A DNA stretch of 43,256 nucleotides, from positions 1 to 43,256 of the forward strand of contig NZ_CAHJWH010000007.1 in assembly GCF_903642205.1 (NCBI RefSeq). The letters are read 5' to 3'. The position numbers and the translations under genes are program-made. This document shows positions 1 through 43,256 of this stretch, piece after piece; positions within the stretch are counted from its first letter, which is position 1, and each line of letters begins with the position of its first letter. The notes under the pieces are model-generated. The model saw only the letters and a list, made by a program, of their open reading frames with translations. It ran no database searches and was not told where the DNA came from. The DNA is from Caulobacter sp. S45. Its GTDB lineage: Bacteria; Pseudomonadota; Alphaproteobacteria; Caulobacterales; Caulobacteraceae.

Positions 1-222
1 GTCAGTCGTCCAATCTGAGGAAGGCATCTCCATGGATTGGATTATCCGAAGCTCGCAAAGAGTCTACAACCCACCCTCAGGGGACATGAACGTTGAGGCG
101 GAGAGCGGACGGCCGCGGCTGAAGAGACGAAGGGCAACACACCTCTTGGCGGCTTAGCTGGGTCGAGGGCAGGATTGCGTCGGGTCTTGGACACTGCGAA
201 GGCGTGAGGCGCTTATCTGGAG

Positions 223-247
223 CCCGTCTCCGCAGACGGGGAGATTT
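223..247 (+). terminator. Terminator-like hairpin
   Basis: A perfect 7-bp stem (CCCGTCT at 223-229, AGACGGG at 234-240) encloses a 4-base loop and is followed by GAGATTT. The T-tract is weak, so it may be an intrinsic terminator for a rightward gene ending before the window, or only a stable hairpin. Confidence 0.4.
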
Positions 248-254
248 GCATTCA

Positions 255-333
255 CCTCATCCTGATCCCGTCGAAGGACGAGGTCTCCACCGGGTGTGCC
301 ACGGCCTCGTCCTTCGACAGGCTCAGGATGAGG
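255..333. repeat. 29-bp inverted repeat, REP-like palindromic element
   Basis: Bases 255-283 and 305-333 are inverted copies of each other, matching at about 27 of 29 positions and separated by 21 bases, so the element can fold into a long hairpin. The arm core reads CTCGTCCTTCGACAGGCTCA. A single arm recurs at 10035-10060 and a degenerate partial copy at 26908-26931, all between genes, which suggests a dispersed intergenic palindrome family. Confidence 0.7.
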
Positions 334-425
334 CCGAAGGAAGCCACGTCGGTTCCACCTGAGCGGGCCATGCTCTAGGATCGTCAGCCGCTTGATGCCG
401 GCGCAACGGCGCGACGGAGCCTTCC

Positions 426-923
426 ATGACCCTCTTCCCGGACGAGCTGTTGGCGGCGGCCGAGGCCTTGCTGGAGCGGACGCGGCGGGCGGGGGTGCGG
501 ATCGCTACGGCCGAGAGCTGCACGGGGGGGCTGGTGGCGGCTCTGCTGACGGAGGTCGCCGGGTCGTCCGACGTGGTGGAGCGGGGCTACGTGACCTACT
601 CTAACGCCGCCAAGGAGGGCGCGATCGGGGTGCCGGCCGGGCTGATCGCGCGGCACGGCGCGGTGTCGGAGCCGGTGGCGCGGGCCATGGCGGAAGGGGC
701 GCTGGCCCGGTCGGAGGCGGAGATGACTGTAGCGATCACCGGCGTGGCGGGGCCGGGCGGCGGGTCGGCGGACAAGCCGGTGGGGCTCGTCTGGTTCGCC
801 ACCGCTCGGAAAGGCGGGACGACCCTGGCGCACGAAGAGCGCTACGGAGACCTCGGCCGCAGCGCCGTGCGCCTGGCGGCGGTCAGGACGGCGCTAGGAC
901 TGCTGTCGGGGCGGCTGGACTAG
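426..923 (+). CDS. pncC: CinA C-terminal family nicotinamide-nucleotide amidase
   Basis: This 165-residue protein is a stand-alone CinA C-terminal (PncC) domain. The family deamidates nicotinamide mononucleotide to nicotinate mononucleotide in cytosolic pyridine-nucleotide salvage. The N-terminal block ATAESCTGGLVAALLTEVAG, the following GYVTYSNAAK, and the glycine-rich AITGVAGPGGGSADKPVG are family signatures, and the length is typical of the single-domain form without the N-terminal MoaB-like domain. The ATG at 426 starts directly before the domain. Its 3' end overlaps the convergent COQ10-like gene by 41 bases. The family call is strong. The amidase activity is assigned by family only, since some members have other roles. 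Confidence 0.9.
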   Translation: MTLFPDELLAAAEALLERTRRAGVRIATAESCTGGLVAALLTEVAGSSDVVERGYVTYSNAAKEGAIGVPAGLIARHGAVSEPVARAMAEGALARSEAEMTVAITGVAGPGGGSADKPVGLVWFATARKGGTTLAHEERYGDLGRSAVRLAAVRTALGLLSGRLD

Positions 924-1374
924 CGCTCTCGCCGTAGAGCTGGCGGGCTCGGGCCTCGAAGCAGGCGATCAGCTTGTCCACCGCGAAGCCGAAGTTGGCC
1001 TTCAGCAGCAGGTCGAGCATTCGGGCCTTGAACTGGAAGTCGATGTCGAACACCACCTCGCAACCCGCCCGGTGCGGGTTGAAGGCCCAGCGGTTCTCCA
1101 GCCTTCGGAACGGGCCGGAGATCAGGCTGACGGCGATGATGCGGGCCGGAGCGTCGCGGCGCACCCGGGTGGAGAAGGCCTCCTTCAGGAAGGAGAAGCC
1201 GACCGATGCCGTGGCGTCCAGCACGCTGACGCCTTCCCCCTCCGGCTGCGGCTCGCCGGCCTGCATGGCGGTGATCCAGGGCACGAACTCAGGATAGGCC
1301 CGCACGTCGCCCACCAGCTCGAACACCTGTTCGGGCGTGTAGGGAAGCAGGCGGGTGACGTGGTAGGTCGCCAT
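883..1374 (-). CDS. COQ10/RatA family START-domain protein
   Basis: This 163-residue protein is a single SRPBCC/START-like lipid-binding domain of the COQ10/RatA family. Its N-terminus (HVTRLLPYTPEQVFELVGDV, then YPEFVPW) is the classical family opening. Mitochondrial COQ10 binds ubiquinone and supports respiratory electron transfer; the E. coli relative RatA was described as a ribosome-association toxin, but in alphaproteobacteria the gene is single-copy next to lipA and has no antitoxin, so a quinone-binding role is more likely. It lies 3 bases downstream of lipA and is probably co-transcribed with it. Its 3' end runs into pncC on the other strand. Confidence 0.88.
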   Translation of the reverse strand: MATYHVTRLLPYTPEQVFELVGDVRAYPEFVPWITAMQAGEPQPEGEGVSVLDATASVGFSFLKEAFSTRVRRDAPARIIAVSLISGPFRRLENRWAFNPHRAGCEVVFDIDFQFKARMLDLLLKANFGFAVDKLIACFEARARQLYGESASPAAPTAVLAPS

Positions 1375-1377
1375 GGC

Positions 1378-2361
1378 TCAGGCCAGCGACGCCCTGCCGA
1401 GTTCTCGCTGACGAGCGTCGCGCAGCCGGGCGAAGTCCTCCCCTGCATGGTGCGACGAGCGCGTCAGCGGGCTGGCGGAGACCATGGAGAAGCCCTTGGC
1501 GTAGGCGATGGACTCCAGCGCCTTGAACTCGTCGGGCGAGACGAAGCGGTCGATGGCGGCGTGGCGCCGCGTCGGCTGCAGGTACTGGCCGATGGTGATG
1601 AAGTCGACGTCGGCGGAGCGCATGTCGTCCATGACCTGCATCACCTCCTCCTTGGTCTCGCCCAGGCCCACCATCATCCCGGACTTGGTGAACTGGGCCG
1701 GGTCGCGCTCCTTCACCCGCTCCAGCAGGCGCAGCGAATGGTAGTAGCGCGCGCCAGGCCGGACCTTGAGATACAGCCGCGGCACGGTCTCCAGGTTGTG
1801 GTTGAACACGTCCGGGGCGGCCGCGATCATGGTCTCCGCCGCCGAGACGGGCTTCCTCAGGAAGTCCGGCGTGAGGATCTCCACCGTCGTGTCGGGCGAC
1901 TCGCGCCGGATCGCGCGCACCACCTCGGCGAAGTGGGCTGCGCCGCCGTCGTCGAGATCGTCGCGGTCGACCGAGGTGATGACCACGTGCTTCAGCCCCA
2001 TCTTGGCCACCGCATCCGCCACCCGCTGCGGCTCGGTGGAGTCCAGCGCCTCGGGCAGGCCGGTCCTGACGTTGCAGAAGGCGCAGGCGCGGGTGCAGGT
2101 GTCGCCCATGATCATCATGGTGGCGTGTCGCACCGACCAGCACTCGCCGATGTTGGGGCAGGCCGCCTCCTCGCACACCGTGGTCAGGCCGTGGGCCTTA
2201 ACGATGCCGCGCGTCTCGTTGTAGCCGGCCGAGCCCGGCGCGCGCACCCGCAGCCAGTCGGGCTTGCGCAGCACCTCCGTCTCCGGCCGGTTGCGCTTCT
2301 CAGGGTGGCGCAGCACGGTGGCGGGCGCAAACTCCGGGCGGGTGTCGATCAGGGTGGCCAT
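1378..2361 (-). CDS. lipA: Lipoyl synthase
   Basis: This is a radical-SAM enzyme of 327 residues that inserts two sulfurs into octanoyl groups on E2 and H-protein lipoyl domains. Both iron-sulfur motifs are visible: the auxiliary cluster [12 protein letters not shown] and the radical-SAM CTRACAFC. The conserved C-terminal [10 protein letters not shown], whose serine ligates the auxiliary cluster, is also present. Length is normal for the family. The ATG at 2361 is followed by the usual variable N-terminus. It sits 13 bases after the 2OG oxygenase stop and 3 bases before the COQ10-like gene, which suggests a three-gene leftward operon. Confidence 0.97.
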
Positions 2362-2374
2362 CGGCAGGCGATCC

Positions 2375-2986
2375 TTACCCGAACAGGGCCTTGAAGAAGT
2401 GGGTGCGCTTGTGGCGCTTGGTCTTGCGGGCGGCGGCGTCCTCGTCCTTCAGCCAGAACACCTGCACCACCCGCCGCTCGCCCGCGAAGGGCTTGTGGCC
2501 GTGCCAGCTGTCCTCGGCGCGGGCGAAGGCGGCGAAGCCACCGTAGCGCGCCGGGATCGGCGCCGTGCCCGGGCCGTCCAGGTCCGGCCCTTCCAGGAAG
2601 CGCAGCGCGCCGCCGTCGCCCGACCAGTCGTCGTTCAGATAGACAAGCGCGGTGGCCACCTTGTCCTGGCCGTCGGTGTGGGGGCGCCCGTCCTTGGTGG
2701 CGGACCACTTGCGCACCACGATCATCTTGGGTCGGTCGACCAGGTCGCGGTCCAGCTTCTCACCCACGATGCGGGAGAACTCCGGCGCGTTCAGATCGTC
2801 CAGCAGACGCTGGAAGGCCGGACCGTAGCTCAGCTCCCCGACGGGAAAGAAGCCGGTCTTGCTCTCGTCGGGGAAGTCGCGGGCGAGTTGCGCCTTCTCC
2901 GCCTCGCCCAGCAGGCCCTCGGCGGTGAGGTGGGGGAAGGGCGCGGTCGTGGTGGGCCGCTCGGCGAGGACGTCCAGGCGCAGCAC
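2375..2986 (-). CDS. 2OG-Fe(II) oxygenase (prolyl 4-hydroxylase-like)
   Basis: This protein of about 203 residues has the jelly-roll 2-oxoglutarate/Fe(II) dioxygenase pattern. The iron ligands are probably the HTD in [11 protein letters not shown] and the distal histidine in SWHGHKPF, followed by an arginine ([10 protein letters not shown]) able to bind the 2OG carboxylate. The product resembles bacterial proteins annotated as 2OG-Fe(II) oxygenase; the substrate is unknown. I chose the GTG at 2986 because a GGAG lies seven bases upstream; the frame stays open to an upstream start at 3019. It leads the probable operon with lipA and the COQ10-like gene, but no functional link is evident. Confidence 0.8.
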
Positions 2987-3019
2987 GTTCAAACTCCAAA
3001 GCCGCCGCGACTGGCGCAC

Positions 3020-3246
3020 CCCTATCTAGCGATCCCTCGCCCGCCTCGCCACGGGCAGCGGCGCCGGCGATCAGGACCATCGGAGATCGCGGTCACAGCG
3101 CCACGGGTCGCCGTTCATCCTCCAAGACCTGAGGAGACCACGACCCGGCCTGGTCCGCCGCACGGGCGGCCGTCGTCAATGGGTTTTCAACCTCACAATG
3201 CTCAATTGTCCGCTGCAGCCAGGCTGAGCAGCGACGAGGTCGGTGG
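3020..3246. promoter_or_regulatory. Divergent intergenic region with AT-rich palindrome
   Basis: This 227-base gap separates the leftward oxygenase operon from the rightward histidine kinase and should hold both promoters. The most distinct element is the palindrome ACAAT-GCTCA-ATTGT at 3195-3209, inside an unusually AT-rich pocket about 40 bases before the kinase start. It could be part of a promoter or an operator. No sigma-70 consensus pair is clear. Confidence 0.35.
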
Positions 3247-5778
3247 ATGTTGCTCCAACGAGTGGCGGTGGTATGTGTCGGCGCCGCGCTCCTGCTCGCC
3301 CGGCCCGGCTATGCGCAGCCTGTCCCGGTCGCCCGCTGGACGCCCGAGGCCGTGGCGGCGGCGGTCGAGCGGCAGGCCCTCCGGACGAGCTTCACAGGCC
3401 TGCAGCAGTTCGGCCGCGAGGCTGTGGCGTCCCACCGCGCCGACCGGCTGCAGCGGCTGGAGCATGTGGAGTGGCTGCTCCTCAACCAGTCCGATTTCCA
3501 GCGCTTCGCCTACTGGAACGGCGTGCTCCGCGCCGAAGCCCGGAAGGCCGGAGACCGGCGCTATGTGGGCATGGCCGACCTGGACGCCCTGAGGAGCCGC
3601 TACGACCAGGGGGACCTTTCGGCCGAGGCCGAGGTCACGGCCATCGCGGCCAAGTCCCCGGACTGGTTCGTCCGCTGCCACGCCATGGTGCTGGACGCCT
3701 ACTTCCTGGTGAACCGGGACCAGGCGGCGAGCGCGCTGCACGAGCTGGCCGATGCGGATGGCCTGGCCATGGCCGCCGGTTCGGCGGCCGCACGCGCCGG
3801 CGTGTGGGAGATCGAAGGGCTCGCGCTCGTCAGGCTGCAGGACCTGGACGGAAGCGCCATAGCCTTCGGCCGCTCCCAGTTCGAGTTCGGCCAGGGTTAT
3901 CCTCGCCCCGACTATGACGGCATCTGGAACATGGCCAAGCTGGCGGTCACCGTCGGCCGGCAGGACCTGGCCCAGACCCTGTACGAGGCCCACCATCGCC
4001 TGTCGCTGCGCTCCGACCTGACCAGCGAGCGGCCGTGGGACGACCAGCTCTGCGCCACGGTCGCCGAGGGCCGCGACGCCCCCGCCGACGTGCTGGGCTG
4101 CCTGGCGCCGCTCGGGCCCGACTTCCGGGACGCGCAGTTCATCGCGCCCCTGGTGCTGCCCGGGCGCGCCATCGCCTATGCGCGCCTGGGAGACCTCGTC
4201 CAGGCGCAGCGGGACCTGGCGACCCTGATGCGCCTGCGCGACAGCAAGGCCGCCGCCACCGCCCGGTTCGAGCGGCTGCCGGAGGTCCAGGCCGAGATCG
4301 AACATGCGGCGGGCCAGGATCGGCAGGCCTTCGACACGCTGCGGACCTACACGCGCACGCACGACGTCACGGAGGCGCGCGCCTTCAGCCTGGGGGTCGG
4401 CCAGCTGACCGGCCTGATGGCTAGGCAGATGACCCTGCGCCAGCTCCAGCTGTCCACGGCGCAGAAGAACCTCGCCCTGGCCGACCGCGTGGTGCGCGAC
4501 CAGCGCCTGATCACCCTGGGGGGCGGCCTGATCGGCGTCGCGGTACTGGCGCTGCTCGCCTGGCAGGTCCGCGTGTCCCGCCAGCTCCGCAGCGCCCGGG
4601 CCGAGGCCGAGGCCGGCAGCCGGGCCAAGGGCGAGTTCCTGGCCAATATGAGCCACGAGATCAGGACGCCCCTGAACGGCCTCCTCACCATGGCCGAGGT
4701 GATGGAGCGCGGCGCGCTGGCGGACGAGCAGCGCCGCCGTCTGGCCGTGGTGCGCCAGTCCGGGCGCGACCTGCTGCGCCTGCTCAACGACATCTTGGAC
4801 TTCTCCAAGATCGAGGCGGGCAAGCTGGAGCTGGAGGAGATCCTGTTCGATCCGGCCCAGGTGCTGGAGTCCACGCTCGCCGGCTGCACCGCCTCCGCCG
4901 AGGCCAAGGACCTGCAGCTTCGCCTGGAGGTGGCGCCGGACGCCTGTGGACTGCGCCGGGGCGACCCGTCCCGGCTGCGCCAGATCGTGGCCAACTTCCT
5001 CGGCAACGCGCTGAAGTTCACCGTGTCGGGCGGCGTGCACGTGCGGCTCACAGGCTATGGCGAGGGCGGCCGCGAGGGGCTGCAGCTTGCGGTGCAGGAC
5101 ACCGGCGTCGGCATCGCCCCGGACAAGATGCGGCTGCTGTTCCAGAAGTTCTCGCAGGTCGACGCCTCGACCACCCGCCGCTTCGGCGGCACGGGACTGG
5201 GGCTGGCCATCTGCCAGGAGCTGGCGACGATGATGGGCGGGGCGGTGTGGGCGGAGAGCGTGGAAGGCCAGGGCTCGACCTTCTACGCCACCCTGGCGCT
5301 GCCCTATGCCGGCGAGGTCGAGGACCAAACCGAGATCTTCCAGCCGGCCGACGCCGCAGGACCTTCGGCGGCCCCGCTCCGCCTGCTGGCGGCGGAGGAC
5401 AATCCCACCAACCAGCTGGTGCTCTCCACCATCATGCAGATGTTCGGCTTCGAGCTGACCCTGGTGGGCGATGGCGAGCGGGCGGTGGAGGCCTGGCGAG
5501 CGCACGATTTCGACGCCATCCTGATGGACGTCCAGATGCCGGTCATGGACGGCGTCCAGGCCACCCGCGCCATCCGGGCGGCGGAAGCGGCGACCGGGCG
5601 CCCGCGGACCCCGATCATCGCCCTCTCCGCCAACGCCTTCAGCCATCAGGTGAGCGAGTATCTCGGCGCCGGCATGGACGCCCACGTGGCCAAGCCGATC
5701 GAGCTCGCCGCGCTCCAGAGCTCGCTGGAAGCCGTCCTGGCCAACCAGGACACCGTGGACCTTGCCGTGGCGGTCTAG
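3247..5778 (+). CDS. Hybrid sensor histidine kinase/response regulator
   Basis: This 843-residue protein begins with a secretion signal (hydrophobic residues ~5-20, ending near GYAQP), followed by a ~390-residue alpha-helical, probably TPR-like periplasmic sensor. One membrane segment follows at ~421-441. A HisKA domain carries the phospho-acceptor His470 in NMSHEIRTPLNG. The HATPase has its N box (LRQIVANFLGNALKF), DTGVGIAPDKM and GTGLGLAI. The C-terminal receiver has its phospho-accepting Asp761 in DAILMDVQMPVMDG and a conserved Lys in AKPIE. There is no DNA-binding output, so it must act through a separate phosphotransfer partner not found here. It converges on spt, overlapping its 3' end by 4 bases. 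The input signal is unknown; an envelope cue is a reasonable guess. Confidence 0.92.
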   Translation: MLLQRVAVVCVGAALLLARPGYAQPVPVARWTPEAVAAAVERQALRTSFTGLQQFGREAVASHRADRLQRLEHVEWLLLNQSDFQRFAYWNGVLRAEARKAGDRRYVGMADLDALRSRYDQGDLSAEAEVTAIAAKSPDWFVRCHAMVLDAYFLVNRDQAASALHELADADGLAMAAGSAAARAGVWEIEGLALVRLQDLDGSAIAFGRSQFEFGQGYPRPDYDGIWNMAKLAVTVGRQDLAQTLYEAHHRLSLRSDLTSERPWDDQLCATVAEGRDAPADVLGCLAPLGPDFRDAQFIAPLVLPGRAIAYARLGDLVQAQRDLATLMRLRDSKAAATARFERLPEVQAEIEHAAGQDRQAFDTLRTYTRTHDVTEARAFSLGVGQLTGLMARQMTLRQLQLSTAQKNLALADRVVRDQRLITLGGGLIGVAVLALLAWQVRVSRQLRSARAEAEAGSRAKGEFLANMSHEIRTPLNGLLTMAEVMERGALADEQRRRLAVVRQSGRDLLRLLNDILDFSKIEAGKLELEEILFDPAQVLESTLAGCTASAEAKDLQLRLEVAPDACGLRRGDPSRLRQIVANFLGNALKFTVSGGVHVRLTGYGEGGREGLQLAVQDTGVGIAPDKMRLLFQKFSQVDASTTRRFGGTGLGLAICQELATMMGGAVWAESVEGQGSTFYATLALPYAGEVEDQTEIFQPADAAGPSAAPLRLLAAEDNPTNQLVLSTIMQMFGFELTLVGDGERAVEAWRAHDFDAILMDVQMPVMDGVQATRAIRAAEAATGRPRTPIIALSANAFSHQVSEYLGAGMDAHVAKPIELAALQSSLEAVLANQDTVDLAVAV

Positions 5779-6989
5779 GCGGAGGCGCGCTGGGGCGTGT
5801 GCATGAGGCCCAGCCGCTCGCCCACGGCGGCGAAGGCGGAGAGCACCGCGTCGATCTGCTCGAGCGTGTGCACGGCGCTGACGCTGGAGCGCAGCAGCGG
5901 GCGGCTGTCCGGGGTCGCCGGCGGCAGGGCCAGGTTGAGATAGACGCCGGCCTCCAGCAGCCCGTTCCACATGGCCAGGGCGCTCGCCAGGTCGGGCATG
6001 GCCACGGCCACGATGGGCGTCGGCTGCGGTCCCGTCTCGAAGCCCATGGCGTTCAGGCCGTCATAGAGCCGCATGGCGTTGGCGGCGAGCTTCGCCCGCA
6101 GCGGCGCATCCTGCTCGACGCGCCCGAGTGCCGTGAGGGTGGAGGCGACGACGCCCGGCGGCAGGGAGGCGGTGAACATGTAGGGCCGGCTGACCACGCG
6201 CAGCAGGTCGAAATCCTCGGCGTCCGACACGCAGAAGCCGCCGATGGCGCCCAGGCTCTTGGACATGGTGCCGACGATGAAGTCCACGTCGGCCTCCACC
6301 CCGGCCAGCTCCGCCAGGCCGCGGCCCCGCTCACCCAGCACGCCCATGGAGTGGGCCTCGTCCACCAGCAGGTGGGCGCCGAGCTCGCGCTTCACCGCGG
6401 CGATCTCCTTCAGCGGCGCAGTGTCGCCCAGCATGGAGTAGACGCCCTCCACCACGATCAGCCGCTCGCCGGGCACGCCCTCCAGCCGGCGCAGGCGCTT
6501 GTACAGGTCGTCCGGATCGTTGTGGCGGAAGCGGATCACCTCGGCGTGGCCCAGGCGCGCTCCGTCATAGATGCTGGCGTGGCTATCGGCGTCCAGGATC
6601 AGGTGGTCGCCGCGCCCGACCAGGGCCGAGAGCACGCCCAGGTTGGCCTGGTAGCCGGTGGTGAACAGCATGGCGTGGCGGCGGCCGAAAAAGCGGGCCA
6701 GCGCCTGCTCCATCTTCAGGTGCGCGTCCAGGCTGCCGTTGGCGATGCGAGAGCCCGTGGTGCCCGTGCCCCAGGCGCGCACGGCCTTGACCGAGTCCTC
6801 CACGCAGTCCGGGTCGAAGGTCAGGCCGAGATAGTTGTTGGCGCCCATGATTATCACCCGCCGCGCGCCCATCCGGCCCTCGGTCGGCGACAGCATCTCG
6901 TCGAAGCGGACGTTGAACGGATCGGCGCCATGCGCGCGGATGTGGTCGTAGGCGTCCTTGTAGCCGCGGTGCCTGTCCAGCAGACCCAT
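5775..6989 (-). CDS. spt: Serine palmitoyltransferase
   Basis: This is a ~404-residue PLP-dependent alpha-oxoamine synthase. It would condense L-serine with a fatty acyl thioester to give 3-oxo-sphinganine, the first step of sphingolipid synthesis. Family marks are GANNYLGLTFDP, GTGTTGSRIANGS, the PLP-contacting LLVDEAHSMGVLG, and the PLP lysine (about residue 244) in GTMSKSLGAIGGF. On sequence alone it could be a KBL or BioF relative. The adjacent ACP, acyl-ACP synthetase and reductase genes, as in Caulobacter, decide for Spt. I start at the ATG at 6989, 4 bases after the ACP stop; an in-frame ATG at 7007 would overlap the ACP gene by 14 bases. It is the last gene of the leftward operon. Confidence 0.93.
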   Translation of the reverse strand: MGLLDRHRGYKDAYDHIRAHGADPFNVRFDEMLSPTEGRMGARRVIIMGANNYLGLTFDPDCVEDSVKAVRAWGTGTTGSRIANGSLDAHLKMEQALARFFGRRHAMLFTTGYQANLGVLSALVGRGDHLILDADSHASIYDGARLGHAEVIRFRHNDPDDLYKRLRRLEGVPGERLIVVEGVYSMLGDTAPLKEIAAVKRELGAHLLVDEAHSMGVLGERGRGLAELAGVEADVDFIVGTMSKSLGAIGGFCVSDAEDFDLLRVVSRPYMFTASLPPGVVASTLTALGRVEQDAPLRAKLAANAMRLYDGLNAMGFETGPQPTPIVAVAMPDLASALAMWNGLLEAGVYLNLALPPATPDSRPLLRSSVSAVHTLEQIDAVLSAFAAVGERLGLMHTPQRASA

Positions 6990-6993
6990 GCCC

Positions 6994-7263
6994 TCAGGCC
7001 CTCTCACGGAGGTCGGTGATCAGGGCGGCCAGGTCGCCTGCCGTCTGCACCGAAGCCAGCCGGTCGAGCGGGATCGACACGTCGAAGGCGTCCTCCAGCT
7101 CCATCACAATGTTCATAAGGGCCAGGGAGTCCACGTTGAGGTCGCGTGCGATGTCGGTGGCGGGGCTCACCGTCACTGGGCGGCCCAGCACGTTGCGCGC
7201 CGCACGGGCGATCTCCGCGAGGGTGAAGTCCGTCACGTTTACGGTCATGACCGGCAGAATCAT
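6994..7263 (-). CDS. acpR: Acyl carrier protein of sphingolipid synthesis
   Basis: This small acidic protein (89 residues, or 84 if translation starts at the second ATG at 7248) carries the phosphopantetheine-attachment motif DSLALMN after NVDS, in a typical four-helix ACP sequence ending in LRERA. In Caulobacter a dedicated ACP next to spt (AcpR) carries the fatty acid that Spt condenses with serine. It needs 4'-phosphopantetheinylation, and a PPTase is encoded at 24704 in the same window. It lies between cerR (69 bases upstream) and spt. The 69-base gap holds a small hairpin (ATGGC-GAAA-GCCAT, 7306-7319) and a possible TATAAG -10 box on the minus strand, so a second internal promoter is possible. 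Confidence 0.9.
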   Translation of the reverse strand: MILPVMTVNVTDFTLAEIARAARNVLGRPVTVSPATDIARDLNVDSLALMNIVMELEDAFDVSIPLDRLASVQTAGDLAALITDLRERA

Positions 7264-7332
7264 CTGTCCACGGCGGGCTGGGTCTGGAGCTTATAGGGTG
7301 CCATCATGGCGAAAGCCATAAACCGTCACACA

Positions 7333-8283
7333 CTAACGCCTCGCTCCGGCCAACCACTCCATGGCGCGATAGCCGGCGACCGTGTCGCGGAAACCCGCCG
7401 CCAGCTCGAACCGCGGCGGCGGAAGCCCGGCCGCAAGCTCGCCGGGCTGCAGGCCCCAGCCGCCGTGTAGGAGTTCCCGGATTTTACCCGACGTCACCAT
7501 GGGCGTGGCGCCGAGCAGGCCGCCGAGGTCGCCGGCGACGCCGAGCGCGCGCACCGCAAGGGTCGGGACGATCGCCAGCCTTACGCGCCGTCCGACCGCG
7601 GCCGCCGCCTGGGTCATGATCTCGCCCAGCCGGTGACCTTCGAGCCGCCCGTCGCAGAGCGCCACGCAGCCGCCGCCATCGATGCCCGCAAGCGTCGCGA
7701 TGGCCGAAGCCGCGTCATAGACATGGATCAGGGGGATGTTCAGCTCCCGGCGAAGGACAGGCAGGACCGGACTGGCGGCCGCCGCCTGGAACAGGCCCAG
7801 CGTCGCGCGGTCGCCCGGCCCGTAGATCGCGGGCGGCCGGACGATCCAGGCAGCCCGGCCCAGCGCCTCCGTGACCGCATGTTCGCCATCCCGCTTGCTC
7901 CGGGCGTAGGCCGAGAGCTGAGGGGCGCGAGCGGCCAGGCTGGAGACCAGCACGAAGGCGGCGTCCGGCGCCAACTCCCGCGCCACGGCCGCCAGCCGCC
8001 CGGCCCCTTCGGTGTTGACGTCCCGGAAGTGCGAGGCCCGGCGCGCCTTCACCACGCCCGCCACGTGGACGATCGCCTGGGCGCCGCGGCAAAGGCGTCG
8101 CAGCCCCTCCACGTCGGCCAGATCGCCCCGCACGATCTCCGGCTGCAGGTTGCGGAGGCGCGGGTCGGCGAGGTCGCGGCGGACCAGCAGCCTCAGCCGC
8201 CAGCCCTGCGCCGCCAGAGCCAGGCCGACCTGTCCCCCGAGGAAGCCCGTGACGCCGGTCAGCGCGGCCAGGCGCGCGGCCAC
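7333..8283 (-). CDS. cerR: NAD(P)-dependent epimerase/dehydratase, ceramide reductase
   Basis: This 316-residue extended-SDR protein has an N-terminal Rossmann glycine motif (GVTGFLGGQVG) and a catalytic YxxxK (SAYARSKRDGE) with a preceding serine pair in VLVSSLAA. In Caulobacter the SDR gene in this operon position (CerR) reduces the 3-oxo group of the sphingoid base or oxo-ceramide. The GTG start at 8283 abuts the TGA stop of the acyl-ACP synthetase (TGAGTG), so the two are translationally coupled. The SDR fold is certain. The ceramide-reductase role rests on operon position between aasR and acpR-spt. Confidence 0.87.
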   Translation of the reverse strand: MAARLAALTGVTGFLGGQVGLALAAQGWRLRLLVRRDLADPRLRNLQPEIVRGDLADVEGLRRLCRGAQAIVHVAGVVKARRASHFRDVNTEGAGRLAAVARELAPDAAFVLVSSLAARAPQLSAYARSKRDGEHAVTEALGRAAWIVRPPAIYGPGDRATLGLFQAAAASPVLPVLRRELNIPLIHVYDAASAIATLAGIDGGGCVALCDGRLEGHRLGEIMTQAAAAVGRRVRLAIVPTLAVRALGVAGDLGGLLGATPMVTSGKIRELLHGGWGLQPGELAAGLPPPRFELAAGFRDTVAGYRAMEWLAGARR

Positions 8284-9990
8284 TCAGGCGGTCTCGAAGG
8301 CGCCGACCAGGAACAGCTCACGCGCCCGCGCCCGTCGCAGCTTGCCCGAAGAGGTCTGCGGCAGCGCGCCCGGTCCGACCAGTCGGACCTCGGTCTCCAC
8401 GCCATGGCGGGCGCGGAGCAGGCCTGCGATATCAGCTGCGAGCCGGGCGCGGGCAGCCGGATCGCGCACCCGCGTCTGCACCAGGGCGATTACGCCCGGC
8501 CCGTCCTCCTCCGCCTGGAAGGCCGCCACATCGCCGCTGCGCAGACCCACGATCTCGGCCTCTGCGGTCCACTCCAGGTCCTGGGGCCAGATGTTGCGGC
8601 CGTTGTGCAGGATCAGGTCCTTGGCTCGCCCCGTGGGCGTCAGCTCGCCGTCGGCCAGGAAGCCGAGGTCGCCCGTGTCCAGCCACCCGTCGACGCCGAG
8701 CACCGCCGAGGTGGCGTCGGGTTGATCGAAATATCCGCGCATCAGGCTCGGGCCCCGCACGAAGATGCGGCCCAGGTGACGGTCCGGCAGGGGCGCGCCC
8801 GCCTCGTCGCGGACCTCCAGCTCGTGGCCGGGCAGCACCGGCCCACAGCGGACGAAATCCCGGCGGCGGGCGTAGCCGGCGCCGGCGACCGCACGGCCGC
8901 CCCGCTCCAGCCGGTCGCTGGCCAAGATCTCCTTGCGCACTCCCTGGCCCAGAGGGGACATGGCGAGCGCGAGGGTCGCCTCGGCCATGCCGTAGCTGGC
9001 CACAAACGCGCGCGCGTCGAAGCCCGAAGCCGCGAAGCGATCGGCGAATGCGGTGAGCGGGCCGGCCCGCACCATGTCGCCGCCCACCCCCGCCACACGC
9101 CAGCGCGACAGGTCGAGATCGGACAGGTCCGCCGTCTCGGCGCGCCGGGCGCAGAGCTCATAGCCGAAGCTCGGGCTGTAGGAGATGGTGGCGCCGGTCT
9201 GGCCGATCAGCCGCGGCCACAGCAGGGGCCGGCGGACGAAGGCGTCGGACGGCATCAGGTCCACCGACATGGCCACCGTCAGCGGGCTGAGCAGGAAGCC
9301 CACCAGACCCATGTCGTGGAACAGCGGCAGCCACGAGAAGGCGCGATCCCCGGCGCCGATCGCCAGGCCGTGGCGGGTGATGGCGTGCGCGTTGGCCCTC
9401 ACGGCGCGGTGGGTCACCACCACGCCGGTGGGCGTGCGGGTGCTGCCGGAGGAGAACTGCAGATAGCAGGTGTCTTCGGGCGTGGCCTCGACCCGCTCGA
9501 CCTCGCCCTTCGGCAGCTCGGCGAGCGGGGCGAGCTGCCGCAGGCCCGCTCGCGCACCGGCGGCCGCGACCAGCGGCTGCAGGGCTTCCGGGCCGAAGGC
9601 GGCGCTGGCGTGCGCCTGGGTGAGCAGGCGCGCGATCTGGTCCACATAGGCGTCGCCGCCGCCAAGCGGCGCAGGCAGCGGCATGGGCGCGGGAACCAGC
9701 CCGGCGTACTGGCAGGCGAAGAAGCTCGTGACGAAGGTCGCGCTCGTCTCGGCGACCAGCCCGACGCGGTCGCCAGGCGCAAGGCCTGAGGCCTGCAGGC
9801 GGCCCGCCAGGGCGAGGGCGCGCTCGCGCAGCCCTGCATAGGGCACGGCCTCGACCAGCTCTCCCCGCAGGCCGTAGATGTTCAGGCCGGTTGGCTGCTG
9901 AGCGGCGGCGTCCAGCGCGGCCGCCAGGGTGGGGTGGCCTGTCGCCGGCAGGGTGCGGTCGGGAGATGTCGGCGTCGGACTCACCTCCAA
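8284..9990 (-). CDS. aasR: Fatty acyl-AMP ligase / acyl-ACP synthetase
   Basis: This 568-residue adenylate-forming enzyme belongs to the fatty acyl-AMP ligase branch. The ATP-binding loop is QFSSGSTRTPTGVVVTH, followed by SWLPLFHDMGLVG, a later GYGMAEATLA-type motif (SYGMAEATLALA) and the hinge region DTGDLGFLADGELTPTGR. In Caulobacter the corresponding acyl-ACP synthetase (AasR) charges AcpR with a fatty acid for Spt. It heads the leftward operon aasR-cerR-acpR-spt. The start is ambiguous: TTG at 9990 or GTG at 9984 with an overlapping GGAGG. Both sit inside or next to the palindromic CCAAG site at 9987-10007, so binding there could control this operon. Confidence 0.9.
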   Translation of the reverse strand: MEVSPTPTSPDRTLPATGHPTLAAALDAAAQQPTGLNIYGLRGELVEAVPYAGLRERALALAGRLQASGLAPGDRVGLVAETSATFVTSFFACQYAGLVPAPMPLPAPLGGGDAYVDQIARLLTQAHASAAFGPEALQPLVAAAGARAGLRQLAPLAELPKGEVERVEATPEDTCYLQFSSGSTRTPTGVVVTHRAVRANAHAITRHGLAIGAGDRAFSWLPLFHDMGLVGFLLSPLTVAMSVDLMPSDAFVRRPLLWPRLIGQTGATISYSPSFGYELCARRAETADLSDLDLSRWRVAGVGGDMVRAGPLTAFADRFAASGFDARAFVASYGMAEATLALAMSPLGQGVRKEILASDRLERGGRAVAGAGYARRRDFVRCGPVLPGHELEVRDEAGAPLPDRHLGRIFVRGPSLMRGYFDQPDATSAVLGVDGWLDTGDLGFLADGELTPTGRAKDLILHNGRNIWPQDLEWTAEAEIVGLRSGDVAAFQAEEDGPGVIALVQTRVRDPAARARLAADIAGLLRARHGVETEVRLVGPGALPQTSSGKLRRARARELFLVGAFETA

Positions 9991-10007
9991 GTCTTGGAAC
10001 GTCCAAG
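9987..10007. promoter_or_regulatory. Overlapping CCAAG palindromes (candidate operator)
   Basis: Three CCAAG/CTTGG half-sites alternate in orientation: CCAAG (9987-9991), CTTGG (9993-9997) and CCAAG (10003-10007). They form two overlapping palindromes, CCAAG-T-CTTGG and CTTGGA-ACG-TCCAAG. The block sits at the start codon/RBS of aasR in the gap that separates it from divergent bcerS, a natural place for a repressor or an RNA hairpin controlling both. No such site is visible in the other gaps of the cluster. Confidence 0.4.
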
Positions 10008-10034
10008 GTGCGATCGCAAGGCGCGCCTCGGACG

Positions 10035-10060
10035 CCTCGTCCTTCGACGGGCTCAGGATG
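10035..10060 (+). repeat. Single arm of the intergenic palindrome family
   Basis: This stretch (core CTCGTCCTTCGACGGGCTCA) matches the right arm of the inverted repeat at 255-333 almost exactly, but the partner arm is absent here. It lies in the aasR-bcerS divergent gap. Confidence 0.6.
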
Positions 10061-10166
10061 CAGCCACTGCGGGCGCTTACGCCTAGAGCTGCAGCGATCT
10101 AGAAAGATGGTGCAGGCGTTCGCCGCCTCACCCCCCAGCCGCCCCGCCCCGCTCAAGGATGCCGCC

Positions 10167-11324
10167 GTGAACACAGTCCCCGACCCCGCGTCGATCGTGA
10201 TCGAACCGGTGTCCTCACGCGCCCAGCTGGACCGCTTCATCCGCCTGACCGACCGGCTGAACGCCCATGACCCGAACTACATCGCGCCGCTGCGGATGGA
10301 GCGGCGCCAGGCGTGGTCGGCCAAGGGCAATCCCTATTTCGAGCACGCGGAGGTCCAGTTTTGGCTGGCGAGGCGTGGCGGGCGCGACGTGGGTCGGATC
10401 AGCGCCCAGATCGACCGGCTCGCGCCGCCGGAGCCCGGGCAGCCGCACACCGGCCACTTCGGCCTGATCGCCGCGGAGGACGACGACGCCGTCTTCGCCG
10501 CCCTGCTGGGCGCGGCGGAGGCATGGCTGCGCACGCGCGGCTGCGGACGGGCTCTGGGGCCGCTGAACCTGTCGATCAACGAGGAGGTGGGACTGCTGAT
10601 CGACGGCTTCGACACCCCGCCCATGGTGATGATGGGCCACGATCCTCGCTATGCCGCCGCCCGGATCGAGGCGCAGGGCTACGCCAAGGCCAAGGACGTC
10701 TACGCCTATCTGTGCCGCTCCAGCGACGACCTGCCGGAGCCGGTGCTGAAGCGCATCCGCCGGGGCGTGCCGGGGGGCGTGCACCTCCGCCAGCTCGACA
10801 TGAAGCGTTATGACGCCGAGGTCGCCACCCTGACCGAAATCCTGAACGACGCCTGGTCGGAAAACTGGGGCTTCACGCCCACCACCGAGGCCGAGACCCG
10901 GGCGCTGGCCAAGGCGCTGAAGTCGGTGATCGACCCCACCCTGGTCTGGTTCGCCGAGATCGACGGCGAGGCGGCGGGGGTGATCGTCTACCTGCCCGAC
11001 GTGAACGCGGCCATCGCCGGGCTCGGCGGCCGGCTGCTGCCGTTCGGCTGGGTCCGCCTGCTCTGGCGGCTGAAGGTGCGGCGGGTGAAGTCGATCCGGG
11101 TGCCGCTGATGGGCGTGAAGAAGAAGTTCCACCGCGACCGGCGCGGCCAGCTCCTGCCCTTCCTGATGATCGACATCGGCGGCCGGCGCGCCTTCGCCCT
11201 GGGCTACGAGCGCTTCGAGCTGTCGTGGATCCTGGAGGACAACCGGGCCATGCGCCGCATCAGCGAGGCCATCGGCGCCGACGTCTACAAGACCTACCGC
11301 ATCTACGAGAAGGCGCTGGGGTGA
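10167..11324 (+). CDS. bcerS: Bacterial ceramide synthase (GNAT-like N-acyltransferase)
   Basis: This ~385-residue protein is related to the GNAT-like family that includes Caulobacter bCerS, which acylates the amino group of the sphingoid base. Recognisable blocks are RLNAHDPNYIAPLRMERRQ, FDTPPMVMMGHDP, NDAWSENWGFTPTTEAE, MGVKKKFHRDRRGQLLPF and the C-terminal ELSWILEDNRAMRRI. I chose the GTG at 10167 because AAGGA precedes it at seven bases; the frame is open further upstream, with an ATG at 10107. It is divergent from aasR across ~176 bases. In Caulobacter bcerS lies several genes away from spt, so this tighter head-to-head arrangement differs. The family call is strong, helped by context. 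Confidence 0.88.
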   Translation: MNTVPDPASIVIEPVSSRAQLDRFIRLTDRLNAHDPNYIAPLRMERRQAWSAKGNPYFEHAEVQFWLARRGGRDVGRISAQIDRLAPPEPGQPHTGHFGLIAAEDDDAVFAALLGAAEAWLRTRGCGRALGPLNLSINEEVGLLIDGFDTPPMVMMGHDPRYAAARIEAQGYAKAKDVYAYLCRSSDDLPEPVLKRIRRGVPGGVHLRQLDMKRYDAEVATLTEILNDAWSENWGFTPTTEAETRALAKALKSVIDPTLVWFAEIDGEAAGVIVYLPDVNAAIAGLGGRLLPFGWVRLLWRLKVRRVKSIRVPLMGVKKKFHRDRRGQLLPFLMIDIGGRRAFALGYERFELSWILEDNRAMRRISEAIGADVYKTYRIYEKALG

Positions 11325-11325
11325 C

Positions 11326-11352
11326 CCTCCTGCCGTCCTGGGCGGACGGAGG
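11326..11352. terminator. Hairpin between convergent genes
   Basis: Directly after the bcerS stop, CCGTCC (11333-11338) and GGACGG (11344-11349) form a perfect 6-bp stem, extended by CCT/AGG across a bulge. It lies between bcerS and the convergent glycosyltransferase and may serve both, but there is no T-tract on either side. Confidence 0.4.
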
Positions 11353-11359
11353 TCTGGTC

Positions 11360-12943
11360 CTAGCCGGCGCCAACCCGGTCGGGTTTTGAGATCAGGCCGC
11401 CTCGCCTGACCGCCGGCACGACCGCGATGCAGCCTCGAACGTGGGCCAAGTCAGGGCCGAGCTGAGCGAGCTGCGGCTCCAGCGTGACGTCGCAGGACGC
11501 CATGACCACGCCCGGCCGGATGTCGGCCTGCGCCGAGCGTCGGACCACCACCAACCCGCGCTCACGCCACAGCACCGCGTAGAACTGCAGCTGGGGGGCG
11601 TAGGCCGTGTCGCGCTGGGCGTTGAAGACGCCATCGTCGCGGACCTCCACCCGGTCGAGTCCCCGCCGGTGCAGGGCGGCGAAGACCTCGCCATAGCGGC
11701 CCGTGGAGCGCTGGTCGAAGAGGCTGGGGTAGACGTCCCGGACGATGAAGATCACCAGCACCAGCACCGCCGCCCCGCTCCAGAGCACCGCCCGTTCCCA
11801 GGCCGGCATCCCCGCCACCGGGCCGCGCCGCGCCCGCAGGCGGGTGCGCAGGCTGTCCAGGCCGATGGCGCAGCCGATGGCCAGGAATGGATGGCACGGG
11901 TCGGTATACCAGCGGATCCTGGTCTTGCCGGCCGTGTAGATGGCCATGATCGCGAACGCCATGCACAGCGCGAAGACCATGCCGGCCCGGCGGCGGCCCC
12001 GCACCCATCTGACCTCCGCCAGCAGAGGCAGGGCGAAGACGCCCAGAGAGAAGCCGAAGGCGCCGAAGATCAGCAGGGGATAGTACCAGACGGGATTGTG
12101 GTGGTTCTCCACGATCGCGCCGTAGCGGCCGAGCTCGTTGGTGGCGACGGCGTGCAGGTAGCCGGGCGCCGCATGCTCCCGGCCGAGGTAGAAGGCGGCG
12201 ATCAGCGCCGCGGCCAGCAGGCCCGCGACCGGGTAGCTCCACGACCGGAACGGCCGCCAGAACCGCCGCTGCACCAGCAGGTAGAGCAGGAGGCCTGCGC
12301 CCGGCGCGAGGCCCGCCACGCCCTTGGTCAGGGCGGCGCCCGCAACAAGGGCGCCGGCGAGCATCACCTGCCAGGGCTGGGGCCTCCTGTGGTGCAGGGT
12401 ATGGAATAAGAGGCAGGCGTAGGCGGTGACAAGGAAGCAGAGCAGCGCCTCGTAGTCCGCCGTCTGGCCGCTGTGGCGACCGACGAAACCGCGGGTGGTG
12501 AGCAGCACCACCCCCGCGGCGAGCGGCGCAAAGGCGCTGCGCGTCAGCTTCCAGGTGAACCCCATGGCCACCGCCGCGCTGCCGAGCGTGGCCAGGGCCG
12601 AGGGGATGCGGAGCGCGCCCTCGCTGGGGCCGAACACCGACATGCAAAGGCTCATCAGCCAGATCAGCAGCGGCGGCTTGGTATTCCAGAGATCCGGGCG
12701 GAAGCCGTAGGTGGTCACCAGCGACAGGCCCGTGGCGTGCATCTCGATGGCGTTCACCGCCAGCCGCGACTCGTCCCACCGATTGATGGGGAAAACCGGC
12801 AGGTCCACCGCCATCCAGGCGGCGGCCGCCAGCAGCAGCAGGCCGGCGCGCTGCAGGAAGGTCAGCCTAGCGGACGACAGGAGACGCGCCTTGCGGACGG
12901 ATGTAGAGCGCCGCCGCAGCCACGGGACTGCGGTGCAGGACAT
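11360..12943 (-). CDS. ArnT-like polytopic glycosyltransferase (GT-C, family 39/83)
   Basis: This ~527-residue multi-pass membrane protein has the GT-C fold pattern: a first periplasmic loop with the catalytic Asp-Glu in INRWDESRLAVNAIEM, then NTKPPLLIWLMSL and about ten hydrophobic helices, and a soluble C-terminal domain of ~150 residues. Such enzymes use polyprenyl-phosphate sugars on the periplasmic face; ArnT decorates lipid A. Here the acceptor could be a sphingolipid headgroup (inference from context). The start is uncertain. An ATG at 12943 overlaps the upstream gene by 77 bases, an ATG at 12979 by more, and a CTG at 12865, one base after the upstream stop, would remove the overlap. 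It is probably co-transcribed with the gene at 12867. Confidence 0.85.
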   Translation of the reverse strand: MSCTAVPWLRRRSTSVRKARLLSSARLTFLQRAGLLLLAAAAWMAVDLPVFPINRWDESRLAVNAIEMHATGLSLVTTYGFRPDLWNTKPPLLIWLMSLCMSVFGPSEGALRIPSALATLGSAAVAMGFTWKLTRSAFAPLAAGVVLLTTRGFVGRHSGQTADYEALLCFLVTAYACLLFHTLHHRRPQPWQVMLAGALVAGAALTKGVAGLAPGAGLLLYLLVQRRFWRPFRSWSYPVAGLLAAALIAAFYLGREHAAPGYLHAVATNELGRYGAIVENHHNPVWYYPLLIFGAFGFSLGVFALPLLAEVRWVRGRRRAGMVFALCMAFAIMAIYTAGKTRIRWYTDPCHPFLAIGCAIGLDSLRTRLRARRGPVAGMPAWERAVLWSGAAVLVLVIFIVRDVYPSLFDQRSTGRYGEVFAALHRRGLDRVEVRDDGVFNAQRDTAYAPQLQFYAVLWRERGLVVVRRSAQADIRPGVVMASCDVTLEPQLAQLGPDLAHVRGCIAVVPAVRRGGLISKPDRVGAG

Positions 12944-14456
12944 AGCCGCGCGACTGGGCGTAGGCGCGCAAGGGTGCATCCAGCCGCACCCGGGTGTCCC
13001 CGCCGCCGTCCTCGTAGCCGGTGACGATGGCGGCCGGGGACGCTGCGTCCAGGTCGGCGGCGAGCGAGACGGGGCTGGTGATGTGAAGCCGGCTGCGCAG
13101 AGCTTCGGGAACGCCGTCCGCGCTGCGGTACACCATCGCCCCGCCTGCGAAACGCCGGTCCAGCGGATAGCCGCTGTCGAGCACGGCGTGGGCGGACAGG
13201 GTCGCGACCGCGCCGGAGGCCCGGGCCTGGCGGAGAGTGTCGCCGATCCAGCGGTTCTCCTGCGCCACCACGATCGGCGTCCAGCGGCCGGTCAAGGCCG
13301 CCTCCCCTGCCCGCATCGCGAAGATGGCCAGGCCGGTCACGGCGCCCAGCCCCAGCGCCGCCCGTCCCCAGGCCGGGAGCCGTGACTGCGACGCGATCAG
13401 GCCCAGGCGGATGAACAGGGGCGGCAGGAGGGGGGCGAAGTACTGCTTGTAGGTGGGCGAGGGCGCGAACGCGGCCACCAGGCCCGCCAGGATCATCAGG
13501 TCAAGCAGCCTTGCCGCAGGGGCCCCGGCCGGCCGGGGCGGCCGCAGCCTTGCGAGCAGGACGAGCGCCAGGGCGGCCAGCGCCGGCCCAAGCAGCAGGT
13601 CGCCCAGGCCGTAGAGCAGCTTGGACGCGGGCTCCATCCGGTGTTCCAGACCGTTGGCCACGTACCAGCGCCTTGGGCCGTCCGCCCAGAAGCCGACGAG
13701 GGCGAAGCGCACCGCCTCGGGCGCCCGGGTCCAGGCCAATGCGATGGGCGCCAAGCCCGCCAGGGCGCCGAGGCCGAAGCTCCCCACCTCCGTTCCACGG
13801 GGTCGCAAAGCCGCACGCGGCAGGCAGACGGACAGGGCGGCGGCCGCCAGCAGGGGGGCGAACGATATCTTGGCGCTGACCGCGGCGCCCAGCAGCAGCC
13901 CGCAGACGCCCCAGCCGAGCCATGGCCGCCGCCCGCCCTCGCGCAGGGCCGAGGCCGCCGCCACGATCGCCCAGGCGAGCAGCGCCATGGGCAGGGCGTC
14001 ATTGCGCACCACGCTGGCGCAGTACTGGAACGTATAGGCGCTCGCCATCAGCAGGGTCGCAGCCGACGCCGCCCGACGCCCGACGTCGAGGCGGCGCTGG
14101 GCGGACCAGACGCCCGCCAGGGCCGCCAGGCCGAACGCCGCCGAAGCCAGCCGCAGGACCAGGAAGCTCCATCCCGGCGCGAGGCCTGTCAGCCATGCCG
14201 TCAGCTCCGGCTGGAGCGGCGTCTGCACATAGAGGAAGTCGCGGTAGAGCAGGGCCTTGGCGGCGAGCACGCTGGCGGCGAGGTACTGGTCCTCGTCGTG
14301 GTTGAAGGGGGTGGCGAATACCAGCAGGCCGAGCCAGAGGGCCAGACCGCCGAACAGCATGGTCTCCAAGGCCGGCGCACGCCACGCCCGGGCGGTCGTG
14401 CGCCTGCCCATCCGCCTTGACCGCCTTTCAGAGAGCGCCTTGACCCGCGGGCGCAT
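12867..14456 (-). CDS. Second GT-C polyprenyl-phosphate-sugar transferase
   Basis: This protein of ~529 residues has a basic N-terminus followed by a hydrophobic helix and the catalytic-type Asp-Glu in TPFNHDEDQYLAASVL, then YVQTPLQPELTAWLTGL and ~10-11 further membrane helices, ending in a short C-terminal domain. The pattern is that of ArnT/PMT-like GT-C enzymes but diverges from its neighbour, so it is not a recent duplicate. Start candidates are ATG 14456 and ATG 14411; longer frames would overlap the divergent CDP-alcohol transferase gene at 14524. It precedes and overlaps the other GT-C gene. Together they could add two sugars in the periplasm. Donor and acceptor cannot be read from sequence. 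Confidence 0.8.
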   Translation of the reverse strand: MRPRVKALSERRSRRMGRRTTARAWRAPALETMLFGGLALWLGLLVFATPFNHDEDQYLAASVLAAKALLYRDFLYVQTPLQPELTAWLTGLAPGWSFLVLRLASAAFGLAALAGVWSAQRRLDVGRRAASAATLLMASAYTFQYCASVVRNDALPMALLAWAIVAAASALREGGRRPWLGWGVCGLLLGAAVSAKISFAPLLAAAALSVCLPRAALRPRGTEVGSFGLGALAGLAPIALAWTRAPEAVRFALVGFWADGPRRWYVANGLEHRMEPASKLLYGLGDLLLGPALAALALVLLARLRPPRPAGAPAARLLDLMILAGLVAAFAPSPTYKQYFAPLLPPLFIRLGLIASQSRLPAWGRAALGLGAVTGLAIFAMRAGEAALTGRWTPIVVAQENRWIGDTLRQARASGAVATLSAHAVLDSGYPLDRRFAGGAMVYRSADGVPEALRSRLHITSPVSLAADLDAASPAAIVTGYEDGGGDTRVRLDAPLRAYAQSRGYVLHRSPVAAAALYIRPQGASPVVR

Positions 14457-14523
14457 CCCGGTGAGGTCTGGAGCGCCGCGCACATGATCGGCTTCACTAG
14501 CCGGGCCGCCGGGAATTTCAACG

Positions 14524-15429
14524 ATGAACGCGCCCAGCGTCCCGCCTTCGCCGGCGCTCCAGACCGCCCCCGAGGTCGCCAGGCCCGCGGAGCTTGAGCT
14601 CTGGAGCAACCGGCGGCTGGTTCACCCCCTCTCGCGCACCCTGGCGGCGCGGCTCGCCTCCACCTGGGTCACGCCCAACATGGTCTCGGTGGCCGGGGCG
14701 GCGATGGCGGCCGTGGGGGCTGCAGCCTACACCCTGCTGCCCCGGCCCTGGGGCGCCTTGCTGGGCCTCCTCAGCCACTACGCCTGGCACGTGCTGGACG
14801 GAGCGGACGGCGATCTTGCCCGGCGCACGGGTCGCAGCTCGCCCTCCGGCGAGTTGGTGGACGGCATCTGCGACTATGCGGGGCGCACGGTCCTGTACGT
14901 GGCGCTCGGCGCTGACGGGGCCGCCCAGTTCGGCGGCTGGGTCTGGCTGCTGGCCGGCGTCACTGGCGTGTCGCGCATCGTGCAGGCCAACTTCTACGAG
15001 ACCGTGCGCCGCCAGTACCGCCGCTGGGTCTACGGGACGGCGTGGATACGCCAGACGCTGGCCGCAGGACCGCCGGGCGGACGCGGCCCGGCCGGCGCCC
15101 TCGGGCGGCTGTTCCTGGCGGTCTCGACCCGGGTGACGCCGGACAGCACGGTCCTGGACGTCGCCATGGAACACGCCGCGGCGGCGGGCTCAACGAGTCG
15201 GCAGGCCGCACGCGCGGCCTGCCAGGCCGAGCTGGCCCCGGTCGTCCGGCGCGCGGCGATCCTGTCCACCAATGCGGAGACCGTGGCGGTCTTCCTGTCC
15301 ATGCTCGCGGGCGGACCGATCTTCCTGTTCGTCTATGTCGCCGTGGTGCTGAACGCGGCCTATGCCGGCCTCTACGCCGGCCAGCGGAGGCGGCTAGCAA
15401 GGACTGCGACGCGGCTCACGCCGGGCTGA
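14524..15429 (+). CDS. CDP-alcohol phosphotransferase family membrane enzyme
   Basis: This 301-residue protein has the complete CDP-alcohol phosphotransferase signature DG-x2-AR-x8-G-x3-D-x3-D, seen at DGDLARR, then GELVDGICD. Membrane helices follow in the second half. These enzymes move a phospho-alcohol from a CDP-alcohol to an acceptor, or a phosphatidyl group from CDP-diacylglycerol to an alcohol. The IPCT-like cytidylyltransferase at 17347 is a natural supplier of a CDP-alcohol. I infer that it builds a sphingolipid phospho-headgroup, by analogy with inositol-phosphate lipid synthesis where the same two enzyme classes pair. The start at 14524 gives an Ala/Pro-rich lead before the domain. 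Its 3' end overlaps the convergent ABC gene by 14 bases. Confidence 0.87.
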   Translation: MNAPSVPPSPALQTAPEVARPAELELWSNRRLVHPLSRTLAARLASTWVTPNMVSVAGAAMAAVGAAAYTLLPRPWGALLGLLSHYAWHVLDGADGDLARRTGRSSPSGELVDGICDYAGRTVLYVALGADGAAQFGGWVWLLAGVTGVSRIVQANFYETVRRQYRRWVYGTAWIRQTLAAGPPGGRGPAGALGRLFLAVSTRVTPDSTVLDVAMEHAAAAGSTSRQAARAACQAELAPVVRRAAILSTNAETVAVFLSMLAGGPIFLFVYVAVVLNAAYAGLYAGQRRRLARTATRLTPG

Positions 15430-17197
15430 GCGGGGTCGCCGCGTGGAACTGGAGGGCGGCGAGACGGGCGTATAGCCCGCTCCGGGCGATCAGCGCCGCA
15501 TGGGTCCCGCTCTCCACGACCCGTCCCTGGTCCATCACCAGGATGCGGTCGGCGTCCAGCACCGTGGCCAGGCGGTGGGCGATGACCAGCGTGGTCTGGG
15601 AGCGGCCGGCCTGGGCCAGGGCGTCCTGCACCAGCTGCTCGTTGCGGGCGTCCAGGGCGCTGGTGGCCTCGTCCAGGAGCAGGATCGCGGCGTCCCGGGC
15701 GAAGGCGCGGGCCAGGGCCACCCGCTGGCGCTGGCCGCCGGACAGCGAGCGGCCGCCCTCCCCCACCGGTGTCGAGAGGTCTCCGCCATCCAGGAACGCG
15801 TCCACCTGGGCGGCGGCGGCGGCGGCGGCGACCCGCTCGGCGCTCACCGGCGGCGTCCCGAAGTCGATGTTGTCGGCGACCGCGCCGGTGAACAGCATGG
15901 GGTCCTGGGAGACCAGGGCCATGCGCGCGCGGACATCGGCGGGCGAGGCCTGTCGCAAATCCACCCCGTCCAACCGAACCGAGCCCGACTGCGGGTCGTA
16001 GAAGCGCAGCAGCAGCTGGAAGACCGTGCTCTTCCCGGCGCCGGAAGGTCCGACCAGGGCCACCCGCTCGCCGGGCGCGATGCGGAAGCTGACGCCGCGG
16101 AGCGCCGCGGCCCGGCTGGCGTGCGGATAGCTGAACGCCACGTCCTCGAACACGATCTCGCCCCGCGCGGGCGTCGGCAGGCGTGTAGGCGACGCGGGGG
16201 CCGTGACGGCGGGGCGCAGGTCGAGCACCGCGCCGATCCGCTCCAGCGCCTCCAGCGCCTTGCGCGCCTCGCTCCACACCTCGGTCAGCGCGCTGGCGGA
16301 CGACGCCGCCAGCAGCGCCAGCACCCCCGACTGCACCAGCAGCCCCGTGGTCGAGCGATGGGTGACATAGGCCGCGTAGGCGCCCTCGCCGAGGAGCGCC
16401 GCCAGTCCCAGGAACAGCAGCAGGATGATGGCGAAAGCGAGCGCGGCGTGGGTCCGCGCCCGCACCCGGGCCGCGGCGCCGGCCGCCTCGATGGCGGCGG
16501 CAAAGCGCGTGGCGGCGCGCCCTTCGTGACCGAAGGCCTGCAGGGTCGCAAGTCCCGCCAGGCTCTCGCCGGCAAAGCCGATGGCCTCGGCGATGCGCGC
16601 CTGCGCGGACGCCCCACTCCGCCGCAGCCGCCGTCGGAAGATGAGGAGAGGGGCCAGGAAGATCGGGACGAACAGCAGCAGGGCCGCCGAGATCGGCCGC
16701 AGCACGATCAGCAGGCCGAGCGCCCCCGCCAGGCTCACCAGGTTGCGCAGCGCCACGGAACAGAGGTTGCCGGCGAGGTTCTGCACCGCCGCCACGTCGC
16801 TGGTGAGGCGCGAGAGCAGATCACCCGGCTCACGGCCCGCCAGGGCTGTGGGATCCAGGCCAAGGGCGCGATCGTAGAGGCTGCGCCGCAGGTCGGTCCC
16901 GATCCGCTCGCCCAGGACGGTGACGAAATAGATGCGCAGGGCCGTCGTCGCTGCGAAGACCCCCGCGACCAGCCCCAGCGCGAGCAGGGGCGCCAGGAGG
17001 TCGGAGCCGCCGCGCGTCGACCCCAGGCGGTCGATCGCGAACCGGCCCGCCACGGTCAGGCCCAGGATCGCCGCTGTCGACAGGAGTACGGACAGGGCCG
17101 CCAGTCCGGTCAGGCCGGGCCGCGCGCCGAGCAGTCCGCCGAGCCGCCGGACGGGTCCGGCCTCGTCGCTCGCCGAAGCCTCATGGGCTGGTCTCAA
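15416..17197 (-). CDS. MsbA-like ABC transporter (TMD-NBD half transporter)
   Basis: This 593-residue half transporter has six membrane helices followed by an ABC domain. Visible are Walker A GPSGAGKST, the signature LSGGQRQRVALARA, Walker B AILLLDEATSALD and an H-loop in VIAHRLATV. The architecture and length match the lipid-A flippase MsbA and other lipid exporters; it would act as a homodimer in the inner membrane. Within this cluster the likely cargo is the finished cytoplasmic sphingolipid, flipped to the periplasmic leaflet (inference). It is separated from the divergent cytidylyltransferase gene by ~150 bases that must hold both promoters. Peptide or drug export would be alternatives if the context were ignored. 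Confidence 0.9.
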   Translation of the reverse strand: MRPAHEASASDEAGPVRRLGGLLGARPGLTGLAALSVLLSTAAILGLTVAGRFAIDRLGSTRGGSDLLAPLLALGLVAGVFAATTALRIYFVTVLGERIGTDLRRSLYDRALGLDPTALAGREPGDLLSRLTSDVAAVQNLAGNLCSVALRNLVSLAGALGLLIVLRPISAALLLFVPIFLAPLLIFRRRLRRSGASAQARIAEAIGFAGESLAGLATLQAFGHEGRAATRFAAAIEAAGAAARVRARTHAALAFAIILLLFLGLAALLGEGAYAAYVTHRSTTGLLVQSGVLALLAASSASALTEVWSEARKALEALERIGAVLDLRPAVTAPASPTRLPTPARGEIVFEDVAFSYPHASRAAALRGVSFRIAPGERVALVGPSGAGKSTVFQLLLRFYDPQSGSVRLDGVDLRQASPADVRARMALVSQDPMLFTGAVADNIDFGTPPVSAERVAAAAAAAQVDAFLDGGDLSTPVGEGGRSLSGGQRQRVALARAFARDAAILLLDEATSALDARNEQLVQDALAQAGRSQTTLVIAHRLATVLDADRILVMDQGRVVESGTHAALIARSGLYARLAALQFHAATPLSPA

Positions 17198-17346
17198 GGT
17201 CGCCCTTCCACCATAGTGCCTGCAGCCTCCGCCATTCCGACGCCGCGGGACCTCCTGTCCAGCCCTTCGGTCACAGTGTCGCTCGAAGGACCGTCCGCCG
17301 TCTTGAAGCCGTCCACCCGATCCGTCCTCGCCATCGAGCCAGGCGC

Positions 17347-18084
17347 GTGAAGGCGCTGATCGTGGCGGCGGGCCAGGGCGTGCGCCTGCGTGGCCTCGCC
17401 GCCTCCAAGCCGCTCGCGCCTGTGGGCGGGGTTGCGCTGATCGAGCGCGTCATCGCCGGAGCCGCGCGCGCGGGCGTGAGCGAGTTCGTGGTGGTCACCG
17501 GCTACCAGGGCGACGCCGTGGCGGCGAGGCTCGCGGACATCTCCGCCCGCCTCGACCTGACGGTGACCAGCGTGTTCAACCCGGACTGGCGCGGGGCCAA
17601 CGGCGTCTCCGTGCTGGCGGCCGAGGCGCTGCTGACGGGCGAGTTCCTGCTGCTCATGGCCGACCACCTGTTCGACCCCTCGATCCTGGCCGACCTGATC
17701 GCCCTGGACGACGCGGCGCCCGTAGTGCTGGCCGTGGACCGGCGCCTCGGCAACCCTCTGGTCGACCTGGAGGACGTCACCCGGGTGCAGACGGCCAAGG
17801 GCGGCGCGATCAGGCGCATCGGCAAGCTGATCGACAGCTACGACGCCTTCGACACCGGCCTGTTCCGCGCCGGGCCCGCCCTGTTCGACGCTCTGCGGGC
17901 CGACGTGGAGGGCGGGGGCGGAGGCGGCATCTCCGCCGGTATGCAGCGGCTGGCGGATGCGGGCCGGGCCTCCACCTTCGACATCGGCGACCGCTTCTGG
18001 ATCGACGTGGACGACGCCCTCGCGCTCGACAAGGCGGAGCGATCTCTTCGCGCCACGTCGACAGCCGTCCGCATCGCCTCCTGA
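17347..18084 (+). CDS. Inositol-phosphate-cytidylyltransferase-like NTP transferase
   Basis: This 245-residue enzyme has a sugar-phosphate nucleotidyltransferase fold with ALIVAAGQGVRLRGLAASKP at the N-terminus. Further motifs closely follow the CTP:inositol-1-phosphate cytidylyltransferase (IPCT) group: FNPDWRGANGVSVL, LMADHLFDP, RIGKLIDSYDAFDTGLF, a glycine-rich segment and RFWIDVDD. In IPCT-DIPPS systems a CDP-alcohol made this way is used by a CDP-alcohol transferase, and such an enzyme lies nearby at 14524. In Caulobacter a cytidylyltransferase (CpgD) makes CDP-glycerate for anionic ceramide lipids, and this gene could be its counterpart. The true substrate, inositol-P or phosphoglycerate, cannot be told from sequence. 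The GTG start leaves 13 bases between its stop and the LptFG start. Confidence 0.83.
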   Translation: MKALIVAAGQGVRLRGLAASKPLAPVGGVALIERVIAGAARAGVSEFVVVTGYQGDAVAARLADISARLDLTVTSVFNPDWRGANGVSVLAAEALLTGEFLLLMADHLFDPSILADLIALDDAAPVVLAVDRRLGNPLVDLEDVTRVQTAKGGAIRRIGKLIDSYDAFDTGLFRAGPALFDALRADVEGGGGGGISAGMQRLADAGRASTFDIGDRFWIDVDDALALDKAERSLRATSTAVRIAS

Positions 18085-18097
18085 GCCGGAGACAGCC

Positions 18098-20371
18098 TTG
18101 AAGCGGCTCGCTGGCGGCCAGCTCGACCGGTACCTCCTGCGCCGCCTGTGGCCGCCGGTAGCGGCGAGCCTGGGCCTGATCCTGGCGGCCCTGCTGCTCG
18201 ACAAGGCGCTGCGGCTGGTCCAGGCGCTGTCGGACAGCGGGGCGCGCCTGGCGTTCCTGCTGCCGCTGATGGCGGCCCTGAGCCCCTACTTCCTCGCCAC
18301 CGCGATCCCCTTCGCCTTCTTCACCGGGCTGCTGATCTGCGTCAGCGGCCTGGACGCCGACGGTGAGATCGAGGCGATCCTGGCCGCCGGCGTCTCGCCC
18401 GGGCGGCTCGCCACTCCCTTCATAGCCGCGGGCGCGGCCATCGCCCTTGCGATGCTCGCCGTCTCCGCCTGGCCCGAGCCGCTGGGACGTTTCAGCTACA
18501 ACCAGGGCCTGGCCCGGGCGCAGCAGGCGGGATGGTCGGGGCGGCTGGAGCCCGGGGTGGTGTTCGCGCCCAAGCCCGGCTCGAGCCTCGAGGCCGAGCA
18601 GGTGCTGCTGGTGGGCCACCGGTTGCGGGGCGTCTTCCAGACCCAGCGCAACCCGTCCGGCGGCGAGACGGTCACCACGGCCAGGGGAGGCTCCTGGAGC
18701 TTCGTCCATGGCGGCCGCGACGTGGCGCTGACGCTGCACGACGGCTCGGTGCTGCGCGACGCCGCCGCCTCCGGCCCCACCTTCGGTCGCTTCGACACCC
18801 TGGACCAGATCGAGCCCTCAGGCGTCGCCGTCGCCAGGCCCGTCCGCGGCGGGGACGAGCGGGAGCTGACCCTGCCCGAGCTGTTCGGGGCGCTGGAGGC
18901 CGGCGGGCATCGCGGGCGGGTCGTGGGGGCGGAGCTGGCGGTGAAGCTGGTGCAGGCGGCGGTCCTGGCCTTCCTGCCGCTCTTCGCCCTGCCCCTCGCC
19001 CTGGCGAGCAAGCGCGGCGGCCGGGCGCCCGGCATGATCGTGGCCGTGGCCAGCCTCGCGGCCTTCCACCACGGCGTGGAGTTCTTCAAGGGCCTGGCGG
19101 TGAGCGGCAGGCTGTCCTCGGCCTGGCCGATCGTCGCCTGCCTGATCGTGTTCGCCGCCGTCTGCATCGCGGTGCACCTGACCAGCCGGCGGCGACCTGG
19201 CGACAATCCCATCACCCGCACGGGAGCCTGGCTGGCCTGGGCGACCCGCGGCGTGCGCCGCCGCATCGCCCTCTTGGGCGGCGTCTCCTGGCTCACCCGG
19301 CGATATTCGAACCTGCCCGCCTACATCGTCTGGCTGTTCGCAGTCCGCACGGCCATCGCGGGCCTGGGTTTCGTCCTGTTCTTCCAGATCGTCGACCTGC
19401 AGGAGATGAGCCCCAAGATCCTGTCGCGGGGCCTGGGTGTGGCGGGGCTCGCCCGCTACGAGACGCTGCGGGCGCCCGCCATGGTTCTGCAGCTGGGCGG
19501 ACTGGCGATCCTGGTCGGCGCGGTGGCGACCTTCTTCGCGCTCGGCCGCAGCAGCGAGAGCGTGGCCATGCAGGCCTGCGGCGTCTCCCCCTACCGCATC
19601 CTGCGGGCCGCGGCGCCAGTGGCCCTGGCCATGGCGGCGCTGGAGTTCGGCCTCTCCGCCGAGGTGGCGCCCCACGCCCAGGCGGCGCTGGACGGGTGGT
19701 GGAGCGACAGCACGCCGGTGCAGGAGCGCGTGGCGCCCCAGGGCCGCTGGCTGCGCGTGGGGCGCGACCTGCTGCACGCGGACCACGTCAGCGCCGACGG
19801 TCGCAGCCTGCAGGGCGTGACGATGTACGGCCGCGACGCCGACGGGCTGCTGCGCAGCCGCACCTCCGCAGCCACCCTGCAGTGGGCCCGTGGCTGGCGG
19901 GCGGGCGCGACCCGCTTCGACCAGGTGGGTGAAGCCGGCGATGTGGTCACCCGCGCGCCGGCGTCCCGCTGGACGGGCGTGGGGCTCAGCCCCTTCGACC
20001 TGCGCGCGGTGACCCGCACCTCCGAGGAGACCACCACGCTGGCGGCGGTCTGGACGCGGGTTTCGGGCGCGGCCACCGACAAGCGCGGACACGACCTGGC
20101 GACGCGGGTGCAGCACGGGCTGTCCGAGCCGCTCAGCCCCTTCATCATGCTGCTGCTGGCCTCCCCGGTGCTCGTCTGGTCCGGAGGCCGCCGCGGCCAG
20201 ACCCTGCCGCTCGGCGCGGCCCTCGGCTCGGGCCTGGCCTTCCTGATGACCGACGGCCTGTTGACGGCGCTGGGCGAAGCGGGCGACCTGCCGGCCCTCG
20301 TCGCCGCCTGGACGGCGCCCGCGGTCTTTGCGGCCGGGGGGTTGTGGGCCCTGTCCTTCTCCGACGGCTGA
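18098..20371 (+). CDS. LptF-LptG-like fusion permease
   Basis: This 757-residue protein contains two YjgP/YjgQ (LptF/LptG) permease units in one chain. The first starts with RYLLRRLWPPVAASLGLILA and SGLDADGEIEAILAAGVSP. The second starts near residue 400 with LTRRYSNLPAYIVWLFAVRT, then LGRSSESVAMQACGVSPYRI. Each half has paired membrane helices flanking a periplasmic beta domain. Normally LptF and LptG are separate proteins that, with LptB ATPase, extract LPS into the Lpt bridge. I chose the TTG at 18098, with GGAG seven bases upstream and 13 bases after the cytidylyltransferase stop; an earlier ATG lies deep inside that gene. I infer a dedicated exporter for the locus lipid, presumably borrowing LptB and LptC, which are not encoded here. 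Confidence 0.85.
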   Translation: MKRLAGGQLDRYLLRRLWPPVAASLGLILAALLLDKALRLVQALSDSGARLAFLLPLMAALSPYFLATAIPFAFFTGLLICVSGLDADGEIEAILAAGVSPGRLATPFIAAGAAIALAMLAVSAWPEPLGRFSYNQGLARAQQAGWSGRLEPGVVFAPKPGSSLEAEQVLLVGHRLRGVFQTQRNPSGGETVTTARGGSWSFVHGGRDVALTLHDGSVLRDAAASGPTFGRFDTLDQIEPSGVAVARPVRGGDERELTLPELFGALEAGGHRGRVVGAELAVKLVQAAVLAFLPLFALPLALASKRGGRAPGMIVAVASLAAFHHGVEFFKGLAVSGRLSSAWPIVACLIVFAAVCIAVHLTSRRRPGDNPITRTGAWLAWATRGVRRRIALLGGVSWLTRRYSNLPAYIVWLFAVRTAIAGLGFVLFFQIVDLQEMSPKILSRGLGVAGLARYETLRAPAMVLQLGGLAILVGAVATFFALGRSSESVAMQACGVSPYRILRAAAPVALAMAALEFGLSAEVAPHAQAALDGWWSDSTPVQERVAPQGRWLRVGRDLLHADHVSADGRSLQGVTMYGRDADGLLRSRTSAATLQWARGWRAGATRFDQVGEAGDVVTRAPASRWTGVGLSPFDLRAVTRTSEETTTLAAVWTRVSGAATDKRGHDLATRVQHGLSEPLSPFIMLLLASPVLVWSGGRRGQTLPLGAALGSGLAFLMTDGLLTALGEAGDLPALVAAWTAPAVFAAGGLWALSFSDG

Positions 20372-20394
20372 TCGAGCGGACGCACAGTACGAGG

Positions 20395-20931
20395 ATGTCG
20401 ATGCCGAGTCCCGTCCAGCCCTGGATGAGGCGCGCCGCGCGCGTGGGCCTGAGCCTGAGCCTGAGCCTGAGCCTGGGCCTGAGCCTTGCGGCCGCCACCC
20501 TGTGCGCCACCGGCGTCAGCGCCCAGGAGGACGCCTGCGATGGCCAGCCGTCCGGCGTGCGGCTGTTCATCTCGGTGGACCGGGTGGTGCGCACCGAAGG
20601 CCAGGTCGCCGCCACCGTCTATCCGGACGATCCCCACCGCTTCCTCGCCCACCATGGCCAGCTGGCCATCGTGCGCCGGCCGAGCGCCGCGCCGTCGACG
20701 CAGCTGTGCCTGTGGCTGCCGGCGGCCGGACGCTACGAGGTGGCGGTCTACCAGGACCTGAACGGCGACCATCGCTTCAACCGCACCGCGCTCGGCCTGC
20801 CGGCGGAGCCCTACGGCCTGTCCAACGACCCGCCGAACCTGATGGGCCTGCCGACCTTCCGCTCGGTGCGGTTCCCGGTGCACGCGGGCGACAACACCAT
20901 CCACATCCCGCTGCACAAGGCCAGGGGCTGA
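20395..20931 (+). CDS. Secreted DUF2141 protein
   Basis: This protein of 178 residues has a signal peptide built on an unusual (Leu-Ser)n run, ending near GVSAQEDAC, and a DUF2141 beta-domain from ~residue 50 with AVYQDLNGDHRFN and a conserved PTFRSVRFPV region. It should be periplasmic or outer-membrane associated. DUF2141 has no firmly assigned biochemical role. I chose the ATG at 20395, 24 bases after the LptFG stop, so it is likely the last gene of the cytidylyltransferase-LptFG operon. The hydrophobic core of its signal peptide is encoded by a 6-bp tandem repeat, listed separately. Confidence 0.8.
   Translation: MSMPSPVQPWMRRAARVGLSLSLSLSLGLSLAAATLCATGVSAQEDACDGQPSGVRLFISVDRVVRTEGQVAATVYPDDPHRFLAHHGQLAIVRRPSAAPSTQLCLWLPAAGRYEVAVYQDLNGDHRFNRTALGLPAEPYGLSNDPPNLMGLPTFRSVRFPVHAGDNTIHIPLHKARG
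20447..20488 (+). repeat. Hexanucleotide tandem repeat in signal-peptide coding region
   Basis: About six and a half copies of GCCTGA (one copy GCCTGG, last partial) run in frame and encode alternating Leu-Ser in the h-region of the DUF2141 signal peptide. Because the unit is two codons, slippage would lengthen or shorten the hydrophobic stretch without a frameshift. Confidence 0.85.
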
Positions 20932-20937
20932 GGCCGT

Positions 20938-22032
20938 TCAGCCGGCCCTGCGCGCCAGCTTCAGCAACCGGACATAGGCGTGGGCCAGCCTGAGCCCTGC
21001 TGCGGCCAGGGCGCCGGGGAGGCCCGAGCCCCCGGCGGGATGCGCGACGGCCTGGGCCAGGGCGGGCTCGACCAGGCGGCGCTGCAGCTCGCCCGCCAAG
21101 GCTTGGTCGGTGAAGACGCCGACGATCTCCGCCTCCGCCTCCAGGCTCACGAAGTCGAAGTTGGAGGAGCCGAGGATCACCGTCGCATCGTCGATGAGCA
21201 CCGCCTTGACGTGGCTCATCTCCGGCGTCTGGACCAGGCGGAAACCTTCCCGCCGCGCCAGGCCCGCGATGTAGCGGCGCAGGATCGGCTTGTTGTTCGC
21301 CTGGGGCGTCAGGACGCTCACGCGCACGCCGCGCCGGTGCGCCCGGACCAGCCCGTCGGTGAAGGGGAAGCTCAGATACGGGCTGGCCACGACGATCTCT
21401 TCACACGCCGCGTCCAGGTGCGAGGCCAGGGTGGTGAAGGCTCCGGCATTGCGGCGCCCGTCCATGCGGTAGAGGCTCAGACCGTCGAAGTCGGCGCGCC
21501 AGCCGCCCGCAGCAGCCTGTTCGGCCGAAGGGAAGTCCTGCGCCAGTCGGTCAGCCACCTCGCCCCGCGCGATCCTGACCATCAGGTCGGGCCAGGCGAA
21601 GTTGTGGTCGCTGAAGTTGATCCCGCCGATATAGGCCACGTCGTCCGCCACGATGACCTTGCGGTGGTCGCGAAAGGGGTAGTCGCGCCAGAGCCTGCGG
21701 ACCGGCGCGGTCCAGACCACCTCCACGCCCGCGGCCTCCAGGCGCGCGAACATGGCCGAGGTGGCGCGGACCTCCACCTGCAGGGCCTCGTCGCGCCTGG
21801 CCCGGCGCGTGTGCACCCAGCGATCGTTCACCACCCATCGCGTGTAGTCGTCCACCGCCACCCGGCGCAGGGGCGCGGCGCTGGCCTGGATGGCGGCGGC
21901 GACCTCCAGGCCCACCGCGTCGCCCTCGAAGGTCATGGCCTGCACCAGCACCCGCCGGCGCGCGGCCGCGATGTCGGCGCTGGCCCGCGCCCAGAACTCG
22001 CCCGCGCCGATCAGCAGTTCATGGCGAGGCAC
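20938..22032 (-). CDS. Phospholipase D / cardiolipin-synthase-like enzyme
   Basis: This ~364-residue protein has two HxKx4D phosphodiesterase motifs: HRKVIVADDVAYIGGINFSD in the middle and HVKAVLIDDATVILGSSNFD near the C-terminus. These make one bi-domain active site typical of cardiolipin synthases and other PLD enzymes. It lacks N-terminal membrane helices. It could transfer or hydrolyse phospholipid headgroups, and the neighbourhood suggests a link with the envelope lipid made here, for example transphosphatidylation onto ceramide (speculative). I take the GTG at 22032 (PRHELLIGAGEFW); an in-frame ATG at 22074 would leave only 13 bases to the divergent GT4 gene. It ends 6 bases from the convergent DUF2141 gene. 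Confidence 0.85.
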   Translation of the reverse strand: MPRHELLIGAGEFWARASADIAAARRRVLVQAMTFEGDAVGLEVAAAIQASAAPLRRVAVDDYTRWVVNDRWVHTRRARRDEALQVEVRATSAMFARLEAAGVEVVWTAPVRRLWRDYPFRDHRKVIVADDVAYIGGINFSDHNFAWPDLMVRIARGEVADRLAQDFPSAEQAAAGGWRADFDGLSLYRMDGRRNAGAFTTLASHLDAACEEIVVASPYLSFPFTDGLVRAHRRGVRVSVLTPQANNKPILRRYIAGLARREGFRLVQTPEMSHVKAVLIDDATVILGSSNFDFVSLEAEAEIVGVFTDQALAGELQRRLVEPALAQAVAHPAGGSGLPGALAAAGLRLAHAYVRLLKLARRAG

Positions 22033-22087
22033 GGCCGGGTCCCTGGCGCCGCGTTGCGCCGCGCCGCGCCCCACCTATAAGGCCCCG

Positions 22088-23326
22088 ATGCCGCCGGCGA
22101 GAAGCCTCCAGCCCGAGAGCCGCGGGGTCGACGATGCGGACGGCGACGAGGCGGACGGGCGCATCCGCGTGCTGCTGCTGCTGAGCTCGTTGCACGGCGG
22201 CGGGGCCGAGCGGGTGGCGGTGAACCTGCTGAACGGCTGCGACCCGGCCCGCTTCGACGTCCGCATGGGCCTGCTGCGCCGCGCCGGCCCCTACCTCGAC
22301 GATGTCGATCCGGGGCGCATCGACGTGGCCGCGGGCGGCGGCTGGCTGCGGGACGATCGTGGCAACGCCGCCCTCTACCGGCCCGACCGCCTGGTCGCCG
22401 GCGCCGTCCAGGCGCCCCGGGCCCTCGCCGCCCTGGTGCGCCGCTCACGCCCGCACGTGGCGGTCAGCTTCCTTAAGGGCCTGAGCCTGGCCGCCTGGCC
22501 GGCCATGGGGCTGCTGGGCGCGGAGCGGCCGCGCTGGCTGGCGCGGGAGGGCAACAACGCCCTGGCCGTAATCGATGGCGAGGTGGCCAATCCGCTCGGC
22601 CGGCGTGTGGTCAAGTCGATGCTCGGCCGCTGCTACAGGGCGGCGGACGGGGTGCTGGCCAATTCGGCGGACATGGCCGAGGGCCTGCGTCGCAACTTCC
22701 GGCTGGCGCCTGAGCGGGTGCACGTGGCGCCCAATCCCATCGACCTGGCCAGGATCGAGGCGGGCGCCAGGGTCCCGCTCGACCTAGCGGGCCGCAGACC
22801 CTTCATCGTCACGGCGGGCCGGCTGGAGCCGCAGAAGGGACAGAGCCTGCTCCTGCGCGCCTTCGCCGCCAGCCGCGCCTGCGACGGGCTCGACCTCGTC
22901 ATCCTGGGCGAGGGCAGCCTGAAGGCGCGGCTGCAGGCGCTCGCCGTGGACCTGGGCGTCGCTGAGCGGGTGCGCTTGCAGGGCTTCGCCGCCAATCCCT
23001 GGGCCTGGTTCGCGCGGTCGCTCCTGTTCGTGCTGCCCTCGTTCTGGGAGGGCTTTCCCAACGCCCTGCTCGAGGCCATGGCCTGCGGTGCGCCCGTGGT
23101 GGCCAGCGCCTGCGACTACGGCCCGCGTGAGGCCATCGACCATGGCCGCAGCGGACTGCTGACGCCCGTCGGCGACATCGACGCCCTCGCCGCGGCCTTG
23201 GATGCGGTGCTGAGCGCCCCCCAATACGCGCTCGCCCTTGGGGCGGCCGCCAAGGTGCGTGCTCACGATTTCGGACTGACGCAGTCCATCGAAGCCTACT
23301 CGGCCATCTTCGCAGCCTATGCGTGA
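22088..23326 (+). CDS. GT4 family glycosyltransferase
   Basis: This ~412-residue protein has two Rossmann halves. The N-terminal half starts RVLLLLSSLHGGGAERVAVN, the glycine loop of GT-B enzymes, and includes HVAPNPIDL. The C-terminal half has TAGRLEPQKGQSLLLRAF and the nucleotide-sugar-binding PSFWEGFPNALLEAMACGAP, a typical EX7E region. It is cytosolic or peripheral and would transfer a sugar from a nucleotide donor, probably to a lipid (inference). I start at the ATG at 22088, which follows an AT-rich CCTATAAGG stretch. The upstream frame overlaps the PLD gene. The following GH1-like gene starts inside its 3' end (8-base overlap), so they are co-translated. Confidence 0.9.
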   Translation: MPPARSLQPESRGVDDADGDEADGRIRVLLLLSSLHGGGAERVAVNLLNGCDPARFDVRMGLLRRAGPYLDDVDPGRIDVAAGGGWLRDDRGNAALYRPDRLVAGAVQAPRALAALVRRSRPHVAVSFLKGLSLAAWPAMGLLGAERPRWLAREGNNALAVIDGEVANPLGRRVVKSMLGRCYRAADGVLANSADMAEGLRRNFRLAPERVHVAPNPIDLARIEAGARVPLDLAGRRPFIVTAGRLEPQKGQSLLLRAFAASRACDGLDLVILGEGSLKARLQALAVDLGVAERVRLQGFAANPWAWFARSLLFVLPSFWEGFPNALLEAMACGAPVVASACDYGPREAIDHGRSGLLTPVGDIDALAAALDAVLSAPQYALALGAAAKVRAHDFGLTQSIEAYSAIFAAYA

Positions 23327-24707
23327 TCGGTTCCAGGCGGCGAAAGCAGTTGCGCCGGGCGAGGCGCCGTCCGTAGGTCGCTCCACGATGGAGCAGGGCG
23401 ACATGCTGGAACTTTGGGGTGGGCACGAGTGCACCGTCAACCGGATCGGCGACGCCTTCTTCGACCAGACCGTGCGCTCGGGCCACCAGCAGCGGATCGG
23501 CGACCTGGCGCTGTTCGCAGCGCTCGGCCTGAAGGCCCTGCGCTACCCTGTGCTGTGGGAGCGGGTGTCGCCAGACGCGCCGGAGGTGCGCGACTGGAGC
23601 TGGTCGGACGAGCGCCTGGCCGAAATCCGGCGCCTCGGCCTTCGGCCCATCGCCGGCCTGCTGCACCACGGCAGCGGGCCCCGCTATACCGACCTGCTGA
23701 GCGACGGCTTCGTCGCCGGCCTGGCCCGGCACGCCCGGGCCGTCGCCGAGCGCTATCCCTGGATCGAGGACTGGACGCCGGTCAACGAGCCGCTGACCAC
23801 CGCCCGCTTCAGCGCCCTCTACGGCCACTGGTATCCGCACCTCAGCGACGAGCGGAGCTTCTGGCTGGCCCTGCTCAACGAGATCGAGGGGACGGCCGCG
23901 GCCATGCGCGAGATTCGCCGGGTCAACCCGCAGGCGCGCCTGATCCAGACCGAGGACCTCGGCCAGGCCTACGGCACCCCGCCCTTCGCCGCCGAGGTCG
24001 CCTACCAGAACCAGCGGCGCTGGATCAGCTGGGACCTGCTGGCCGGCCGGGTCACGCCCGAGCACCCGCTGCGCGCGCGGCTGGACGCGTTCGGCCTCGC
24101 CCGCCGCCTGGACGCCCTGGCCGACGCGCCCTGCCCGCCCGACGTGCTGGGCGTGAACTTCTATCCCACCAGCGAGCGGTTCCTGGACCACAGGGCCGAG
24201 CTCTATCCGCAGTGGGTCGCCGGCACGGAGGGACAGTTCGACATGGACGCCGTGCGCGTGCTCGATCCCGGGCCGGTGGGGCTGGAGGGCCTGCTCACCC
24301 AGGCCTGGGCGCGCTACAACCTGCCCCTGGCGGTGACCGAGTCGCACCTGAACGGCAGCCTGGACGACCAGATGCGCTGGGGGCTGGACGCCTGGGCCAT
24401 GGCCGGGCGCCTGCAGGCCAGGGGGGTCGACGTGCGGGCGGTGACGAGCTGGGCGCTGCTGGGCAGCTTCGACTGGAACAGCCTGCTCACCCGCCAGGCC
24501 GGCTTCTACGAGCCGGGCGCCTTCGACGTCAGCGGCGGCGCGCCGCGAGCGACCGAACTGGCGGACATGCTGACGCACCTGGGCTCAGGCGGCGACGCCG
24601 CCGACTGGGTGCGCTCCCATCCCGCCCTGGAAGTTCCCGGCTGGTGGCGGGGCGACGGCCGCCTCACCCTGCCGCCCTACCGCTGGCTGGACGCGGCCGG
24701 CCCGTGA
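23319..24707 (+). CDS. Family 1-like glycoside hydrolase
   Basis: This 462-residue protein is related to GH1 beta-glycosidases. The acid/base motif is WTPVNEPLTTARF (NEP) and the nucleophile is probably the glutamate in LAVTESHLNGS. It begins LWGGHECTVNRIGDAFFDQT, like bacterial GH1-like proteins that in other species are fused to a dTDP-rhamnose-reductase-like domain; that second domain is absent here. No signal peptide is visible, so it acts in the cytosol. The start at 23319 overlaps the GT4 stop by 8 bases, with a second ATG at 23388 closer to the domain. Pairing with a GT suggests trimming or quality control of a glycolipid or its sugar donor (inference). Confidence 0.82.
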   Translation: MRDRFQAAKAVAPGEAPSVGRSTMEQGDMLELWGGHECTVNRIGDAFFDQTVRSGHQQRIGDLALFAALGLKALRYPVLWERVSPDAPEVRDWSWSDERLAEIRRLGLRPIAGLLHHGSGPRYTDLLSDGFVAGLARHARAVAERYPWIEDWTPVNEPLTTARFSALYGHWYPHLSDERSFWLALLNEIEGTAAAMREIRRVNPQARLIQTEDLGQAYGTPPFAAEVAYQNQRRWISWDLLAGRVTPEHPLRARLDAFGLARRLDALADAPCPPDVLGVNFYPTSERFLDHRAELYPQWVAGTEGQFDMDAVRVLDPGPVGLEGLLTQAWARYNLPLAVTESHLNGSLDDQMRWGLDAWAMAGRLQARGVDVRAVTSWALLGSFDWNSLLTRQAGFYEPGAFDVSGGAPRATELADMLTHLGSGGDAADWVRSHPALEVPGWWRGDGRLTLPPYRWLDAAGP

Positions 24708-25399
24708 TCGAGCTCCGGTGGCTGCAGCCCTCAGCCCCGGACGAGCCGCTCCTGATGGACCTGCTCGACGAAGCGGAACGGGCGCGGGCGCTGCGTTTCC
24801 AACATGAGGCCGACCGGATCGCCTACGCCGCCGCCCACGCGCTGCTCCGCGCCCTGCTGAGCGAGGTCGCCGGAGGGGCGCCTCGGAACTGGCGCTTCGT
24901 GCGCTCGCCGACGGGCAAGCCCCGCCTGGACGGCGCCGACGGAGGGCCGGACCTGAGGTTCAGCCTCAGCCACGCGCGCGGCATGGTCGCCTGCGCCGTC
25001 GCCCCGGGGATCGATCTTGGCGTCGATGTCGAGCCGCTCAGCCCCATGCCCGACGGGCTCGTCCTGGCGCGCGCTTCCTTCTCGGTCCGAGAGGCGGACG
25101 GGCTGCAGGCCCTGGCGGAGCCGGCTCGCAGCGACGCCTTCGTGCACCTCTGGACCCTGAAGGAAGCCGCCCACAAGGCGTCCGGCCAGGGGCTGCAGGA
25201 CCGGATGGAGCATCCCGAGTTCGAACCGGCCCGGCTCACCGGTCCTGATCCGAGCCCCCGTCCCCTCGAACCTTGCGGCTGGCTGTTCCGGCAGTTTCGG
25301 CCGCAAGGCCGGTTCGCGCTGGCGTTGGCGTATGCCGATGACGCCCGATCAGGGCCGGTGCGCTGCCGGCCCGGAGCCATCCGGGGGGTCCGCACCTAG
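24704..25399 (+). CDS. 4'-phosphopantetheinyl transferase
   Basis: This ~231-residue protein is an Sfp-type PPTase with duplicated halves. Seen are the Mg-binding IDLGVDVEPL, the preceding RFSLSHARGMVACAV, and the LWTLKEAAHKASGQGL (WxxKEaxxK) motif. It transfers phosphopantetheine from CoA to carrier proteins. I start at the GTG at 24704, whose last bases overlap the GH1-like stop (GTGA), indicating translational coupling. AcpR at 6994 is a likely substrate, since the PPTase closes the sphingolipid locus and Sfp-type enzymes usually serve specialised carriers (inference). Its 3' end overlaps the convergent ROK kinase gene by 51 bases. Confidence 0.88.
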   Translation: MIELRWLQPSAPDEPLLMDLLDEAERARALRFQHEADRIAYAAAHALLRALLSEVAGGAPRNWRFVRSPTGKPRLDGADGGPDLRFSLSHARGMVACAVAPGIDLGVDVEPLSPMPDGLVLARASFSVREADGLQALAEPARSDAFVHLWTLKEAAHKASGQGLQDRMEHPEFEPARLTGPDPSPRPLEPCGWLFRQFRPQGRFALALAYADDARSGPVRCRPGAIRGVRT

Positions 25400-26278
25400 C
25401 CTGCGGGCCATCCACAGCGCGCCCTCCAGGCCTGCATGCTCCAGCTGCGGAGCGGCCAGGTAGCCGTCCGCTGCGACCGCGGACTGCGGCCCGTAGACCT
25501 GGATGCGTCGGCGCAGGCCCTCGTGCACGCTGGCGCGAAGGCCCGGCGTGTCCATCACCCCGCCGCCCAGGATCAGCCTCTGCGGAGACCAGGCCAGGAC
25601 GATGGTCTCGCACAGCTGGGCCAGGTAGTCCGACACGAGCGCGAACACGTCCGCCCGAGCCTGCAGCCCCACCCCCTCGCCCAGCCGGCGCCGGATCGCG
25701 GGTCCCGCGCTCAGGCCTTCGGCGCAGTCGGCATGGTAGGGACAGGCGCTGGGCAGGCCGTCGCCGTCGCGGCGCTGCAGGCGGACATGGCCCATCTCCG
25801 GGTGCATGGCGCCGCGCAGCGTGCGGCCGCCGATCGCCAGGCCCGCCCCGATGCCGGTGCCGATGGTGACGTAGGCCACCGTCTGAAAGCCGCGGCCGGC
25901 CCCCATCTGCTGCTCAGCCAGGGCCGCAGCGTTCACGTCGGTGTCCAGCACGATCGGCGCGTCCAGCCTGCGGGCCAGGGCGCCGTGCAGGTCGAACCCG
26001 CTCCAGTGCGGCTTTGGCGTGGCGAGCATCCTGCCGTAGTCGGCGGCCCGGGCGTCCAGGGCGATGGGGCCGAAGCTGGCGACGCCCACGCCCGCCAGTC
26101 GCCGGCTCGCGGTCAGCGCGGAGGCCACGCAGGACGCGATGGCCTCCACGGCCGCCAGCGGTCCCTCGGTCGCGAACCGCGCCTGCGCCAGCGTAACGCC
26201 TGCGCGGTCCACCACCTTGCACAGAATCTTGGTGCCGCCGGTCTCCACGCCGGCGAAGATGGGCTCAAGGGTCAGCAC
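25349..26278 (-). CDS. ROK family sugar kinase (fructokinase-like)
   Basis: This ~309-residue cytosolic kinase has the N-terminal phosphate loop FAGVETGGTKILCKV, the catalytic-Asp region VLDTDVNAAALAE, the ROK block HPEMGHVRLQR, and the zinc-binding CPYHADCAEGLSAGPAI, which is the fructokinase-like variant (CPxHxxCxEG). It would phosphorylate fructose or a related hexose. The GTG at 26278 is preferred, because it gives the family's usual short lead; the frame remains open to 26371. Its 3' end overlaps the PPTase gene. Whether it supplies sugar phosphates to the neighbouring glycosyltransferases is not shown. Confidence 0.88.
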   Translation of the reverse strand: MLTLEPIFAGVETGGTKILCKVVDRAGVTLAQARFATEGPLAAVEAIASCVASALTASRRLAGVGVASFGPIALDARAADYGRMLATPKPHWSGFDLHGALARRLDAPIVLDTDVNAAALAEQQMGAGRGFQTVAYVTIGTGIGAGLAIGGRTLRGAMHPEMGHVRLQRRDGDGLPSACPYHADCAEGLSAGPAIRRRLGEGVGLQARADVFALVSDYLAQLCETIVLAWSPQRLILGGGVMDTPGLRASVHEGLRRRIQVYGPQSAVAADGYLAAPQLEHAGLEGALWMARRLGADPPDGSGPAAHRP

Positions 26279-26499
26279 TCGGCCTCCGCCGGGCAGCGTC
26301 GCCTCAGGCCTATCAGGCCTTCTGGCGGGCCTCGCCGCGCTTCCACGCCGCAGGCGGCCCGAGTCTCGCAATTAAGGGGAAGTCTGCTAACAAGCCGCCC
26401 CGGATCGCGCCGATCTGGCGCCCGCGGCCGGGCGGGACCATCTAGGCGCGGCGCAGGACCCACCTGCGGCCACATTGCGGCGATGAGCAGAGACGTCAC

Positions 26500-26889
26500 A
26501 TGCGTTGGTTGATGCGGTCGAAGATCCACAACGCCACCATCACGGAAGCGAACCTCGCCTACATCGGCTCCATCACCATCGACGAGGACCTGATCGACCA
26601 GGTCGGCCTGTGGCCGGGCGAGCGGGTGCTGGTGGTGTCCAACACCTCCGGCGCACGGCTGGAGACCTATGTCATCGCAGGTCCGCGGGGCTCCGGCGCC
26701 ATGTGCATGAACGGCGCGGCCGCGCACCTGATCGGCGAGGGCGAGCAGGTCATCATCATGGGCTTCGAGCTCACCGACAAGCCGATCCAGCCGCTCGCCG
26801 CCCTGGTCGACGGCCGGAACCGCTTCGTCCGCTTCCTCACCGAACGCCCCTCCACCGTACTGGAGCCGTTCGAGGCGGAGGTCGTCTAA
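26500..26889 (+). CDS. panD: Aspartate 1-decarboxylase
   Basis: This 129-residue proenzyme makes beta-alanine from aspartate for pantothenate synthesis. The family core is clear: KIHNATITEANLAYIGSITI holds the Gly23-Ser24 self-cleavage site that yields the pyruvoyl group, followed by RVLVVSNTSGARLETYVI and the acidic tail. The length is normal. An internal ATG (MRSK) five codons in is an alternative start. It faces panC and panB, which are on the other strand, so the three pantothenate genes are convergent, not an operon. Confidence 0.96.
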   Translation: MRWLMRSKIHNATITEANLAYIGSITIDEDLIDQVGLWPGERVLVVSNTSGARLETYVIAGPRGSGAMCMNGAAAHLIGEGEQVIIMGFELTDKPIQPLAALVDGRNRFVRFLTERPSTVLEPFEAEVV

Positions 26890-26907
26890 GCGCACTGCTC
26901 GCCGTCG

Positions 26908-26931
26908 CCTCATCCTGAAGTCGACGCGAGG
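26908..26931. repeat. Degenerate partial copy of the intergenic palindrome
   Basis: CCTCATCCTGA at 26908-26918 matches the left arm of the 255-283 repeat, then diverges while keeping TCGACGCGAGG. It lies in the panD-panC convergent gap. Confidence 0.35.
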
Positions 26932-27030
26932 TGTAGGTTCGTTCCATACCGGCGGCTGTGGTGAGTGACCGGCAAGATCACGTCTTCCTCTTCCTCCTTG
27001 CCCGCACGTGTCGCGGGTTAGGAGCAAAGA

Positions 27031-27900
27031 TCACCAGAGGTCAGGCTCGCCAGCCATCGGCTCATGCGAGCATCTCAGCACGACGTTGTCGATCAGGCGC
27101 GTGCGTCCCAGCCTCGCGGCGAGCGACATCAGCGCCGTCGAGCCCACCGTCCCCAGCTCCTGCAGGGTGTCCGGGTCGGCGACGCTGACATACTCGACCC
27201 GGAAACCCGGCTGGTCGGCGATGAGGTCGCGCACCACCTCTCTCAGCGCCTGCGCATCGCGCTCGCCGCCCTCGAACAGCCCCTTCGCCCGGGACAGCGC
27301 GCGAAACAGCGTCGGCGCGACCGCACGCTCGGCCGCGTCGAGGTAGACGTTGCGGCTGGAGAGCGCCAGGCCGTCCGCCTCCCGCACCGTGTCGGCGACC
27401 ACCACCTGCACCGGCATGTCCAGGTCCGACACCATCCGCCGGATGACCACCGCCTGCTGCGCGTCCTTCTGGCCGAAATAGGCGCGCGAAGGTTGGACGA
27501 TGTTGAACAGCTTGGCCACCACTGTGGCGACGCCGGCGAAGTGGCCCGGCCGCGCCGCACCTTCCAGCGGCGAGGTGACGCCCTCCACCTCGATGCGGCA
27601 GGAGAAGCCCCTTGGATAGATTTCCGCGGCGCTGGGGTTGAACACCAGCTCCGCGCCCTCGCCGTCCAGCAGCGCCAGGTCGCGCGCGAGGTCGCGAGGA
27701 TAGCGGGCGAGATCCTCGTTGGGCCCGAACTGGGTGGGATTGACGAAGATGCTGACCGCCACCGCCCCGCACTCCGCCCTCGCGCGCCGCACCAGGCTCA
27801 GATGGCCCTCGTGCAGGAAGCCCATCGTGGGGACCAGGCCCAGCGTCCCCAACCCGCCCCGCGCGGCGCGCACCTCCGCGATCGTCCCAAGCACCTGCAT
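27031..27900 (-). CDS. panC: Pantoate--beta-alanine ligase (pantothenate synthetase)
   Basis: This 289-residue enzyme joins pantoate and beta-alanine with ATP. The adenylation signature LVPTMGFLHEGHLSLVRRAR has the HxGH motif; FVNPTQFGPNEDLARYPRDL and ALSSRNVYL are also family blocks. It starts at the ATG at 27900, two bases after the panB stop, so panB-panC form a tight leftward operon. The ~140-base gap to panD holds a small stem (27001-27017, CCCGC/GCGGG) of uncertain meaning. Confidence 0.96.
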   Translation of the reverse strand: MQVLGTIAEVRAARGGLGTLGLVPTMGFLHEGHLSLVRRARAECGAVAVSIFVNPTQFGPNEDLARYPRDLARDLALLDGEGAELVFNPSAAEIYPRGFSCRIEVEGVTSPLEGAARPGHFAGVATVVAKLFNIVQPSRAYFGQKDAQQAVVIRRMVSDLDMPVQVVVADTVREADGLALSSRNVYLDAAERAVAPTLFRALSRAKGLFEGGERDAQALREVVRDLIADQPGFRVEYVSVADPDTLQELGTVGSTALMSLAARLGRTRLIDNVVLRCSHEPMAGEPDLW

Positions 27901-27902
27901 GG

Positions 27903-28736
27903 TCAGTCGAGGCCGGCCAGGGCCTGGGCGAGTTCGGCCTCGTCCATGGTCGAGCTCTGCGCCGCAGTGGGGAAGGCGCCGCTCTTCACCTCCTCCACAT
28001 AGGCGCTCAACACCGAGCCGATGGCCGTGCCGATGTCGGCGTAGCGCTTTGCGTGGCGCGGCGACTTGCCGTCGAGCAGGCCCAGCAGGTCGTGCCAGAC
28101 CTGCACCTGGCCGTCGCAGCCCGCGCCCGCGCCGATGCCGATGGTGGGGATGCGCAGCCGCTCAGACACCGCCCGGGCGAGCTGGGCGGGCACCAGCTCC
28201 AGCACGATGGCGAAGGCGCCGGCCGCCTGCAGGCTCAGCGCGTCCTCCAGCAGGCGGCGGGCCTCGGACGCCGCCTTGCCCTGCACGCGCAGGCCGAGCT
28301 GGTGCTGCGACTGCGGGGTGAAGCCGAGATGACCCATCACCGGCACGCCGAGCTCGGTCAGCCGGCGCACGCCGGCGACAACCGGCGCACCGCCCTCCAG
28401 CTTCACCGCGTGCACCCCGGCCTCCTGCATCAGCCGGCGGGCGGAGGCCACCGCGTCCGCCTCGCTGGCATAGGTCAGGAACGGCAGGTCGCCGACGACC
28501 AGCGCGGCCTCGGCGCCGCGCATCACGGCGGCCGAGTGACGGACCATGTCGTCCAGCGTCACCGGCAAGGTCGTCGAATGGCCGTGCATGACCATGCCGA
28601 GCGAGTCGCCCACCAGCAGCAGCGGCACGCCCGCCCGGTCCGCGATCCGGGCGGAGGCGTAGTCGTAGGCCGTCACCATGGCGATACGCTCGCCCTGGTC
28701 CTTCATCCGCTGCACGTCGCGAAGAGTGACTGGCAT
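27903..28736 (-). CDS. panB: 3-methyl-2-oxobutanoate hydroxymethyltransferase
   Basis: This 277-residue enzyme makes ketopantoate from ketoisovalerate and methylene-THF, the first step of the pantoate branch. [33 protein letters not shown], the VKLEGG region and [17 protein letters not shown] are characteristic. I start at the ATG at 28736 ([12 protein letters not shown]); a longer frame to 28838 has no family similarity. It leads panB-panC, with a ~275-base upstream gap that must hold the promoter. Confidence 0.95.
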
Positions 28737-29011
28737 GGCGGTCCCGAACTTGCCCCGAGGCGAGAGCGGGCCTTTTAGGCCGGCGACGTCGAAGTCGGAA
28801 GCTCGCAGCCGATGAACACGGGCCGGGTGCGCCCACATCGGAAAAAGCTGGGATGAAGGTGCGCAATTTGTGGCTCACATCCGGTCTCGTCCTGAACCTT
28901 TTCCCGGATGAAACCGGGCCGTCGGTGGCGGACGGCTCGTTCTAAAGCGGGTTCAGAGTGAGGCGAATACAGACGTTTACGCCAAGACTCATCCCGCCGT
29001 AGAAGGGGGCG
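28737..29011. other. Divergent intergenic gap panB / SDR
   Basis: This 275-base gap has no supported gene. It is relatively AT-rich from 28860 and contains a small stem CCCGG-ATGAAA-CCGGG (28903-28918). No T-tract follows the stem on either strand, so it is not a clear terminator. Promoters of panB and the SDR gene are expected here. Confidence 0.4.
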
Positions 29012-29782
29012 GTGACGATCGCCCATCCGTTCAGCCTCGCCGGCCAAGTCGCCCTGGTCACCGGCGCCGCCCGCGGCCTGGGCTTCGAGGTCGCCAAGGC
29101 GATGGCCGCAGCCGGCGCCCAGGTGATCCTGAACGGCCGCGGCCTGGAGACGCTGCAGCCGGCCGTCGCGGCCATCCGAGACACAGGCGGCGATGCCCAG
29201 GCCAGCGTCTTCGACATCGCCGACACCGATGCAGCGGCCCATGCCGTGGCCGAGATCGTCGCGCGCCAAGGCCGGCTCGACATCCTCGTGAACAATGTCG
29301 GCCAGCGGGACCGGCGGGAGCTGTTCGCCTTCTCGCTGCCCGAGGTGCGTGCCCTGCTCGAGGTGGACCTGGTCGCGCCCTTCCATCTCAGCCGGCTGGC
29401 GGCCAAGTCGATGATCAACCGCAGGTGCGGCCGCATCCTCAACGTCACCTCCATTGCCGGTCCGATCGCCCGGTCGGGCGATGCGCCCTACACCACCGCC
29501 AAGGGCGGGCTGGAGGCGCTGACGCGCGCGCTGGCGGCCGACCTCGGCGTGCATGGCATCACCGTGAACGCGCTTGCGCCCGGCTACTTCGCCACCGACG
29601 CCAACGCGCAGATGGTCGCGGACGAGGGCGTGCGGCGCTGGCTGGAGCAGCGCACCTCGCTGCAGCGCTGGGGAGAGCCGCACGAGTTCGCCGGCGCCGC
29701 CGTCTTCCTCGCCTCCCCCGCCGCGGCCTACATCACCGGCCAGGTGCTGGCGGTGGACGGCGGATACCTAGCCCACTTCTGA
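29012..29782 (+). CDS. SDR family oxidoreductase (gluconate 5-dehydrogenase-like)
   Basis: This is a 256-residue classical SDR with cofactor motif VTGAARGLGFEVAK, NNVG near the middle, a catalytic serine in NVTSIAG, YTTAKGG (YxxxK) and the VNALAPGYFATD stretch typical of the gluconate 5-dehydrogenase/3-oxoacyl-reductase group. NADPH is the probable cofactor. The substrate is undetermined. The GTG at 29012 follows a G-rich RBS-like AAGGGGG. Its end overlaps the convergent thioesterase by 15 bases. Confidence 0.9.
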   Translation: MTIAHPFSLAGQVALVTGAARGLGFEVAKAMAAAGAQVILNGRGLETLQPAVAAIRDTGGDAQASVFDIADTDAAAHAVAEIVARQGRLDILVNNVGQRDRRELFAFSLPEVRALLEVDLVAPFHLSRLAAKSMINRRCGRILNVTSIAGPIARSGDAPYTTAKGGLEALTRALAADLGVHGITVNALAPGYFATDANAQMVADEGVRRWLEQRTSLQRWGEPHEFAGAAVFLASPAAAYITGQVLAVDGGYLAHF

Positions 29783-30244
29783 CGCCTGCGGCCCTCGCCG
29801 CTTCACCGCCTTGATGACGCCGGAGAAGCTCAGCATCGGCCGCCCGTCCGCGGTCAGCAGACCCCGCACGAAGGTCAGGCTCTGGCCCGCCCGAGTCACC
29901 TCGCCCCTCGCCTCGATCCACTCCCCCGCATGGCCCGGGCCCAGGAAGTCCCCGCTGAGGTTCACCGTCACGCCCTGTGAGCCGCCCCGAGCCCGCTGGC
30001 TGAGCGAGAACAGGGCGAAATCGGCGAAGGTCATCATGCAGCCGCCGTGCATGGCGCCGAAGCTGTTCATGTGCCGCGCCTCCGCCCGGAAGGCGCAGCG
30101 GGGCTCGCCGTCGATCACGCGGGAGTAGAACGGTCCGGTCAGGACCTCGAAGGGATCGACGCCGCCCCAGGTCCACCAGCCGGTGAACTCACCCTCGGTG
30201 ATCTTGCGAGGGCCCCGCCGCTCGTCGTCGCCGCCGCCATCCAT
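29768..30244 (-). CDS. PaaI family hotdog thioesterase
   Basis: This 158-residue protein has a hotdog-fold thioesterase core with NSFGAMHGGCMMTFADFALF, whose HGG and following helix acidic residue match the PaaI/acyl-CoA thioesterase group, and later FVRGLLTADGRPMLSFSG. It would cleave an acyl- or aryl-CoA in the cytosol. It ends inside the SDR gene on the other strand and starts ~33 bases after the spermidine-synthase-like gene in the same direction. Confidence 0.87.
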   Translation of the reverse strand: MDGGGDDERRGPRKITEGEFTGWWTWGGVDPFEVLTGPFYSRVIDGEPRCAFRAEARHMNSFGAMHGGCMMTFADFALFSLSQRARGGSQGVTVNLSGDFLGPGHAGEWIEARGEVTRAGQSLTFVRGLLTADGRPMLSFSGVIKAVKRRGPQASEVG

Positions 30245-30277
30245 AGCCTTGCCCCTGAGGTCGCCTCGCCTGCCGGC

Positions 30278-30982
30278 TTATCCCCTTGCCTCAGGCTCGG
30301 CCAGACGCCGCCTGGCCTCGGCGATCCAAACCACATGGCGCGGACCTCCGCGACGCCCATAGGCCGCCACCCTGGACTCCGTCACCGCGTAGCCCGCCTG
30401 CCGGAGCCGGCGGCCGAACGCTTCATCCGGCGCGGCGGACCACACCCCCAGCACTCCGACCTGGCGCAGCGCCCGCGCGGCTGCGGCGAGGCCGGCCGGC
30501 GCATACAGCCTGTCGTTCGCCCGGTGCACCAGAGCGCCGGGACCGTTGTCCACATCGAGCAGGATGGCGTCGTAGTCGTCCTGGGCCGAGCCGATCATCG
30601 TGGCCACGTCCGCCTCCACGACCTCCACGCGGGGGTCGGCCAGGCTGTCGCCGAACACGCCCGCCAGGGGTCCTCGCGCCCAGGCCGTCACGCGGGGGAG
30701 GAGCTCTGCCACGACAATGCGGGCGTCCTGGCCAAGCCCGGCCTGGGCCGCTTTCAGGGTGAAGCCCATGCCCAGGCCGCCGATGAGCACCCGCGCCGCC
30801 GTCCGGGTCCGGATGCGCTCGCAGGCCAGGCTGGCCAGAGCGGCTTCCGAACCGCCGAGCCGGCTGTTCATCAGCTCGTTGGCGCCCAGCATGATCGAGA
30901 ATTCGGCGCCCCGCTGCATCAGCCTGAGCTCCCCGCCGCCATCAGGGGTCGGGGCGCAATCGCGCTGCACCCAGGGGATCAC
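30278..30982 (-). CDS. Spermidine-synthase-like methyltransferase-fold protein
   Basis: This 234-residue protein has the spermidine-synthase-like Rossmann core: RVLIGGLGMGFTLKAAQ for the nucleotide loop, VEVVEADVATMI, and YDAILLDVDNGPGALVH, where a true aminopropyltransferase would have an acidic catalytic region. It is shorter than SpeE and lacks the N-terminal polyamine-binding domain, so catalysis of polyamine synthesis is doubtful. Many bacterial proteins of this kind are of unknown function. It is followed by the thioesterase and preceded by a small membrane protein. Confidence 0.78.
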   Translation of the reverse strand: MIPWVQRDCAPTPDGGGELRLMQRGAEFSIMLGANELMNSRLGGSEAALASLACERIRTRTAARVLIGGLGMGFTLKAAQAGLGQDARIVVAELLPRVTAWARGPLAGVFGDSLADPRVEVVEADVATMIGSAQDDYDAILLDVDNGPGALVHRANDRLYAPAGLAAAARALRQVGVLGVWSAAPDEAFGRRLRQAGYAVTESRVAAYGRRGGPRHVVWIAEARRRLAEPEARG

Positions 30983-31025
30983 CGCCGATCCGCCGCCATT
31001 GCGCGCCCGATCGCCGGGCCGCGGG

Positions 31026-31292
31026 TCACCCTACGTAATGGGGATCCAGGGTGCGCAGATGGGCCGCCTGGCCTTCGATGAGGCGCTCCTGGGCGGCGAG
31101 AAGGTGGTCCCGGCCGGCCAGAGACCGCTCCAGCTCGGCAATGTATGCGCGATGGTCGGAAGCGACCGCTTTGAGCGAGGCGATGTAGCCGGACAGGCGA
31201 GTCTCGTCGCGGCGCACTGACCGGGCCTTGCCAGACGCGGCGCAGAAGGCGCAGACGCCGACGAGGCAGAACAAAACGGCGATGAGCAGCAT
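31026..31292 (-). CDS. Small membrane-anchored coiled-coil protein
   Basis: This 88-residue protein starts at the ATG at 31292 after AGGGGACG and opens with a membrane helix (MLLIAVLFCLVGVCAFCA). It then has a charged, helical segment with heptad-like spacing (RDETRLSGYIASLKAV, then LERSLAGRDHLLAAQERLIE), probably a short coiled coil. I do not recognise a family. It lies on the same strand as the spermidine-synthase-like gene, 43 bases upstream of it. A longer upstream frame to 31448 would be poorly supported. Confidence 0.6.
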   Translation of the reverse strand: MLLIAVLFCLVGVCAFCAASGKARSVRRDETRLSGYIASLKAVASDHRAYIAELERSLAGRDHLLAAQERLIEGQAAHLRTLDPHYVG

Positions 31293-31504
31293 GGGACGTC
31301 CCCTGTCGGAGCAAGAAGGCGGCGTGGCCCTACTGGTTCCATGGTCCGCATCGTCCGCCGTTCGCGCAAGCTCCCGTGGCGCATCCGAGCTTTGATCGGG
31401 CGAGCGGCGGCGAGGCGGTATAGGAGGGACGTGGTCGCTGAAATGCACGGCCAGCGGTCACTCGTCTACGCCAGAGCCGCTCTGAACCCCAAGGAGGAAC
31501 GCCC

Positions 31505-32638
31505 ATGAACGACGATCAATCCCGGCTGGAGCTGCGCTCCCTGATCAAGTCGGATGGCGAGCTGGAGCTGTCGTTTGCACGGGTTGCCCGGCCTGAACCG
31601 GGTCCGAGCGAGGTCCTGGTGCAGATGCAGGCGGCCCCGATCAATCCGTCGGACCTCGGCCTGCTGGTGGGGGCTGCGGACTTGGGCTCTGCAACGACCA
31701 GAGGCGAAGGCGCGGAGGCTGTGGTCACGGCCGCGGTACCCGCGCCGCTGATGCGCAGCATGGCCGGCCGGCTGGACCAGTCCATGCCGGTCGGCAACGA
31801 GGGCGCGGGGCGCGTCGTGGCGGCCGGGTCTTCGCCGGAGGCCCAGGCCCTGCTAGGCCGGACCGTCGCCATCGCCGGCGGCTCCACCTACGCCCAGTAC
31901 CGCAAGCTCAGGGCCGCCGACTGCCTGCCGCTGCCGGAGGGGGCGAGCGCGCAGGACGGCGCCTCCAGCTTCGTCAACCCGCTGACCGCGCTCGGCATGG
32001 TCGAGACCATGCGCGCGGAGGGCCACAGCGCCCTGGTGCACACCGCAGCCGCCTCCAACCTCGGCCAGATGCTGAACCGCATCTGCCTGGCCGACGGCGT
32101 GACGCTGGTGAACATCGTGCGTAGCGGCGAACAGGCCGTCCTGCTGCGCGAAGCCGGCGCCGTCCACGTCTGCGACACCAGCAGCGCGGACTTCATGTCC
32201 GGCCTGGTTGAGGCGCTCAAGGCCACGGGCGCGACCCTGGCCTTCGACGCCATCGGCGGCGGCAGGCTGGCTGGCCAGATCCTGTCAGGCATGGAGCAGG
32301 CGGCCGCCTCGACGGGCCCTTACAGCCGCTACGGCTCCACGGTGCACAAGCAGGTCTACATCTACGGCGCCCTGGATACCCGCCCGACCGAGCTGGTCCG
32401 CAGCTTCGGCTTCGCCTGGAGCGTGGGCGGCTGGTTGCTGACTCCGTTCCTGCAGAAGGCCGGCGCGGCCAAGGTGGCAGAGCTGCGCGGGCGGGTCGCC
32501 ACGGAGCTGAAGACCACCTTCGCCAGCCGCTACAGCAAGGTGATCTCGCTCACCGACATGCTGAAGCTCGACAACCTCCACGCCTACAATCGCCGCGCCA
32601 CGGGGGAAAAGTACCTGGTCGATCCGAGCCTCGGCTGA
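31505..32638 (+). CDS. MDR superfamily zinc-binding-dehydrogenase-type oxidoreductase
   Basis: This 377-residue protein has the medium-chain dehydrogenase/reductase fold. It has a GroES-like domain with PINPSDLGLLVG and VGNEGAGRVVAAG, then a Rossmann domain with VHTAAASNLGQM and VNIVRSGEQAVLLREAGAVH. Catalytic zinc ligands are not evident, so it is more like the quinone-oxidoreductase branch. A strong RBS (CAAGGAGG) precedes the ATG at 31505. The substrate is undetermined. Confidence 0.87.
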   Translation: MNDDQSRLELRSLIKSDGELELSFARVARPEPGPSEVLVQMQAAPINPSDLGLLVGAADLGSATTRGEGAEAVVTAAVPAPLMRSMAGRLDQSMPVGNEGAGRVVAAGSSPEAQALLGRTVAIAGGSTYAQYRKLRAADCLPLPEGASAQDGASSFVNPLTALGMVETMRAEGHSALVHTAAASNLGQMLNRICLADGVTLVNIVRSGEQAVLLREAGAVHVCDTSSADFMSGLVEALKATGATLAFDAIGGGRLAGQILSGMEQAAASTGPYSRYGSTVHKQVYIYGALDTRPTELVRSFGFAWSVGGWLLTPFLQKAGAAKVAELRGRVATELKTTFASRYSKVISLTDMLKLDNLHAYNRRATGEKYLVDPSLG

Positions 32639-32693
32639 CCGGGAGGAGCGAGGCGCACTGGACCCGGTGCGCGCCCTCTGCTTGGAAGGACGG

Positions 32694-33881
32694 GTGAGCG
32701 GAGCGGACACGCCATCGACGATCGCCACGCTGGAGCGGCGGGCCGCCGAGGCGATGCGCCGGCGCGACTTCACCTCAGCCGTCCGGGAACTGCAGGGTGC
32801 GGCTGAGCAGGCGCCCGGCCGCCTGGAGCTCTGGCTGGCGCTCGCGGCCGCGCACCGCGCCTCCGGCGAGCTGTCCGCGGCCCTGCGGGCGGTGGACCGG
32901 GCGCTGCAGCGTGAGCCCCGGGCCTTTCCGGCCCTGCTCATGCGCGCCTCGCTGCTGGAACGGATCGAGGGGGTGCGCGCCGCCGCCCCCGTCTACGGCG
33001 CGGCCCTCCTGCAGGCGCCTTCGGACGACCATCTGGACGAGGCGGCGCGACGCGCGCTGGCCCACGCCCGGGAGGTGAACAGCCGCCACGGGGCGGAGCT
33101 GAACACCGCGTTGCGGGCCAGCCTGGACGCGCTCCCGCTGTCCGGTCGCGCCCAGCAACAGGCTGAGGTGTTCGTCGACCGCCTCACCGGGCGGCGCAGG
33201 GTCTATGCACAGGCGCCGCTCGGCTACGCCTATCCAGGCCTGCCGGCGATTGAGTTCTGGGACCGGGCCCAGTTTCCCTGGCTGGAGCCGCTGGAGGCGG
33301 CGGCGCCCGCGATCGCGGCTGAGATGCTGGCGATCGGGATGCAGGACGCGGCGCTCGTGCCCTACATGGACCTGCCGGACACCCAGCCGGTGGATCAGTG
33401 GGCGGAGCTGAACCGCTCCCATGCCTGGACCGCCTTCCACCTCTACCAGCATGGCCGGCGGTCGGAGGCGAACTGCACCCGCTGCCCGCATACCCTGGCG
33501 GCGCTGGAGCCCGTGCCCCAGCCCGACGCGGTGAACCGTTCGCCATCGGCCATGTTCTCGGTGCTGAAGGCCCGCACCCGCATACCGCCTCACACTGGCG
33601 TGTCGAACACCCGCCTGGTGGGGCATCTGGCGCTCAGCGTCCCGCCGGGCTGCGGCTTCCGGGTAGGGGCGGAGACCCGCGCCTGGCGGGAAGGCTGCGC
33701 CTGGGTGTTCGACGACACCATCGAGCACGAGGCCTGGAACGACAGCGACACGGCCCGCGCCGTCCTCATCTTCGACGTGCGCCATCCCCTGATCCCCGAC
33801 GAGGAGCACGCCGCGATCGCGGCCATCATGGCGGCCATGGACCTCTTCAGCGGCGCACCGTCTGTCCAGACGCCGGACTGA
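32694..33881 (+). CDS. TPR protein with aspartyl/asparaginyl beta-hydroxylase domain
   Basis: This ~395-residue protein has an N-terminal helical TPR-like part (residues ~1-130, with AAEQAPGRLELWLALAAAH) and a C-terminal aspartyl/asparaginyl beta-hydroxylase domain. The iron-binding histidines are probably the HTGVSN and the HEAWNDSD sites, with a following arginine in LIFDVRHP for 2-oxoglutarate. The domain would hydroxylate a protein or lipid side chain. I prefer the GTG at 32694 because GGAAGGA lies just upstream; a GTG at 32667 is also in frame. It is the start of a block running into the AsmA-like gene. Confidence 0.85.
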   Translation: MSGADTPSTIATLERRAAEAMRRRDFTSAVRELQGAAEQAPGRLELWLALAAAHRASGELSAALRAVDRALQREPRAFPALLMRASLLERIEGVRAAAPVYGAALLQAPSDDHLDEAARRALAHAREVNSRHGAELNTALRASLDALPLSGRAQQQAEVFVDRLTGRRRVYAQAPLGYAYPGLPAIEFWDRAQFPWLEPLEAAAPAIAAEMLAIGMQDAALVPYMDLPDTQPVDQWAELNRSHAWTAFHLYQHGRRSEANCTRCPHTLAALEPVPQPDAVNRSPSAMFSVLKARTRIPPHTGVSNTRLVGHLALSVPPGCGFRVGAETRAWREGCAWVFDDTIEHEAWNDSDTARAVLIFDVRHPLIPDEEHAAIAAIMAAMDLFSGAPSVQTPD

Positions 33882-33917
33882 GCGGAGCTGCGGCAACCGA
33901 TCGCTCGCTGCTGCGCT

Positions 33918-33961
33918 CACAGGCGGCGACGTAAGCGCCGTCTGCGTCCAGGGCGCCTGTG
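33918..33961 (+). terminator. Long interrupted stem between AspH and AsmA-like genes
   Basis: CACAGGCG (33918-33925) pairs with CGCCTGTG (33954-33961), and the inner sequence can form an additional small hairpin. It occupies the gap before the AsmA-like start and could be a terminator or attenuator. It has no T-tract. Confidence 0.45.
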
Positions 33962-33974
33962 GGGGTCGGCTGAG

Positions 33975-35807
33975 TTGGAGACGGCCTCGGGACGGGTGAG
34001 GCGCCGGCCTGGCCTCGCATGGAGCCTGGCGGGCGGCGTCGGGATCCTGCTGGTCGGCTTGGCGATCGTCGGACTCGGCGCTGGTGTGCGGACGCGGTCC
34101 TTCACCCTGGCCGCGCTATCGCACCGGCTGGGTCGGACGGTGCATGTGGATGGCGAACTCTCGCTCCATCCCCACCTCACCAGCTTCACGGTACGCTTCA
34201 CCCGTCTGCATGTGGATCAGCCCGCCTGGGCGACCCCCGGGGCGATGGTCTGGGTGGATCGCGGGACGGTGACGCTGCCGTGGACGTCGCTGCTGGGCGA
34301 CGTGCGGCTGCAGGACGTGCAGCTCGACGGTCTGCGCCTCGATCTTCGTCATGACTCGCAGGGCCGGCCCAACTGGTCGGACGGACGGGCGCGGCCGCCT
34401 CCGCGCCTGCCGCGCATCGCCAGGATGGCGCTCCGCAACGGCGGTGTGGCCTACCAGGACCCAAGCCGCGCCCTGAGCTTCCAGGGCGCGATCTCCGTCG
34501 CCTCGGGCGCGACCGGTCCGCCGGTCCTTGCCGTGGCCGGCCATGGCCGCATTGAGGACGGGGTTTGGACCCTGGACGCCAGAAGCACCGCCGACTTCAA
34601 AGGCTCCGCACCTTACATCCTCAGCGGCCACCTGACCGTAGCTGAGCCCTCTGGAAACTCCGACGCACGTTTCAGCGGCGGGTTCGCGCCTCGCGACGGA
34701 CACCTGCAGGCGACCGTCGCCGCGACCGGGCCGGACCTGCACGACCTGTCGCACCTGATCAACGTCCCTCTCCCCCATACGCCGCCCTACAGCCTGCAGA
34801 CCCGGATAGAGCGGACGCCGGAGCGTACGCGGCTGCAGGGCCTTAGCGGTCGCGTCGGCGCCTCGGACATCGCGGGAGCCATGACGATCACGCCGGCGCC
34901 AGGCGGACGCCACCTGGATGGCGCGCTCCGCTCCCGCTCGCTTCGCGTGTCGGACCTGCTGTCGGTCGCCAGTGGCGGCCAGCTGAGCCACGCACGCCGC
35001 CAGGGCAGGCTGTTGCCCGAGGTCGCCATCAACCCTGCCCCCCTGCGCAGGTTAAGCGGTGTGGTGCGTCTGAGCGCTGCAAGCGTCCAGGCGCGCAGCA
35101 TCCGCAGCCTGCGACTGGTCGCCACGTTCGACCGCGGGCGGGTCGCCGCGGCGCCGCTGACGCTGGACTTGGCGCACGGTCAAGCGAAGATCGAGTTCGT
35201 GCTGGACGTCCGCAGGTCCGTCCCGCAGGTGCGCCTCGATGTCGACCTCCAGCGCGCCGACACCTCGGACTTCCGCCAGCCGGGAGGCGCGCCTGCGCCC
35301 CTCCAGGCGGTGCTAGACGGGGCCATCCACCTCCAGGGCGCCGGAAGCTCTCTCGCCCTTGCCGCGAGCCACGCCTCCGGGAGCGTGCAGCTCACCGCCC
35401 TCACCGGCCGGCTGCAGCGCAAGCAGGCCGCGGTGTTGAGTGGCGATATGGTCCAGGGGGTCCTCTCGCTGCTGGCGCGAAAGCCTGCCGATACGCCTCT
35501 GCGATGTGCTGTGGCCAGGTTTCAGGTCCGGGATGGGAAAGCCCGCGCTACGGCTCTGCGCGTGGTGAGCGGGCTGGGTGCGGTCACAGGATCCGGCGGC
35601 TTCAATCTCGCCTCGGAGACTTTAGACCTCACCCTGCGTCCCGCCGCCCCCGCGATGGCGGACGTGACGGCGGTGCGGATCGCGGGACCGCTTGCACATC
35701 CTCGCGCGACCCTGGCTCTCGGCGGCGCCGCAAGCCTTATCAGTCACACCTTCGATGGCCTGTTCAAGGCAGCGTTTTCGCCCCCGCCAAGCCTAAGGTG
35801 CGGGTGA
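33975..35807 (+). CDS. AsmA family protein
   Basis: This ~610-residue protein has an N-terminal membrane helix (SLAGGVGILLVGLAIVGLGA) and a large periplasmic region typical of AsmA-like proteins. Visible features are SFTVRFTRLHVDQP and WASPGAMVWVD-like strands near the start, and a C-terminal AsmA-type domain with GLGAVTGSGGFNLASETLDL. AsmA-like proteins are bridge-like lipid carriers that help phospholipid transport to the outer membrane. The start may be TTG 33975 or GTG 33996. It could assist lipid traffic, but nothing links it directly to the sphingolipid locus. Confidence 0.82.
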   Translation: METASGRVRRRPGLAWSLAGGVGILLVGLAIVGLGAGVRTRSFTLAALSHRLGRTVHVDGELSLHPHLTSFTVRFTRLHVDQPAWATPGAMVWVDRGTVTLPWTSLLGDVRLQDVQLDGLRLDLRHDSQGRPNWSDGRARPPPRLPRIARMALRNGGVAYQDPSRALSFQGAISVASGATGPPVLAVAGHGRIEDGVWTLDARSTADFKGSAPYILSGHLTVAEPSGNSDARFSGGFAPRDGHLQATVAATGPDLHDLSHLINVPLPHTPPYSLQTRIERTPERTRLQGLSGRVGASDIAGAMTITPAPGGRHLDGALRSRSLRVSDLLSVASGGQLSHARRQGRLLPEVAINPAPLRRLSGVVRLSAASVQARSIRSLRLVATFDRGRVAAAPLTLDLAHGQAKIEFVLDVRRSVPQVRLDVDLQRADTSDFRQPGGAPAPLQAVLDGAIHLQGAGSSLALAASHASGSVQLTALTGRLQRKQAAVLSGDMVQGVLSLLARKPADTPLRCAVARFQVRDGKARATALRVVSGLGAVTGSGGFNLASETLDLTLRPAAPAMADVTAVRIAGPLAHPRATLALGGAASLISHTFDGLFKAAFSPPPSLRCG

Positions 35808-35878
35808 TCGTGCCGTGGGGCTGGCGGAGCGGACGCCGGGCGGCGGCGTTCCGCTCGGGTTGACGAAGGAGAAACCAG

Positions 35879-36169
35879 ATGATCGGCGTGATCGCAGTCC
35901 TGAAGGCCAAGGAAGGCCGCGAGGCGGAGTTCGAGCGCACCTTCGCCGAGATGACCGCCAAGGTGAAGGCCAACGAACCGGGCAACCAGATGTACCAGCT
36001 CACCCGCAGCCGCACCGAACCGCGGACCTACAAGGTGCTGGAGATGTACGCCGACCAGGCGGCGTTCGACGCGCACGGCTCGAGCGACCATTACAAGGAA
36101 GGCGGCCGGGCCTTGCGCGACCTCGTGGAGAGCCGGCCTGAAGTAGAGCTGTTGGACGCGTTGATCTGA
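35879..36169 (+). CDS. Antibiotic biosynthesis monooxygenase-type protein (quinol monooxygenase-like)
   Basis: This 96-residue protein is a small ferredoxin-like (ABM) domain. The opening IGVIAVLKAKEGREAEFERT and the later LEMYADQAAFDAHGSSDHYK are characteristic of the putative quinol monooxygenase group. It forms dimers in known relatives. A strong RBS (GAAGGAGAA) precedes the ATG at 35879. Its stop lies near a hairpin (36166-36195) shared with the convergent GNAT gene. The substrate is unknown. Confidence 0.85.
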   Translation: MIGVIAVLKAKEGREAEFERTFAEMTAKVKANEPGNQMYQLTRSRTEPRTYKVLEMYADQAAFDAHGSSDHYKEGGRALRDLVESRPEVELLDALI

Positions 36170-36195
36170 CTGAAGGCGGAGCAGGCTGCAGTCAG
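36166..36195. terminator. Stem between convergent genes
   Basis: CTGACTG (36166-36172) and CAGTCAG (36189-36195) form a perfect 7-bp stem around a 16-base loop across the convergent ABM and GNAT stops. There is no T-tract, so a terminator role is only suggested by position. Confidence 0.3.
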
Positions 36196-36641
36196 GCCCG
36201 CTTCCGCAGGCCCCGTCCAAAGCCGATGGTCGTCCGGGCGAATCCCGTCGCGAGGCAAAAGCCTTCCAGGTCCGGATGGTCGGGCGGCGCGAGCAGCTGC
36301 AAGGCGCTGCAGCCGGCTGTCCGCGCCGTCCGGGCCGCGGCCTTCAGCAGCAACCGCCCGACACCCCGCCGCCGGGCGTCCTCGCGCACCAGCAATGTGG
36401 TTATCTGGGCCTCGGCCGCCTCTGCCTGGAGGTCCACGCGCCAGGACAGCGCGACCACGCCGCTGGGCGGTCCCCACTCCATGGCCACCAGCACCGCGCC
36501 ATCGCTATGACGGATGGTCTCGATCCGCTCGGCCAGGACGCGGGGCGGGACGCACTGGCCGATTCCGCTCATCAGCTCTGCGAGACCCATCGCGTCGGCA
36601 GCCGTCGCACTGCGTATCTCCAGGCCGTAGCGGTCAGCCAA
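36192..36641 (-). CDS. GNAT family N-acetyltransferase
   Basis: This 149-residue protein is a small GNAT domain. The acetyl-CoA-binding motif is ITTLLVREDARRRGVGRLLL (R/QxxGxG/A), followed by LQLLAPPDHPDLEGFCLATG and a terminal FARTTIGF. The start at 36641 is TTG, which follows an atypical upstream region; an ATG further in (MGLAELMSGIG) would cut into the domain. The acceptor substrate is unknown. Confidence 0.85.
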   Translation of the reverse strand: MADRYGLEIRSATAADAMGLAELMSGIGQCVPPRVLAERIETIRHSDGAVLVAMEWGPPSGVVALSWRVDLQAEAAEAQITTLLVREDARRRGVGRLLLKAAARTARTAGCSALQLLAPPDHPDLEGFCLATGFARTTIGFGRGLRKRA

Positions 36642-36695
36642 GTCCGCGTCGGACGCCAGCCTGCAAGCGCGCCTGAGCGCCTCGCAGGGCGATCC

Positions 36696-37121
36696 TCACT
36701 TCTTCCCAGGCGGGGTCAGGAAGTCCTTTCCCGCCGTCGCCGCGGGCTTGGCCTTCTCGGCCTTGGGCTTGCGGACTTCCTTGTTGCTCTTCTTCTGGCC
36801 CTTGGCCATGGCTTTCTCCGGAACGGGCGGGGGGAGGTCGTCGGCGGCGATCTCATCGGCGGTGCGGGTCAGCAAGGTGCTGGCGGCGATGGCGCCCTCC
36901 ACCACCCGGACGCCCAGATATCGCATCTGGCCGTCGGAAAAGCTGATGGCGTCCGTGTCGATGCTGGGATCGCGCCTGAGCTTGGCGGCGTCGCTGAGCG
37001 TCAGCTTCAGCATCAGGGCGGAGATGACAGCGCCGTCCGCCGTCGCCTTCTCGATCTCGGATCGGAACCTCTGTGCAGGCGGAAGCGGCCTGGGTGGAGG
37101 GGGAGGTGGGCGAGCGGGCAT
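36696..37121 (-). CDS. Uncharacterised protein ending in a conserved basic 'MAKGQ' peptide
   Basis: The full frame encodes 141 residues: a proline-rich start (PARPPPPPPRPLPP), an uncharacterised middle, and a lysine-rich tail (MAKGQKKSNKEVRKPKAEKA). The tail resembles small basic proteins found as separate genes in many proteobacteria. Inside the frame an ATG at 36809 with a good RBS (GGAGAAAGCC) starts exactly at that tail, so a 37-residue protein may be made as a second product or as the real gene. I do not recognise the upstream part. An EcfG-like promoter motif (37161-37185) lies upstream. Confidence 0.6.
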   Translation of the reverse strand: MPARPPPPPPRPLPPAQRFRSEIEKATADGAVISALMLKLTLSDAAKLRRDPSIDTDAISFSDGQMRYLGVRVVEGAIAASTLLTRTADEIAADDLPPPVPEKAMAKGQKKSNKEVRKPKAEKAKPAATAGKDFLTPPGKK

Positions 37122-37160
37122 CTTGGTCCCTTGTGCGACCGCGGCGAGAAGCGCCTACGC

Positions 37161-37185
37161 GACGGACAGTCATTAGAGCGGTTCC
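37161..37185 (-). promoter_or_regulatory. Candidate EcfG-type promoter
   Basis: On the minus strand GGAAC (37185-37181) is followed after 16 bases by CGTC (37164-37161). This matches the alphaproteobacterial general-stress promoter GGAAC-N16/17-CGTT at all but one base. It is ~40 bases before the ATG at 37121, a suitable position to drive 36696-37121. Confidence 0.4.
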
Positions 37186-37234
37186 GGGCCACAGAGATCA
37201 AGTGGTTTGCGACCCTAGCCGCTCACTTGGCCGG

Positions 37235-37459
37235 TCAGGACGAGGTTTCCGCGGCCCCGGGCGCTTCATCGGAAGGTCCGTCCAGCTTCAGGGCTTCGGT
37301 CCCGGCGGCGGTGATCTTCCAGCCTTCCCGGCTGCGTTCGGCGAAGCCCAGCGCAGTCAGGGCGCGAGCATCGCCGATGTTGATCCAGTCGACGTCCCCG
37401 CCTGCCTGCTTGCTGGCGAGATTGCGGAGCGCGGTGAACTGTCCCGGCGAAAGGCCCAA
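37235..37459 (-). CDS. Small uncharacterised protein, winged-helix-like
   Basis: This 74-residue protein starts at a TTG placed directly after the TAG stop of the preceding gene (TAGTTG), so expression depends on coupling. The sequence LSPGQFTALRNLASKQAGGD, then DARALTALGFAERSREGW and TAAGTEALKL resembles a small winged-helix or MarR-like fold. I do not recognise a named family. It is the last of three adjacent small leftward genes. Confidence 0.55.
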   Translation of the reverse strand: MGLSPGQFTALRNLASKQAGGDVDWINIGDARALTALGFAERSREGWKITAAGTEALKLDGPSDEAPGAAETSS

Positions 37460-37642
37460 CTACTGCCCGCCCGCCAGCGGGCTCGCAGAGGCCATCGCCC
37501 TGCGCAAAGAGGCTTGCTCCAGCTGCTGCGTCACCCGATCCAACTGGCTGGAGAGGTCGCCGACATCCAGCTGGAGTTCGGCCCAGCGGGCTTTCAGATA
37601 GTCGTTCTCGCGCCGCATGCCCTGGGCATCCTCGTCGATCAC
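37460..37642 (-). CDS. Small coiled-coil protein
   Basis: This 60-residue protein is probably a short coiled coil (MRRENDYLKARWAELQLDV, then LSSQLDRVTQQLEQASLR). Its ATG at 37642 overlaps the stop of the upstream gene by 4 bases (ATGA), and the next gene begins directly after its own stop. This tight linkage supports real coding despite the small size. No known family is recognised. Confidence 0.55.
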   Translation of the reverse strand: MIDEDAQGMRRENDYLKARWAELQLDVGDLSSQLDRVTQQLEQASLRRAMASASPLAGGQ

Positions 37643-37845
37643 AAACGGCCCTCCGCGCGGATCACCGCACGCAGCAGCAGGGCGCGCCGGAGTGGCAAGC
37701 CGGGTGCGCGAAGCTCGCTCCTCGCGCCCTCCACCACGCGGCCGCGATGACGCCCCCCCAATGCCCAGGCCTCGGCCCGCACCTCCTGCGGCGGCGTCCA
37801 GCGCGAACTGATCCGAGCGAGCAGCCGCGAGATGACCGTGACCAT
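37639..37845 (-). CDS. Small basic uncharacterised protein
   Basis: This 68-residue arginine-rich protein (SRLLARISSRWTPPQEVRAE, then ALGGRHRGRVVEGARSEL) heads the three-gene small cluster and overlaps the coiled-coil gene by 4 bases (ATGA). I recognise no family. The strongest support is the overlapping start-stop arrangement with the following two genes. Confidence 0.5.
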   Translation of the reverse strand: MVTVISRLLARISSRWTPPQEVRAEAWALGGRHRGRVVEGARSELRAPGLPLRRALLLRAVIRAEGRL

Positions 37846-38207
37846 CGCTCAGCTCCGCTTGGCGCCTCGCAGGCCGAGGATGTCAGGAAGTCGCAAATGC
37901 GGTGCGGACCCAGTGGATCTCGGGTCGGTGAGCACCTTGGTCGGCTCGTGCGCCGGGATGCGGGAACTGGACATGGCGTCCTTTCAGGCCGGCGCCAACC
38001 GCTCTGCGCGAGGGATGGCCGACGAGCGACGATACTGCGGCGCGCGCCCGAAAGCTCCAACCAAATGTAAATTCACCTAAGCGGCGCTTGGATGGAAAAG
38101 TGCGCGTCTAGCCACCTTGCACCGCCTCTGGCCGTCACGACGGATTGGGACTGGCCTTGCTGCAGTGCAGCATCCATATTGGTCCTCCAACCTGAGGAGA
38201 CTCGAAG
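37846..38207. other. Intergenic gap with no supported gene
   Basis: This 362-base gap separates the small leftward cluster from the depolymerase gene. A small rightward frame at 37832-38080 overlaps the small cluster and has no recognisable features, so I do not call it. The AT-rich pocket at ~38050-38080 and the RBS GAGGAGAC at ~38190 are consistent with a promoter and start for the next gene. Confidence 0.5.
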
Positions 38208-39329
38208 ATGGCCAGCCTGGGCGAGACGGTCGCCGCCCTGGCGGCGGCTCGATGGACGCCCGCGGACGAAACCGCGGCGACGTCCCTGCAAGAGATCGAT
38301 ATGTCGGCAGACAATCCTGGCGGCCTTCGCATGCTCGTCCATGCACCGCCTGGCCGGCCGGCTCGGGCGCCGCTCGTCGTTGTGCTGCACGGCTGCACCC
38401 AGACGGCGTCGGCCTACGCCCTCGGCGCGGGATGGCTTGAGCTGGCAGACCGGTGCGGCTTCGTCCTTCTCTGCCCCGAGCAGACGCGCGCGAACAACCT
38501 CAACGTCTGTTTTAACTGGTTTCAGCCTGCGGACACCTGTCGAGGCGGCGGCGAAGCGGCTTCCATCCACGCCATGGTGCGCAAGGCCATTGCAGATTAC
38601 GACCTCGATCCCAGCCGTATTTTCGTGACTGGCCTCTCGGCAGGAGGGGCTATGGCCAACGTCATGCTGGCTACCTATCCGGAAACCTTCGCCGGCGGTG
38701 CCATCATAGCCGGCCTGCCGTATGGCGCAGCCTCCAACATGCAGGAGGCCTTCGCCGCCATGCGCGGGAGCCGGTCGCTGCCGGCGCGGGTGCTGGGAGA
38801 CGCCGTCCGGTCGGCCTCGGGACGCCGTGGACCGTGGCCGCGCATCTCCATCTGGCAGGGAGATGAGGACATGACCGTGGCGCCCAGCGTGGCAGAGGAC
38901 CTGGCCAGCCAGTGGCGCAACGTGCACGGCATCGAAGGCGCGGGTTCCGACCTGCTCACGGCGGGACCTGATGATACCGGGCGCAGGCGGCGGACTGCGT
39001 GGCGTGACAGCCGCGGCGCCGCAGCCGTGGAGCTGAACCAGCTGAGCGGAATGGGCCATGGCGCGCCGCTGGGCTGCATGATCGACGACGGGTGCGGAAG
39101 GGCGGGACCCTACCTGCTGGAAGTGGGCGTCTCCTCCACCTTGGAGATCGCCCGATCGTGGACTCTGGTCCAGCCCCACAACCAAATGCGCGCTGCGCCG
39201 CAGGCTCCCCCCGCCCCGGCACGCGCCCGTGCGGACGCGGGAGGATCGCCGCCCCTCCTGCATGCCATCACCTCGGAGGTGGGCGGCGTGATCACCGGTG
39301 CGCTCCGCAATGCGGGCCTGCTGAAGTAG
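38208..39329 (+). CDS. PHB depolymerase family esterase
   Basis: This 373-residue alpha/beta hydrolase is of the extracellular poly(3-hydroxybutyrate) depolymerase/feruloyl-esterase type. It has the oxyanion-hole HGCTQTASAYALGAGW, the nucleophile Ser144 in the lipase box GLSAGGAMAN, and the substrate-side SIHAMVRKAIADYDLDPSRI. The catalytic Asp and His are probably in WQGDEDMTVAP and GMGHGAPLG. No clear signal peptide is visible, so it may be intracellular. The ATG at 38208 follows a good RBS. The natural substrate is uncertain, PHA oligomers or another ester. The ECF sigma gene starts 80 bases downstream. Confidence 0.87.
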   Translation: MASLGETVAALAAARWTPADETAATSLQEIDMSADNPGGLRMLVHAPPGRPARAPLVVVLHGCTQTASAYALGAGWLELADRCGFVLLCPEQTRANNLNVCFNWFQPADTCRGGGEAASIHAMVRKAIADYDLDPSRIFVTGLSAGGAMANVMLATYPETFAGGAIIAGLPYGAASNMQEAFAAMRGSRSLPARVLGDAVRSASGRRGPWPRISIWQGDEDMTVAPSVAEDLASQWRNVHGIEGAGSDLLTAGPDDTGRRRRTAWRDSRGAAAVELNQLSGMGHGAPLGCMIDDGCGRAGPYLLEVGVSSTLEIARSWTLVQPHNQMRAAPQAPPAPARARADAGGSPPLLHAITSEVGGVITGALRNAGLLK

Positions 39330-39409
39330 ACATCTGGCCGCCTTGCACGCCGGCCACGGGCGTGGTCATTCAGGGCCGACGCCGCGGATGGGACTGGAGC
39401 GCTGGGTTC

Positions 39410-39967
39410 GTGGAGGGGACGGCGGATCGACAGCGGTTGATTGCAGCGCTTCAACAGGTGGCGGCCGGCGACGAGGCGGCGCTCCAGCGTCTTTATGATC
39501 AGACCTCCGCGAAACTTTTTGGCATCTGCCTCCGTATCCTTGGCGACCGAAGCGAAGCCGAGGACGTGTTGCAGGACGTGTACGTCACCTTGTGGCGACG
39601 GGCCGGATCGTTCGATCCGGAGCGAGGCGTCAGCCCGGTCACCTGGCTGGCCGCGCTGACGCGCAACCGCGCCATCGACCGGCTCCGTGCGGGCAAGGGC
39701 CACCTCCACCGGCCGCTGGACGCGATCGCCGAGGCTGCCGATCCCAGCCCGCTCGCCAGCGAGACGCTGGAGCGCGATCAGGCTTACCGCCAGCTCAGCA
39801 CGTGCCTCGGTGAACTCGAGCCTGAGCACGCCGGCTACATCCGCGCGGCCTTTTTCGATGGCCAGACCTACGCCTCCCTGGCGGAGACTGCGGGCGCACC
39901 GCTGGGCACCATGAAGAGCTGGGTGCGTCGCGCCCTGCTGCGCCTGCGTACCTGTCTAGAGCAATGA
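39410..39967 (+). CDS. ECF RNA polymerase sigma factor
   Basis: This ~185-residue sigma-70 family protein has region 2 in LYDQTSAKLFGICLRILGDR and DVLQDVYVTLWRRA, and region 4 in AAFFDGQTYASLAETAGAPL with GTMKSWVRRALLRLR. The length and layout match extracytoplasmic-function sigma factors of the RpoE/SigK type. The GTG start at 39410 is preferred; GTG at 39362 is possible. It overlaps the anti-sigma gene by 4 bases (ATGA), as is common for sigma/anti-sigma pairs. Confidence 0.9.
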   Translation: MEGTADRQRLIAALQQVAAGDEAALQRLYDQTSAKLFGICLRILGDRSEAEDVLQDVYVTLWRRAGSFDPERGVSPVTWLAALTRNRAIDRLRAGKGHLHRPLDAIAEAADPSPLASETLERDQAYRQLSTCLGELEPEHAGYIRAAFFDGQTYASLAETAGAPLGTMKSWVRRALLRLRTCLEQ

Positions 39968-40656
39968 GTGATCGCGATCCCATCTCCGGCGAAGACGACG
40001 CCCTCGTGGCGGCGGAGTACGCACTCGGCGTGCTCGACGGCCAGGAGCGAGTGGCCGCCGAACGCCGCATCTCGACCGATCCAGGCTTCGCCCGTGAGGT
40101 CGAGGCGTGGCAAGACCGATTCGACCCGCTTACGGCCGAGATCGCGCCGGAACAGCCTGGCCCGCACGTCTGGGCAGACTTGGCCCGTCGCCTGGAGACC
40201 TCCAGCAACGTCGTCGAGCTGCAGCTGAAGAGAAGCCTGGCGCTCTGGCGCAGCGCGACTGCCGCGGCGGGGGCGTTGGCGGCGGCCTTGGCGCTGGTCG
40301 TGGCCTGGCCCAAGCCCGCCGCCCCTGCGCCGCCGGTGCTCACGGCCCGACTGGCGGCCACCGCCGGAGGCCCCACGGTCTTCGTGGCCTTCTACGATCC
40401 TGGCCGCAAGGCGATCGTGCTCACGCCAGCCGCCGTCAGCGCGGCGCAGGATCGCTCTCCGGAACTTTGGCTGATCCCCACCGGGGGCAAGCCGATCCCC
40501 CTGGGCATGGCTGCGTTCGAAAGCTCCGTGCAGATGATCCCGGCGGCAAGCGTGGGAGGTGGCACGCTGGCGGTGTCGGTCGAGCCCAGGGGCGGCTCGC
40601 CCACCGGCCAGCCCACGGGGCCGGTGATCGCGACGGGACAGCTGACGAACCTGTAG
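39964..40656 (+). CDS. Anti-sigma factor (RskA-like)
   Basis: This 230-residue protein has a cytosolic sigma-binding N-terminus (VAAEYALGVLDGQERVAAER), one membrane helix at ~97-117 (ATAAAGALAAALALVVAWP) and a periplasmic RskA-type C-terminal domain with LWLIPTGGKPIPLGMAAFES. There is no zinc CxxC/HxxxC motif, which fits the SigK/RskA group. It should hold the adjacent ECF sigma factor inactive until an envelope signal releases it. The 4-base overlap with the sigma gene ties their levels. Confidence 0.88.
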   Translation: MSDRDPISGEDDALVAAEYALGVLDGQERVAAERRISTDPGFAREVEAWQDRFDPLTAEIAPEQPGPHVWADLARRLETSSNVVELQLKRSLALWRSATAAAGALAAALALVVAWPKPAAPAPPVLTARLAATAGGPTVFVAFYDPGRKAIVLTPAAVSAAQDRSPELWLIPTGGKPIPLGMAAFESSVQMIPAASVGGGTLAVSVEPRGGSPTGQPTGPVIATGQLTNL

Positions 40657-40799
40657 CGCCCGGCCTTGCAGGCAGCCCCAGGGGAACCTGGTTGATCCTG
40701 TGTGGGATCAGGAACGCAGGCGCGTCCCGAGAGCCCTTTCCCACCGGGCTGGGACCGGGTAGCCAGCCGCTGGTCGCATCCCTCGGACACCGATCGCCT

Positions 40800-41912
40800 A
40801 TGACCAGCCCCGCCGCCTTGTTCAGCCCCTTCAGGCTGAAGTCGATCACCCTGCCCAACCGGATCGTCATGGCGCCCATGACGCGCTCCTTCTCCCCGGG
40901 CGGCGTGGCGACGCCGGAGGTGGCGGCCTATTACCGGCGCCGCGCCGAGAACCAGGTGGGCCTGATCATCACCGAGGGTACAGGCGTCGCGCGCCCGGCC
41001 TCGCTGAACGATCCCAACATCCCGCGCTTCCACGGCGACAAGGAACTCGCGGCCTGGAAGGTGGTGGTGGACCAGGTGCACGCCGCGGACGGCCTGATCG
41101 CGCCCCAGCTCTGGCACGTCGGCGCCGTCCGCTCCCGCGAGAAGGACTGGAGCCCGTCCGGCCCCTATGACAGCCCTTCGGGGCTCTCTTCCCCCGGCAA
41201 GCCGTTCGGCGAGCCGATGAGCGAGGCGGACGTGGCCGACACCATCTCGGCCTTCGGGCGGGCCGCCGCCGACGCCGAGCGGCTGGGCTTCGACGCAGTG
41301 GAGCTGCACGGCGCCCACGGATACCTGATCGACCAGTTCTTCTGGCACGAGGTCAACGTGCGCGGCGACCGCTACGGCGGCGACTCCATCCTGGAGCGCG
41401 GCCGCTTCGCCGCCGACATCCTGCGCGAGGTGCGCCGCGCCGTCAGCCCCGGCTACCCGGTCATCATCCGCCTCTCCCAGTGGAAGCAGCAGGCCTTTGA
41501 GGCGCGCCTGGCGCATACGCCCGACGAGATGGGCCGGTGGCTGGGCCTGCTCGCCGACGCCGGCGCGGACGCCTTCCACTGCTCGCAGCGGCGGTTCTGG
41601 GAGCCGGAGTTCCCCGACGTCGACGGCTCGGACCTGAACTTCGCCGGCTGGGCCAAGAAGTTGACCGGCCTGCCGACCATCACCGTGGGCTCGGTGGGAC
41701 TTGCCGGAGAGTTCATCGCCACCTTTGCCGGCGAATCTTCCAAGCCCGCCTCGCTCGACGAGCTGATGCGCCGCTTCGAACGCGGCGAGTTCGACCTGGT
41801 GGGCGTCGGTCGCGCCCTGTTGCAGGACCCAGCCTGGGTGACCAAGGTCCATCAGGGCCGGACTGGCGAACTCGCCGACTTCACCCGTGAAGCGCTGATG
41901 ACGCTGAGCTGA
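40800..41912 (+). CDS. Old Yellow Enzyme family NADH:flavin oxidoreductase
   Basis: This 370-residue FMN-dependent enzyme is of the OYE/xenobiotic reductase group. It opens LFSPFRLKSITLPNRIVMAP and has LIITEGTGVARPAS, the substrate-binding LHGAHGYLIDQFFW and the phosphate-binding VGVGRALLQDP. It would reduce activated alkenes or similar compounds with NAD(P)H. The ATG at 40800 matches the family start. The 143-base gap after the anti-sigma gene leaves room for its own promoter. Confidence 0.92.
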   Translation: MTSPAALFSPFRLKSITLPNRIVMAPMTRSFSPGGVATPEVAAYYRRRAENQVGLIITEGTGVARPASLNDPNIPRFHGDKELAAWKVVVDQVHAADGLIAPQLWHVGAVRSREKDWSPSGPYDSPSGLSSPGKPFGEPMSEADVADTISAFGRAAADAERLGFDAVELHGAHGYLIDQFFWHEVNVRGDRYGGDSILERGRFAADILREVRRAVSPGYPVIIRLSQWKQQAFEARLAHTPDEMGRWLGLLADAGADAFHCSQRRFWEPEFPDVDGSDLNFAGWAKKLTGLPTITVGSVGLAGEFIATFAGESSKPASLDELMRRFERGEFDLVGVGRALLQDPAWVTKVHQGRTGELADFTREALMTLS

Positions 41913-41968
41913 GCTCGCCGCCCCTTGTTACCTTTTCCCGTTCTGCAGGGGAGAGATGACAGCTGGCC

Positions 41969-42640
41969 TCAGATCTCCAGCAGGCGGTCGCTGATCGTGT
42001 TCTCGTGCGGTCCTTGGCTCGGAAAGTGAGCGGCCAAGGCCTCGCCGCACAGCTCCACCGCGCGGATGTAGCCTTGGGCCGGCCGGCCCTTCTGCATCCC
42101 ATCCTGCATCGCGGCGATGGCGGCGTTCCAAGTCTTGTCGCCGACTGCGGCATGAATTGCATCGTCGGCCAGCAGCTCCACCCGCCGGTCTTGCTGAGAC
42201 GCGAAGATCACCACGCCTGTGCGACCCGGCGACAGGTGCAGCCCGGTGGCCAGGAACTGTTGAAGCGCCGCCCTGTGCACGCGATGGCGCTTCAGCGGCG
42301 CAGGCGTCAGGAGGCGGCGCACCCGGGGGATAGAGGCCAGGCCCGCCACCACGGTGAACAGCACCACCTGCAGCAGGCCATAGGCCTCCAGCGCCCGAGT
42401 GAGTGTGGCCGCTGGAGCCGCGCTGGCGCTCCAGTCCCTGGGCGTCAGCGCCTCGGCGGGCGCACCGGTCAGCAGCGCCAGCGGCGGCGCGATCAGGGCC
42501 ACCGCGATCGCCCAGGCCAGCGGCACCTCGCGGTAGTTGGACACCTCCCGCGCCAGGATGCAGACGATCTCGCCGGTGGTGCGCGCCTCCGCGGCGCCTA
42601 CGGCGGCTGCGATCTTCTGGTGGTCGGCCTCGCTCAGCAT
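41969..42640 (-). CDS. TPM-domain membrane protein
   Basis: This 223-residue protein has a TPM (Psb32/YgcG-type) domain beginning ADHQKIAAAVGAAEARTTGE, then two membrane helices (AWAIAVALIAPPLALLTG and LQVVLFTVVAGLAS), and a second TPM-like segment with VIFASQQDRRVELLADDAIH. Its ATG comes one base after the stop of the upstream TPM gene, so they are coupled. The biochemical role of these membrane TPM proteins is not established. Confidence 0.82.
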   Translation of the reverse strand: MLSEADHQKIAAAVGAAEARTTGEIVCILAREVSNYREVPLAWAIAVALIAPPLALLTGAPAEALTPRDWSASAAPAATLTRALEAYGLLQVVLFTVVAGLASIPRVRRLLTPAPLKRHRVHRAALQQFLATGLHLSPGRTGVVIFASQQDRRVELLADDAIHAAVGDKTWNAAIAAMQDGMQKGRPAQGYIRAVELCGEALAAHFPSQGPHENTISDRLLEI

Positions 42641-42641
42641 G

Positions 42642-43256
42642 TCACCAGCCCCCTGAGGCTCCGCCGCCGCCGAAGGAGCCGCCTCCGCCGCTGAAGCCGC
42701 CTCCGCCTCCGCCTCCGCTGAAACCGCCCCCGTCGTCGTTGTCCCGGCCGAAGCCGTCTCCGCCCAGGAACATCAGCGGCAGCGCCCAGCCGAGCCCTCC
42801 ACCCCTGCGGCCGCCGCGGAAGAAGGCGGAAATGACGAAGATGAACAGCAGGAAGGAGAAGATCGAACCGAACACCTCGTGATGGCGGCCCTGCGGCTGC
42901 GCCTCCTGCTGAGCCTGGACCGCCGCCGCCTGCTGCGCCTGGGCCTGGGCGGTTGCGGGATCGAGGCCGAGCTGCTGGATGATCGCGTCGGTCCCGGCCA
43001 CCACGCCGCCCGGCACGTCGCCCTGGCGGAAGCGCGGCAGCACCTGGCTATTGAGGATGACGCTGGACATGGCGTCCGTGAGCACCGGCTCCAGGCCGTA
43101 GCCGACCTCGATGCGGGTCTTCTTCTCGGACGGCGCGACGATGAACAGGGCGCCTGTGTTCTTGCCCTTCTGCCCAATTTCCCAGGCGCGGCCGAGCTGG
43201 TAGCCGTAGTCGGCGATGTCGTCGCCCTGCAGCGACGACAGAGTGACCACGACGAG
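42642..43256 (-). CDS. TPM-domain protein with Gly-rich tail (5' end cut by window)
   Basis: The gene runs off the right edge, so its N-terminus, including the expected signal peptide, is missing. The visible ~204 residues start within the TPM domain (LSSLQGDDIADYGYQLGRAW, then KTRIEVGYGLEPVLTDAMSS). They continue through a Gln/Ala linker and a membrane helix (IFSFLLFIFVISAFFRGG), and end in a long Gly/Ser/Phe-rich tail (GGGFSGGGGGGGFSGGGGSF, then GGGGASGGW). This is the YgcG-like organisation. It precedes the smaller TPM gene by one base. Confidence 0.85.
   Translation of the reverse strand, partial: LVVVTLSSLQGDDIADYGYQLGRAWEIGQKGKNTGALFIVAPSEKKTRIEVGYGLEPVLTDAMSSVILNSQVLPRFRQGDVPGGVVAGTDAIIQQLGLDPATAQAQAQQAAAVQAQQEAQPQGRHHEVFGSIFSFLLFIFVISAFFRGGRRGGGLGWALPLMFLGGDGFGRDNDDGGGFSGGGGGGGFSGGGGSFGGGGASGGW

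Follow-up and report, generated by a model that had tools for sequence, protein, structure and literature searches.

Sphingolipid locus of Caulobacter sp. S45

The draft genome of Caulobacter sp. S45 (3.26 Mb in 265 contigs, 96% complete) includes a stretch of 43,256 nucleotides of contig NZ_CAHJWH010000007.1, called the window below. Genes for serine palmitoyltransferase, an acyl carrier protein, an epimerase-family protein and an acyl-AMP ligase cluster at 5.8–10 kb of the window (Table 1), bearing out the sphingolipid locus that an earlier note on this DNA had recognized. Relatives of the candidate ceramide synthase adjoin LptG2, a position that the published map of C. crescentus gives to the dihydroceramide gene CC_1154 (PMC11324152). 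The MsbA-related ABC protein is encoded divergently to the adjoining nucleotidyltransferase gene and shares the ABC_membrane and ABC_tran make-up of the lipid A flippase MsbA, but it stays below the cut-off of the MsbA model and scores better on an MsbA-related model, again below the cut-off.

The gene of main interest encodes a single chain with two LptF/LptG (PF03739) units, LptF-like first and LptG-like second, as the earlier note had proposed. The 13-base gap to the upstream ORF, which ends at 18084, was also confirmed; that ORF, described in the note as a headgroup cytidylyltransferase, encodes a nucleotidyltransferase whose nearest solved relative is a CTP:inositol-1-phosphate cytidylyltransferase. 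The reading frame of the fused gene is open over 17957–20371, and 757 residues are counted from a TTG at 18098. We favor this start over an upstream ATG because the closest relative (locus L010, protein 88% identical) has a GTG start at the matching position.

Table 1. Features of the window: positions, strands and basis of assignment.
Feature	Position	Strand	Basis
Serine palmitoyltransferase, beta type	5775..7007	-	NF047599, 650 bits (cut-off 500)
Acyl carrier protein	6994..7263	-	PF00550, 47 bits (cut-off 20.8)
NAD-dependent epimerase family, ceramide-reductase candidate	7333..8283	-	PF01370; role from locus context, no model
Fatty acyl-AMP ligase subfamily, acyl-ACP synthetase candidate	8284..9990	-	NF006624, 766 bits (cut-off 600)
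Candidate bacterial ceramide synthase	9891..11324	+	No Pfam/NCBIfam match; name from synteny and published gene order only
CDP-alcohol phosphotransferase (PF01066)	14524..15429	+	Pfam, NCBIfam
MsbA-related ABC exporter, candidate locus flippase	15416..17197	-	TIGR02204, 586 bits (cut-off 780); TIGR02203, 372 bits (cut-off 602); both below
Nucleotidyltransferase, nearest solved relative CTP:inositol-1-phosphate cytidylyltransferase	17347..18084	+	Best PDB match 2xme, E 1.6e-14; NF041135, 95 bits, far below cut-off 580
Fused LptF2-LptG2 permease, 757 aa	18098..20371	+	Two PF03739 stretches; LptF-like and LptG-like halves; fused in relatives
LptF-like half, residues 1–365	18098..19192	+	NCBIfam, PDB matches, hydropathy
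Coupling-helix glutamate E90, equivalent to E. coli LptF E84	18365..18367	+	Offset of aligned ranges and alignment columns
Linker, residues 366–405, with LptF2 tail motif SR.RPG[ED]xPI	19193..19312	+	Same motif ends split LptF2 proteins; dN/dS 0.18 vs L010
LptG-like half, residues 406–757	19313..20368	+	NCBIfam, PDB matches, hydropathy
Coupling-helix glutamate E487, equivalent to E. coli LptG E88	19556..19558	+	Residue alignment with 6mhu_G and alignment columns
DUF2141 protein	20344..20931	+	ORF as listed overlaps end of fused gene
PLD-family protein, distantly cardiolipin-synthase-like	20938..22074	-	Profile matches
Family-4 glycosyltransferase	21890..23326	+	Profile match

Features of the fused protein

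The whole protein matched PF03739 in two stretches with 341.5 bits (E 7e-102; cut-off 27.9), and each half exceeded the cut-off separately. The best NCBIfam model was LptF (TIGR04407) for the first half (193.4 bits) and LptG (TIGR04408) for the second (214.7 bits), both below the respective equivalog cut-offs of 230 and 240; the fused protein of locus L120 exceeds both, with 255.5 and 281.9 bits. The LPS-export equivalogs of LptF and LptG are separate chains, whereas the window protein is one chain. In a comparison with solved structures, 18 sequences were matched; the best LptF chains cover residues 11–361 and the best LptG chains residues 405–752, some other matches being shorter.

A simple hydropathy scan gave six hydrophobic regions per half, and the joint between the halves (residues 365–405) is basic, with nine Lys and Arg against one Asp or Glu. 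With the crossings even in number, the positive-inside rule would place the joint on the cytoplasmic side, and the fusion is therefore topologically allowed. Single-sequence fold prediction reached a mean pLDDT of only 39.6, so the assignment of the fold rests on sequence comparison.

Separate canonical Lpt components

The dedicated role proposed by the earlier note hinged on ordinary lptF and lptG being present elsewhere in the genome, and both were found. Two further PF03739 genes above the cut-off, each with a single unit, lie at C23:17437-18483 and C9:6004-7059; two more matches, of 12.8 and 12.5 bits, were far below it. An 898-residue ORF carrying an LptD_N domain follows the C9 gene directly, its start lying within that gene. 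In phylogenetic trees, the C23 and C9 products fall into the canonical clades, beside the LptF and LptG proteins from related genomes and apart from the fused protein. Matches to LptC, LptA and LptB lie together on contig C15, away from the fused gene, in agreement with the note. PF03968 has two matches in the genome, one beside LptC, which was taken as LptA, and one in a frame of about 900 residues, which was taken as LptD. The LptC match on C15 is the only one in the genome, and the LptB on the same contig is the only ABC protein above the LptB equivalog cut-off; the other 23 of 24 ABC matches score lower.

Co-occurrence with serine palmitoyltransferase

The presence of the gene was compared with that of serine palmitoyltransferase (beta type) in 199 genomes of the family and 385 genomes of the class. 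Only the best few candidates per genome were scored, and the thresholds for a match (1e-25 for the family, 1e-20 for the class) were chosen after canonical matches had reached 1.7e-20 and 8.1e-20. In the family, the gene was found in 69 genomes and the synthase in 70: both were present in 69, the synthase alone in one (G140), the gene alone in none, and neither in 129. They occupy the same 7 of 22 genera, and two genomes of such genera (G002 and G023) lack both. In the class, both were present in 41 genomes, the gene alone in 2, the synthase alone in 8 and neither in 334. One of the two gene-only genomes (G296) has a match near the threshold with an internal stop; the other is G545. The 8 class genomes without a match, out of 49 bearing the synthase, were counted with at most two candidates scored per genome. 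Fisher tests gave P = 2e-53 for the family and 1e-44 for the class, values that are too small because the genomes are related.

The two genes are also close to each other. Among 71 LptF2 places, 63 lie on the same contig as the synthase at distances of 104 to 11,109 bases (median 4,680), and the remaining 8 are on different contigs; the distance in the window, 11,109 bases, is the largest of the 63. The 71 places omit 12 extra LptF-like single genes, five extra serine palmitoyltransferase copies and the partial copy of G140, a genome that is included in the genome-level counts. When the 12 extra LptF-like genes are counted, 63 of 83 places are on a synthase contig. These genes occur in 12 family genomes that also have the main copy; 8 are on a contig other than that of the listed synthase and 4 are more than 450 kb away from it, so being LptF2-like alone does not mean being sphingolipid-linked. 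The window has a second LptF/LptG set encoded with serine palmitoyltransferase, a feature of the sphingolipid-linked LptF2/LptG2 type.

It could be argued that the fused protein is a second exporter of lipopolysaccharide (LPS), or of a lipid A variant, that is merely linked to the sphingolipid locus. Membership of both halves in PF03739, the scores of the L120 protein above both LPS-exporter cut-offs, and the lack of a second LptB above the cut-off and of a second LptC in the genome would fit such an exporter. However, canonical-type lptF and lptG are already present, and the gene occurs in none of the 129 family genomes without the synthase, which makes this explanation unlikely. Its presence in 69 of the 70 synthase-bearing genomes, together with the separate canonical genes, strongly supports on comparative grounds the proposal of the earlier note that the protein would be a dedicated extractor for the product of the locus rather than for LPS.

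Two of the 12 extra genes (L137:6073-7176 and L138:6466-7662), both away from serine palmitoyltransferase, are each accompanied by a glycosyltransferase-4-like gene (30–31% identical to that of the window), and no LptG-like match was found within 14 kb. Their products are perhaps a third extractor, for a glycolipid. A related LptF/LptG pair is also present in another family of the order (f5; L019, L020, L021 and L055); in L055, the locus examined (20 kb), there was no match to serine palmitoyltransferase.

Comparison of fused-type and split-type loci

We compared 14 of the 17 places with the fused form (the window, L045, L046, L120–L124 and L129–L134; those of G001, G120 and G135 were left out) with 10 sphingolipid-linked loci in which the two units are separate genes (L043, L044, L047, L049, L054, L118, L119 and L125–L127). 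The split-type queries were taken from L118 and L119, which thus match by construction, and the threshold was E 1e-8. A ceramide-kinase-like gene (identity as low as 26%) occurs in nine of the 10 split loci, a phosphoesterase gene in eight, a CpgD-like gene in five and a gene for a 449-residue protein in six. The last has no Pfam or NCBIfam match and, going by its place, may be CC_1166, the potential flippase of C. crescentus (PMC11324152). At the same threshold, none of the queries for the ceramide-kinase-like protein, the phosphoesterase, LptC2 and the 449-residue protein matched in the 14 fused loci. An MsbA-like gene lies beyond the acyl-AMP ligase gene in all 11 fused loci with sequence there, the contigs of the other 3 ending earlier, whereas no full MsbA-like match was found in the 10 split loci (L125 has a partial one, 29% identical).

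The loci also differ in their headgroup genes. Where fused loci have a nucleotidyltransferase, the best fit is the type of the window. This inositol-type nucleotidyltransferase and the CDP-alcohol gene are both present in 5 of the 14 fused loci, several of which lie close to a contig end; L121, L123 and L134 additionally have an inositol-phosphate synthase gene beside the two. The window genome has two inositol-phosphate synthases, on other contigs, and matches to this enzyme were found in 8 of 17 genomes with the fused form against 3 of 52 others (G010 was counted as fused). These fractions led us to reject an inositol headgroup for every fused locus. The nucleotidyltransferase of split-type L118 has 10 PDB matches, none of them an inositol enzyme, and the second best is a phosphocholine cytidylyltransferase, a likeness that fits the description of CpgD (PMC13228409). 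A point to the contrary is that it is also hit by the NCBIfam inositol model, with 67 bits against 95 for that of the window. The CDP-alcohol gene does not discriminate, since split-type L119 scores 46 bits and the window 41 bits with inositol-phosphate models. G010 has split LptF2 and LptG2 genes (L047) but MsbA-like, nucleotidyltransferase, CDP-alcohol and inositol-phosphate synthase genes (L136), and it looks intermediate between the locus types, provided that its contigs belong together.

A second LptC in the locus, as in the sphingolipid-linked LptF2/LptG2 type, was not found in the window. No second LptC (PF06835) was seen in any of the 17 fused-form genomes: 15 have one match, G135 has none, and in G105 a weak second match (E 0.005) sits next to the first, where LptA would be expected. 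The synthase contig carries an LptC match within 12 kb in 34 of 53 split-form genomes (G010 was counted in both groups), and even split-type genomes therefore do not all have a second LptC. The single LptC of the genome is presumably the one that the fused exporter uses.

Coupling to LptB

In E. coli, LptF E84 and LptG E88 are important for LPS transport: changing both to Ala lowers the affinity for LptB, and a change of the LptG glutamate alone causes outer-membrane permeability defects (PMC5082905). Both coupling-helix glutamates of LptB2FG-type extractors are present in the window protein, as E90 and E487, and the fused form thus retains what docking on LptB is known to need. At the LptF site, Glu was found in 13 of 16 fused proteins (Gln in the other three), 15 of 15 canonical, 36 of 36 class and 14 of 14 split family rows; at the LptG site, it was found in 16 of 16 fused, 15 of 16 canonical, 34 of 34 class and 3 of 14 split family rows, the other 11 having Ala. 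Strict conservation of these residues was rejected as a mark of the group in view of the Gln and Ala variants. The fused protein is predicted to associate with LptB for ATP-driven extraction.

A sphingolipid extractor working without LptB, powered by another ATPase or by the MsbA-related ABC protein of the locus, is the other possibility to be weighed. The absence of a second LptB above the cut-off among the 24 ABC matches, the variability of the coupling-helix glutamates in the sphingolipid-linked group and the position of the ABC gene, divergent beside the nucleotidyltransferase gene, would be compatible with it. We nevertheless consider it improbable, as the window protein keeps both glutamates, the ABC protein has a transmembrane region of its own, and a full match to that protein was found in none of the 10 split loci examined.

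Origin of the fusion

In the family scan, a stop-free fused form was found in the window genome, on G010:C150 and in genus g21, where all 14 genomes with a match have it. G140, another g21 genome (71% complete), has serine palmitoyltransferase but gave no match to the LptF2/LptG2 gene. G010 (6% contaminated) has a split copy on C162 in addition to the fused one. The remaining genera with a match have the two units as separate genes, which in G014 lie on two contigs. Among the matches listed for the 385 class genomes, there was no further stop-free fused form; five span both units in one frame with stops in between.

The closest relative (G001, taken as L010) appeared to have the gene split into two frames. 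This was rejected, the break being an assembly gap of roughly 30 N and not a frameshift. Past the gap, the L010 linker is in frame, with a dN/dS of 0.18 against the window over 40 codons; the linker is under purifying selection. Split LptF2 proteins end in a C-terminal tail with the motif SR.RPG[ED]TPI or a close variant, and the same tail forms the first part of the linker in fused proteins. The fusion is real: the split genes of other genera, the draft state of the window genome and the run of N in its closest relative might suggest an assembly or sequencing artefact that joined two ordinary adjacent genes, but the stop-free frames in all g21 genomes with a match and in G010, and the conserved in-frame linker of L010, render this extremely improbable.

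A joined tree of both halves (37 rows) shows a single origin of the fusion, with the fused rows in one clade (bootstrap 99, SH-aLRT 95) and the split copy of G010 as its sister (94 and 89). The placement is less sure than these values imply, the window lineage being a long branch (2.3 changes per column). Support for the fused clade was only 87 in the tree of the LptF half alone, and the tree of the LptG half alone requires two changes.

G096 has a second fused LptFG (L128:8407-10977, minus strand; 35% identical). Within 15 kb of L128, no match to the sphingolipid genes of the window was found; an ORF near this gene is parE-like by eye.

Relation to known systems

A second set of LptF and LptG for sphingolipids is not a new idea. 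In the sphingolipid region of C. crescentus, second versions of LptC (LptC2, CC_1168), LptF (LptF2, CC_1156) and LptG (LptG2, CC_1155), encoded by separate genes, were proposed in 2024 to move phosphosphingolipids to the outer membrane (PMC11324152). Cofitness with the headgroup gene CC_1159 was 0.78 for CC_1168 mutants and 0.60 for CC_1156 mutants, and that paper puts the three proteins forward as transport candidates by suggestion, transport itself not being studied in detail there (PMC11324152). Another 2024 paper describes the flippases and transporters of sphingolipids as not yet identified by its authors (PMC11087976). The window resembles C. crescentus in having a second LptF/LptG set within a sphingolipid region, with ceramide genes, but differs in that the set is one chain, no second LptC was found and the headgroup genes are different. 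Compared with the LPS extractor LptB2FG(C) (PDB 5x5y, 6mhu, 6s8h and others), the two halves match LptF and LptG chains, the best alignments covering most of each half, and keep both glutamates; the differences are the single chain, the other locus, the coexisting canonical-type copies and the scores of the halves below the LPS equivalog cut-offs.

No fused one-chain LptF-LptG was found in the literature, a weak negative because subscription journals were mostly outside the search; the available text of PMC10094684 contains none, and none of the transport and inositol terms searched for was found in PMC9386255. As far as these searches show, the single-chain form is new, as is the set of genes around it, in which an MsbA-related ABC exporter, accompanied at some loci by inositol-type headgroup genes, is found instead of the ceramide-kinase set, with no second LptC. 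Likewise, comparative support for the link between LptF2/LptG2 and sphingolipids was not found in print. The present scans turn the LptC2/F2/G2 suggestion into a sharp family-wide prediction and show which parts of the locus travel together.

Proposed working of the exporter

We conclude that the single-chain LptF2-LptG2 permease probably stands in for the LptF/LptG heterodimer within a dedicated Lpt-type exporter for the sphingolipid of the locus. We infer the following scheme for its substrate, its flippase, the sharing of LptB and of the bridge, and the reason for the fusion. The MsbA-related ABC protein encoded in the locus would flip a ceramide lipid with a phospho-headgroup, here probably of the inositol type, into the outer leaflet. 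The fused permease would dock on LptB via one coupling-helix glutamate per half, and ATP hydrolysis would power the transfer of the lipid out of the inner membrane and into the jellyroll domains, from which it would be passed to the LptC/LptA/LptD bridge that is also used by LPS. The fusion would have arisen once, the cytoplasmic tail of LptF2 continuing into LptG2, and may serve to keep the sphingolipid halves paired with each other and not with the cell's own LptF and LptG.

More tentatively, the fused branch might have a complete second export line for a sphingolipid with a swapped headgroup. An MsbA-like ABC flippase, joined in some members of the branch by inositol-type headgroup genes, would have replaced the ceramide-kinase/phosphoglycerate set and the putative flippase of the split type, and a single-chain LptFG that borrows LptB, LptC and the LptA–LptD bridge would have followed; G010, with its 6% contamination, would be an intermediate. 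If so, the same motor and the same bridge would be contested by two ABC permeases that carry different cargo. An extractor made of one chain would have its subunit pairing built in, an advantage for structural work, and would make it possible to study how two cargoes are served by a single LptB and a single bridge.

Two PMT_2-family (PF13231) membrane proteins are encoded within the locus at 11360–14609 on the minus strand, one of them very weakly ArnT-like (49 bits; cut-off 567), and they could be decorators of the locus lipid. An AsmA-family protein (44.5 bits; cut-off 29.8), a member of a family with a link to lipid transfer, is encoded at 33975–35807.
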